Source: Saturnia japonica (Eukaryota > Arthropoda > Insecta > Lepidoptera > Saturniidae). Taken from it: a DNA stretch of 64,000 nucleotides. The stretch is from assembly GCA_033032175.1 (NCBI GenBank), contig CM065313.1, positions 15,663,327-15,727,326 of the forward strand, written 5' to 3'. Made by a program: the position numbers and the translations under genes. Of this stretch, positions 1 through 64,000 are shown piece by piece (the first letter of the stretch is position 1; each line of letters opens with the position of its first letter). The notes beneath the pieces are model-generated. The model ran no database searches and was not told the DNA's origin. It worked only from the letters and a program-made list of their open reading frames with translations.

Positions 1-1319
1 TTTCTTTTACCTTGTTATTTAATGTATTGTAAGTTTTAATTAAATAACTTATTAAATGAGTTGTTACATTGCTTGTTTTCATGAGTCGTGGAATAAATAT
101 ACAAAAATAATAGATAAACAGAATGGAATAGAAAAAAAGCGAGTACATTTTAAACAATTTGAGTACAATTCGCTGATAGTTTACGGTACATAGTACATAT
201 TATCATAACAAAAAAAAAGCACTATGACCCCGAAGTTGGCCGCAGACTCCTGACTGGCGTGACCTTTGTGAACAATGGAGTCTGTTCGGTGCCTTATTCA
301 GAACGAAATTTTGAGCTTTCGACATATCTTCAATCTGAATAGTATATTTATTATTATTTAACTAGATTTTAACTTCACAATAGATATTGTAGATTATTTA
401 AAATAATTGTGTTTACCTATACAATACTTTAGGTTGATTTTAATCGTACGGTCAAATTCACAGAAAACTTTTTTTATGGTAGCTCAGCAAATTGACAATA
501 TTATCCCTGATGGTAAGCAAAGTACAATATAAACAACGGCGACCACCGAGATCGACAAACCCCACTTACAAAAAATTATGAATGAAATACGTACCTACGT
601 TAAATCAAAATATAAACTTCAAACAGTACAAGTAGCCATCCAACTCGCCGCCAGAAGGAAAATCGCTCAAAAGAATTGGCCACGTTGTATGGCAATGCTT
701 ATTCACCGACCGATGTAGATATTGGCCAGCCGCCTGGTTGCGAGGTTTCTCGACCAGAGTTATTAATTAAGAGCTATTTTATATTAATCGTCCTACATTC
801 CTGAATGATAAGTCCTGACCATCAAGAGACAAAAGCAGAACCGAAACAACTTAATCGTAACCTTTTATAACCTGCAAGGACAAATTCATGTACAGGCGTA
901 ATATAATTATGTATTTAAAAGATATCATATATTATTCAATATTTCAGGTGAATAAATTATGGTCAACTAAAGTAGGTCAATAATTTGATAGATATTTATA
1001 GGCCGATGAATTCTTCATAAAAACGTTAAGTATTCTTGTTTTAGATTTAAAATAGCTACTTTATTACGCGTTGTGGGTCTTTATACTAACCACTAGGGAT
1101 TTATATCTCTCGGAATAAACTGGACTGACTGGTTCTTTGGTATGGGACGCTTTGCTGTTGTGATACAACTATCGGCTCTAGAGTTTATTGTATAGTCTTG
1201 CTGATCGTCTCTCGCCGGAGTTTTATAACTCTTTGTCTTCTCTTATGTTCCTTTTTTAACTTTGGAATTTTGCCTTCAAACTCAGAATCCGATGAGGAAA
1301 TTGTTGAATTTATTTTGGA
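1..1319. other. AT-rich non-coding stretch with a possible SINE scrap
   Basis: No open reading frame or splice pattern that looks coding is visible. Around 495-520 the words CCCTGATGGTAAGC recall a motif common in lepidopteran SINEs, and the 560-760 block is less AT-rich than its surroundings, but neither boundary nor promoter box can be placed. Confidence 0.4.
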
Positions 1320-1842
1320 CTAGCTCTGCTCGTGGCTTCGCTCACGTGGACTACAGAATGCCCGCGTGAATCTTGCTCCCCTGCTCCCGACTATTTTAAA
1401 GACAAAAATGTTTTTATGTTCCCTAGAAGATAGATGTATACTCTCCCGCACTTTTTTGTAGGTCTTTTTAATGCCTATGATTATGTAGTACATTAATTTG
1501 CTATATCTCTTATGGTTTACTCAGCATAAGTCATTTAAGCGCCCGAATTGATTCACTATGACCAGTTTTTTTTTATTTGTGCGGAACCCTAATTATTTTT
1601 CTAAAATAAAAGTAGCCTAAGTTATATCCTATATTATCAGCTATCTATCAGTGAAAGTCCCGTCAAAATCAGTCCAACCGTTTCGGAGATTACCCGGAAC
1701 AAACAGATAGACAGACAAAAATTTTAAAAATGGGCTTTTTGTTATAGGTATCGGTTATACTTTCATATGCATTTAGTAAAAAACTGTTATTTTGACATTA
1801 CAAACACACACTTCAATTTTATTAATAGTGTAATTGTATAGA
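1320..1842 (-). mobile_element. Helitron-like non-autonomous element, family A, copy 1
   Basis: Read on the minus strand the copy starts TCTATAC(A/T)ATTA and ends with the GC-rich block about 'gcgaagccacg...' followed by CTAG, and it sits between A and T. TC...CTAG ends, A|T target and absence of terminal inverted repeats or target duplication are the known hallmarks of Helitrons. The same about 520 bp sequence recurs at 30951, 33914, 37647, 45431 and 61450. It has no coding capacity. Assignment to Helitrons is from end structure and from memory of abundant lepidopteran families; boundaries are good to a few bases. Confidence 0.6.
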
Positions 1843-4800
1843 TATCTAGGTTATAAGAAAAATATTTTTGGTGGGATGTTGTATTATTTTAAATAGGTAG
1901 GGTATGCATTTTATTGTTATTAAATTGTTTTTTTTTTACTGGCATTATTAAGACCTTTAGTAAATTTAATTTTGTTTGTTGCTATGAACAGATATTCATG
2001 TTTATATAAATATAGTAGTAAGATCACGAGCATTTTACGTTGATCTTAAGGCATTTTCATTATTTGAAACAACTAATTTATCAGCAATTGTTAAATGAAT
2101 TAATAAAAATCATTGAAATTTATGTCATCTGCTTCTGATCGTGAATACTTAATAACATAAATTTTAATGGTGCGTAGGAGCAAAATTATGTTTTGGTTGT
2201 AATTAGTAAACATTTTAGTGATTTATTTTAAACTATGATATTATATGAATTTATATAATATAATTTTATGTATATGGACATGCCGCAATCATATAATAAA
2301 TGGGTATCTGATTTCTTCATTTTCAACTACTTTATTGTAGTAATTTGGATTTTATACGAAGTTCCGCGATGCTTTAGCAAATTTGCTATGTACTGTCTAT
2401 TATAAAAGTAAATAAACTTATCCTAAATCGATATGAAAGGGAGAAAGAAAAATCCCATTCGTTGCGAATTTGGGCGGTCAGTTTGGGTGCAATGTGCCGT
2501 CTACAACCGTTTAAAATTCAATTTACTTTGCTGGACCACTAAGCGAATCCAATCGAAATTAGCTCGTTATCATATAACGAATTAACAAAGACCTGTAACT
2601 AAATTTATTATCTTTTATCAAACAGTGCATTTCTATTTGGTTTTATGAAATAAATTTCCACTAGAATACAAAGACTAATTAAATTTCGTAAGTATTGAAT
2701 TTAATAATTGGCTATTGCAAAAATATTTACTCTAATTTTTTTAAAATCAATGGCAATGGATATAGGCATTTGTTACATAGTTGGAAAATTTTAGTAAAAA
2801 TATTTACGATAAAATAAATTAAAAAAAAAAATACCTGAGCCATGATGTGGTAATTTATTGGCTTTACACCAGTTTGTTTTATTATTTAAACTTTATAATA
2901 TACAATGAACTACTCTCAAGTTTTCGACAAATACAATAATAAGTTTCTCCATATAATGGTTTCAACAGTAAGTAGAACACAATCTAGACACGTATCTGTA
3001 TGAATAGTGTCGTGGTGCTACGTGCCAGAGACAATATGCAAACTGGACCAGACAATAATTACTACCGTAATAATTTACTTTTAGCTTTGGCTTTTTACAA
3101 TAATTTGTAAATTACTTATTTGAGTAAATAAGTATTACTGGGAATAATTAAAAAAATCATTGCATAATTTGACTATTAACAATAGGGCTTTTAATCAAAA
3201 GTGATAAGCTTAAAAAATACTTAAGGTTAATAGTAACTACTGATGTATTAGAAATCTTTCAAACAAAAGTCGAAGTACTTACAGATGACGCTTGGGATGC
3301 GAGCATGGCATATTTCAACTGTACTATAGTAAACAAATAGATGCGAATATGTTATTTTTTATTGTTTAAGTTTTTCTCAACCTATAGACAGAGCCGAGCT
3401 GAAGGTATCTCTCGCCCTGGTTCAAGAAAATTTCTCACCTCTATAGACTATAGACATTAACTGATTGTAATTGTAAAAAGTTGCATTTCTTCGGTAAATT
3501 AAATGATTGCCAAAGTAAAAATAATGCAATATTTAACCATTAAAAATGTAGTAAATGCTTTTAGTTCCAACTTAAAATTTGTAAATAGACTTAGAACTTA
3601 GACTACCTTAGAGAATCACATAACTTAAGTAATATTTAGACAATGGTCTACTCTGTATTCTCATGGCTTCATTTCCTTTATGTATTTATTTATTTATATT
3701 ATGTTACCGCTTCCAGTACGTTACCTCCCGGCTGCTGTGCACCCCTTGCACCCCCGCACGGCTCGGCTATATCTTAAAGACACAATAGCTTGGTGGTAAC
3801 TCTAATGTTTGTTCATATTAATGTTTTCAAATTATAGTTAATAGAAAAGTTTCACTCAAATAATTCTTACATCAATGCAAAGATCATATCTTTTTTATCA
3901 TGGGAGTCTCTATAATAATAAAAAAGAATTATTCTTAAATGTGTTTGTTGTTTGTATTTGCATAATAACCTACTTTTGGTATTAAGCCATCAAGGTTTTG
4001 TATCCTTTAATTACCGTGGGCGTGAATCGATTGTGGAAACCTTCGATTGGCCACACCACCATAGTATATAACTTCATGAGACTTGATCACGCGAGAACGT
4101 GCCCCGGACACGATCTTCGGATCTAACGCTTTATTTGTGTTACTTGTATATTGAACAACACGATAATGTAAATAATTACTACTGCTTATATAATCGGAAC
4201 TGTTAAAGTTTTGAGACTTTTCTAGATTTTTAAATATACAAGTAGTTTTCATGTCTTTGTTGAAACTTGGTGGACGAAGATTTGTTCTTATGGTAATGGA
4301 CGTCAAGGCGGATTTTTTTAAAAATACATATTTGATAGTAGATAACAATAGGTATTGTAAAAAAGGGATTAAAACAGAAAAACTATAAATGCATTTTGTA
4401 TTTTAAAATATGAAAAAGTTCTTCTATAAAAATACGATTTTATCCATATTCGATATTCAACTAATATATCCCATAAAATGATAACGTTATCAACATTTTG
4501 ATAAAAATATGTATTTAGTAATACATATAAATTGATTACATGTAAAGTATTTTCCGATGCCATTTATATAAGTAATTATAATCCAACATAGATGTAGATA
4601 CTCATACATTGTATAACACCATGAAACTATAAGAACGAAGCACGCGCAGCTGCAGGACCGGTTTCGCTTCTCGTTTACACTGAGGTACTGGCATGTATCT
4701 ATAGTTTTTATAAACACAAGTCTACAGAGCAGACTATGATGCTACGTGACGGTTTTGTAGATCGATAAAAAGTAATGTCTACAATGAGGATGTACCTACA

Positions 4801-7800
4801 AGAGAACGCGGTTTGAAGCATTGTGAATGGTGAAGCAAAAAAAAAAGTAATAAATACTGGCGGTAAATTAAAACGATTTCATATTAAGTGCAAAGTCATT
4901 AATTACGTTACGTATTCTCACACAAATCATAATAATTTCTGTTAGCTCCTACCGAAAGAAGCTTAGGAAAAAAGAAAATATTATTAAAAGTAATATTTAT
5001 CTGCGAAAAGTATCTTAATATAGGAACTTTCCTTCTTAATGTAATGAATGATGTATTATTGTTGCATTTTAACATAACCACCGATCTGTAAACAAAACAT
5101 TAGAAAAAAAATCTCCGTGTGACTTAAAAAAAACGACTTTTTACAAATCAGAAAAATAAATGATTACAAAAGCTAGTGTGAAATCAAAGTAAATTGAAGT
5201 GTTACTAATTTAGCATAAAATCGTAGTCTAGTAAGTCTGATCCGCGTGCTTATTTTTTCTTTATATTGGCCTTTGACCAAGACATTGACACGTCGCCGCG
5301 TCGCGTCGCGCTTGTCACCAATCTACTGAATAATAAAAGTTTTAATGTAAACTTGACCGGCTTCTCTGACATTATTTTTAAGAGTCCAATAAAATATATA
5401 AATTTATAAGTCACCATTCGTATGCTGGATAAATATCTGAATCTCACAAGTCTTACAATCCGTATAAGTACACATATAATCATAGACCAAAGAAAATAAT
5501 AATAAATGTTATAAATTTTCTTACGTTATGTCCTACAAGTACTTAGTACTTTTTAGCTAGCTAAATTAAACGTAACACAGCTACGTATTTTCCATGAACT
5601 AAAAATAGAAACTCTTGAACGTATGAATGAATGAAGGAATACTAATTGTTCGTGCACTGGCGAGCTTAATATCATAAAGCATTTCCTTCCAGCCAACCAG
5701 CGTTATAAATAAAATGAGCAAACACAAGCCCATAAATCTAGAATGAAACATAAATACATATCCATTTTTAGAAAAAAAAGTATTACATTTTATTTTATAG
5801 AGACCATTTAAAAACTCACCTCTTGAAACTACAAAACACACAAAAGTGGTACCTTACCTAAAAGAGTTGATTACCATTGTATCCAATATAAAATGGCTGT
5901 TACTGTGAACAGTTCAAAACTAAACAATTAAATTCAGCATTTACTTTTTATTTTGGACACAGGGTTTCCTAACAAAATTTATTCCTTACAACCTGCATTA
6001 TCAATTATCGTAATAAAATGATATACTTTTTTTTCTAAAAATGGTTAGGTTCGATTCCCGACAAAATCTATGAATGCACTTTTTCTTATCTTTGAAATGC
6101 ATGTCATGGCTCTATAGAACATAATATGTCTTCATCTCTTATAGTTTCAGAGTTCCCCTCACTGACCCATTTAAATGTTACACCTTGTATAGTAAGCTAA
6201 ACAAACAAAATATACCCTAGTAATTGAAAAAATTATCCTATTAGATTACATCTATTTTTGTAAATTTACCTAAACATATTTAAAATTGAGACCATCACAA
6301 TGTAATAAAACATACTTTGAAAATTTGATACATACCGATATTGATTTTAAATTTATTGACTGACTATTTGTTTTACAGAAATAATTATAATACTGCTATT
6401 GCTAATAAAACGCAATAGCAATAAATCATGATTCAGACTGGTTTTATATAATTATTATTTACTAAGCACCTATTGTGTTTATGTATTGCAAAAATCATAT
6501 GTTTACCCGTTATTAGCAACAATACCAGCAGTAGGTGCGTAGTGCAGCATCCTGTGCTTTGTAAATCAGTATTGGTTATATTACAATGGAACAATTTTTT
6601 TGTCTGTTGAAATCATTTCATATGAAACTTAAATTATACGCGTAGCTTATCCTGCCATGGACCTGTTAACTTTTGTTAAGTAATAGATAAATAAGACGAA
6701 CTAAAAGACATGATACGTAGCTTATTAAAAAAAATTATAAGGTCTCGTATTCTTTGTTTGTCTTTTCATGTCACGTGATTAAAATGTATATTAAAATTAT
6801 TTTCCCGATGAAAGCGGTACATTGCATTGTGGTTTAAAATTATTTTACTACATTCGCCTGAAATACAAAGTGTTTTTGATTGAAATAAGGAAAAGCAATA
6901 AAAAAATGTTATTGAAAGGATAAAATTATTAAATGGAATAACGATAAGAATAGATAAGCTGTAGAGATTTTTTGCAAATCTGGAACAAGGAAGTTCAAGT
7001 GGACAGACAATATTACATCAAATAAACGAAATATTGGACATATTAAAAGTATATTTAGAAGTAATAAAACGAAGCACAAACTTGGAATTTAGTGTTCTGC
7101 TGATATTTTACATTGACATTAGCATACAAGTTTTATTGAAGGTACCATTTTAAAGGGTAATTAAACAGATTTAAACTCACTAGTTCTTGTTTAAAATTAC
7201 CAATTACAGATGCAGAAAACTTTGCGATACAGTTGACACCTACATTGTTTGTGACAGGGTTTCGCCCACTTACACGCAATGAGATCATGAAAACAATTTT
7301 AGTAGTGAATACTTACGGTCTTTACCATAAAAAGCTATGCATAATACAGTAATTTTAAGGAAAAACTTATTCTTTGCACGTTAAAATCTAATTTAAGACG
7401 TTCTTTTGGATTGTTTGTTAAGAGAATTCTTTATTTAATCTTATAAACTAAATAAAATCACGCCATATTCTAATAATCAACTTTTCTAACAATCTGAATC
7501 ATTTTGTAATGATTAATGCTCGTTAGCGAACAAGACTGGCTCTAGAGTTTGGTCTTATCCTCCCTTATAGGACAAGCTTTCGACGCACGTGCGCTTAGTA
7601 ACTGGTCACGAAGAGAAGGCGACTTCTTGGCGCCTGTGTTCTAGCCTCCGATACTGTTACTCACTATAAAATTATTCTTCGTATTGTATCATTTACTTCC
7701 GCATTTGATTCACTGCAATATGTGTCTGAATTATTTCTGTCATTATCACCGCTGTGCTAATGTGAATGAAGGAAAACATGATAGCGAAGCCTTGCCATTG

Positions 7801-8727
7801 TCTTGTTTATTTTATGTTTTCAAATTATTACTTTCCGTATAATATCTATTAAATGCAGAAAGAAAATCATTCAATAATTTGTATTGAAGTTAGTAGAATA
7901 TGTGTAAGCCAGAAGCCTTGATTGTGTAAGCTTTGTCATCGCTCGTACTTCTGTGTTACGAGGGGTTTGATTGATAACACGTACTGGCACACGAAGAGTT
8001 CCAACTTGGTTCTCAGGGGTGACACCTAAAGTGATCGACATTCAGTAAAACTGCATTATTATTAGAGCATTACTAGGCGGTAACGGGATATTCGCTGTTT
8101 CCACTATGATAAAAGGTGTAATCGACTGTCAGTATAAAGCTAAATATATTATCTGATAACAGTTAGGTATTTATTAAGAAATAAAATCTGAATTCTGTTA
8201 GCAAGTTTTTTTATATATATGTCATATTTGTACTGTGAAGTGTGACGTAATCGAATGCTTTTCAAAAAACTCGTTCAGCTTCTAACAAAGATCACGGCTT
8301 AGTGTAGGACGTTCCTCCATAGTATATTTAAATCATATCTCTGAAAATTTTCAAAGTAATGAAAAAATCTTCAAGCAGTACTTTTCATATTAAAACTATT
8401 TCATTAACCAACCAAATTAAATCTGTACCAAAAATTAATAGTAACAAAACAAATATTTTATTTATCTGTCTATATTACAAATCACTATCAAAGATGTGTT
8501 TGCATTGAATGGTAATTTATCAAGTAAATGCCAGCAGTACGCATTATTAACTAATAATTATAGTCACGTCATGATGTATTGAAGATATGACAATGCCTCT
8601 ATTGTATATGTATATGTGATAGAATGCTAAGTATTTTATTATTGTAGGGCAAACATAATTATTAAAACTTGAAAAGTTAGTTACATTCTCGGCTTACAAT
8701 ACTGACAGTGCATACGAGTAGGGACCC
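1843..8727. other. long AT-rich intergenic stretch without a recognisable gene
   Basis: Only short chance reading frames are present. Visible items are a GCGTCGCGTCGC 12-mer at 5298-5309, a tRNA-like B box near 6046-6062, and a GC-richer patch at 3700-3770. No exon with a conserved protein motif was seen on either strand. Confidence 0.5.
6040..6110 (+). repeat. 5'-truncated tRNA-derived SINE fragment (B box only)
   Basis: GGTTCGATTCCCG at about 6048-6060 matches the RNA polymerase III B box / T-loop of tRNA-derived SINEs. No A box or cloverleaf precedes it, so this is not a tRNA gene. Low confidence because only one box supports it. Confidence 0.3.
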
Positions 8728-8990
8728 TTTTTTATTTTTTGTACTGGTTAGGCAAGAATTAACAGCTCACTATATATACAAATGTTTCTTCCGTCCTTCC
8801 AGGAGGCAGAGACATTTATACTATATGTATAATTAGTTAGCTCGAAATCTACGTATAGGGAATAGTAACACATAGTTGGCAATTGCACAAGCCGAGGTTC
8901 GACCACTGTGGCACCTTTGAGCTTCTTGCCACGCTTTCGCAGCCGGGTGACTTCAGCGCTCGTCCCCAAGCTCGGTGAAGCTATAAAGCA
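8728..8990 (+). mobile_element. poly(A)-type retroposon family D, old 3'-truncated copy
   Basis: Contains the blocks CCGAGGTTCGACCACTGTGG and GCTCGGTGAAGCTATAAAG, which align with the bodies of the intact family-D copies at 51092-51635 and 54203-54730 in opposite orientation. Many substitutions and loss of the 3' poly(A) end mark it as old. The minus-strand open frame over it is a by-product of the repeat, as the same frame recurs in the other copies. Confidence 0.5.
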
Positions 8991-9168
8991 TTAATGACTT
9001 TAATGAAAAAATTAAACTTTACAAAAAAAAATTGGTTTCAGCTGCGAATAGATATTTTGAGGTGTGTTTTATCGGCCGTATCATGGTCGATTGACCTTAT
9101 CTCATCATCTGACATCAACTCAAAGGGAGTTACTACTTAACCCCGCGCTTTGGTCTACGGGGCCATAG

Positions 9169-9333
9169 CTACACGGTAGCATCCATCATTGCACTAACAA
9201 AGGAGTTCACTAATTCTTAGCTTTACCTTACCGTGCAGATGCGGAACATTTCCCAGCCGACGTGTTCCCTCCTTCCTATGATATTGGGTCCTTCAAACGA
9301 GGCGTGAAGGGGCATTTCAGCAGGCCGGTATGA
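9169..9333 (+). pseudogene. LINE reverse-transcriptase C-terminal remnant
   Basis: One frame ends FPPSYDIGSFKRGVKGHF followed a few residues later by TGA at 9331. A diverged sister ending occurs at 24780-24857 (SFxxKRGVKKHFSR pattern). Such an ending, with 'FKRGVK' shortly before the stop, is typical of the last residues of jockey-like LINE ORF2 proteins. No catalytic motif is present, so the class is tentative. Confidence 0.4.
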
Positions 9334-9867
9334 CACCGACTGCCGATGAAATTTGTGGTACGAAAAGTCGCCGTTGTTTGTGGATTGTAACGTACTTACC
9401 ATAAGGTGCTATACGGTCATCTTACCGGGCTAGTGTAGATAAAATAAAAACTTATATACACAGTATGTTAACCACATATTATTGTATGTTCATAATGTGT
9501 ATTTAAAAGCTATAATATGACCTTTTTAAATGCAGTACTTATACCAGTGTAGTAGTACCAGCGGTAGCATTCTATTAAGTAACATGTTACTTTTGTCCCC
9601 GTGATATTATGTTACTTTTGTACCCAACCTTGTTTTTGTTGTTCCATGGGTCACTACTCTAAAACTGAAGCTCTTGCACAAAAATCATTTATAACATGCT
9701 ATGGACAATCAAATTACTAAGCAATTAGTCACATTGGTATTATCATCTTAACACTACGTAAATACTAAATAAATAAACTCCAAAAAACTTACTTTTAGTA
9801 CGTGAAATCAAATAACGTTTTGTAATACAATTTGAAGACGTGGTGCAGTTACAGCGACTGATCACAA

Positions 9868-10462
9868 GCGTGGAAACCGTCGCAAACTGACATTCATCGA
9901 TGGCACGCATCGTTTCGGCTATTGGGCAAATCTACAGAGCGTTCGGGAAACTGCGCGACGTCTTCTCGTCCAAAATACCTCAGTGCCTCAAGACGAAAGT
10001 CTTTGACCAGTGTGTGTTGTCAGTGATGACATACGGCACAGAGACGTGGTCGCTAACTGTGGCCCTCATAAGAAAGCTCAAGGTCGCTCAGCGAGCTATG
10101 GAGAGGGCTATGCTTGGTGTTTCTCTACGAGATCGAATCAGAAATGAGGAGATCCGTAGACAAACTAAGGTAACCGACATAGCCAAAAGGATTAGCAAGT
10201 TGAAGTGGCAGTGGGCGGGGCACATAGTTCGGAGAACTGACGGCCGTTGGGGCAGAAAGGTTCTCGAGTGGAGACCACGCACCGGAAAGCGCAACGTAGG
10301 ACGGCCCCCCACTAGATGGAAAGACGACATAATAAAGGTCGCTGGGAGCCGTTGGGTGCAGGCCGCACAAGATCGGTCGCTCTGGAGATCTATGGGGGAG
10401 GCCTATGTTCAGCAGTGGACGTCCTGCGGCTGAAATGATGATGATGATGATGATGATGACAG
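9868..10462 (+). mobile_element. 5'-truncated RTE-type LINE: reverse-transcriptase C-terminus plus (ATG)n tail
   Basis: The 177-codon frame at 9900-10433 is the C-terminal region found after the polymerase domain in lepidopteran endonuclease/reverse-transcriptase elements. Recognisable blocks are FGKLRDVFSSKIPQCLKTKV, YGTETWSLT, KVAQRAMERAMLGVSLRDR, RISKLKWQWAGHIVRRTD, GKRNVGRPPTRWKDD and EAYVQQWTSCG before TGA. An (ATG)n microsatellite at 10434-10458 follows immediately, the tail type known for RTE elements. The polymerase and endonuclease domains are missing, as expected for 5' truncation on insertion. The frame is intact over its whole length, so the copy is fairly young. It is not a host gene. 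Confidence 0.85.
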
Positions 10463-11242
10463 AGCGTTTGTTACTTCCGACCACTGTTACTTTTGTACCC
10501 GGTCTCCTATGTAAAATATCAGCTCAATCGGTTGGGTATAACTGTGTCAAAATTCATTTGCAAGATTTCACTCATAAAAATATTAATATTAACGTTTTTT
10601 TGCAAGCTTAGTTAAATGAAAGTTTATACGTAGGTACATACATTTTGAAAGTTTATACGTAGGTACATACATTTTTACAATGTCGGGAGCAAAAGGATTA
10701 TTATACCTTTATTTCATAATAACAGTTAAAAATATATTATAAATCAAGTACTGTGGGTCCCGAAGAAACATTTAAATACAGTAAGTTATGCGAAAATTAC
10801 TAAAAACCTTGCATTTGATTAACTTACTTTCAATGTTATGTAATTCTTATAATAAAAAAAAACCATAATTAGGTTTCTGAATCAAACAAAAACATATTAA
10901 GTCAAACCTAATTTAATAATTTTAAAATTATAACACAGTATAGGAAAATATGATAGTAGTGAAGGTTACACCAGCGCCAGACTCGCTTGTCAACCTTCAA
11001 CCCGCTGCAACTGGTCAATCGCAAACGTGAGGAATGCAATATTGCTGCAACATTATCTCGGCTTCTCATTTATCTTTTGTAATTACTTGTAAACCACTGA
11101 TTAAAATGAACCAATTGGCTTGAAATCTGACCTGAATTAATTATTAAACCAGACAATAAAACCAGCCACTATTTAATTCACATATATTATGCCTTCTCTC
11201 GTCATTTGAGATAATTTTCACCTTGTCTTATTTATACTAATA
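10463..11242. other. non-coding AT-rich stretch
   Basis: No gene is seen. A 32-base direct duplication (AAGTTTATACGTAGGTACAT words) lies at about 10618-10675, and a GC-richer patch at 10970-11030 has no open frame. Confidence 0.4.
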
Positions 11243-11976
11243 CTAGCGGTGTGCACGCGGCTCCGCACGTCTTTGTTACTACGCAATAATTATTTGCATC
11301 CCTTTATTTTTACTCATATTGTTGACAATTCATATGCCGTATCAATTGAGGAGTGGCATGTATTTCCCGTGTACAATTTTCATCAAAATCGGTTGCAAAC
11401 TATTATTCTAATGTACAATTTCTAATGCATTATTAATTCTTATAGACTCTCAATTATGTATGATGCTGTTTCCCGTCTACAAAATTTGATCAGAATCGGT
11501 TGAGAATTGATGAAAATTAAACTTTTTGAATTACTTTTTTTTAATTCTAGCAGTAATATTGACAATTCTTATAGCCCATTAATTATCTAAATAGTTAGAC
11601 TTCCCGTGTATAAAATTTTATCAAAATCGGTTAAGAATTAATGAAACTTAAATTTTTTCTAAAAAAAATTTTTTTACGGTTCCCAAAAGTGTTATTTTAT
11701 TAACAAAAATATATTTTTTTATATTATCTAATAGCAATGATGAAATTTTTTATACCATATCAACTGACCTATGACATAAGTATCCCGTGTACAAAATTTC
11801 ATAAGAATCGGTGAAGCTGTTTTTGAGTTAAATCCTGACATACAAACAGACATACTGACGGACAAAAAAATTTTAATGGCATATTCGCGATCAATATCGT
11901 TCATATAAAATGTGTATCGGGAAATTTTAGAAAAATATTAAAAGTACAGACATGACTACAGATTTATTAATATAGA
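11243..11976 (-). mobile_element. Helitron-like non-autonomous element, family B, full-length copy
   Basis: On the minus strand the copy begins TCTATATTAATAAATCTG and ends GCGTGCACACCGCTAG. It is flanked by A on the 5' side and T on the 3' side, as expected for Helitron insertion between A and T. Inside, the phrase 'CCCGTGTA(C/A)AA..TTCATCAAAATCGG' recurs four times as diverged internal repeats (about 11365, 11470, 11590, 11780). Related pieces are at 12909-13287, 27323-27500 and 44699-45428. No coding sequence. Confidence 0.6.
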
Positions 11977-12727
11977 TTGCTATATTTCTTATATAATACC
12001 AAAAAAAAAAAGAAAATTTAGATGGGTTTATCACTATGTTTATTGTGGTCGCAATCCCTAGCACCCCTCTTTATTACTGCATATGCACCGGCTGATTTCG
12101 GAACACGACAAACCAAAAGAAAATCATAGATGGGATTATTATTGTTTGTATGGTATTGACATTATATGAATATGAATCCAACACATTAACCTAAAAAATG
12201 TAATAAAACTTCAAAAATATTTAAAATCATACCTTATTATACCGGCCTAAGGGAAGGCTTTTTGAAAAACGTGAGATCCCTTATATTCCTTTCTTACCAA
12301 AAGCATAAATATGAATGGGTTCTTCATACAAACTTTCAGCCAAATTTTATTTTCACCACATGTGGAATAACACAATGAATAATACACTTGTAGCAAAACT
12401 GTATAATCCAGGTAATTTACTATAGGTACATCGCTTAGAATATATAAACTCCCGCGAGCCGCGATTGACAGCGCACGTCATATTCGTATCATAAAATAAA
12501 ACAGTAATTATGCCTTTATATACACTTCAGCCAATCTTAAAAAGAATACTGGACTACCATTTAATAGGTAATTATTAGAAATAAAATACATTTCTTATTA
12601 AGTATAACTATATCAATTAATCAACAAACCAGATTGACAATCAACAAACTGGTTGGTATGGCAGCCGATGTCATTTCACCATTATCGCGTATGCGTATTT
12701 GGTGTTCCCATATTTTGATCATAGAAA

Positions 12728-12908
12728 TTTTCTACCCTTAGAGTTTTATTTTCGCTACAAAAAGTACCCTATGTCCTTTCCCAAGGTCCAATCTATCTCT
12801 ATACCAAAATTCATCAAAATTGGTTCAGCAGTTTAGGCGTAAAAACGTAACAGACAGACAGAAAGACAGACATACAGAGTTAATTTCGCATTTATAATAT
12901 TAGTATGG
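12728..12908 (-). mobile_element. Helitron-like element, family C, 5'-end portion
   Basis: Reads on the minus strand TCCATACTAATATTATAAAT followed by repeated GTCTGTCTG words and an 'ACCAATTTTGATGAATTTTG' block. These are the start and body of a lepidopteran Helitron family recalled from memory. The CTAG end was not located. Confidence 0.5.
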
Positions 12909-13287
12909 ATTTGATGATTTCTAAAAGTATCGTAAACATTTCTCATATCAATTATTGATACTTTAGAAAAAACCTACATTTTCCATGTACAAAATGTCAT
13001 CAAAATCGGTTGAGTATTAAAAAAAAATATTTTATGAATATTTTTTTATGTGTTCTAAATGTAAGTTTTATTGACGATTCGTAAAGCTCATCAATTGAAG
13101 AATAGTATAAACTTTTTGGTGTACAAAACGTCATAATAATCGGTCAAGCCGTTTTTCGTTCAAACCAAACGTACATTAAAAAAAAAAGTTGTATCATGCT
13201 ATTTTTTTAGCCTTTATAATAGACATCATCACAAGATTTGTAATCAAATAACATGTACAGACAGAACTACAGATCTATTAATAAAGA
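12909..13287 (-). mobile_element. Helitron-like element, family B, truncated copy
   Basis: Shares with 11243-11976 the 'ATCAAAATCGGTT' / 'CCGTTTTT' blocks and the terminal region 'TAATAGATCTGTAGTTCTGT' seen on the minus strand. It directly abuts the family C copy on its left and lacks its own CTAG end. Confidence 0.45.
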
Positions 13288-14880
13288 TTTGTTGATTGAT
13301 TGTTGATTTGTTTTACTATTGTATTATTTGCATAGTATTTTAATACGTAAAGGCAAACTATAGGAAGGGCGATAATGAGCCACGCTGTAGGGGATACAGG
13401 AAACTTTTTGTCAAATTTAATGTCAATATTCTTATGGTTCCTCTCTTGCGTTTCATGTTATATTCAGACAAACTCTGAGTGTAAAGTTATTTTTTGATGT
13501 GAAACCTTCTTTAGCATCCTTGTGATTTGAAATTCGATGAAAAGAAAAAGCGAAAGCGACAGTAAAAAGAGACAGACACGTAAATTCATAAGATTTAACG
13601 TGGGAGAAAATGAGATAGGATAGTTTTAGGCAATGGTAAAATGGTACAAACGAGGTTTGTTGCCGCGCAGTAATAAATTTTATTACCTCACCAAAAAGGT
13701 ACGATACAAAAACTTATTCGACAACACTTATGACATTCTGTTACTGATTGATATTGTATTAGGTTACCATGGATATTTCAAATGTGCATTAATTGAAAAT
13801 GATATTGTGAGTACTTAATTGATTTGATCATTTCCGAATTTAAAAAAAACATAGATGTGAAGGTTTCACTTCTACCACGTATGAATTGCACACATTTTTT
13901 TATGTGTCTACCAATTTGTCGAAAGAAAAGATAATGTTGTACACTTATTAATTAGAACGAAATTACAAATATTAGCGTAATGTATGTTGGTTTTTCAAAC
14001 GGAAATTCTTTGATTAACACGTGACTTGTCGCAGGCGTTAATTATTTAAAACATCACTATTTATATTTGACCGAGGAAATATTGTTGGGCGTGAAACTGG
14101 TTGCAGGTGAAATTAACAAGTGCGCTGATAAAGTAGAACGTCGACACATACAATAAATAATGATGAATTGATGATACGACCGTTATAGATGGTACGAAAT
14201 ATTGTTTTTACACAATTAACATACTTTTAGAATAGCAGTATCAGATTAAAACTTTAAGATTTATTAACAATTAACACTTTTTACGTTCTGGAACTTGTGA
14301 CGATGCAATAATCGTTTGTTCATTAATTTTTGTAATATCGCATTTATAGGTACCTACTACTAAAATTATATTCATTATTATAATTATTGTAACAATATAA
14401 AACCTTTATAACTGCAAATTGTGTGTAAAAATTTCATTAAATATTTATTATACAATCCATTTAATATGATTTTTGTTTTACAAGGACCGTCAGCAAGCTC
14501 TCAATCGTTGTTACTAAATGCTTTGCACGTGATTTATTATGGCATAAATGTATCGTATCCTCTTTTGTTAATTGATGGAGGTTAATGTTCTATAATATAA
14601 TTCACCATGTTTCCCCGTAACAAAAGATTCCGGTCTTTGTATTTCGAACTATTATTATATTATAATAGTAAGTCTTTATTTTGACGCACGTTTCTTCCGA
14701 ACTCCCACAATCAGCTTCTTTAGCGGTCATTTAAAAAAGTATTGTATGATGATTTTAGAACAACAAGGTTTGTTACTATTATTTTTCTATTCTTAAATTT
14801 TTAGAGGCTTTTATGCAATTCGCATATGTTAGCCTCATTGTAACATGTAGATATAATATTATAAATTTAATAATAAGAAG
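13288..14880. other. AT-rich stretch, no recognisable feature
   Basis: Only short frames are present (for example 61 codons at 13633-13818, with no recognisable motif). No repeat family seen elsewhere in the window was identified here. Confidence 0.4.
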
Positions 14881-15172
14881 CAAGATAGGAACAGAACAGA
14901 GAAGTTCAGGGGTTATAGGCTAGCATGGTACGGGCATGTCATGAGGAGGGATGAAAGTTATATAACTAAAATAATGATAAGTATGGAGGTGGATAGATAC
15001 AGGAGTAGAGGAAGACCGAAAAAGGTATGGATGGATTGTGTGAAGAATGATATGCGTATAAAAGGTGTAAATATTGAGATGATATTTGATTGAGTAGACT
15101 GGAAGAAGAAAACATGTTGTGCCGACCCTACTTAACTAGGATAAGGGGTAAGAATATGATGATGATGATAGG
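14881..15172 (+). mobile_element. RTE-type LINE C-terminal remnant with (ATG)n tail
   Basis: Translates in pieces to LAWYGHVMRRDE, YRSRGRPKKVWMDCV and KKTCCADPT before stops, followed by an (ATGATG)n run at about 15156-15168. These are the usual C-terminal blocks of lepidopteran RTE-like reverse transcriptases. The frame is broken by a stop, so it is a pseudogene tail. A sister copy lies at 17130-17413. Confidence 0.65.
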
Positions 15173-15366
15173 AACAGACTAGTCGCCTCATTAGTGGATG
15201 TATCGCCTAATAATTTATTATAAATTCGAACGTCCAGTCTGTTCAAACCAAAGGAACTCATTAAGTTCTGCCTGATTGACTCAAACCAGAGACACTCCAG
15301 CAGAACATAATAAACGTCATCGACGTTCTGACGTACATCACAAAGAGATGACTGTCTTAATTTCAT
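15173..15366 (-). pseudogene. possible LINE C-terminal cysteine-knuckle remnant
   Basis: The minus-strand frame carries LCDVRQNVDDVYYVLLEC, which resembles the C-terminal 'C..C...H.L.EC' segment at the end of R1/TRAS- and jockey-like LINE proteins, with one cysteine and the histidine replaced. Weak support from a single motif. Confidence 0.25.
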
Positions 15367-15599
15367 CGTTTATACTTGTTTGATGGAATATGTCCGGATC
15401 ACGACCAATGTGCAACAGATACCAACTTTGTCGTGGCACACCAGGGTATACGAGGAGGTTCACACTGTAAGGTCTTATCAGATATCTTTCTCACGTGATC
15501 TTTCATCAAAATATGTATTCCAATGACTGTAACAACTTTCTTTAAATTTTGGTAATAATTCTGAATAATCTGGTAATAGATTAATAGTTTTGCCACTTA

Positions 15600-16179
15600 T
15601 AATTTAAAAGTTTTTGTTACTGTGTTCTGAATTTTACTTTATTAATTGATAATAAATCATGCGGTATTTTTGAAATGTCTGTCGGGTTAAATAAATACGT
15701 TCGAATTATTTATAGGATTAAAAGAAAAAAATTGGTTGTCAATATACCAAAAAACAAAAGTTTGTTTAATACCACTAACTCTTCTTTTTATTTACTTAGG
15801 ATGGGTACGTAAAATTATGAAGACACGAGAAAAACCTTTCGACATTTACCAACGACGCGATGCCGCGAACGTCTTGATTACTCGCGCAGTACCAGTACCC
15901 AGTTACCCACTGTCGAAAGCATGCCCATTTAACAAGCCCCGTGTTCATTATAACTATAACTATTGACATTTGAATAAGCCGAATTATCGATTGCAAAATA
16001 AAATATGTTGATTCGAATTACAGTATGGATTATTGTTGGCGGTGATGAAAAACTTAAAAGTTAAGGTTGTACATAACGTTAACATACTATAATAAGTAGG
16101 TTAAGGTAGTAAACATTTTTTTCCTGTATTTTGTGGGTAAACCCTAAAAATCTGTGTTGCTATACTAATAGGGTAAAGC
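15600..16179. other. non-coding stretch
   Basis: A 76-codon plus-strand frame at 15736-15966 has no recognisable domain. The stretch is otherwise AT-rich with nothing supported. Confidence 0.35.
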
Positions 16180-16259
16180 CCAAGCCCGGAGAAGCTGTCA
16201 AAACATATAACGGTTCCAGGGCCCATATGGGTAACAGTATATATAGTCAGTTCGAAAAA
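16180..16259 (+). mobile_element. retroposon family D, 3' fragment with poly(A) tail
   Basis: Shows diverged forms of the family-D 3' end: GGAGAAGCTGT, GGGCCCATATGGGTAACAGTAT, AGTCAGTTCG and then a run of A from 16255. The order and orientation match 58601-58679. Confidence 0.45.
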
Positions 16260-17129
16260 AAAAACATCTGTGTCTGATTTGCTAACCGTCCGATATTCCT
16301 GACATCACGTCCATAATTTGAATATATTAAAAAATCAGTATTATACTTATTTCGCTTCAATACATCGAGTCGTCGTCTGGAGCCTCGAGGCTAAGTTGCA
16401 TTTCGGACTAAACTACTAGTGTATATTATCGTATAACCCAGAATCCCCAGATAATCCAAGTACCGTCGCATCGTCGTACTGCACGTCTTTGAATCGATCG
16501 TGTTATGTTAAAAGGGCAGTTTTTGTAAGAATTTACCAACTCAATACAATTGTTTATTGTATTAAAGCAGTCGTGATTTGTGAACGATTAAAAACAAAGA
16601 TAGCGAAGGCATTTTTTACCTCTTAATTATAATCCGAAGACTTTTATTTTTACGAATACAGTAAAATTTGTGTTATTAGTAGACGAGAAATGATAATGAT
16701 ATATGGTCAACAGTTACGTAAGTTGGAACGTGTAATAACACCTTTATACATATGGTGAAAACAGCACTGCGTTACGTCGCGTCGCGTCGTTCTGTTGATA
16801 ATGATATGACCATGCGTTGATAATATCCATGTAGATGTCACTGTGTGTTGTCATTTCACTAGCGAGCGGTGTCTGGTTACCGAGACCGGTATGGTGACCG
16901 CAACGGTCGCGGTCCTTCACAATTCCACGCAGTGCAGTTTTGCATGTGAAATTGTCATACATATTTATCGGGACATCAATTTGGCGACCTTTTTTTCGTA
17001 AGAATGTATTTATTTTTTTAAAAGGTATTTGTAAATTCATCTCGTAATTATAGAACGGAGTGAACATTACATGTGGCAGATGTCAAGAATTAAGATGAAT
17101 ATGTGTTGTAACTAGAATGGATAAGATCA
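16260..17129. other. non-coding stretch with a CpG-rich segment
   Basis: The 16770-16920 part is CpG-rich (GCGTCGCGTCG at 16779-16789, then GAGACCGGTATGGTGACCGC). The minus-strand 107-codon frame across it has no recognisable domain. The GTCGC repeat word is shared with 5298 and 30034, which points to a repeat and away from a gene. Confidence 0.35.
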
Positions 17130-17413
17130 GGTATAAGTAAGTATATTGGAGGCAGAGGAAGAAGAAGCAAAAAGTTTAGCAGTAATTTATGTTAGCGTGG
17201 TATGTCATGAGAAGCGATGTAAGTCATATAAATAGAAGAGTGTTAGGTATGAGAGATATATAATAGGAGTAGACGAAGACCGAAGAAGGTATGGATGAAT
17301 TGTGTGTATGGTATGTGTGAATACCAACATGACAGCTGATAAAGAAGAGTGGAAGAGTAAAACAAGCTGCGCTATCCTACTTAGGTGAGATGAGGGTAAA
17401 AAGAAGAAGAAAT
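17130..17413 (+). mobile_element. RTE-type LINE C-terminal remnant, degenerate
   Basis: Aligns by eye with 14881-15172: 'TTAGCGTGGTATGTCATGAG', 'AGACCGAAGAAGGTATGGAT', 'CTATCCTACTTAGGTGAGAT', then an AAG-rich tail. Several stops and deletions show that it is dead. Confidence 0.55.
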
Positions 17414-17557
17414 GAAATTACTAAGGTACAATAAAATAAAACAAAGAAATAATATAGTTTCTAATAGAAACGTTGATGGTGTAGAAGGACTATTGCAAAG
17501 GGAGGATCCTCCGACCAGACGGGTGTTATGTTTGGCGGGCAGCTGCCCAACGGTTGT

Positions 17558-17650
17558 TTTTTTTTTAGAACTGACTACACTGTTAGCCTTAGGGGCCCTA
17601 AAGCCGCTGCGACTTTTACAGCTTCACCGGACTTGGGGCAACGGTTGTAG
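17558..17650 (-). mobile_element. retroposon family D, 5'-truncated copy with poly(A)
   Basis: A T-run at 17558-17568 is followed by AGAACTGACTACACTGTTAG, GGGGCCCTAAAGCCGCTGCG and CAGCTTCACCGGACTTGGG. On the minus strand this is the 3' end of family D followed by poly(A). Truncated after about 90 bp, as usual for retroposons. Confidence 0.6.
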
Positions 17651-19355
17651 TCGGGTTCTTGTATATATACTCAATTGAAGAGTTAATTTCTATAGCGCGA
17701 TGTAGGATGCGTCGTATGTGGCTCGATAGATGTCGCTATGTGTCGCTATGTAGATGTCGCTACAATGGTCAATTGAACCATTGTTGCTAAAAATATTTTA
17801 TTAGCCCAGACGGCTTCTATATATTTTTTTTTTTCATGAGAACAGTTGATAAAACATAATTTTTATGATTTGACATGAAATTCGATTAGATTTACTGAAA
17901 TTAGTATACTTACCTATCATACGTACTGTGTTGGATATTTTGTAAAATAAGGTTTTATTTATATTAGTTAAAGTAACACAGCCTAGCTATTATCTGGTCT
18001 GTTTTCAATAAAACATTTCTTACAAATTTAAAAATATTTTTAGCAAAGCCTTTCTCTTCAAATAATTAGGTAAGTATAAAAAAAGTAAATGTTCACATTA
18101 TGAGAAACAAGATCTAAGCGTGGTGAAAGTAAGAAATGTCGTGGCGTCTTACATATTGTTTAAAAACATTGACGCTATTGTCCAGTTCTTGGGACAAAAT
18201 AACTTGTGTTAGCTGGAATTAGTTATACTGTTTCATAGCTAGCTAGTTCTCAGATTATCATAAAATTTACAATGGTATATTTTCCTGAAACACAATATAC
18301 CTATCTATGCATATATTATTATTTTATAGTGGTTCCTTTAATAAGTACGTAAATGTATAAGTTCACATAGCATTGTGATCAATTAAATACGATATATTTT
18401 TTATTTATGTAGTGCACAGTGACTGCACTATGCCTGATGGCATGAAAATCTCAATTTAAAAAACTCATAAATATTTTCAAATTAATAGTTCCACTTGAAG
18501 TATGTTTATGAATATATTTGTATTTTATATCCATCTTCAATATAATAATGCCATCACAAACTTTGAATTATTGTTAGAAACAAACTGTAGTGAAGGGTTG
18601 TTGTCTAAGTTAGCGGTCAATGATCTAGACTAGATAATTAGTACAGTGATTCTAAATCTCCAGCTAGCGGGCTTATAAAGATTATTAAAATATTAATATA
18701 TTTTAAGTATCAAAGTTTGTGATGCGAACATTGATTTAAGTATACAGTAAAGTTACAAAATTGTTTTATAGTTGATACGACGTTTAGATTATTATTATTG
18801 TATAGGTCATCTTCATGTTCGCTTTAGTAATTAATTGATATCCGTTTTATGTAAAAATAATCATTTAACTAAAAGTAGACTTTGTCTGTATTTGTAATCA
18901 CTATTAAAACTCGTTATATATGAGTAAATGAAGTAAGTGTCAAGGTTTATCTTACAAAAACTAATATCCTGTAAATATAAAATTAATTATGTAATAGCTA
19001 TATGGTATATTATTTTTAATTGTTCCATTAGGTAAAAGTTTAAGAGCCATTGTTTTAGACGTCTAGTCGTGTAGTCGTGGTCTGGCCAGTGGCCACACTG
19101 GTTTAATTACAGTTCACTGATTAAATCACTCTACAGTTACGAGTATCACTGTAGTTATAGATATAACAAAAGTTAATCTTTCAAAAGCTTTGTTACATGA
19201 AGCTTCAACGCCTTAATAGTTAACGTTTTACAGCAATCTCGTTCCCAGTGAACGATTACAAAACACAATAATAAACCCGTTTACTTACGTATTACTTAAA
19301 GTTTTATTACTTGTCACCTAATGGTATATTTTAAGCAATACAAATTGTACAATTT
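17651..19355. other. AT-rich stretch with a small imperfect tandem repeat
   Basis: At 17705-17762 the word ATGTCGCTATG/ATGTCGCTAC recurs with offsets of about 15-25 bases. The rest shows no gene. Confidence 0.35.
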
Positions 19356-19710
19356 CTTCATACAGAGATTTCAATCTTCGCCATAACAACAAGTACAAGA
19401 TACGTAACCGGACTCCCGGGTAAGCCTCTCGTTTTTCTCACTCGCTCTTGCGCCGTCATACCTTTGGCGCCAAAGCCTTTGTTTTCTATCTCTGTCAGAC
19501 GCATGCGCTTGCGCTTGTTGGTGTTACTACATGTACAGTCGTACACGCGCTGCCCCTCTATCGTGGCGCGTAGATGTTTCATTTTAATATTAATTGAAAA
19601 GTGTTTTCCTTCGAAGCTTTTAGGCTAAACGCGTGTTGTGGGATATTTTCAACATTTCCCCGGATTATTGTGTTTAAGTGCTTTGTTATATTTTCAAGTG
19701 AAAAGTGTAA
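19356..19710. promoter_or_regulatory. CpG-rich island, possible promoter / non-coding first exon
   Basis: The 19390-19580 segment is much richer in CpG than its neighbours. To its right runs transcript-leader-like sequence (AAAGTGTTTTCC, TTCAAGTGAAAAGTG) ending in a good donor, AAGT|GTAAGTGTC at about 19706. This would suit a plus-strand non-coding first exon, possibly an upstream alternative exon of the echinus orthologue. A 74-codon frame runs on the minus strand (19358-19582) without a known domain. No TATA box or initiator is clear, and a CpG-rich repeat is an alternative. Confidence 0.25.
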
Positions 19711-20221
19711 GTGTCAAGGTTCATTACCATATAAATCTATGTACTCTAATCAAGTGAACGGTGTTGTGTATGTGTATTGGAAGTGATTTCATTGCGATTT
19801 TGTTAGTTGTTAGCCTTGTATCTGACAACTGATGGCTGCATACTAAATAAAACTCTTTAATTATTTTAAATAGCGGTTGTAAGTAAACGACACGTGGATT
19901 CGAGTCTATCGATTTGGTAATGCGGTTTCGGTATTTTCTACATGGTCACATACATACATTGTAGTGATCACGACTTAGAGTAAATTCGAACTTTATTGAA
20001 CACTAATTTTCACATCAGTATAGTAAATAATCCTGTAATAATTACGAAATATTTGTTTCCTTGAAAAAAAAACGTAGGTATCTGCGGACAATATCATACA
20101 GGACTGTTCGATTCCAAAAGAAACATAACTAATTGTGGTAATGAAATAACTGTTAAACATACATATATATAAATTTACGTACAGACACAGAACTGAAAAT
20201 CATGTTCATTATAATATACTA
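19711..20221. other. AT-rich stretch, nothing recognised
   Basis: No coding or repeat signal identified. Confidence 0.35.
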
Positions 20222-20298
20222 GTCTGACCGGTGCGGGGCTCGAACTCGTGACCTCTCTAATCAAAATTAAGGTTACAACTACAGTGCCATGAGACCTT
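20222..20298 (-). repeat. tRNA-derived SINE head
   Basis: On the minus strand, GGTCTCATGGCACTGTAGTT... leads to CACGAGTTCGAGCCCCGCAC. The first resembles an A box and the second a good B box (GAGTTCGAGCC), about 40 bases apart as in tRNA genes. The stems do not pair well enough for a functional tRNA, so a tRNA-derived SINE is the better call. Confidence 0.5.
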
Positions 20299-23200
20299 TC
20301 ACTTAGTTTATATAACTTATCTAAACCCAGATTTTTAAATCACTACAATCTAATAACTACTGTAAATAACTGGTATTGAGCTAAAAGGTAAATTTATTCT
20401 CATAGACTTAAGATATAAGACTTAAGTCAAATTCAGGTCAAACCACAAAGCACAAATTTCTATTACAAATTTTAGAATTTGAGCCACATAAAATATAACT
20501 CGCTAACTAATTTGATTAACACGACTTTCTCTGTGTTCTAAGCCCTAATTAATATCAAAACTCATCGCTTTGTACGTTCTTTAGCATTCGCATGTTTCGA
20601 CTAATTAGTATTACGTTCAGGATCTACTAGAAATATAATGTACTCAATGGTGCATTTCATCAAATAGCGATCACTTACAACACGGCTTTGCAAATGAACT
20701 CAACGTGTCTAATCTATTTTACATTAGTCCATGATACTATCGAAATAGGTTTGGTCTATTTACTTCGTTGCGAACAGTTGGTATAATTTGTTGATGATTG
20801 CTTACCTACGTCCAGGCCCCTGTTTATACACCCACGTTTCATGACATTGTAGGGGCAAGACAGAGGCATGCTTACACATCATGTTTTCGCCATAAAGCGT
20901 CGTTCTTAATGTATTCATTTGAGAACATGTGTTTCTTTACATTGTCATCGTACAATATAATATCACACATTTTATTTTTAATAAATTTTTTTGCAAAGAA
21001 ATAAATCAAAAGCAGAAAAATATTAGTTTAAAAGGTTATATTTAAAATTAATAACAATTGTAAAACGTTATTCAGATGTTTAAATAAGCACTTTAGAAAA
21101 ATGCAATAATCACAATTTAAAGATCACAACTTTATTCGAAAATATATAGTATAGGTATCCATATTGTCGTTATTTGAAGTTAAAGCAATAAATGATGGTT
21201 TATAAGCTGTAATTGAATTACATGTTGCGCGTAGAATTGATTAAGGCACCGATAACTACGATCCGGTACTAATCGGAAAGTTATAAGAGAATACTTAAGT
21301 TGCACACTTTAGTTTCGCTATAACTGTACAGATATGAACATGTTTAAACAAAAGGATTGCAATGATGTAACGAAATTTAGTGAAATCAGCATTAGGTACA
21401 CCTAGAAACACCATGCAATAAAAATGACTCGATCAAGTTCCAAAAGGAAATTACTAACGTACTAAAAAGCATTCATATAATTTACCAGATTGAATAGCAA
21501 ATTGGCTGCAAAAGAATTTTCTCGATCATTAACCTTTCGTACGGACGTTTTAATACCTGTTATCACAAGTTAGAATCTGTGCTAAAGTCAAGTCTAGATT
21601 TATTTTTTAAATATGTACAGTATATCAGTTGAATGTCTAGTAGAGCTATAGAGTTATACCAAAACTGCTGAAAATAATTTCTTTTTAATTAACAGTTCTT
21701 TGGAGTTGTACCTATAAACAATTACTATTTTATTAGCCTGAATAATATTGTCTACTGATTTGTACTGTTAAAATCATTGAGCTAGTAATAAATAAACTGG
21801 TAGTAACGTCAGAGACATCTATAGGTGTATAAAAGCTACTTTCTGCATATAATATACATATTTAAAAATGCAAGATGTTCTTTACAAAAGTAACATTTTA
21901 TTTACAACATTCTTTAAGAGCTAACTGATCGAGTTTTCTCAATAAGGTTCTAATACCTTTAGTAATACTAGATGCAATGGGTCGATTCTTTTGAAATCAT
22001 ATACTATTATGGAATAGAAATAAAAAGTTAGACTGTATTGGACGTTGGTAACTGTCATTTATACCTGATTGGCTTTCTTTTATGTGAATGTGGTTGTTCT
22101 GTTTTGTTATTTCAGATATTTTTATACGTAAATTTCTTGTTCTGGTTTATCAGTTTCATTCATATTTGGATTCAGTACTTAAGTATAGTTACATGTTATA
22201 ATATCTTTGGATTGAAATGTATGACCTCAGTTACAATGTTCGATGAAACTTGTATATCTAGGAAAAAATTTCATATTTTTAGTATTTTGTTATCTAAACA
22301 AAATGTTAACAATTAACTTATATCATGTTCCATGCACTATTGCTATGTTTTGTAAAATTTATTTTCAAAACAATTATTTCTAGGAAAGGAATTTACTTAA
22401 AGTTTTGTTTAGGTTTATAGTTATATTTACTTACTTCTTAATGACATTGGGTGTCGTTATACGTTTGCGTTATGTTGTTGTTCCATTTTATGTTATCCTG
22501 GTATGTTATCATAATTAAAAAAGCATTTAAACCAACCACTTATAAATACAAGCTCTATAGTAGATATATGTAGAACTTGTATATAGTCAGAATGTATACT
22601 TATAACGAATGAACAAGAAAGACAATAGATAACTTGACAACAATGCTTACTTTCCTGCACAGTTCTATGGAATCAAATATTCAACTTAGTGGTGCAATGG
22701 ATCATTGTTTAACTGCTTGGCGATTTTTTTTTAATTACATACTTGTTTAAATATAATTATGAAATTATTTGGTTGAACGATACGTATATAGGTAATATGC
22801 AACGTTCATAAATTGATTATTTTATTTTGATTATATTTAAATTTAACATGAACTGTAGTTACTATTTTGTTACTAACACTATCTCGTTTATTAGGTACTT
22901 CAATTGTTTTATAACTAAAAAACAAAGTTTAATACAGCATGAGTAGGTCCGTCTATTTAGTTCCATAGTACTTTCTCAGTGATGCATAAAAATTATTGCT
23001 AAACTAGATACATAAATGGTAAATATCAATTGAGTAAATATCTAAGTTTTTCGGCAAGGTCTCTGTCGCAAGAAAATGACAGCGTGAGTAACCGATGTTC
23101 TGATAGGCGGCAGATCCGCCTCCTGAATGGCTGCGTCCGTTAAAGTTATTACGAAACCAGCAAAGTATGAGGAAACTTCTAAGTTTTAGACTTTGTTAAC

Positions 23201-24689
23201 ACAGTACATGCATTAGAGTTGGTTTCACTAATACTGGTGATAGATCAAGAGATAAAATAAATAAAATTAAGGTTATATACGTCAATCCATTAAAATAATA
23301 ATAATATTATAACGTTTTATTAAGAAAAAAAATATATACAGTAAAAATACAACTTTTATACGTAATTATTGATTAAATAATATATGAGTGCTCTCTTTAT
23401 TTTTGCATTACTTTACTTAGTCGTATTCGTTTCGTATCGTAAGTTATGTAAAAAAAAATGTACATTATCTTAAATAAGTATGTACTATTTTCCTAAAACG
23501 GCTAACAATAATTTAATACAACGTTCCACTGAAATTGTGTACTGATATCTCAGACAGAAAATTTATGACAATAAGATATATCTTATCGATCGTATTATAA
23601 ACCAGTAAGATGATATTAATGTAACTAATAAAGATTATAACTTCTCACACTCGACTATAGTGTCAATTGTAACTGGATCTCACCATCACACGAGAATCTC
23701 TCACGGTTTCTGCACATTACCTCTTTCTGTGTTTGTGTTATATAAATTGATATTTAATTATCTTCTTTAACAAATCTGCTGAGTTTTAATTTTATAGTAT
23801 AACTTAGGAATTAGGAATCAATTTTATAACATATTGAAAGAACAAAATGATTGAAAGTGTATACGCTTAAAAATATAATTTTAATAATTTTATACCTAAT
23901 CGATACGAACAAATTATGTGGTTTATAAGTAATTAAAATTGAATCGAGCCATTGACGGATATTATGTCGCTTGAATTCTAATCTATTCTGAAAAATTGAT
24001 TACTACTGTTGGAGATATGATATTTTGGTAAATTTTTCAAAAGCTCGTCTCAAGACACTACTCTCCATAAATTATTTTATTTAACACTAATTTATCGTCC
24101 AAACTGGTCTAATTTCTTCAATTACATTAAAACCACACTTCTTAAGTCATGACCAATAGAGAAATGATAATCTAGTAGAGAATAAATAATGAGAGATCTA
24201 TCGTCGTCCAATACGTCCGTGGATTTAGAAAGTCTACAAATAATAAAGAAAATTTCCAAAGATAAATTTTAAACAATAATAAATAATTAGGAAGTGGAGA
24301 TATACTATGTAATCGTTGCACACGGCTCACAAACTCATTCATATGAATACTAAAATAAACTTAATATGTTAGCCTTGCTACTAACAGCGTAGGTGTAGCT
24401 TCAAACTTTTCCTTAAGAGGCAATCTTAACGGACGGATTCCGAGAACGTATTATTTTAGATTTCATTAATATACCGCTATGAGCTGTGATACCTTATGAA
24501 TCAGAATTTAATCATATATCAGCATCCATGAAACTGCTAGGTATACGTTCGAGTTGCTAAATTTATATAATGTGTTAGCCTATCCTGGCTAAGGTTTTCA
24601 TAAATTTGGTATAACGAGTATTCAGTAAATGATATGTTTTCGTCCGTATTCGTATCTACATGTATATAAGCTGCTGGTCTACGAAACGA
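20299..24689. other. long AT-rich intergenic stretch
   Basis: Short frames only (68 codons at 20798; 92 codons of low-complexity hydrophobic residues at 22038-22316). A slightly GC-richer patch at 23050-23150 contains no open frame with recognisable motifs. Confidence 0.45.
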
Positions 24690-24860
24690 CAACAGCACGG
24701 AAGCATCTATCACGGCATGAACAAAGAAGTTTGCAAATTCTTACCTTTGCAATAACATTCGCATGTGAAAGATTCCTCAGTCAACGCCTTCCCTTCTTCT
24801 TATGATTTTGTATCCCTCAAACGAGGCGTGAAGAAGCATTTCAGCAGGTCGACATGATAT
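24690..24860 (+). pseudogene. LINE reverse-transcriptase C-terminal remnant
   Basis: Ends FPSSYDFVSLKRGVKKHFSR followed shortly by TGA at about 24855. It aligns with 9169-9333 both in protein and in upstream DNA (GAAGCATCTATCAC..., AGTTTGCAAATTCTTA...). Jockey-like LINE tail; no catalytic motif retained. Confidence 0.4.
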
Positions 24861-25137
24861 CTGTATGGGACATGTTGTATTTGGGATTTACCTCTGTACT
24901 GTACCTTCCATCAGTCATTTTGTGGAGCGTGTATATAGAAAAAACATTAAGACGGATAGTCTTAAATATTTTGATAATATGAGGGGTTTATCTGCTTGGA
25001 TGCCTGATTATTCAATAAAATTTGCATTCCAAGCCATTATTTATTAAATTATTTCCGAACTAAACAAAACACGCTTTGTTGTCATCGTATAAAATCAATA
25101 TCTTATATTAAGTGAGCAATTCTTCTATATATATATA

Positions 25138-26736
25138 CACACATCAAAAAAGTCTAAGAAACATGCGTGATATTACAAATTTTTCCATTTATATTAATTA
25201 ATTTCTAAATATTTACTCAAACAAAGTGCGTGGGTAAGTAAACTTTTTTTGTTATTGATGACATACTGGCTGGTTGTAAAAAAAAAAATTGATTATGTTT
25301 TGTTTTTTCATAAAATTCAAATGACTGCGAATTTGTTTGAATTTAAGTGCGTTTTAATTGCTACGTTTAGTCTTGATTTTATAACTTTACCAACCATTTA
25401 AATAAAGTTAGCGACAAAATTGAATTATTAGATATTCTTTACGTCATGAAGCGACGTCATTTGATGGCAGATGAAATGCAAAGAGCTGTAGGGATGTTGC
25501 AAGCGGGAAGTAATCAATCTCAGGTATCTCGACATTTTGGCATTCATAGAAGGGTTATTTGTCGTTTTTGGCAGCGCTACAATAATACAGGAAAACCCGC
25601 TGAACAACATCCAGGCCGTAAAAGGAGTACAACCACTCGGCAAGACCGGTACATACAACTGACTGCAAGACGCCAGCCGATGTTAACCGCTCGAGAGATA
25701 AGTTTGAGGCTACAAATTTCAAGTGGTGTTGATGTAAGTCCTCAAACTGTTCGAAATCGACTGCATGAATACGGCCTACGAGCTCGAAGCCCAATCAGGT
25801 GCCCACCGATACGTCACGGGAATCGCGCTCGTCGATATGAATGGTGTAGAGAACGCATAACATGGACCCAGGAACAATGGGATAAAATTATGTTTTCCGA
25901 TGAGTCGCGATTCGGGTTTAAGCCTGATACAAGAAGGGTGCGAGTGTATCGTCGGCCCGGAAATACTGAAAGGCTCAGGTGCGTTCAGGAAGTTCATCCA
26001 TACAGCGGCTCAACAGTTATGTTATGGGCGGGTATTATGAAGAACAGGCGATCTGAGCTCGTTTTTGTAAATGAAAACATGAATGCTGAAAATTACATTG
26101 AGGATATTCTCAGACCTTATGTCTACCCATTTGCACAAACCTTTGGCTCCGATTTTAGGTTAATGCATGACAATGCGCGTTCACATACAGCTGGCGAACC
26201 AGTGAATACTTTGCAATGGAGAACATCCGGGTATTGCCCTGGCCTGCACAATCGCCAGATCTCAACCCCATCGAGCACGCATGGGACATGCTCCAGAGAC
26301 GTGTTTTGAAGGACTCGGACGGAGCGACAATAACCCAACAGCTGAAGGATTTGCTACAATTCCATTGGGAGCGAATACCGCAAGATGACATAAACAGTCT
26401 CATTAATTCAATGAATAATCTTTGCCGACAAGTTCTGAATAGCAGAGGAGCACATACTTTGTTTTAAATTGTTCTATTCTTTCACAATAAATACATTTTC
26501 TTTAGAAATTTCATTTTGTAAGAAAAAAGTTTAGTTTCTTATGTATCTTAGTTTCTACAGTATATTCTAATATTGTTCATTTCTGTTATTAAAAGAACTT
26601 ATAAAGACAACAGCTATTATTTTTACATCATAGAATCCTAAAGATATTATTTTAAAACTAAAATACAACGTTATAATGTGAAGAACCATCCTAAAATTTA
26701 AATGAGTACATGTTGCTTAGACTTTTTTGATGAGTG
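25138..26736 (+). mobile_element. Tc1-type DNA transposon, full length, DD34E
   Basis: A 1.6 kb element bounded by inverted repeats at 25138-25158 and 26716-26736 (20 of 21 positions agree; core CATCAAAAAAGTCTAAG). It lies in a run of TA dinucleotides, the Tc1/mariner target. It carries one transposase gene (25446-26467) whose three catalytic acids are all present, with a single frameshift near 26205. Intact ends plus one lesion suggest a fairly recent insertion, still mobilisable if transposase is supplied in trans. Confidence 0.9.
25446..26467 (+). pseudogene. Tc1 family transposase with one frameshift
   Basis: Transposase of the IS630/Tc1/mariner superfamily, which cuts and joins the element at TA sites. 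Starting at ATG 25446, an N-terminal paired-type helix-turn-helix region is visible (SQVSRHFGIHRRVICRFWQR, then VSPQTVRNRLHEYGLRARSP). The catalytic triad is D in FSDESRF (about residue 150), D in MHDNARSH, and E in SPDLNPIEHAW. Joining the two frames gives 34 residues between the second D and the E, the Tc1 value. The frame at 25446-26309 is lost near 26205 (change of frame by one base), and the C-terminus VLPWPAQSPDLNPIEH... continues in the frame ending at 26467. The total of about 340 residues is normal for Tc1. Long antisense frames over the gene are shadows. Confidence 0.9.
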
Positions 26737-27322
26737 TATATATATAGTTGGTTTCTCGGAAATGGCTCCAACGATTTCGATGTAACTTTGCATTTAGATA
26801 ATGTTTTACATTCCAAGTTTACCTAGATAGGTGTTTTTCTTTTTTTGTTTATAAGATAGATACTATGGACTAATAAGACCATTAATAAAGATTTTCAAAA
26901 CTAAATATCTGGAAAGAGGTAGAGAAATTAAACTATGAAGCCACTTTGTACCCTGACGTCATGGTTGCGGCGAAACACTTTCCATTGACATATTTATGAC
27001 TAATCAAGAAATACATAATATCCTTCTTTGTCTTTGAAATAATGCTCCCAAATGTACTAAAACATAATTAAACTAATGAAGCTATAGTGCTTACTAAAAA
27101 ATATGATACTTTGCATGAGAATGTTTGGAAATCGCTAACTAAGAATTCATAGTGTGGAAGTGGTTATAAGTTGTCATGTTTATCTTTAACATGTCCCTTT
27201 CTAATGTTTGTTGAAAGTACGTTTTGACGAATTAATCATTGATTTAATGCTTAGAAAGTGATTACTTACGTATGCAATTATCTTAAATGAAGAGGCATTT
27301 GTTCCGTCTTTATTTATAAATT
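26737..27322. other. AT-rich stretch, nothing recognised
   Basis: No gene or repeat boundary found. Confidence 0.35.
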
Positions 27323-27500
27323 AGCTGTGCCCGCGACTCCGCACGCGTTAACTACAGATTTATTTTTTGTGAAAATATAGTGATTTTTATATAAGGACCA
27401 AGTATCTAATAATATCTAAAAATTGGTGTATAAACAAAGTTATTGCTGAACATCCATAACAAATAATATACATTCGAATTGAGAACCCTCCTCCTTTTTT
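27323..27500 (-). mobile_element. Helitron-like element fragment
   Basis: Starts on the plus strand with TTAGCTGTGCCCGCGACTCC and GCACGCGTTAACTACAG, the GC-rich CTAG-side end of the window's Helitron-like families; the CTAG itself has decayed to TTAG. The body is truncated. Confidence 0.4.
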
Positions 27501-28319
27501 TAAGTCTGTTAAAAATTATCTACATTTTGAAAATAAATTACAGCACTTCAGTGATAATCTTATACATAATTATAAATAAATAGTATATTATTTATGCATA
27601 GCACCTATGCACAATAAATAGCTTTGGCAAATATGAGCACTCGGGGTGTGATTTGTCAGCAAGTAATGTCCGATCGGCCCGTAAAAGAAACTGGACAAGT
27701 ATTTTACAACTCCGACATGCTTACAAACCGACTCATGTGATGAGAAAGTTCATTCATATGATAAATAGAAGGTTAAAATACTCAAACCTGTAAAAAGTAA
27801 GCCTCATGTATACACAATATAGTACGTTCCATTTCGTCAGTCATTATTTTAATACTTTTTAAGTGCTTCTTTTGGTTTTTTATTTATTAGCTCTATCTAC
27901 GCCTTCCAAAGCTATGAGTCATTGAAATACTTTTGAAATGAGAGCACGTGGGAATTTTTCACTTCAAAATAAATGCAACTTAATCCTATTTCATCCTAAA
28001 AATAATAAATTTAAACGTTATGTTTAAGAACAAAGTTTATTGGTTCTTAGAATATTACAATGTTATTGTAAACGTAGATTTTAATCGTATTGTAAAGATG
28101 TCCATGTTTCGTCCACATGTATAAACTTTTATTACTTTATGAGATTTATTTTCTATAAAATTTACCTCTATGGAATTATATAAACAAAAGGTTGCAATTG
28201 TCAAGGAAGGCATTGGTAGGACCTACTCTTATAATAGGCTAGAAAGAGACGAAACATGACCCACGTGAGCTTCGTTAACAATAGTTTACAAAAACTCATG
28301 GGTACCTACCTGGAAGGTA
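27501..28319. other. AT-rich stretch upstream of the echinus orthologue
   Basis: No coding sequence seen. Could hold distal regulatory elements of the downstream gene, but no motif supports this. Confidence 0.3.
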
Positions 28320-28682
28320 GAGTGTTAAGACAAAGTGGCAGAGGCACTCACGCGCCGCCCCGCGCCCCCGCGTCCCGCGAACCCTCCTAGTCTCGGGCCA
28401 GTCTACTTGAAAGCCTTCTCAGAGTAGTTCGTTTTTTTGTTTATTATTATTAATATTGTAATAATTTATTATAAAAGCAAATTTACGTAATAGGTAACTT
28501 AATTCTCACATTCAAGGTTTGATAACTTTATGAGTCTATAACTTTACTGCGTGTCGCACGTATCGCGCTTTCGCGCCGAAAATTTTGGACATTATTCCAA
28601 GAATGGTGATAATAAAAGACGCGAATAAAATAGTGAAGCGTTAGTGCGGATAGGCATAACTAAACGCGCCTGTTGAATTCAA
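28320..28682 (+). promoter_or_regulatory. CpG-rich promoter region and 5' leader of the echinus orthologue
   Basis: A sharp CpG-rich block at 28345-28415 (CGCGCCGCCCCGCGCCCCCG) lies about 440-510 bases before the first candidate ATG. An initiator-like TCTCAGAGTAG is at about 28415. A second CpG cluster (CGCACGTATCGCGCTTTCGC) is at 28554-28580. No TATA box. The start site is inferred from composition only. Confidence 0.35.
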
Positions 28683-28823
28683 ATGAAAAGCCTCAGTCAA
28701 AGCCAGCAAGCAGTACGTGTTCCGTTTACTTTATTGCCATTTATGTTGTTTGCGAACTGTGTTTATTTAGTGCGCAGCCATTGTGTTCTACTACAACAGA
28801 ATATTGGAGTGAATTTAGAATAA
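28683..28823 (+). other. upstream open reading frame in the 5' leader
   Basis: ATG at 28683 opens a 46-codon frame (MKSLSQSQQAVRVPF...) closed by TAA at 28821, 35 bases before the main ATG at 28858 and in another frame. If the leader is transcribed from the CpG block, ribosomes would meet it first, so it may lower translation of the main product. Its presence is seen; the effect is inferred. Confidence 0.35.
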
Positions 28824-28857
28824 TTCTGTTTGAAAGCAATGTGGACTACTCGGTGAA

Positions 28858-29106
28858 ATGATTAAGTTTCGATACAAACGTAAAGAGACAAGCGATGGCG
28901 GCGGGAAGAGCGGCACGGCGATACAGAAGCAAAAGATTGAGGGTCTTCGAGACCGAGAGCTGCTTCCTCCAAAGGACATGTTGCTGACTGGGTCCTTGGC
29001 CGGTGTCAGGCACAACACACTGCCGAGGTCCCGTCCGCCTTCCGTTTGCAGACGTGAAGCACCTGACTCGCAACTTATCAGTCCAACTACATTATCGCTG
29101 TTTAGA
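28858..29106 (+). CDS. ec: candidate first coding exon of the echinus orthologue
   Basis: ATG at 28858 (purine at -3) opens 83 codons ending CTG TTT AGA before a strong donor, GTAAGT at 29107, in phase 0. This is compatible with the phase-0 acceptor at 39004. The peptide is basic and serine/proline-rich ([35 protein letters not shown]) with no catalytic motif. It is not conserved with the N-terminus of vertebrate USP53/54 as remembered, so linkage to the downstream exons rests on strand, phase and position only. It could instead begin another transcript. Confidence 0.5.
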
Positions 29107-32100
29107 GTAAGTTTCTTTGTTATGATCTTTTATTGTGAAATATACCTTATTATCAGGGGAAAAGAGATAAATGGAACTGGTACATCGTGTACCGCATACT
29201 ACATGTACATATAGCCTTTATTTTCTCTCACTTAAATGTATCACGTGTTTATCAAAGTAAAATGTGAACAGTACTCGCAGTTTCCTTTATGATTTTGATA
29301 GTAAAGCAATACGATTACGGACTATGCAGTCAATCGAAAATAATTTATTTAATTTAGGCTCTAAGAAGGTACTTATTAATGTCAAAACACTACCACCGAT
29401 TCGCAAAACATTCCAGTCATCGAGAAAAGCCGGGAACACGCCTGTATTCCCCGAAGGAATAGGCAGAGGTGTACTAATGTACACCCACAGTTCGCCGAGT
29501 ATGTTTTTAGGTCTCATGTAATAGGGGGCTAGAGAATCATCAGTAACATGGTGATTAAAGGTATACCTACTATCGTTTTATATTACGTTACCTTGAAGTT
29601 AATTCTATCCATAGTAAGTAGTAGTTAGTCATAGTATGATTATTATGTACGAGTAACTTACTTAAGTTACAGGATTATTAATTTTCGTAAAATTACAATC
29701 AAAAATTATTTATATTAAGTCGTGATAATACTTCTTATCTGCGAAAAACTACTTACAGATAATTAATATCGTAAGATATAGCAAACAGTAAGCTCAAATG
29801 TATATTTAATAGATTCTTGAACTAATTCATCCGGTGATTTTTGTTAATAGATTTTACATTGTTCCTAGTACTTATTACTGAGAAAATCTTGGAATAATAA
29901 CGTAAAATATATGGAACATTAACTTTGAAGGCAGAAAAGAAATACATTTTCTTGCATACTGAATGATTTATAGATTTCGTTCGTTTTTCGACGGAGCGGC
30001 GCGGCGCGGCGACTCAATGGCCAATGTGGCGAAGCGACGCGACGCCACCTAAAGTTATTTGTGAAGAGAATACATAACTAGATTATGGCTAAGCCATAGT
30101 GCTTGCTATGTAGCGATAATGAAATTTTGAAAAACATATCAATAAAGCACAGCCGTTCCTCGGTGAATTAGATGCTAACAAATCGAAATAAATTTGATAG
30201 GAACCTTGAAAATACCATCAAACATTTTACAATATTGAAATTCTATATACAAAAATATTTATGGATGGTCAGTAAGAAGAGTCCCAATGCCAATGTACAC
30301 AATCCTAGTCGGTTTAGTAACCTAAATATCTCAGCACCGGTTGGGAATACTCAACAATATCATTGCAGTTTATTCATAATTACGCCAATAATAATCTTTA
30401 GCCAACATAAACAACATCTAAGGCCACATCCTCTGCTATATTACACAAAGCGTACATTATTCAATCTAGCTTTGTAATGTATATTCATTATGGAAATGAA
30501 ATATCAAAGCCACTGGAAATAATGTTATCTGGTGTATTCGTAAAATGTGATACAAAGTCTCAAGTATTTACAAAGTTTCTGTATGGTTAAGTTTTTTTAA
30601 ATCGCTGTTCGATTATCGCGCTCTGTAAGGCATGTGACTTACTGCTATGGAAAACTCGGCCTTCTGTATTGACCATTGTCTTTGTAGTCGTGACAAATAC
30701 TAAGTTAACTTTGAAAAATTGTTATTAATATTTCAAACACGTCTAACGCATAAAGCTTTTATACTTTTTAATATTTATTAGTTGTCTATATAATGTATGT
30801 GTATATGTGGCTGTGTGTGTAAATAATAAAGTTTCATAAATTTTAACAAACTTGTGCTTTCAATATACATTTATATGAACTGTACAAGATTTTGTCAATT
30901 ACATTTTTGAATAGAAAGTATTCATTTTAGATTCCGCATATGCATAATCTTCTATACAATTAATAAAATTGAAGTGTCTGTTTGTAATATCAAAATAACA
31001 GTTTTTTAGTAAATACATATGAAAGTATATACGATACCTATAACAAAAAGCCCATTTTTCAAATTTTTGTCTGTCTGTCTGTTTGTTCCGGGTATTCTTC
31101 GAAACGGTTGTACCGATTTTGACGGGACTTTCACTGATAGATAGCTGATGATATAGGGAGTAACTTAGGCTACTTTTATTTTAGAAAAAGAATTAGAGTT
31201 CCGCACAAATAAAATAAACTGGTGATGGTGAATCAATTCAAAAATCAATTGCTTATGCTAAGTAAACCGTAAGAGACATAGCAAATTAATGTACCACATT
31301 TATTATAGGCATTAAAAAGACCTTCAAAAAATTCCGGGAGAGTATATATCTATCTTCTAAGAAACACCCACAATAAACATTTTTGTCTCTAAAATAGCCG
31401 GGAGCGCGGGAGCAAAATTCGCGCGGGCATTCAGTACTCCCACGTCAGCGAAGCCACGGGCACAGCTAGTATATAATATCATTATGTCCGTAGCTACAAA
31501 TAATCATGGCTCTGTCACATATATATGTGACACATCATTTCTATATCATTGGTACATTCAAGCCGTTCAGGTTAATATTTAATACGAAATTAATTGAACA
31601 GTTAGAGAAAATGTAAATGGAAATTCCGCGTTAAAAGCAGTGACGATTGCATTTTTATTAAACATCTAAACATCGTGCGTAGAAATACAGTGGCATTATA
31701 GTTGTAGTGTATCAGGTAATCAGAATTGCAAGAAGCAGGGTCACGACTCGCCGCGCTGTGGGAGTATCTACGCATCATTCTCACGCAATAATACTTGCGA
31801 TATTCTAACCGCGTTTCCATCTTCACGCTTAGCAGTGTTAATAAGGCGTTGAATTTTATATTCATTAGTTCTATGTATCTAAACTTGAAAACGTTTAATT
31901 TCCTCCAACGTGAAGTTGAAAATCTGCCGCCAAGCAGTAAGCGCATATAGCGTTATAATCCAGCAGCTGCATTTATTTGAGAGGCAGTTCTTCTCGGCTT
32001 ATGGTGGTACAATGTTAGGTCACATTATCACTTAACATCAGATGAGATTGTGGTGAATCGCTGAACGTAATAAGTATAAAAAAATTTAATGAGAAAAAAT

Positions 32101-35100
32101 TGTTTGTGTGTTACACAATAGAAAAATGTGATGTAATCAACGTAAAGTAACGCTCCAACCTAATCCAGCGAAAGTAAATTATAATAACTCGTAAGTAGGT
32201 ACCTACTTAGTGTTAGCAAAAATAAATATTATGTACTTAAAACTCGCCACAAAATACAGGTTATAGGAAATATATTTATTTAATTTATTTCGGGAAATCT
32301 GCAGCTCTTAAATTCTAACATACATACATAATTAAGTTAACATATTGGCTTAGCCAAAATGACTTCAATCGTATTACAATAAAGATATAACAATCCTATA
32401 CTCCAATGAAATTATTAAATAATATTATTTGCATCAAAAATAACGGTGTCGTGCTTCTGGTGTGAATGTTTGTGTGTATGTTTATGTGCATATGTGTGTG
32501 TGTGTGTGTATAATTACATATATTTATCAAACTTTGAATAATATAAATAGCTTTTCTTTTAAATGCTGCATTACTGTCAAAAAATATGTCTAAATTTTCA
32601 ACTTTCGAATTATATGAATGTGTACACCTATCTATCCAATATGTAATAATGTAACCTTGTTTTAAAGGTCGTTAACATTAAAATTACATGTAAAAACCAG
32701 TCTTAATAAAAAGTTAATTCATTTAGGCAGCTCATTACACATACATTAGAACTGCGCGTGCTAATTGTGCAAAAACTTGTGTTTAATGGTTACCTTAAAA
32801 CAATTACATAATTATTACACTTTAGTAAATCACCTTCAGGGTAAGTATACTTATTTATGAAATGTAAACAATTTCTCTTCCGCCAGCTAGAAATAAACTC
32901 GAGGGTTGTTATGTTCTACTGTAAATTTAGTTTATGAGATTTAAATAGATTAAGTAACAAAATTACTAATATATGTATAATAAATAAATGACGAGTACAA
33001 AAATGCGAAAATATGCGATTAAAAAAAAATCGTTTTATAGATTCTGTACGGGACGCGCCGTGCGACAGTATGAGTATGCATAAACTGCAGCGTTTACGTA
33101 CGCTGCGCATCATGTTTCATATAAGCCGGGTTTAATAATTATGTTAAAATCAGTGTTTGTTTGAATACAGCATCGACGACACTCATTCGGGAAGTTTTAT
33201 TTATCATCCCCCGAATCAATCACTTTATCATTAATATCACACTGTTGGGTACGAGCCCCTACAATTCCGCGTTATGGTCACAGTGAATCAAAATGGTGAC
33301 ACGCTAAGCCTAGTGGGGAAACTGGCTCTGAAGTGCAGCATATACGTGCTTGGTTACAGATTTTCAATTTAAGGGTAATGGCTAGCCAGGCGGGCATTAG
33401 AAAATATCCAACCACCATGCTATGGTTCTATTACGATATTTTCCTTCACAGAAAGTCCAGGCTCATCGCAGTGATTCGTACTCATATCGATCGACGCGGT
33501 GTCCGTAAATGCTGAAACTGAGCAATGATTGCTATAAAAGCGCTTACACAAAAAAAAGTGTATTAAGTGAAAATAACTTTTATTGTATAGTAATAAACCT
33601 ACCAATATCTCAATCACTAAACATTTTCTATTTGATTTTGTGGAGTTCAAGTCGAAGGTCAATTGTCAATGAAATTAAAATGGGACTGGACCACCCTTGA
33701 GACATTTCTTTCTTTCCAACGAAAAAAGAATCATCTAAATCTTTCATAAACAAAGGAGTTAGGGCTGAACATCCGTAATTTTTTTAAATATAATCGAATT
33801 AAGAATACTCCTTTTTTTAAGTCGGTTAAAAAGGAAACAAGTTGTTTATTTTTGGTATTAAATTATGTTAATATGTTAACAGAAATATACTTTCTTCAAA
33901 TATATAATATATACTAGCTGTACCTGTGGCTTCGCTCACGTGGACTACAGAATGCCCACGCGAATTTTGCTCCCCCGCTCCCAGCTATTTGAAAGACAAA
34001 AATGTTTATTGTGGGTGTTCCTTAGAAGATAGGTATATACTCTCCCGGACTTTTTTATAGGTCTTTTTAAAGCCTACAATTATGTACATTAATTTACTAT
34101 ATCTCTTATGGTTTACTCAGCATAAGCCATTTAAGCGCACGAATTGATTTACCATGACCAGTTTTTTTTTATTTGTGCGGAACCCTAATTCTTTTTCTAA
34201 AATAAAAGCAGCCTAAGTTACTCCCTATATCATCAGCTATCTATCAGTAAATGTCCCGTCAAAATAGGTCCAATCGTTTCGGAGATTACCCGGAACAAAC
34301 AGACAGACAAATTTTTTTAAAATGGGCTTTTTTTGTTATAAGTATCGTATATACTTTCATATGCATTTAGTAAAAAACTCTTATTTTGATATTACAAACA
34401 GACACTTCAATTTTATTAATTGTATAGATTGATATTTACTTAGATGTAAAGAAATATTATTGTATAAACGCCTTCAAAACAAGCTGTCGAAAAAGATTTA
34501 TCATCGTGTACGTTTCGCATGCATTTAGTTCATTTATATAGAAGTTGTTTTTTTTTTATTAATCACAATATTACACGATTAACTTTCAAGTACATAAACA
34601 TGAAATCCAAAATATCTGTACATTAATATAATATATGTAATCATCGCAAGGCACCTGTGTATGTTTATGAACGTAAAAACAAATTGAGTTTTTAATTATT
34701 GTAATGATTTTGATATCTATAAATTTGAAATTTAAGCATTGAGCCGCTAACATGCAACAGACTGCTGCGATGTTGCCGGAAAGCACGCCGCAAGCTGCAT
34801 CCGGTGCCGGAACAACGATGCACTTAAGCTCACTGATTTTTGATAACATTCATCTATATAAAGTCATGTGAGCAACGCTGTGTGGCGCACATACATTCTA
34901 ATTAAAAAAAACCCCGTTCGATGTAATAAGCTATCTCTATAACTAAATAATTATAGAAAACTAATTTTGGCTGAAGTCATTATAATTGGATTTATTTTTC
35001 ATATAATGGAAGCAGCAATCGAGCATGCAGTTCACCGACTCAATGCTAAGTGGACAACCTAACCCATTGTCGCTCGTAACCAAACTCAAAATTAGACTGT

Positions 35101-38100
35101 ACTCCTGTTCGAATTTAGTCATTGATAGGTTGTTACTCCCAAGCTCAAGTTCCTTCCTACTTCTCATGGCAGTTCTCGTGTTTCAGTGCTTGTTGCCATC
35201 TTGCCTTTCAAATTAAAATACAGCACTGCAAGCATTGGTGTTCTAAAGTAGAAATAAGTATATCAGTGTATGCTTTTGTAGGTAAACCTTGCTCAGTACC
35301 ATAAAAATATTTGTATTAATCGGACGAGTTATAAAGTTGACGTGTTTATACATGTACTAAATGTACTTCTATTTCTGCATTATATTATTACTATGAAGGA
35401 TGCAGTAGAACATCCATATTCGTGATTTTTTTTTTTTCATTTCTTCTTTGAAATATTTGAGGCTAGTAAATAGGAAGTAATTTAGCAAATAAGTGAATTT
35501 TAATAACCGAGTATGGACCACTTTACAAAGTTTAATCTAGTTTCTGAATAAATTCCAAATAACTTTTCAAAAATAAATCTTAATAAAAAATATAGATACG
35601 TTTTTTGCATGGTAATATTTTAAATTTAAATATAAATATTATGTTGTATTTTGCTTGCATTTTAATATATGTATTTCTAAACCTGCCAACACAAACTAAA
35701 CGTGTTAAATATCACATCTCTTAAGTAAATATACATATATCTTAAGAAGAAGACTACTACTCTGTTAACGGTTTAGAATTACAAAAAGTAAAAAAAACAG
35801 CGGCAATACACGTTTATATGCGTCAAATGATCGCCTCGCGTCGACCGCGCCTGGGTCACGGCCTCGTGGTCTGCTTGTGACCTATACCTTACTCCGCTCT
35901 GTGCGATACTGGTTTTGTTGGACCCACGCTACCTTTGGAAGAATTCTCAATCTTATTACCTACAATTTAATAGTTAATTTGGATTCACATGAAGATTGTT
36001 CCGAACTTTCTTTATGGCAAGCCAAGTTATACTCGTTGTTTTTTGGCGTCCGAGAAAATGTTCTCAGAATAAACATAATATTCTCGTTCTGAATTTGTAA
36101 ATAATAATTATTGTTAAGTCGTATCTCTGTTTTCCTCATTCAAATTCATGTACTGATTCCGTTTGGGTATGGGTATCAAATGATTCTTTTTTATACAACT
36201 AAAGTGGCAAATAATCATACGGCCTGCCTAATGGTAAGCGGCTGTCCTAGATATGAATGTTTGTAATACCATAGGTATCATTAGCGCGTTGCCGACATTG
36301 AACCCCCCTACACCAAGCCCCAAGGAGCTCTGGAAACCCTCTTCACAACAGGAACATAACACAAAGTTGTTAGACTGCAAACTGCTGTAGAATGAATAAT
36401 AATAATAATGCAAGCATCTAGTATCACAATTGGGTCTACCCAATTATACCTCTAGGTATGGGCTATTAGGTGCGAAGTACTGTCAATATAAATGCCAATA
36501 AATCTATAATTTTGTGTTTAAATCGTATTACTAGAAGTTGTCCAAATTCCGCAAAAAATGGTAACCTGTTGGAGCAAGGTCCGGGGAGTACGGTGGATGT
36601 CGCAGACATTCCAGTTGTAGCTCATCTAACTTAGTGGTTGTTTGTTGTGCAGTGTGTGGTCTTGCATTGTCGTGAAGCAGCAGTGGCCTAGAGTGATTGA
36701 CCAATCTCGGTTGTTTAGCAACTAGTTCTTGCAGTTGCTGACAATAGATATCTGCCGTAATCGTTTGGCCAGATTTTAGAAAGCCGTAGTGAACGACACC
36801 GGCGCTAGTCCACCAAACACTCACAAATAACTTTTTCTGAATCAATTTTCGTTTAGGGCAGGATTTGGCTGGATCTCCAGGGTTCAGCCATTGCGACGAG
36901 CGCTTCCGATTATCGTACAATATCCACTTTTCATCACAAGTAATGATTCGATTTAAAATTCCTTCATTATTGTGTCGGTTGAGCAAAGTAGTACAGCAGT
37001 CGACGCGTGTTTACAAGTTCGATTCACTCAATTCATGAGGTATCCACGGTTCAAGTTTTTTTACTTTCCCGAATTGCTTCAAGTGGATTAATACAGTTTT
37101 ATCACTTACCCCGAAGCCTGTAGCTATCTCTGAAGTGCTTTGTGATGGATCCGCTTCCAAAATAGCCTTTAATTCTTCATTTTCCACGTTGGTCTCTGGC
37201 CGTCCACGGGGTTGGTTTTGAAGGTCGAAATTTCCAGAACGAAAACGTTGAAACCAAAAACGTACCGTACTTTCTTTTGCGACACCAGAGCCGTACACAT
37301 CCTTAATCCTTCGAGCTGTTTCTGCGGCACTGGTGCTATACGGTAGAACTCGTACTCGTAAATATACCGAAATTTCATGTTTTCCATTGTGCGGTAATAA
37401 GCGACGCCAAAAAAAATTATGAAGTCAAATGTACCAGCTAAATGAATTTATAAATTTGAATTTGGAATTCTTAACCAAAGAGGAGATATTTCAGATCAAA
37501 GTGGTCAGTACGACAAAACGCTAATTTCATATTTAAGGACCTAATACTTTCTTGTTCCATGCCGAGGTTTGAGACCGAGGAAATTTAATCGATATTTTAC
37601 TGGTCTTAACGAATAATTTTACTACTATCAAGTCTAAATTTATATCAATAAATAAAATTGAAGTGTTTGTTTGTAATGTCAAAATAACAGATTTTACTAA
37701 ATACATATGAAAATATGGACGTAAGGTAATGATACTAAAAAAAACAATTAAAAAAAAGTTTTTCTGTTTGCTCCAAGTAATGTTCGAAACGTCTGAACCA
37801 CTTTTGACGGGACTTTCACAGACATTTATCTAATGTTATAAGGAGTAACTTAGGGTTCCGCGCAAATTAAAATCAGTTGGGAAAAACGATAGTTTTGGGG
37901 CGCATAAATAAATGGCTTACGTTGAGTAAAACATAAGAGATATGCTGGAAAATTGTAATAAAAACTGTGGTCACATTATATATGAGTTGGCAACCCGAAA
38001 AACTATCAAAAGAAAAAGATGTCCGTACAAAAAAAAATACATAATATTATATCGTAAAAGTTTTATTTTTGTTAAGAGGTTAAATAGTAGTGTTTAATAA

Positions 38101-41100
38101 TATAAATAAAAGAAACATTAGTCTACATAATTTTATATACCACGCCAAATTTTAAATTCAAAATACCTATACAACAAGATATTAATGTAGTATATAATTG
38201 TTGCTCCATAATCACATAAAAACTCCTTTTTAATACTCGATGGGACTGGCAAACGCAGCTGACAGCTGTCATGCATTATGTATTCGTCGAATATTTGGAG
38301 CAAAGAATATACTACTCTCTACCGAGAAATTTGGAGCTCAGATCGCGAGACAAGCAATATCACTGTGCAAAAATATCATATTTCTAATAATAATAATAAT
38401 AATTTATTTGTAATAAATGCAGGTTACATGTAGGTATTTGGTATATAATTATAGAGTCCGTATACTAGTCACATTGCGGCGTACAAATATTAGATTAAAT
38501 TAAACTAATTGTCACAAAATATACTTATACTTACATTAATAATCCTTGAACATATACACCTAAGAGATATGCGTACAATAGTCGTCTGCCTTATTATTAT
38601 TGAAGTTTGTGTTATAGAATAAAATGATTTTTCTATTAGCCACAATTTAAATTTTATGGCAAACCTTTTTTCTGTCAGTTCCCTAATATCGTAAGGGACG
38701 CCATTTTATATACGTCCACACATAGCATAACAGTTCTTATAGTACAGTGCTGTTTTTGGTGGTCTAGGTAAAACAATTCTATCAGTATGTATTCCTTGTA
38801 ATCCATGTGAGCGCAACCACGGGTACAGCTATATGGTATAAAATGAATTTAGAAAGAAGTAGAAATCTGACTGGTAGGTAGAGTTCCAAAGATGTTTCCA
38901 GGACGTTCAAAGAAAATAACCATCTCTTGAGCTTTATTATATAGATGTTTATAAATTATCTTAATACGTTTTTTTTTTGTAAATAAATATTTTCTTTCAA
39001 CAGGAGTTATTTACCCAATTACAATGGTCGGTGGATCGCGCTCCGGCTCCAGACGCACTGCGCCGTGCACTAGGCGGTGGCGGTGCTCGCTTCCAGCTGG
39101 GGTGTATGGCTGACGCGAGCGAATGCTTCGAACACCTCCTGTTGAGAGTCCATGCTCACATAGCTGCTGGCGTTGGAGATAGGCGTGATGATGACACCTG
39201 CAGAGCATCCCATTGCATTCCCCACCGAAAGTTCGCGATGATGCTTGTCGAGCAATCAGTTTGTGGAGATTGTCACGCTACATCTGAGCCATTGCCATTC
39301 ACTCAGGTAAATCACACGAATATTTTATTCGCACATAAATTAGTCAGGTTGGGCAGCGAAATCGTAGGATAGAATTTTATATGATACTAGCTGTGTCTCA
39401 CGGTTTCACCCGTGTTAATTTTATACGACAAACATAGCCAACGGACCCGTGTAAGCAATTTTTTTACTTTGTGTAAAACTATCGACATTTTTATGAGATA
39501 TAAATTAATTTTTAAAATTATAATATAACCTATGTTACTCGCTGATACTGTAGCTTTATAGTGGTGAAAGAATTTTTAAAATCAGTTAAGTAGTTTTTGA
39601 GTTTATCAATTACAAATAAAAAATAAAAAACAAACAAAAAAAAAATATTTCCTCTTTATAATATTGGTATAAAAAAAAAAAAGATTTTTAATATCTCGAA
39701 TGCAATGATGGCTCAGTAGTAACTAGTAGCATATACATACACCGCATCGATCCACGACAAATAAATTATATGTTATCCGTAGGTACTCGGTTAATAAAAT
39801 TGATTTAATTTTTTGATGCAAAAATATAATTCTCTGCCTTATTGAATGTTTTCAGATGGTTCACTACGTATCCGCTACGGCTCTGACTACACAAATGGCT
39901 CTGGGTGAACATGGTGACAGTTTTGGCCTTCTGTTGAGAAAAGCTGGAGGCATGGGTGACATCAGAGATTGTCCAGTAAGTATCAGCCTTCGTAAAAACA
40001 CTTTCTGATGTAAATTTTATTTATATCGAATTATATTATAAACATCATATTTCAAAACAATGCTTTCTTTTTTCAGAATGCATGTGGCGCTAAAATACAA
40101 ATATGTCGAACATTAATGAATCGGCCCGAAGTGGTATCAATCAGCATGGTGTGGGACTCCGATCGACCTGCTGCAGAACATGTAGCCGCTGTATACGCTG
40201 CTATCGGTACCGAGTTGCGACCTACAGATGCTTTCCATGCGTGCGTAGACAGAGCTTGGGCAGCTAGGGCCACCCACCACCTCGTCGGACTCGTTACATA
40301 CTACGGAAAACACTATTCGACTTTCTTTTTCCATAGTAAACTTAGATTGTGGATTTACTTTGATGATGCAGATGTAAAAGAGATCGGGCCCGAATGGTCG
40401 CAAGTCGTAGAAAAATGTAAAAGAGGCAGATTTCAACCGCTTCTCCTTCTCTATGCTGCAGTAGATGGAACACCGTGTGATACTAGACATGCTCCAAAAG
40501 ATGTCATCCCATTTCCTGCTCCAGAACCACGCCGCGCAGTTACTCCCGCACCGGAAAGGCCAGCCACTGGGTTTGCTCGACGAGCTGTGACACCCGGTCC
40601 TGACAATGAAAGCGACTATGTCAGTAGGAAAGCAGTTGAAAATATGCTCGAAGTACAAGCGAATAGACGGGCACAGTTAGCTCGCAGTCTCAGCACTGGC
40701 TCTGCGTCTGACCCTCATGAGCGTCCTCGATCACGCCGAGATTCAGGGAACTGGAGTGGAGATCGAAATAGTGCATCTTCAGCCTCTTCCTCCACACCAG
40801 AAAGCCCATACATGTATCCTAGAGGTAGAGGTCCTGGCAGTATACCAAGCAGTCCAACACGGAGAGAGTTGTCTAGTGGAGGATCTTGTGATGCAGGCTA
40901 CGATTCATATTCATTATCATCAACAGATAGTCTTCCACTGCAACAAAGTCTTCGTCATAATCTACAATTGGCACAGTTACCAAAAATTACAACACCAAGT
41001 GACAGTGAAGTTATTTGGGCAGAAGTAGACAGACTGATAAGTAAAGCATCCAAAGCTGAAGATGCGGGAGATTTTGAAACTGCTATTGTTTTGTGTGAAG

Positions 41101-44100
41101 CAGCAATGTCTAAAACTCGTGCCGCTATGGAAGCTCCATACAATAATCCTCACACGATAACGGTAGCTCGATTGAAACACAACGTTTGTCTTACACTAGC
41201 ACGTAATCTTCAAAGACGTATGGCTATGTCTAAATCCTCTGAGGCTACCCAAGGCGCTTCTATGAGAAACACGAAAAGTGGTCTTGATAATGCTTCTGGT
41301 AGTATTGAGATATATGCTACGTTACCGAAAAAGAAAGGCTCATCGAAGAAGTCCCCCAAATGTATTGAAGAGGATATCGACACCATAACACGTGAGCGGC
41401 CGCCTAGACATAAATCCCGCGAAGATGAAAAGTTGAGAGAAAAACGGTCTAGAAGTGAAGACCGAGGTCGAGCACGTAAAGAAGTACCTGTAACCACAGA
41501 GAAAAAAGAAGAACCTGTTGAAGACAAAAAATCGAATAAAAAACAACACAAAATTCGTCGAAAATTATTAATGGCAGGCTTAATTAGACGAAAAAATAGG
41601 TCAATGCCAGATTTGACAGAAGGTGCAGATGGAACAACTGAAAGCTCCAACAAAGAACAACGGGTATCTTCAGTTGATGATACAGACGTGGGACGAAAAT
41701 CAAAAGATGATAAAACAAATTTAAGTGGTTATCTCTCAGAAGGCCATTTGGACTACTCTGTAACGAGTGGTACGAATCCGAATCTAGAAAGAAGTAAATT
41801 AATGAGAAAGAGTTTCCACGGTAGTGCCGGTAAAATATTGACAGCTACGAAAGTACCACCTCCTCCGCCACTACGAACCACATCCCAGCTTAGCGGGACT
41901 AAGTATGGATACGTGGAACATGGCAAGGAGACTTACACGCCAGAAATCGAAGAAGACGGTGGTTTTTCTGAGCAGTATGGTGATGAATCGCAGTCTATGC
42001 CTTTTATTCACTCTTACGAAGAAAAGTCTGTTAACCATTATGACAGATTAGACAACTCACCGCAACAAAATTACCACACAGTTGTAACAAAAGCCATGAT
42101 TCATCAAGAACAAAGTCCTGTTAAAAGAGATACAATTCAACCGACACAGCCACCTCCCAACAATATTCAAAACCTATCATCGGTGTTAGATTGTGGTGTA
42201 GATGTAGTAGACTGTGCGGTGTCTATGAGGAGATCTCCACCAATATTTGAATTACCTCCGTATCCGAGCCCAATGAATTCTGTCAGTCATTCCAGACAAG
42301 CCAGTGAAGAATTTCCACCTCCTCCACCACCTATCGACTTGACACCTCTTCAAGAAGAATTAAATAAACTACAGTCACAAAGTACGGATCTGTACGAAAC
42401 GAAAACAAAGGCTGCTCGCGACACACTACTGGCTCTGTTGCAAGAAAAACGAAACCAAATACTTCGAAATGAAAGTTTGTCAAAGCTGCAAGAATTAGAA
42501 ACAGCGAATAATTCCGTCAACAATATATTAAATGAACAGATAAATCAAAACAAACAAGCATTTGTTATTCCAAGTAAACAACTTAAACGATTCGGTTCGT
42601 TGGAAGGACAACTGTCTCCAACTGAAAATCAAAAGATGTTTGAAAATAATAACAGTGTCAGGAACATTGCTGGTAGATTTGAAAATAGCCTGCAAAATCT
42701 AACGCCCGAGACTGAAAGATCTCATATCGGTTCGTGGGTATGAGTGGCACTCGTGACGTTATAAACTGCTCAGATCAGTCTAATAGCGGACTTTATAATC
42801 GTCGAGCGTCTTCATCGTCAATAGATCCTATGCAAGTGGAAGAAGATAATAATGATCATAAAATTTCAAATGCTATCTACGGTGACCGCTCAAAGTCTAA
42901 AAAGAAATCTGTTTCTTTCTGCGATCAAGTCATTTTGGTTTCTACAGCGGAAGACCAAGAGGAAGACAGTTACATCCCCAACCCAATTTTAGAGAGAGTG
43001 TTAAAATCAGCGATGAATAAGCCCGAACTTACAACGATGCCTCTACAGTCGGAGAAACCTTCTCTTCAAAGACAAGATTCGTTTGATAGCCAATCATCAA
43101 GATCGACAATTTCATCTCTGTCTCAGAACTCATTTGTTCCAAATGAAAACACTCATGCTGATTATGTGAGAGTACAAAACACGTATCCAACATATCAGTC
43201 GGCACAATCTCGTCTAAAACCACAGTATACTGTACAAAAGAGCACCGGAGTATATGGGACAAACTCACCTGTACAAGTAACAGAAAGTCAAAGTTCTATG
43301 AGCAACAATCAAATATATCAGGTGCTTCCAAACAATACACAACAAAATACCACAAGTCCTATACCGTACAATCAGCCACCGTCAGTCTATCCGAATCAGA
43401 GTAACGCGAGCCCACCGAACTTTAGTCAAAACCCTGCGAATAGACTGACGCCGACTGTTCATAACACCACCTACCCGGCTAAGCATAATGCTAATTTACA
43501 AAGACCTGTACCCAACACGTACCCGCACCCACCGAGCCAACTTCATCAGGTAAATCAAACTCCTAACAATGGTTACTATCACCGCGTACCACAGAACTCC
43601 ACAATACCGACGATACCGAACAATAATTATAGTACAAACCGTCACTACAACAACGCGCAGACCAACCCTTCGCCATACCAATGCATACCTAGCAACTCGC
43701 CTGCCTACCAGAACTATCACAGCCCACCGACGAACTACATTGCTGAATATTCTAGTCGATACCCGCAGGCGAATGCTAGTCTCTACAATCAGTCACATTA
43801 TCATAGAGTTCCGCCACCCCATGGTGAAATTCTCGCCGAAAATTTCAACACCTACCAAAAAATACCTAACAATTTTTACCATGATAATCCTAACCAACAA
43901 CGAGTTGCAGAAACGAGACTCTACTCAAACTCTCAACAACAGCAACGTACCGCGTACAACCAAAACAGCGAAAACATCAACAACGATCAACACGGCCAAT
44001 ACCAGTTTAATCAAAACGTTTACAATCCGTACCAACACGTGCCAGCTATAAAGCAACTACAAAAAAAGACTGTATCTTTCGAACCGGGCACAAAGGGTGG

Positions 44101-44275
44101 TACCGATTCTCCAATACCTCCGCAAATGAATAGTAACACTTATTCAAACGGTGACAGTCAGGCGACTGCCGATAAATTGCCCTGTAACTTGTGCCGCAAA
44201 AAATATGTTACGCCGCCGTCCCTTTATTGCCCAGATTGTGATTTTTATATGTTAAGGTTTAAACCGCGCTCGTAG
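28858..44275 (+). CDS. ec: USP53/USP54-family ubiquitin hydrolase-like protein, orthologue of Drosophila echinus (gene span)
   Basis: Gene-level entry. Plus-strand exons 28858-29106 (candidate), 39004-39306, 39856-39975 and 40077-42737, plus a C-terminal segment 42738-44275 in another frame; all introns listed are GT-AG. The product belongs to the USP53/USP54/echinus family: peptidase C19-like catalytic region, then a very long disordered tail. In Drosophila, echinus controls pruning of interommatidial cells in the eye; the vertebrate members were long called inactive and more recently reported to act on K63-linked ubiquitin chains (both from memory). The visible coding total is about 1,620 residues. 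Two oddities: no exon with the catalytic-cysteine box was found between 29106 and 39004, and a one-base frame change occurs at 42738. Polyadenylation signals follow at 44555 and 44571. Confidence 0.85.
29264..29521. repeat. probable LINE/SINE-derived segment open on both strands
   Basis: Both strands stay open for about 230-258 bases. The minus strand contains TGCCTATTCCTTCGGGGAAT followed by ACAGGCGTG, which resembles a phrase common at the 3' end of lepidopteran RTE-type repeats (CTACCCCTTCGGGGATA...GGCGTG). Phase also argues against an echinus exon: no acceptor keeps exon 1 open into the plus-strand frame. Confidence 0.3.
30951..31469 (+). mobile_element. Helitron-like non-autonomous element, family A, copy 2
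   Basis: Begins TCTATACAATTAATAAAATT and ends AGCCACGGGCACAGCTAG, followed by T. About 520 bp, same sequence as 1320-1842 in opposite orientation. Lies in the echinus intron. No coding capacity. Confidence 0.65.
31975..32060. repeat. lepidopteran interspersed repeat scrap
   Basis: ACTTAACATCAGATGAGATT followed by GTGGTGAATCGCT resembles a phrase often seen at the 3' end of lepidopteran LINE/SINE repeats. Short, without clear ends. Confidence 0.25.
33914..34428 (-). mobile_element. Helitron-like non-autonomous element, family A, copy 3
   Basis: Minus-strand copy with TC end at 34428 and CTAG end at 33914. Nearly collinear with 1320-1842, including the GGTTTACTCAGCATAAGCCA and TGTTCC/GGAACA blocks. 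Intronic in the echinus orthologue. Confidence 0.65.
36200..36400 (+). repeat. SINE remnant
   Basis: CGGCCTGCCTAATGGTAAGC, GCGCGTTGCCGACATTGAAC and GAGCTCTGGAAACCCTC are recognisable segments of a common lepidopteran SINE, ending in an (AAT)n tail near 36398-36410. No B box remains. Confidence 0.5.
36466..37544 (-). mobile_element. mariner element (DD34D type), internally deleted and inactive
   Basis: Minus-strand mariner bounded by TA at both sides (36464-36465 and 37545-37546); both ends start TTAGGT. The right end reads TTAGGTCCTTAAATATGAAA inward. The transposase shows three kinds of damage: a TAA codon at about 37011-37013, the third catalytic aspartate changed to glycine, and loss of the C-terminal coding part after LRNLDNF, where a stop occurs at 36531. 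At 1.08 kb it is shorter than the usual 1.3 kb. Confidence 0.85.
36531..37387 (-). pseudogene. mariner transposase pseudogene
   Basis: Begins [14 protein letters not shown] on the minus strand at 37387, then [20 protein letters not shown] in a neighbouring frame (one small frameshift near 37330). The helix-turn-helix region follows ([23 protein letters not shown]-like, [18 protein letters not shown]), then the [11 protein letters not shown] signature of mariners. An in-frame TAA follows that signature. The catalytic domain has D in [10 protein letters not shown] in [11 protein letters not shown], and [11 protein letters not shown] where active mariners have SPDLAPTDYHF, so the third acid is lost. 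The last about 75 residues are deleted. It belongs to the cecropia/Hsmar1-like mariners, the group from which the SETMAR transposase part derives. Confidence 0.9.
37647..37965 (+). mobile_element. Helitron-like family A, 3'-truncated diverged copy
   Basis: AATAAAATTGAAGTGTTTGT, TTTTGACGGGACTTTCAC and ACATAAGAGATATG blocks align with 30951-31300; the CTAG end is missing. Confidence 0.5.
38388..38745 (-). mobile_element. LINE (CR1/L2-like) C-terminal fragment with (ATT)n tail
   Basis: On the minus strand, sequence matching the end of a reverse-transcriptase ORF is readable with one stop: [11 protein letters not shown], then [20 protein letters not shown] and [11 protein letters not shown]. This is the 'LPxDIR...FKxxLKxWLxxxSFYSI' ending of CR1-like LINEs. 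The 3' region ends in an (ATT)n repeat at 38388-38406. Strongly 5' truncated. Confidence 0.55.
39004..39306 (+). CDS. ec: echinus orthologue, conserved peptidase C19-like exon
   Basis: Begins after TTTCAACAG and ends before GTAAAT, both in phase 0, giving 101 codons. It starts ELFTQLQWS, the point just after the CIFCALK segment of USP53/54. It then carries [31 protein letters not shown] (family RFQLG(I/L)MDDAAECFEN(L/M)L), CIPHRKFAM and [15 protein letters not shown]. The CxxC in CGDC is half of the zinc-binding finger. One change stands out: DDAAE is replaced by ADASE. Vertebrate USP54 aligns closely over the whole exon. Confidence 0.92.
39387..39675 (-). mobile_element. Helitron-like remnant in an echinus intron
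   Basis: CTAGCTGTGTCTCACGGTTT at 39387 corresponds to the CTAG side, and TTTATAATATTGGTATA at 39655-39671 to the TC side on the minus strand. Diverged; fills most of the 549-base intron between the two conserved exons. Confidence 0.45.
39856..39975 (+). CDS. ec: echinus orthologue, exon with end of the zinc-finger region
   Basis: GTTTTCAG acceptor and GTAAGT donor frame exactly 40 codons in phase 0. It starts [17 protein letters not shown] and ends [10 protein letters not shown], matching the family segment MVHYISTTALCN...MGDLRNCP. The C of DCP and the C of the following exon's NACG form the second half (CxxxC) of the USP finger. The internal segment is shorter than in vertebrates. Confidence 0.92.
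40077..42743 (+). CDS. ec: echinus orthologue, main exon: His box, MIT-like region, disordered tail
   Basis: TTTTTTCAG acceptor, phase 0, starting [20 protein letters not shown] and open to TGA at 42741 (888 codons). The USP core ends here: [31 protein letters not shown] with the candidate catalytic His at 40311-40313, [13 protein letters not shown] with the paired Asp at 40362-40367, then PLLLLYA. A helical segment at about 41000-41225 ([44 protein letters not shown]) is the MIT-like block shared with USP54. The remainder is disordered and rich in S, R, K and E, with PPPPP runs (about 41858, 42318) and a predicted coiled coil at about 42340-42570 ([12 protein letters not shown]...). The stop falls in TCG TGG GTA TGA, right where the next frame takes over. 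Confidence 0.92.
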   Translation, partial: NACGAKIQICRTLMNRPEVVSISMVWDSDRPAAEHVAAVYAAIGTELRPTDAFHACVDRAWAARATHHLVGLVTYYGKHYSTFFFHSKLRLWIYFDDADVKEIGPEWSQVVEKCKRGRFQPLLLLYAAVDGTPCDTRHAPKDVIPFPAPEPRRAVTPAPERPATGFARRAVTPGPDNESDYVSRKAVENMLEVQANRRAQLARSLSTGSASDPHERPRSRRDSGNWSGDRNSASSASSSTPESPYMYPRGRGPGSIPSSPTRRELSSGGSCDAGYDSYSLSSTDSLPLQQSLRHNLQLAQLPKITTPSDSEVIWAEVDRLISKASKAEDAGDFETAIVLCEAAMSKTRAAMEAPYNNPHTITVARLKHNVCLTLARNLQRRMAMSKSSEATQGASMRNTKSGLDNASGSIEIYATLPKKKGSSKKSPKCIEEDIDTITRERPPRHKSREDEKLREKRSRSEDRGRARKEVPVTTEKKEEPVEDKKSNKKQHKIRRKLLMAGLIRRKNRSMPDLTEGADGTTESSNKEQRVSSVDDTDVGRKSKDDKTNLSGYLSEGHLDYSVTSGTNPNLERSKLMRKSFHGSAGKILTATKVPPPPPLRTTSQLSGTKYGYVEHGKETYTPEIEEDGGFSEQYGDESQSMPFIHSYEEKSVNHYDRLDNSPQQNYHTVVTKAMIHQEQSPVKRDTIQPTQPPPNNIQNLSSVLDCGVDVVDCAVSMRRSPPIFELPPYPSPMNSVSHSRQASEEFPPPPPPIDLTPLQEELNKLQSQSTDLYETKTKAARDTLLALLQEKRNQILRNESLSKLQELETANNSVNNILNEQINQNKQAFVIPSKQLKRFGSLEGQLSPTENQKMFENNNSVRNIAGRFENSLQNLTPETERSHIGSWV
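42738..44275 (+). CDS. ec: echinus orthologue, C-terminal segment in the -1 frame
   Basis: An open frame of 513 codons overlaps the end of the previous frame (open from 42734, no ATG needed) and stops at TAG 44273. It begins [14 protein letters not shown] and holds [20 protein letters not shown] (42899-42955), PNPILERVL, and a long N/Q/P/Y-rich low-complexity region (about 43280-44050). Next comes KKTVSFEPG (44063-44086), and a terminal zinc-ribbon-like [20 protein letters not shown] (CxxC...CxxC) precedes the stop. Codon use and composition match the upstream exon, so it is very likely the same protein. Joined directly, a one-base change at 42736-42738 (a GGG run) is needed. A canonical intron cannot be excluded (see finding). 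Confidence 0.8.
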
Positions 44276-44600
44276 CATTAATTGAAAAGAATTTAGTCAT
44301 AAATTTCATTCATTTTAAAAGCATATGACCACGGAATTACTTTTACTATGTACATACATAAGTTTAGTTATGTAAATTTGTCTTTATACAAATAATAATG
44401 ACTGATCTCATATGAGAATTATACTATTTTAGGTACCTAATGAAATTTAAGCTACGAAACTTAAAATTTTTATCAATTCTATGAAATGCTTATCAATATT
44501 ATATTTAAGAAAGACATTTAATTTGTTTTTGTACAAAACTGAAATTTTCAGTGAAATAAAATTAATTAAAAATAAATGGCATTTTTATTGAATAGTCTTT
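44276..44600 (+). terminator. 3' UTR and polyadenylation signals of the echinus orthologue
   Basis: AATAAA at 44555-44560 and again at 44571-44576 lie about 280-300 bases after the stop, preceded by AT-rich untranslated sequence. No further exon is seen. Confidence 0.6.
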
Positions 44601-44698
44601 AACTTGAATGATAATGACGTATAAGTATCGCACATAGTATAAATTAAAGTCGCTTCCCGCTGTCTGTCCCTTTAGGAAAAGCTAAGTTTTATTTAATA

Positions 44699-45428
44699 AC
44701 TAGTGGAGTGCCCGCGGCCCTGCACGCGTTTGTTACTATGCAGTGGATAATAATTTCATCCCGTTATTTTATTTTTACTCTTATTGTTGACAATCCGATG
44801 GGACTGTATGTTTTTAAAATTAAAGTAAGTTCTTGATTAATATGGGTCTATAGATAAGAAGCTAAAAACAATACAAATCTGGAAAAAATAAATTTTTTAC
44901 CATTGGAAAATTAATATTTTTTGTCTATGGGTCACGTGATTTAAAACGCCGATTAGAAAATGTGACGTCACCTTTCAGGAAATGTAAACGTTAGACTCTT
45001 GTGTAAGCTGTCACATTTGTCACTTATCCATAGGATTATGAATTCGGTATAGTGGTACAGCGAGCGGACTTTATTACTCTATGCTGTTATCATACAAAAT
45101 TACATAAAATATAAACGATGACGTCACGGGAGCATAGTTGCACGTTTTTGTGCCATGTTTTTTATTTAAATTAAAAAACATTTTAAAATCACTTTTTATG
45201 ATGTATTAATGAAAAAATATAGTTCATAGGTATTATTTTCAACATATAAAGTGTTTAAAACAATTATCCAAAAGTTATCAACTCCCGGATTCATAAGCCG
45301 TATCAATTGAGGAGTGGTATGCATTTCCAGTGTACAATGTTCATCAAAATCGGTTGAAAATTATTACTCTAATATTCAATTTCTAATATATTTTTAACGA
45401 TTTTTATAGCCTTCCAATTATAGTATGA
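44699..45428 (-). mobile_element. Helitron-like family B copy interrupted by a 480 bp insertion
   Basis: CTAGTGGAGTGCCCGCGGCC at 44701 starts the CTAG side. The body matches 11243-11976 up to TTGTTGACAAT (about 44796) and again from CCGTATCAATTGAGGAGTGG (45298) onward. The 480 bases between are absent from the other copy and contain GTGACGTCAC, so they are probably another insertion of unknown type. Confidence 0.5.
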
Positions 45429-45430
45429 TT

Positions 45431-45885
45431 AATTAATTAATAATATTGAAATGTCGTTTGTAATGTCAAAACAGCTTTTCACTAAATAAATATGAAAGTA
45501 TATACGAATACCTAACACAAAAACCCCATTTTATTTTGACGGAACTTTCACTGGTAGATAGCTGATGTTATAAGGAGTAATTTAAGATACTTTCATTTTA
45601 GAAAAAGGATTAGGGTACCGCGCAAATATAAAGAACTGGTAATGGTGAATCAATTCAAGCGCTTAAATGGGTTACGCTGAGTTTCATAAGAGATATATCA
45701 AATTAATGTACTAAAAATATGTAGACATCAAAAAGTCAGCGAGAGTATACGTATATCTTCTAAAGAACACCCACGATAAGCATTTTTGTTTTTAAAATAT
45801 CCGGGAGTAGGGGAACAAAATTCGCGCGTGTGCACGATCGATGGCATTCTGTAGTCCACGTGATCGAAACCGCGGGCACAGCTAG
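45431..45885 (+). mobile_element. Helitron-like family A, copy with CTAG end
   Basis: AAGTATATACGAATACCTAA, TTTCACTGGTAGATAGCTGA and CGCGGGCACAGCTAG align with 30951-31469. The TC end is eroded. Confidence 0.55.
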
Positions 45886-46013
45886 GTATACTTATATAAT
45901 CAGATCAGATAAATTAATTTTGAATGTTTGCTTAGTAGTTTCATTCTTGCAACAATAACACATATTTTTCAATTTAGTTTTCAAGCTGAAATTAAATGTC
46001 GGCGTTATATTTA

Positions 46014-46826
46014 TTTCGAATAGGGGGTGGTATGGCGTTTTGAGTACTAAGTAGCTGCATATCTAAAAGAACCACGAAAAGCTATAGTTTAATGACGTGT
46101 TATAGGAAACACGTGCAAGCAGAATCTATCATGGTGGGCTACAGTAACTTATTGATATGAAACATCTAATGTGGCAAGTCAGACCGATTGTTGAACCCAA
46201 TGTTGGCGTGGCGACGCTTTGGCTAACGTGTGTGGAGCCGAGCTCACTTTTTTTTTTAAAATAGACAGACTGATAAAATAAAAATCTTCACAGTGCCTTT
46301 ATTTTGGGTACTGGTACATTCAATCAGTAACACACACGCAAACATTTTTTTAAAATATATACTAATATGTTTCACATCTGCCGGGCGTCCTGTGACGGCC
46401 AACTGTTTTATTTAGAAACCTTGAAGTTTTTTGTAGATGTTATATCAAACAGCATACTGGCCAAAGTGGCATCCTCCTCGCTTCGATTTTTAACAGGTTG
46501 GATTTAAATAAATAAAAAGGTGTTATGTGCGCGAGCGGTGGGATCTTGTAGTAGAAACATTATATTAATATATCTTGGAAAGGACAATAGATTCATATAT
46601 CTGTAGCCTGAGGTCATCAGTAAATTGTACGGTAATAGTTTCTGGAACAGTTATTAACATATTTTTCGAACCTTGCTGAACTCTTTGATTATGACATGTA
46701 TATTAACGAAAGTCTGAAACTGTCAAAAATTACCTCGACGCTTCTGATTTTGTGAGCATGCTGCACAGGCTCGTTGCTAGCTACAATGTTGAGATGTAAA
46801 CTATTTGAGCATGTTTCATTTAGAAT
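46014..46826. repeat. repeat E, copy 1 (left part of array unit 1)
   Basis: 813 bases nearly identical to 52593-53413 and, for the last 310 bases, to 56121-56428. Landmarks: TTCGAATAGGGGGTGGTATG at the start, TCCTGTGACGGCCAACTG, GTGCGCGAGCGGTGGGATC, and CATTTAGAATCA at the end, where this copy stops and LINE sequence begins. No open frame is conserved between copies. Confidence 0.7.
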
Positions 46827-46827
46827 C

Positions 46828-47515
46828 AATTATCATAAAATTGAACTTCTTTGGTTTAGAATCAGGCAATTTGAGGTAGACGAAGTGTATATTTGTTCTA
46901 AGTCCTGATTTATTTTATTTCCTGCCCCAGTATGATTATTAGGTCGGAATGAATTATAAAGCTTAAGGCAATCAAAATAAAGTAGTATTGACTGACAGTG
47001 ACTGATATTATCAATAATATCTGCAGTATATAAAGTAAACAAAATACGACCAAGAATTGAACCTTGCGGAAATCCACGAGGTAAATAAACCGACGAGGTA
47101 ATAAAAGAGCACAGTTTTATATCGTCCGGTTCCACTATTTCTACATACTGCTGCCTAATAATGAGGTAACTTTGAAACCAACTAATTGCATTATTATCAA
47201 ACCCGTTAAAAGAAAATTTTGATAAGAGCAGTGAAACGTTTATGTAATCAAAAGCACGGGAGAAGTCAAGTAAGACCAGAATTTTGCACATACTATATTT
47301 TTTCTTGTCTTGCAGGAAGAAAACTTTCAAACAAAAACATCCAAAAGAGCCGTTGATGTACTATGGCTCTTTTTAAAACCCGATTGGGCCCGTGGAAGTA
47401 TCAGGTTGCCTTCGAAATATTTTATGAGCTGCTTACTTACTAATTTCTTTAGAAGAACAAGAACTCTTTACGGGTATTTATATAAACTCATGATATTTTT
47501 TTCCACAGTCCACAG
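46828..47515 (-). pseudogene. LINE reverse-transcriptase fragment (jockey/CR1-like)
   Basis: The minus-strand frame 46833-47330 contains LLDFSRAFDYINVSLLLSKF (palm motif A), WFQSYLIIRQQYVEIV, GFPQGSILGRILFTLYTADI (motif B) and YFDCLKLY, where the catalytic F/YADD box reads FDC, so the polymerase is dead. Further upstream on the same strand (to about 47515) another frame adds LPRAQSGFKKSHSTSTALLD, showing a frameshift. Both ends are truncated. The fragment abuts repeat E copy 1 and lies just left of the inverted-repeat element. Confidence 0.8.
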
Positions 47516-47601
47516 TTAAATTTCATCCGTCTCTTGTATAGTCTCCTCATCGATTCAAACAATTAATACGCCTCCTGGACCTGTACACGTCCTACACTAA
47601 A

Positions 47602-48144
47602 TAGCCCAGTCATATTAGGGCTTTCACCTCGGAATGAAAGATAATAAGCTGCAAATTGGTATGAACCTTTGTTTTGTCATTCTAAATGTTGTCTCAAAAG
47701 TCACAATCGTTATCGTGTCCGCGTCTCAAGATATTCAAGGTCAAAGGTCACAAAAATCGGTTTTTCGCGAATATCTGGCTTCCTATCGGTTAAATGAGAT
47801 TTGCATTTATTATAAAAGTTGTAGGCTATAAAATTCCCTACAACTTTTGTTTAAACTTTTTTTTCATACAACCAACCGTTTTGAAGGTAGAGCGCGAAGA
47901 GTGCACATCGTACAGTCATATACGGCCTAATGCAAGGTCAAGCGTGAGTTATGGTTATCAGTACGTTATAAAGTCAATTATTTACTTGGAAATTATAATT
48001 ATTAAACAATGCCTATTATTTATGTACTAACTATTAATTATTTATATTTAATTAAAGTAAGTAACTTGATTATTTATATATAATTATTCATATTTAACTA
48101 TTTAAGTATAAAATATTATTAATTCTGGATTATATATTTTAGTT
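47602..48144 (+). repeat. left inverted arm of the 2.8 kb element
   Basis: 543 bases. Contains an internal small hairpin, AAAAGTTGTAGGCTATAAA...CCCTACAACTTTT at about 47814-47848. AT-rich inner half. It ends at TTTTAGTT, the last bases shared with the right arm. Confidence 0.9.
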
Positions 48145-48232
48145 AAAGTTAAAACGCGTCGATAAGGTTTTACCGCTTTCAGCCATTAACAAATCTGTCA
48201 AAATTAATGATTGTAAAGTTTCTATAGATCCA

Positions 48233-49714
48233 ATGTTACTTTTCCAGAGAATAACTGTAAGCAAAAAATTTGAAAGTAATTTACAAGAATATCTTCAGTA
48301 TGAACTAAGCCCGTATCCGACATCTTTATTTGATAGTAATGGCATGAGAAAAACCACGAAAGCAACATTATATGACAATATGATGCCTGTCGTTATCGAT
48401 CTTGATGAAAATAATGTAACATACATCATCGATGGTGGATTTCTTCTGCATCGCGTCGTATGGAGCAAAGATGATACTTTCTCTATTATTTTAAATAAGT
48501 ACATTAAATATTTACAAACACATTATGGCTCAGCAATTGTTGTTGTATTTGACGGATATTCGGACTATAGTAAAAATATTAAAGCACTGGAACAACAAAG
48601 AAGAACTGCTGCACTTTCAAAATCATATGAAGTTTGTTTTGACGAAACAATGGTTGTGCCAATCAGTCAAGAATTTTTTTTATCAAATCGGTCTAATAAA
48701 AAAAAATTTATCGACATGCTTGTTGAAAAATTTAAAACGGTTAATATCACAACAAAACAAGCCAGAGATGATGCTGATGTTCTCATCATTGACACAGCTA
48801 TTGCCTTATCAGAACATCAAAAGACTGCTGTCATCATAGGAGAAGATATCGATTTGCTCGTTATTTTAATTGGACGTACTCAGTCACATCATCAGGAATT
48901 TTTTTTGAAAAAAGTTGGCAAAGGCAATGTCAAAACACAAATATATTCTACTAAAAGTTTTGACCAATATCCTCGTACTAAAAAGCACATTTTATTTTTA
49001 CACGCATTCAGTGGCTGTGACACGACTTCTGCGCTATTTAAAAAAGGAAAAAAAACTGTTACTAGAGCATTGGAAAAAATTCCTGATTTAGATAAACTGG
49101 TGGAAGTATTTCAACAAGAAAACTGCCCAAAACAAACATTATTAGAAAATGGAGTGCGCATCTTGTTGGCATTATATAATGCTCCAAAATCTGAGGACAA
49201 CATTGATCATTTCCGCTACACGCAATTCATCAAATTTACAAAACTAAATAAACCTGTACAACTGTCAACACTTCCACCAACAAGTGTAGCAGCTCATCAA
49301 CACATAAAACGTGTCTACTACCAGATTCAAACGTGGTTAGGGAAGGACTTAGAACCTCAAGAATGGGGCTGGATGCTTGAAAATGAAATCCTGGAGCCCA
49401 TACGAACGTTATTACCTCCAGCACCAGCCGAACTACTAAACGTAATATTTTGCAATTGCAAAAATGGTTGTGGTTCCCGCTGTGGATGCAGAAAATCAGG
49501 GCTACAATGTTCTTTAGATTGCGGCCAGTGCAACGGACAAGCTTGCCTCAACGCTTCACTGTATCCAAGTAATCCCGATGAAGAAAATACATATGATCCC
49601 GATATTCTGGAAGGTTTGGAGATGAACATGACAGATAATGAGGATGATGACAATGAATCGAACATTTTTGAGCGACAAGAAGAAGAAGACGACGAAGAAG
49701 AAGAAGATAATTAG
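48233..49714 (+). CDS. XPG/FEN1-like nuclease fused to a tesmin/TSO1-type CXC domain
   Basis: 493 codons from ATG 48233; the frame stays open upstream to 48143, exactly the inner edge of the left arm, and the added residues (VLPLSAINKSVKINDCKVSI) look coding, so the true product is longer or spliced (acceptor-like CGCTTTCAG ends at 48182). Core motifs follow the order of FEN1/XPG nucleases: YIIDGG (D67), VVVFDGY (D107), RDDADVLIID (D179, D180, D182), IIGEDIDLLVI (E204, D205, D207) and FSGCDTTSALF (D263). All acidic positions are kept. Then LPPTSVAAHQH, EWGWM and LLPPAPAELLNVIF lead to CNCKNGCGSRCGCRKSGLQC and SLDCGQCNGQAC (residues 407-438, nine cysteines), a CXC DNA-binding domain. The tail is very acidic. 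AATAAA lies at 49814. Similar multicopy proteins are remembered from other invertebrates. Function (nuclease of a transposon or a captured gene) is inferred. Confidence 0.75.
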   Translation: MLLFQRITVSKKFESNLQEYLQYELSPYPTSLFDSNGMRKTTKATLYDNMMPVVIDLDENNVTYIIDGGFLLHRVVWSKDDTFSIILNKYIKYLQTHYGSAIVVVFDGYSDYSKNIKALEQQRRTAALSKSYEVCFDETMVVPISQEFFLSNRSNKKKFIDMLVEKFKTVNITTKQARDDADVLIIDTAIALSEHQKTAVIIGEDIDLLVILIGRTQSHHQEFFLKKVGKGNVKTQIYSTKSFDQYPRTKKHILFLHAFSGCDTTSALFKKGKKTVTRALEKIPDLDKLVEVFQQENCPKQTLLENGVRILLALYNAPKSEDNIDHFRYTQFIKFTKLNKPVQLSTLPPTSVAAHQHIKRVYYQIQTWLGKDLEPQEWGWMLENEILEPIRTLLPPAPAELLNVIFCNCKNGCGSRCGCRKSGLQCSLDCGQCNGQACLNASLYPSNPDEENTYDPDILEGLEMNMTDNEDDDNESNIFERQEEEDDEEEEDN

Positions 49715-49866
49715 CTTCCATTTCCAATTTCATTACAATTAAAATCAACAAAGATACTTTTGATATTTGAACTCACATTTTGACAAATGTATATTATGCC
49801 GTATTTAATAATAAATAAAAATATGTGTAAAATATATACTCTTACTATCATTTTAACTTAAAATAC

Positions 49867-50416
49867 AACTAAAATATATAATCCAGAATTAATAATATTT
49901 TATACTTAAATAGTTAAATATGAATAATTATATATAAATAATCAAGTTACTTACTTTAATTAAATATAAATAATTAATAGTTAGTACATAAATAATAGGC
50001 ATTGTTTAATAATTATAATTTCCAAGTAAATAATTGACTTTATAACGTACTGATAACCATAACTCACGCTTGACCTTGCATTAGGCCGTATATGACTACG
50101 ATGTGCACTCTTCGCGCTCTACCTTCAAAACGGTTGGTTGTATGAAAAAAAAGTTTAAACAAAAGTTGTAGGGAATTTTATAGCCTACAACTTTTATAAT
50201 AAATGCAAATCTCATTTAACCGATAGGAAGCCAGATATTCGCGAAAAACCGATTTTTGTGACCTTTGACCTTGAATATCTTGAGACGCGGACACGATAAC
50301 GATTGTGACTTTTGAGACAACATTTAGAATGACAAAACAAAGGTTCATACCAATTTGCAGCTTATTATCTTTCTTTCCGAGGTTGACCCCTTTTTTTACC
50401 TAATATGACTGGGCTA
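49867..50416 (-). repeat. right inverted arm of the 2.8 kb element
   Basis: 550 bases, reverse complement of 47602-48144 with only a few differences, listed in the element entry. Carries the same internal ACAAAAGTTGTAGGG...CCTACAACTTTT hairpin. Confidence 0.9.
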
Positions 50417-50641
50417 AAATGTAACAAACATAGACGTATTACGTTTACAAATAGTTTTTAAACTTGAATGTTAGCTATCAAACAATTTTATCAAGCAAGT
50501 AGGTAGGGATATAATATATTAAAAATTTTAATTTTTTTTTTGGTGTACCTGTAGATAATCATAAGTTTAATGAAATCTGCGCGTGTAATTATTTGATTTT
50601 TCTCACATTAAAGTCGATATGGGCCGAGGTTTTACTCACAG
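50417..50641. other. spacer between the inverted-repeat element and array unit 1
   Basis: 225 bases of AT-rich sequence not seen elsewhere in the window. In the other array units the corresponding position holds a different 305-base spacer. Confidence 0.4.
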
Positions 50642-51878
50642 AGTACATTAATTTTTATTTATACCTAGGAGAATTTTATTTCATCTTTATTTAATTTATT
50701 TACACAATTTTTATTTGTACTCTTAGCGGAGAGTTTGAAATCTAATTGCGTCATCTAGTGGATATTTGAGTAATGAAGTTATGTAGCGTCATCTACTGAA
50801 CATATCTGTAAGATATACTAAAATTGTCATTACAAAATAATAAACTATCTATTAAGTCTAGGTAGACGGTAGTATTTTAGCAGCAGAATTAATTTAGAAA
50901 AGGTATTTTTAATAGATAAAGTTCAGCTTGCCCTTTTATTCTTAATACGTATGTATAGGTTAATAATAATATATTATATATACACATATCTCTGCTCTTT
51001 TTAGGAACTTTTTTATTTTGTATTAATTAAATGATAAATTCATATTTGTAGGAATGCACTGACGCTCATAATTATGTTATGTAATAATATATTTTTTTTT
51101 TTTTTTTAGAACTGACTACACTGTTAGCCTTAGGGGCCCTATCCTAAAACAGAGCCGCTGCGGCTTTTACAGCTTCACCGGACTTGGGGGCGAGCGCTTA
51201 GGGTACTCAGCCGCGAAAGTTTGTGACGACCCGCACGAGGGTGCCAGAGTGGCCGAACCTCGGCTCGAGCGGTCGTCGCGAATGCGAAAAAGTCGCGATC
51301 TAACTAATTCCCTAATCTTATGAGAATTCGAGCTAACTAATATATACTCATATGCACGTTCCCCTCCTCCTGGGAGGAAGGAGTGGACCATGCGTATGTG
51401 TATTTGATAATCGGAATGGTTTTTCTACACTAACTAGCGCAATAGTCTAACTAGCGCATAAAAAGAAAAAAAAAGGTCCCTTACAGAACCTATGTACCTG
51501 TGTGGTGTGCACGTGTGTGTGTTCATACGTGTGTAATGTTGTGTGTGGGTAACTAAGTGTTGCACGTATAGTGTCACTTTGTATCGCGCGGGCGGCTGCC
51601 TGACCCAAGGGCTTCACACCGAGGAACGGACTCTGTAATAATAATATTTGGTAGGTTCCTTATTTACTATACTATACTAACTAGAGGTGTAACGAATATA
51701 TTCGTAATAGGTACAGGTATTATAATACGAGCCATGAACTAATTATATTATGATACACGAATACAGAATAATAGTTAACCAGATATTATTTAAATAACAG
51801 GCAAGCGATACAAGATCCGCGCGGCGCGCGGCGAGTCACCGCACAGAACTTCTCTGTCCGTTATAGCGGTGCGAATCT
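50642..51878. repeat. array unit 1, right part (filled with retroposon D)
   Basis: Starts AGTACATTAATTTTTATTTA and matches 53718-54973 and 56738-57413, except for the family D insertion. Ends at GCGGTGCGAATCT, where transposase sequence replaces the remainder of the unit. Contains two copies of GCGTCATCTA(C/G)TG(A/G) at 50747 and 50788. Confidence 0.75.
51092..51635 (-). mobile_element. retroposon family D, full-length copy with poly(A) and target duplication
   Basis: On the minus strand it starts CAGAGTCCGTTCCTCGGTGT at 51635, and ends GGCTAACAGTGTAGTCAGTT then CT and a 16-base A run (T-run at 51092-51107). TAATAATAT flanks both sides (51082-51090 and about 51639-51647). Array unit 3 has the empty site GTAATAATATTTGG at about 57175. 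The 74-codon frame inside the element is identical in the sister copy at 54203-54730. There is no reverse transcriptase, so it is a SINE-like non-autonomous element. Confidence 0.75.
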
Positions 51879-52474
51879 GTTACAAATAGCGGCCCAAACA
51901 ACGACCTTTGGGCTATGCAGGGGTCGTTCATGCTTTCGTCTCGGATTCTCCACTGCCCAGTACCGACAATTCTGCTTATTAACATGACCATTCAGGTGAA
52001 AATTTGCTTCGTCACTGAACAGTATGTTGTTAAAGTTGTAAATCGCTGCAGCATTTCGTTCGCAAAATTCAGTCGATTAGCATAGTCCGTATCCTTCAAT
52101 TCTTGAACCAATTGAATTTTATAGGCTTTTAGATGTAAGTCTTTCTTTAAAATCGAATGTAAAGACGATTTTTTGATGTTCAACGCTTGGCTTCGCTTTC
52201 GGATGGATAAAGACGGATTTTGACGAACCGACGCCTCAACTTCTTCAATTGTTTCTTCATCGCGAACTGAACGAGGACGACCAGAGTTTTGAATTTTAAC
52301 TGTCGCACCTGTATTCTCGAACATCCTGATCCATTTCCTAATGCTATCGTCACTTGGCGCGTGGCGTGTACGATATTCCGCACGATAGAGACGTTGAGCA
52401 GTCACTATTGAATCACCATTACGATAATACGCTCGTACGCAAAATGCGCGATGCGTCCCCGAGTACTGTTCCAT
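51879..52474 (-). pseudogene. N-terminal half of a mariner/Tc-like transposase
   Basis: Best start is ATG at 52474 (MEQYSGTHRAFCVRAYYRNG), a strongly conserved opening of a transposase family with an N-terminal DUF4817-type helix-turn-helix. It continues SDDSIRKWIRMFENTGATVK, GRPRSVRDEETIEEVEASVR and KKSSLHSILKKDLHLKAYKI to VQELKDTDYANRLNFANEML. A frameshift near 52030 then moves the frame to ILFSDEANFHLNGHVNKQN (first catalytic D) and PLHSPKVVVWAAICNRF, where it is cut off. The second and third catalytic acids are missing. Confidence 0.75.
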
Positions 52475-52590
52475 CGTGACTAAAACTCCACAAAATGGCG
52501 GACGCCACGAACCCCTGCCCGCACCCTTTAGACGCCCCGTTTCGATTATGGCGCGAAAACAAATACCCGATACCCTTTCTGGACACCTTG
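51879..52590 (-). mobile_element. IS630/mariner-type transposon, 3'-truncated
   Basis: The minus-strand element starts CAAGGTGTCCAGAAAGGGTA at 52590 next to a TA at 52591-52592. Repeat E copy 1 continues with different sequence after the same TA, so the boundary is a genuine insertion end. Contains the N-terminal half of a transposase and breaks off at 51879 inside the catalytic domain. Confidence 0.75.
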
Positions 52591-52592
52591 TA

Positions 52593-55500
52593 TTTATTTC
52601 GAATAGGGGGTGGTATGGCGTTTTGAGCACTAAGTAGCTGCATATCTAAAAGAACCACGAAAAGCTATAGTTTAATGACGTGTTATAGGAAACACGTGCA
52701 AGCAGAATCTATCATGGTGGGCTACAGTAACTTATTGATATGAAACATCTAATGTGGCAAGTCAGACCGATTGTTGAACCCAATGTTGGCGTGGCGACGC
52801 TTTGGCTAACGTGTGTGGAGCCGAACTCACTTTTTTTTTAAAAATAGACAGACTGATAAAATAAAAATCTTCACAGTGCCTTTATTTTGGGTACTGGTAC
52901 ATTCAATCAGTAACACACACGCAAACATTTTTTTTAAATATTTACTAATATGTTTCACATCTGCCGGGCGTCCTGTGACGGCCAACTGTTTTATTTAGAA
53001 ACCTTGAAGTTTTTTGTAGATGTTATATCAAACAGCATACTGGCCAAAGTGGCATCCTCCTCGCTTCGATTTTTAACAGGTTGGATTTAAATAAATAAAA
53101 AGGTGTTATGTGCGCGAGCGGTGGGATCTTGTAGTAGAAACATTATATTAATTTATCTTGGAAAGGACAATAGATTCATATATCTGTAGCCTGAGGTCAT
53201 CAGTAAATTGTACGGTAATAGTTTCTGGAACAGTTATTAACATATTTTTCGAACCTTGCTGAACTCTTTGATTATGACATGTATATTAACGAAAGACTGA
53301 AACTGTCAAAAATTACCTCGAAGCTTCTGATTTCGTGAGCATGCTGCACAGGCTCGTTGCTAGCTACAATGTTGAGATGTAAACTATTTGAGCATGTTTC
53401 ATTTAGAATCAGTTAGTTCTAGTTTCTGAAACGTTGATTAGTGTTAAATTTACTAATCTATGATCATTTTGATTTGACATTGATATTATTTTTTTATTAT
53501 GGTCACATTGCGGATACCGTTCAACTTTACATTCAATAGCTCATTCTTAACTGTTAAATCTGTTGTTAAACGAACAGCTGTTTATGAGTTGTGCGTCCAG
53601 ACGAGTACGATTACCGCTTTTATTACACGATAGGAGTATTACATACCTACTATTCTTTGTTTATATTATTGCGATTTTACTACAAAAATTATAAAATGAG
53701 TTCACGGGGAAAAAATTAGTACATTAATTTTTATTTATACCTAGGAGAATTTTATTTCATCTTTATTTAATTTATTTACACAATTTTTATTTGTACTCTT
53801 AGCGGAGAGTTTGAAATCGAATTGCGTCATCAAGTGGATTTTTGAGTAATGAAGTTATGTAGCGTCATGTACTGAACATATCTGTAAGATATACTAAAAT
53901 TGTCATTACAAAATAATAAACTATCTATTATATCTAGGTAGACGGTAGAATTTTAGCAGCAGAATTAATTTAGAAAAGGTATTTTTAATAGATAAAGTTC
54001 AGCTTGCCCTTTTATTCTTAATACGTATGTATAGGTTAATAATATTATATTATTTAAACACATATCTCTGCTCTTTTTAGGAACTTTTTTATTTTGTATT
54101 AATTAAATGATAAATTCATATTTGTAGGAATGCACTGACGCTCATAATTATGTTATGTAATAATATATTGTGGTTCCATATTACTATACTATACTAACTG
54201 TTAGAACTGACTACACTGTTAGCCTTAGGGGCCCTATCCTAAAACAGAGCCGCTGCGGCTTTTACAGCTTCACCGGACTTGGGGGCGAGCGCTTAGGGTA
54301 CTCAGCCGCGAAAGTTTGTGACGACCCGCACGAGGGTGCCAGAGTGGCCGAACCTCGGCTCGAGCGGTCGTCGCGAATGCGAAAAAGTCGCGATCTAACT
54401 AATTCCCTAATCTTATGAGAATTCGAGCTAACTAATATATACTCATATGCACGTTCCCCTCCTCCTGGGAGGAAGGAGTGGACCATGCGTATGTGTATTT
54501 GATAATCGGAATGGTTTTTCTACACTAACTAGCGCAATAGTCTAACTAGCGCATAAAAAGAAAAAAAAAGGTCCCTTACAGAACCTATGTACCTGTGTGG
54601 TGTGCACGTGTGTGTGTTCATACGTGTGTAATGTTGTGTGTGGGTAACTAAGTGTTGCACGTATAGTGTCACTTTGTATCGCGCGGGCGGCTGCCTGACC
54701 CAAGGGCTTCACACCGAGGAACGGACTCTGTAATAATAATATTTGGTAGGTTCCTTATTTACTATACTATACTAACTAGAGGTGTAACGAATATATTCGT
54801 AATAGGTACAGGTATTATAATACGAGCCATGAACTAATTATATTATGATACACGAATACAGAATAATAGTTAACCAGATATTATTTAAATAACAGGCAAG
54901 CGATACAAGATCCGCGCGGCGCGCGGCGAGTCACCGCACAGAACTTCTCTGTCCGTTATAGCGGTGCGAATCTTGCGAGTAAGCGAGATGAGTACATGGT
55001 TTGAAACTTCGAATAGAAACGAACGCTGGCTGCTGGCTTATCGTATGTGTTGTAAAGATATAATTATACACGTCGGGCTTCGCATGAAAACTGCATGGGT
55101 TGGTAACACAGTAAGCAAGCAATGAGAACAGAATCACTATATTAGGCACCGGTTTTACTAATATCACTGTATTAGCTGATAGGTAAGGATATTAGATATA
55201 TTCACAGATTCGTTTATAATTTTTTATTAGGTACAGTCCTATTCGTATTATATTATTGGTTCCTTAGATTCCTTGTAACTCGCTGCGATTGCATGCATGT
55301 TATAGTGCCTAACTAATATATTTTTTAGAATTTCAAATTTAAATAGTATTTATTATTTTGTGTTTAGAATTAACTAAAGAATCAATTGATTGATGTTTTT
55401 AATGGAAATGAACTAAAAAAAAAAACATACATAATCTTTAATTGTGGTACGTGACGTATTTTATGTGATATTTTTTATTTTAAGTAACATATTATACCAA

Positions 55501-56120
55501 AAGAAACCAAAGATTTCGACGTTAACGACAATAGGTAATATTATGTTAAAAGAAAAATGTAATCACCGTTTTGTTAAGGTAATATAATGGGCATACGGAT
55601 AATAATAATAAATATGCACAACAATCTTTTATTTCATACACACTTTATAAGTAGAGAATAGGTTAGCTTAATATGATTATTATTAGATTCAAGTAGGCCG
55701 CGAAAAGTGAATATTGAATCGGTGACTATTATTTGACTAATACCAGATAATAGTTACGGTAATCTAATAGGAGCTATCTAATATATTCCTTAGTAGAAAT
55801 ATCTAGGGACGATTCGATACTACTGAGTACTCATATGGTATCAAGCCATTTCATTCGTTACTGAGTACTGGTCTCGAATGAAAACAGTGTTACCGAATCC
55901 ATTGGTGTCAGGATAACTACCAGAGCCTAGTTGAAAGAAATATAGCAAAAAAAACTCATCCGCTGCGATTCTTCCCACTTAATACGTCAAATAAAGGTAA
56001 TTCTGCCGCAAATATCATTATTAAAAAATGATTTGAGTACTCTCAAGTATCGAATCTTTGAATTGGTAGGTATCGAATGAGGTATCGATACATTGATTTG
56101 ATACCTGAATGAGTACTTAG
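52593..56120. repeat. array unit 2
   Basis: Consists of repeat E (52593-53413), a 305-base spacer, then the body from AGTACATTAATTT (53718) to GAGTACTTAG (56120). Holds family D at 54203-54730. From 53104 on it is repeated as unit 3 with about 98% identity by eye. No gene: the 78-codon frame at 54931-55167 differs from its copy only by amino-acid-changing substitutions. Confidence 0.8.
54203..54730 (-). mobile_element. retroposon family D, copy in array unit 2
   Basis: Body essentially identical to 51108-51635. Its poly(A) end is replaced by ATTGTGGTTCCATATTACTA and TACTATACTAACTGTT, a rearranged second copy of the right flank, so the left junction was remodelled after insertion. Confidence 0.7.
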
Positions 56121-58561
56121 TGTTATGTGCGCGAGCGGTGGGATCTTGTAGTAGAAACATTATATTAATTTATCTTGGAAAGGACAATAGATTCATATAT
56201 CTGTAGCCTGAGGTCATCAGTAAATTGTACGGTAATAGTTTCTGGAACAGTTATTAACATATTTTTCGAACCTTGCTGAACTCTTTGATTATGACATGTA
56301 TATTAACGAAAGACTGAAACTGTCAAAAATTACCTCGAAGCTTCTGATTTCGTGAGCATGCTGCACAGGCTCGTTGCTAGCTACAATGTTGAGATGTAAA
56401 CTATTTGAGCATGTTTCATTTAGAATCAGTTAGTTCTAGTTTCTGAAACGTTGATTAGTGTTAAATTTACTAATCTATGATCATTTTGATTTGACATTGA
56501 TATTATTTTTTTATTATGGTCACATTGCGGATACCGTTCAACTTTACATTCAATAGCTCATTCTTAACTGTTAAATCTGTTGTTAAACGAACAGCTGTTT
56601 ATGAGTTGTGCGTCCAGACGAGTACGATTACCGCTTTTATTACACGATAGGAGTATTACATACCTACTATTCTTTGTTTATATTATTGCGATTTTACTAC
56701 AAAAATTATAAAATGAGTTCACGGGGAAAAAATTAGTACATTAATTTTTATTTATACCTAGGAGAATTTTATTTCATCTTTATTTAATTTATTTACACAA
56801 TTTTTATTTGTACTCTTAGCGGAGAGTTTGAAATCGAATTGCGTCATCAAGTGGATTTTTTGAGTAATGAAGTTATGTAGCGTCATGTACTGAACATATC
56901 TGTAAGATATACTAAAATTGTCATTACAAAATAATAAACTATCTATTATATCTAGGTAGACGGTAGAATTTTAGCAGCAGAATTAATTTAGAAAAGGTAT
57001 TTTTAATAGATAAAGTTCAGCTTGCCCTTTTATTCTTAATACGTATGTATAGGTTAATAATATTATATTATTTAAACACATATCTCTGCTCTTTTTAGGA
57101 ACTTTTTTATTTTGTATTAATTAAATGATAAATTCATATTTGTAGGAATGCACTGACGCTCATAATTATGTTATGTAATAATATTTGGTAGGTTCCATAG
57201 TTACTATACTATACTAACTAGAGGTGTAACGAATATATTCGTAACAGGTACAGGTATTATAATACGAGCCATGAACTAATTATATTATGATACACGAATA
57301 CAGAATAATAGTTGACCAGATATTATTTAAATAACAGGCAAGCGATACAAGATCCGCGCGGCGCGCGGCGAGTCACCGCGCAGTACTTCTCTGTCCGTTA
57401 TAGCGGTGCGAATCTTGCGAGTAAGCGAGATCAGTACATGGTTTGAAACTTCGAATAGAAACGAACGCTGGCTGCTGGCTTATCGTATGTGTTGTAAAGA
57501 TATAATTAGACACGTCGGGCTTCGCATGAAAACTGCATGGGTTGGTAACACAGTAAGCAAGCAATGAGAACAGAATCACTATTTTAGGCACCGGTTTTAC
57601 TAATATCACTGTATTAGCTGATAGGTAAGGATATTAGATATATTCACAGATTCGTTTATAATTTTTTATTAGGTACAGTCCTATTCGTATTATATTATTG
57701 GTTCCTTAGATTCCTTGTAACTCGCTGCGATTGCATGCATGTTATAGTGCTTAACTAATATATTTTTAGAATTTCAAATTTAAATAGTATTTATTATTTT
57801 GTGTTTAGAATTAACTAAAGAATCAATTGATTGATGTTTTTAATGGAAATGAAGTAACAAAAAAAACATACATAATCTTTAATTGTGGTACATGACGTAT
57901 TTTATGTGATATTTTTTATTTTAAGTAACATATTATACCAAAAGAAACCAAAGATTTCGACGTTAACGACAATAGGTAATATTATGTTAAAAGAAAAATG
58001 TAATCACCGTTTTGTTAAGGTAATATAATGGGCATACGGATAATAATAATAAATATGCACAACAATCTTTTATTTCATACACACTTTATAAGTAGAGAAT
58101 AGGTTAGCTTAATATGATTATTATTAGATTCAAGTAGGCCGCGAAAAGTGAATATTGAATCGGTGACTATTATTTGACTAATACCAGATAATAGTTACGG
58201 TAATCTAATAGGAGCTATCTAATATATTCCTTAGTAGAAATATCTAGGGACGATTCGATACTACTGAGTACTCATATGGTATCAAGCCATTTCATTCGTT
58301 ACTGAGTACTGGTCTCGAATGAAAACAGTGTTACCGAATCCATTGGTGTCAGGATAACTACCAGAGCCTAGTTGAAAGAAATATAGCAAAAAAAACTCAT
58401 CCGCTGCGATTCTTCCCACTTAATACGTCAAATAAAGGTAATTCTGCCGCAAATATCATTATTAAAAAATGATTTGAGTACTCTCAAGTATCGAATCTTT
58501 GAATTGGTAGGTATCGAATGAGGTATCGATACATTGATTTGATACCTGAATGAGTACTTAG
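56121..58561. repeat. array unit 3, tandem copy lacking retroposon D
   Basis: Starts TGTTATGTGCGCGAGCGG directly after the GAGTACTTAG of unit 2 and repeats 53104-56120 without the 530-base family D insertion. Differences are rare (5 in the 237 bases 57373-57609). The duplication junction has a 1-2 base overlap and no transposon end, which suggests unequal exchange or replication-based duplication. Confidence 0.8.
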
Positions 58562-58697
58562 TATCGTTCAAAGGGCGGCATCGAATTCCAAGGTCGGTGA
58601 AGCTATAAAAGCCATCAGCGGCTCTATTTTTGGATAGGGCCCCTAAGGCTAACAGTATAGTCAGTTAGAAAAAAAAGCGGTATCGTATCGTCCCTAG
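58244..58697. mobile_element. MITE with 18 bp inverted repeats and AATAT target duplication
   Basis: CTAGGGACGATTCGATAC at 58244 and its inverted match at 58680-58697 (one mismatch) are flanked by AATAT at 58239-58243 and 58698-58702. The interior has repeated GAGTACT and GGTATCGA(A/T) words. A family D fragment (58601-58679) is nested near the right end. Unit 2 has only its left 318 bases (55803-56120), because the duplication junction cuts through it. Superfamily not determined. Confidence 0.65.
58601..58679 (+). mobile_element. retroposon family D, truncated copy nested in the MITE
   Basis: GTCGGTGAAGCTATAAAAGC, GATAGGGCCCCTAAGGCTAA, CAGTATAGTCAGTTAG then A8: the 3' end of the family with poly(A). 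Confidence 0.6.
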
Positions 58698-58725
58698 AAT
58701 ATCACACTATAGGCCTAACTTCTTG

Positions 58726-58915
58726 TGACTGACTATACTGTTGTTAGCCTTAGGGGCCCTGAAGCCGCTGCGGCTTTTACAGCTTCACCGGACTTGACAT
58801 ATGAGCCTATTTTTTTTTATAACTGACTATACTGTGAGCCTAAGGGGCCCTGAAGCCGCTGCGGCTTTTACAGCTTCAACGAACTTGGAGGTGAGCGCAG
58901 AGGGCACTCAGCCGT
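58726..58915 (-). mobile_element. two adjacent truncated family D copies
   Basis: TGACTGACTATACTGTTGTT at 58726-58745 and TTTTTTTTATAACTGACTAT at about 58810 each start a 75-100 base copy running through GGGGCCCTGAAGCCGCTGCG to CAGCTTCACCGGACTTG. Same orientation, separated by a few bases. Confidence 0.55.
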
Positions 58916-59727
58916 GATCAACCTAATAAAACAGGTCCTGATATATACTAACCTATAAATGTTGCCATGTTAAAATATTTATACTTACCTCAGGCTAAAC
59001 TTTTTACTTTACCACGTGCCCGCGGCCAGAGCTGTCTTTCACACCGATGTTGTAACCTTGCTACCAATGTTTCTAACTTTTGCATTTGCATATCGTTATG
59101 AATTTTAACTAACCTTTAGCTACCTCGATCGAACTTCTTCTGAATCGAATGACACTGGGTCACTAGCAGTAACAAAATATAGAGGACCAAAAATCGTCAC
59201 TGCTTGTATACTATAAGGAGGCTTTTCTCCAATAACGCAAGCTAACGTTGTATTTTTGTTCTGTGTTTATATTACCATTTAAAGATCATTTAACTATTTC
59301 TATTAAACTGTCGAAATGGAAATAATACCTATAACGAAATAAGATATAATTAAAAATTGTAACACAATAAAAATATTTCATCGAAAATAACTAAACTCGA
59401 TTTTTTTAAATATAATTAAAATTTTGCCCACAACGCAAAACTATAATAATAGATAAAAACAGACGTCTAAATGTTCTAAAGTAAGTAGTTCGCTTTACTT
59501 AATTAGTTTAAAAAATCTACAAGTCTTCCAGTAACAAATAGAAATTAGCAAATCTTATTATATTAAGTGAGCAATTCTTAGAAGTGAAAATACTTTTTAT
59601 ATTCTTCTCCATGGTACATAAGCAGCTATGTAATGCAAGCTATATTATTATTTTAATAATAAAAAGTGGAATATTTTTCTAACACGCGATATCCCACAAA
59701 TGACATTTTGACATTTGTATCCTAGTC
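58916..59727. other. AT-rich stretch, nothing recognised
   Basis: No open frame with a motif and no repeat shared with the rest of the window. Confidence 0.35.
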
Positions 59728-60237
59728 CAGTGCTGCCAAACTAACTGTAATTACATTATAGTAGAATTACTGTAATTTCATATTATGCACTGTGCCCAGT
59801 ACTAGTAAAAATGTAGAACAATGTATGATGTAGAATAATAAACTGTACTAGTAGAAATGGAGAATACTGTATTTTAGTCTAACCAAAAAGTCATCTATTA
59901 TGAAATGAACGTTACTTTTATATAATAGCACATGACGAAATCGCTAACTATCGTTCAAAGAAGTAGATTCCCCGATCATAGTTCTTTGGATTAAATTATA
60001 TACCTAAGTATTATCCGAAGAAATCGTAGTGTGCACGCGGTAGTGTAATTTTGTGTTAACTGAAATGACATAAAATTTTTGTGATTTACGATATTTTTAA
60101 GAAGGTGAAATGCCACTAAACTCTAATGATAGTGTGGGAATACAAGAATAAATACAGTCTTTTAGTATGCTCTGTAAAAAGCACTGTATTTTTTGTAATA
60201 AACACTGCATTTTCATCTTCATCATCTGGCAATACTG
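59728..60237. mobile_element. hAT-like miniature element candidate
   Basis: Ends CAGTGCTGCCAAACTAACTG at the left and, inverted at the right, CAGTATTGCCAGATGATGAA. CAGTG/A..TGCCA is typical of hAT tips. Subterminal ACTGTA(A/T)TTT words recur on both sides. The flanking octamers TCCTAGTC and CCCTAACC agree at only 5 of 8 positions, so the target duplication is weak. Confidence 0.4.
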
Positions 60238-60369
60238 CCCTAACCTGTCACGACTGTCATTTCTTGGCAGTTCTCTAATGGCGACAGCCGATAGCGGGTG
60301 ACGGGTGTGTTGAGACTGTCATATTTTATATTTTTTGAATAAAGGTGTAAGTTCCGTGTTTACGTAAAC
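60238..60369 (+). promoter_or_regulatory. promoter / 5' leader of the Golgi mannosidase gene
   Basis: 132 bases between the candidate hAT-like element and the ATG. Contains three CTGTCA words (60246, 60254, 60325 region) and a CpG cluster GGCGACAGCCGATAGCGGGT, with no clear TATA box. The start codon context AAACATGA is favourable. Exact transcription start not visible. Confidence 0.35.
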
Positions 60370-60978
60370 ATGACGGGGATTTTACCTTCATACCAGCGAT
60401 TCGTGAATGGTGTACCCGTACCGTCCATATCTCGGCGTTCCTTTCGCCTTCGAGAAAAGTATTTGATTATTTCTGTACTTTTGACATTCGGAATCGTGTG
60501 GTTAGGAGCATTATTTTATCTACCAGAATTTAAAAGTTCAAACAGTGTGAACGATAGTGTTTACAATGTATACAAGCGAATTCAGAAAGCAGGACCAGAA
60601 TTGCTTATGCCTCCGCCTCTGGCACGAAACGAAGTGGGAGATTTCCCTGTCGTGGGTATTATTCGTCACGGAGAGGACGGAGACGACCCTCACATAGTAG
60701 AGGACAGGAATCGCCTCAAAGCAAAAATTGACGAAGATATGGGCATGAAAGTTTTGGAAAGACCGCAATTTGACGTAGTTCCACCTATTTCATCATCGCG
60801 GGGGCCCAGTAAGCCCCCGGTGGACACTATTGAAGAGCCTGCTGTGGGTAATAATGGAGTAAACAAAGACATTTTCCCACCAGGGCTCAAGGCAGAAAGC
60901 TCTAATAAATATGCACTTGTTGCAATGGCACCAGGAGCAGATGAAGACCAAAAGCATAAACTGGAAACGGTTAAAGGG
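60370..60978 (+). CDS. alpha-Man-Ia: Golgi alpha-1,2-mannosidase I, first coding exon (rest beyond window)
   Basis: ATG at 60370 opens 203 codons ending GTT AAA GGG before donor GTGAGT at 60979 (phase 0). The product is a type II Golgi membrane enzyme of glycosyl hydrolase family 47 that trims Man9GlcNAc2 to Man5GlcNAc2 during N-glycan processing. Seen here: a short cytosolic tail (residues 1-30, with RRSFRLREK), one transmembrane anchor (about 31-51, YLIISVLLTFGIVWLGALFY), and the luminal stem (VNDSVYNVYKRIQKAGPELL, VLERPQFDVV). The start MTGILPSYQRFVNGVPVPSI closely matches the lepidopteran Sf9 enzyme as remembered. The catalytic domain, calcium site and conserved cysteines would be in later exons, none of which was found before 64000. 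NDS at residues 61-63 is a possible N-glycosylation site. Confidence 0.9.
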
Positions 60979-63900
60979 GTGAGTCTTCAATCATTCTTTT
61001 AATGTTAATATAAAATGATAACCACATACTAATATTATGTGTGTATTGAAATTGAACAGGGACATATTAATATTAGAGTGCCATTAAAGACACAAGTTGC
61101 TACACATGTTTGTTTGTCAATTTATGTGATTTACTTTTCACTCAAAGTATTAAATAAATTGAATATTTAAATAACAGGTACATTATATACATGCAATTAG
61201 GCTTTTCATATTGTACACATTTTCTGTATTTATGGTATTCTGGAATATAGTGAGTATATGTAAACACTTATAGGGGCGTAACTTAAAGCAAATAAATTTC
61301 CATAACATTTAAGTATTGCTTTTCCAATTGCTGCAAATTTATGCACAATGAAACACATTTAATTAAATCCTCATATGTCTGCTTGGTTATGGAAACTGCC
61401 AAAAGATATAGATTATAAATGCATTCTGAAAGATAATGGGTCATCTATATCTATACAATTAATAAAATTGAAGTGTCTGTTTGTAATGTCAAAATAACAG
61501 TTTTTTACTAAATGCATATGAAGGTATATACAATACCTATAACAAAAAGTCCATTTTTACAAGTTTTGTCTATCTGTCTGTTTGTTCCGGGTAATCTCTG
61601 AAATGGTTGGACCGATTTTGACGGGATTTTCACCGATAGATAGCTGATGATATAGGGAGTAACTTAGGCTACTTTTATTTTAGAAAAAGAATTAGGGTTC
61701 CGCACAAATAAAAAAAAACTGGTCATGGTGAATCAACTTGGGCACCTAAATGGCTTATGCTGAGTAAACCATAAGAGATATAGCAAATTAATGTACTACA
61801 TAATTATAGGCATTAAAAAGACCTACAAAAAAGTCTATGAGAGTATATATATCTCTCTTCTAAGGAACACCCATAATAAGCATTTCTGTCTTTAAAATAG
61901 CTGGGAGTGGGGGAGCTCCTACTTTTTATGTTTTAATTATAAAAATATATAATATTTTTATAGACGATATATCTGACAACCCTGAGAATGATATTGAGGG
62001 AAATGAATGTTTAGAGCAAAAAGAAAATTGTAATGGCAAAAGTAAAATTAAACAGAATGTCTATGAAATAGTCAATTTTTCTGGCTAAAAGAAATATTAT
62101 GAATGTGACAGAATAATAAAATAAAAAAAACGAAAAGTGAAATTGAAGTTGGCTATGGTGTGCTGTGATCAATTCAAAACTATATTCAAAGAAAATTATA
62201 AAAATATTAGATAACATATGTAAATCACAAATTGCCCTCACAAAAAAAAAACCTCATTAGACCAAAATGATTATAACAGATGATAGAATTAAGTATTTTG
62301 ATATTCCATTAGAAGCTGATGAAAGCCAAAAAATGGAAACCTTTTGAAAGCTTAAATGTTTGAGTTTTTGTAGGTTTTAATAGTTTAAGAAATATTTTTA
62401 TAATGTGAGTGTGTGTGTGTGTGTCTACAATTAGTGAAAATGGATGTCTATTATTAGTAGTTTAATTTTTTTCTAATGTCTTCTAATAATTACTATGACA
62501 AATTTAAAAAAGTACATATTACAATATAAAATATGTTTATTGGTTAAGTTTTTATGGTAAAGAGGTCTCCAAATGTTACTTTACACATATAAAATACTGT
62601 AACTGTTCTAAATAAGTAAATATATTTGATTTAAAAGCATAAAGTTTGAATATTCCTTAAAGTCTCAACTATTAGTGCCTGTACCTTACCTATGCTTTTG
62701 TGTTTTGTATTCAATTGTAATGTTTGGAATTATTATCTATACAAATAAGACTAAATAAATAGAATATATGATTATTTTTTTGTTGCAAAGGGGATACCTT
62801 GAAGGTGGTTCAATTTTAATCTTTTAGGTATTTGCCCTTCGATTTCGAAGATACACCAGGGAACTCCTCAAAATCATTGAAGTTGGTTTTTTTCCTTTTT
62901 TTTAATTGTCTTATGTTACATAACGTTGCAAAACACTGCCTAAAACCTTATAAGAAAAAAACTTCTATAAAAATAACTGTTTTAGGCTTTTAGGACAATA
63001 ATAATTTGAAAACTTTTACCTGGAAATTTGGGAAATTTTGCAAAACTGATTTTACTTTTTTCTAGTAGATTATTTACGAACTCAAGATCACAACTTTAAT
63101 GATGATTATTTATTTGTTGTTCTGTTTGTTACACTACTGGAAATGTTTTCACAAAAAAATTCAGGATAATGGTTGAGTTATTAGTTGTTAGAAATTACAG
63201 AATGTGTCTGTCTGGCCAGCTATTTTAGATAAATCACATTGAGAGATTGATGCTTCACATATAACATTTTATGGTGATTAATACTGTTTCATTAGGGTCA
63301 TACAGTTTTAGTTGGAGAATGAACTATGAAAATTCTTTTAGATTTCGTATAATTCATTTGATATTTTACATGCCCAACAATTTGTTTAAGTACTAAAAAA
63401 ATATTGTATAAAAAAAATTGTAATCATGAAAAACTAGGAGACTGTTTTTACAGAGTATTCAGTTTATATTTAACTAAGGGCAGCTACTACTATTATTGAT
63501 ACTATTCTTAAACAACAAAGTTTTTATTTTGGTGACATTGATATTATCTGACTGCATCTTCTTATAATCTATTGTAAATACAAAGTTGTAGTATACAAAG
63601 CTTATTCCCACAATTAAGTTTACACCTTACTCTGAGAAAATTACAGATCAAAATAACAGTATTCATTATAAATATTGTTAAGCACTGACAAGACAATGCA
63701 AAGTGCAATTAATTTTGTAGGCCTTGATGGATATTGTGACCTTCTTGGGTTTTACACTGTGCACAGTGACAAGAGTTTTTTAATAAAATCTACATTTTAG
63801 AACTTTACATTTACTATTCATTCATAAGTTGATGTATTAACAACAACAAAATCTATATAAAAATGGATAAATGAAGTTGATAAACTCCCAAAACCTTTGA

Positions 63901-64000
63901 CCAATCACTATGAAACTCATTAGATCTGAATGTTTTTTTCATGGAGGTGGTTTTTATGCTATTTAAAATGGTCAAAGTATAGAACAATGTCTCGGGGTCA
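60979..64000 (+). other. first coding intron of the mannosidase gene (incomplete)
   Basis: Contains the Helitron-like copy at 61450-61917, a (GT)n run at about 62407-62423 and AT-rich sequence. No exon matching the GH47 catalytic domain is visible, so the intron exceeds 3 kb. Confidence 0.55.
61450..61917 (+). mobile_element. Helitron-like family A, 3'-truncated copy
   Basis: Begins TCTATACAATTAATAAAATT after an A and follows 30951-31400 closely; ends abruptly at AGTGGGGGAGC without the CTAG end. Intronic in the mannosidase gene. Confidence 0.6.

Follow-up and report, generated by a model that had tools for sequence, protein, structure and literature searches.

AcademX transposons carry an XPG-type nuclease, and a Cys-rich zinc finger (Cys8) was reportedly described in them by Kojima in 2020. 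Foldback (FB) elements have a centre enclosed by long inverted repeats, and their arms are built of tandem subrepeats and vary in length. According to PMC10045372, target-site duplications are 3 or 4 bp in AcademX and 9 or 10 bp in AcademH, a difference linked to the encoding of a nuclease or a helicase, respectively. PMC10294476 counts Academ as a whole among 17 DDE/D superfamilies and gives 5,565 bp as its mean length in bivalves. Academ elements, with claims of recent activity and horizontal transfer, are reported from Lepidoptera (B. mori, M. sexta, D. plexippus and Biston betularia) and from the parasitoid wasps Cotesia vestalis and Microplitis demolitor in the passage of PMC5704228 that cites Zhang et al. 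2016. The Saturnia japonica element described here resembles the latter in being an Academ-type element of a lepidopteran, a likeness of description and not a claim of the same family.

The element occupies positions 47602–50416 of the 64,000-nucleotide stretch of DNA that was analysed (the window) and is, with high confidence, a non-autonomous copy, shortened by an internal deletion, of a cut-and-paste DNA transposon of AcademX type that was recently active. The original observation of two nearly identical arms of about 545 bp around one intact reading frame was confirmed for this 2,815-bp element. The flanking bases form an unstranded AAA target-site duplication at 47599–47601 on the left and 50417–50419 on the right. 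The left terminal inverted repeat (47602–48144, forward strand, 543 bp) begins TAGCCCAGTCATATTAGG and is identical to positions 1–543 of L020, the full-length copy used as reference below; the right terminal inverted repeat lies at 49867–50416 on the reverse strand. Overall identity between the two ~545-bp arms is 97.1%, with mismatches confined to a segment approximately 19–35 bp inside the tips and one 2-bp indel. The centre is filled by a single open frame, which extends on the forward strand over 523 codons from stop to stop (48143–49714) and encodes 493 amino acids from its first ATG (48233–49714).

The 580-Mb assembly (402 contigs) was searched for further copies, and the expectation that the arms would prove multi-copy and mobile was borne out. 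The left-end 35-mer occurs exactly 183 times genome-wide and not at all in a reversed control. At first look, 539 candidates were obtained with the left arm as query; scoring of 40 of them yielded 41 matches; 40 of these, including that of the window itself, are at 100% (rounded) over 540–546 bp, and one is at 95% over 324 bp. From the 39 other near-complete arms, 20 were taken as 8-kb stretches and 19 only as 951-bp pieces. The 20 longer stretches contain ten copies of 5,817–5,933 bp, one of 4,377 bp and seven of 1,069–1,871 bp, and in the remaining two the left end alone was found within 8 kb. An exact 3-bp duplication of varied sequence, and no longer, flanks all 18 two-ended copies, or 19 of 19 with the window copy. 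The shared ends and fixed duplication length named as tests were found, as were uninterrupted paralogous sites for one insertion: L024 is inserted inside a repeat that is also present in L023 and L015, where it is unbroken at the insertion point. The family is a transposon with fixed ends. Assembly artefact was considered as an explanation and is not supported, the family being spread over many contigs. A literature search returned nothing on this element family of about 5.9 kb.

These fixed ends with 3-bp duplications, and the same full arms in all ten full-length copies, set the family apart from Foldback elements despite the shared plan of long inverted repeats around a centre. A search of the arms for tandem subrepeats gave no long array, only short, low-scoring AT-rich ones, the longest 71 bp with 65% matches. 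The full-length copies differ little from one another: over 45 pairs, the mean pairwise difference is 0.55% in the coding region, 0.37% in the right arm and 0.15% in the left arm, the last value being biased, since the left-arm match was the basis on which copies were selected. Each contains one long gene, open only in L020 (1,522 codons) and broken by stops or frameshifts in the other nine. A young, high-copy AcademX-type family is hereby documented, in which one copy has kept its frame open, duplications are fixed at 3 bp and deletion derivatives have formed repeatedly.

The predicted structure of the 493-aa window protein shows a FEN1/EXO1/XPG-type fold, with the nuclease domain at model residues 72–405 (48356–49357, forward strand). 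Seven nuclease acids are conserved in 47–49 of 49 alignment rows, as are nine Cys near the C-terminus, which form a CXC-like Cys-rich stretch at 49451–49546 on the forward strand. The original call of an XPG/FEN1-type nuclease joined to a CXC-like domain was therefore upheld by the predicted fold and by conservation. Source names of the relatives read 'Tesmin/TSO1-like CXC'. The Pfam CXC family gave no match in the window protein, for which the Pfam scan produced nothing credible (Nipped-B_C at E 0.017, scoring 15.6 bits where the cut-off is 26.4), and a PDB sequence search returned none up to E 10. A scan of IMG/VR with the protein alignment gave 179 pattern stretches with no relative among them; the terminal repeat 16-mer had four exact matches there, and inspection by eye of 201 bases around one of them (L001) revealed no further arm.

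Named relatives of the window protein come from insects, spiders, molluscs and corals and include proteins of approximately 1,440–1,550 aa, many of them from contigs of about 5 kb, roughly one whole element. The window frame aligns from residue 952–991 onward in 12 of the 13 long relatives compared and from residue 645 in the shorter P0125; in the 1,475-aa relative P0161, residues 953–1466 are covered by the stop-to-stop frame. As judged from these alignments, the window protein is the C-terminal part of a larger protein, and its frame is what remains of the 3' part of the transposase frame. The parent family, of about 5.9 kb with ~545-bp inverted repeats and a 3-bp duplication, has one gene of about 1,480–1,520 codons, whose product consists, in order, of an N-terminal Cys-containing segment, a DDE/RNase H-like domain, the XPG/FEN1-type nuclease and the CXC-like tail.

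In the half missing from the window copy, a D, a D and an E are conserved in the protein alignment. The best structural matches of the model of this half were P-element, Hermes, Transib and RAG1 transposases, at 7–12% identity in the structural alignments, and DDE enzymes or RAG made up the top 19 of 50 match rows; Foldseek alone was not significant for this largely helical model. A FEN1-like nuclease and a CXC tail are not known from P element, Hermes, Transib or RAG1 transposases. In the full-length copies, the predicted DDE-type domain precedes the nuclease within a single frame, and it is this domain that the window copy has lost. A DDE-type core, an XPG-type nuclease (which the window copy still encodes), a Cys-rich tail and 3-bp duplications, within the 3 or 4 bp of AcademX, together fit AcademX, an assignment made from features and published descriptions. 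The length of about 5.9 kb is also close to the bivalve Academ mean given in PMC10294476, whereas absence of the DDE half distinguishes the window copy from AcademX as described. The DUF6589 family (PF20231) matched the DDE-type region above its cut-off in two of the six relatives scanned (P0176 and P0208) and may represent the Academ transposase core; a literature search on 'DUF6589' found no papers.

Aligned to L020, the window copy matches positions 1–543 and then 3632–5908. The junction lies at 48144 (unstranded, one base ambiguous). Compared with L020, the copy lacks 3,088 bp that code for the N-terminal part together with the DDE-type domain, and it keeps the nuclease and the CXC-like tail. 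Within the deleted stretch, all nine other full-length copies carry 12 bases more than L020. Only 8–17 differences separate the window copy from the ten full-length copies over 2,803–2,815 shared bases, and the copy is therefore young. Recent movement, as originally proposed, is supported by this result; arm-to-arm conversion, offered as the other explanation of arm identity, is not needed since all ten full-length copies have long arms. As an internal-deletion derivative, the window copy is private, non-autonomous and without its transposase half. Its deletion may date from an excision whose gap was repaired incompletely, or from something similar, and it would be movable only in trans with transposase from other copies. 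In the intact protein, the nuclease may assist DNA processing beside the DDE core and bear on the 3–4 bp duplication length, as the published contrast between AcademX and AcademH suggests. The family would lend itself to functional experiments on the reason for which a DDE core and a flap-type nuclease are combined in Academ.

The KP product of deleted P elements acts as a regulator. By analogy, the deleted copy could express the 493-aa nuclease-CXC protein from its arm, and the product could bind element ends or compete in the transposase complex as a trans regulator of Academ transposition. The reading frame is intact, and the ATG at 48233 now stands 89 bp from the end of the left arm, which naturally lies upstream of the gene. 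This reading is nevertheless very unlikely: the structure is single-copy, an open frame is the default in so young a copy, and, should transcription begin as far upstream as the left end of the element, nine other ATGs would precede the one at 48233. If true, it would provide a separable handle on the role of the nuclease half.

It was originally suggested that a nuclease and a CXC reader inside giant inverted repeats, moving without a DDE transposase, might constitute a new self-mobilising class. These are exactly the parts of the window copy, whose frame is open and whose acids are conserved, but the idea is exceedingly improbable given that 10 of the 20 copies are full-length and encode the DDE-type domain, with identical ends and duplications of 3 bp. 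The window junction, the one junction searched genome-wide, was represented by a 41-bp pattern that has a single occurrence in the 580-Mb genome, and so no lineage of movers with this structure was found. A second copy, L052, which joins 542 to 3918, retains part of the nuclease. The suggested alternative of an Academ-like relative reduced to its nuclease held as to identity, given the AcademX-type features, but the reduction is a one-off internal deletion in this copy, and the lack of a DDE transposase is no trait of the family. A tempting false novelty is thereby removed: the nuclease-only 'transposon' is a single member of an ordinary family that has suffered a deletion, a shortened cut-and-paste transposon of a kind already known and not a new mobile class. 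Assignment to AcademH or another helicase-bearing lineage, with which size and layout would agree as Academ-like, is just as improbable in view of the nuclease domain, the 3-bp rather than 9–10 bp duplications in 19 of 19 copies, and the absence of any helicase family in a Pfam scan up to E 1 of six relatives of 1,460–1,508 aa.

Among the named proteins compared, the closest to the L020 protein are from Euphydryas editha (P0234, a cluster of 91 sequences; 98% identity over ~1,150 aa), the moth Diatraea (P0057; 90–91%) and the beetle Henosepilachna (P0002; 88% over 364 aa), while the butterflies Pararge and Parnassius share 39–40% protein identity with it. Across insect orders, P0002, P0057 and P0235 (Brassicogethes) show identities of 76–91%. 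This pattern of protein identities suggests horizontal transfer; alternatively, the Pararge and Parnassius relatives may represent different, paralogous families of this type.

Left breakpoints of the family's derivatives cluster, with 9 of the 20 8-kb copies and 13 of the 18 usable 951-bp copies leaving the reference at 540–740 (L014–L016, L022, L023, L028, L029, L031, L032, L036, L037, L039, L041, L043–L047 and L049–L052). Right-hand breakpoints were readable in 16, of which 14 fall at 4612–5059 and the others at 5576 (L016) and 3918 (L052). This pattern may reflect cis requirements that differ between the two sides, or gap repair from one side. Breakpoints are shared at separate genomic sites by L028, L037 and L045 (615 to 4719) and by L032 and L039 (736 to 5054); some short derivatives thus seem to have been amplified in their own right, unlike the window copy. 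In L043, L044 and L050, the sequence past the left arm appears, as read partly by eye, to be the right-end region in reverse complement, which would make these copies longer fold-back forms.

Elsewhere in the window, the frames at 25377–26309, 36531–37424 and 46833–47360 resemble, by eye, Tc1-like, mariner-like and reverse transcriptase remains, respectively. Long frames at 40014–44275 and 60343–61002 resemble host genes, the latter, also by eye, the start of a type II membrane mannosidase.
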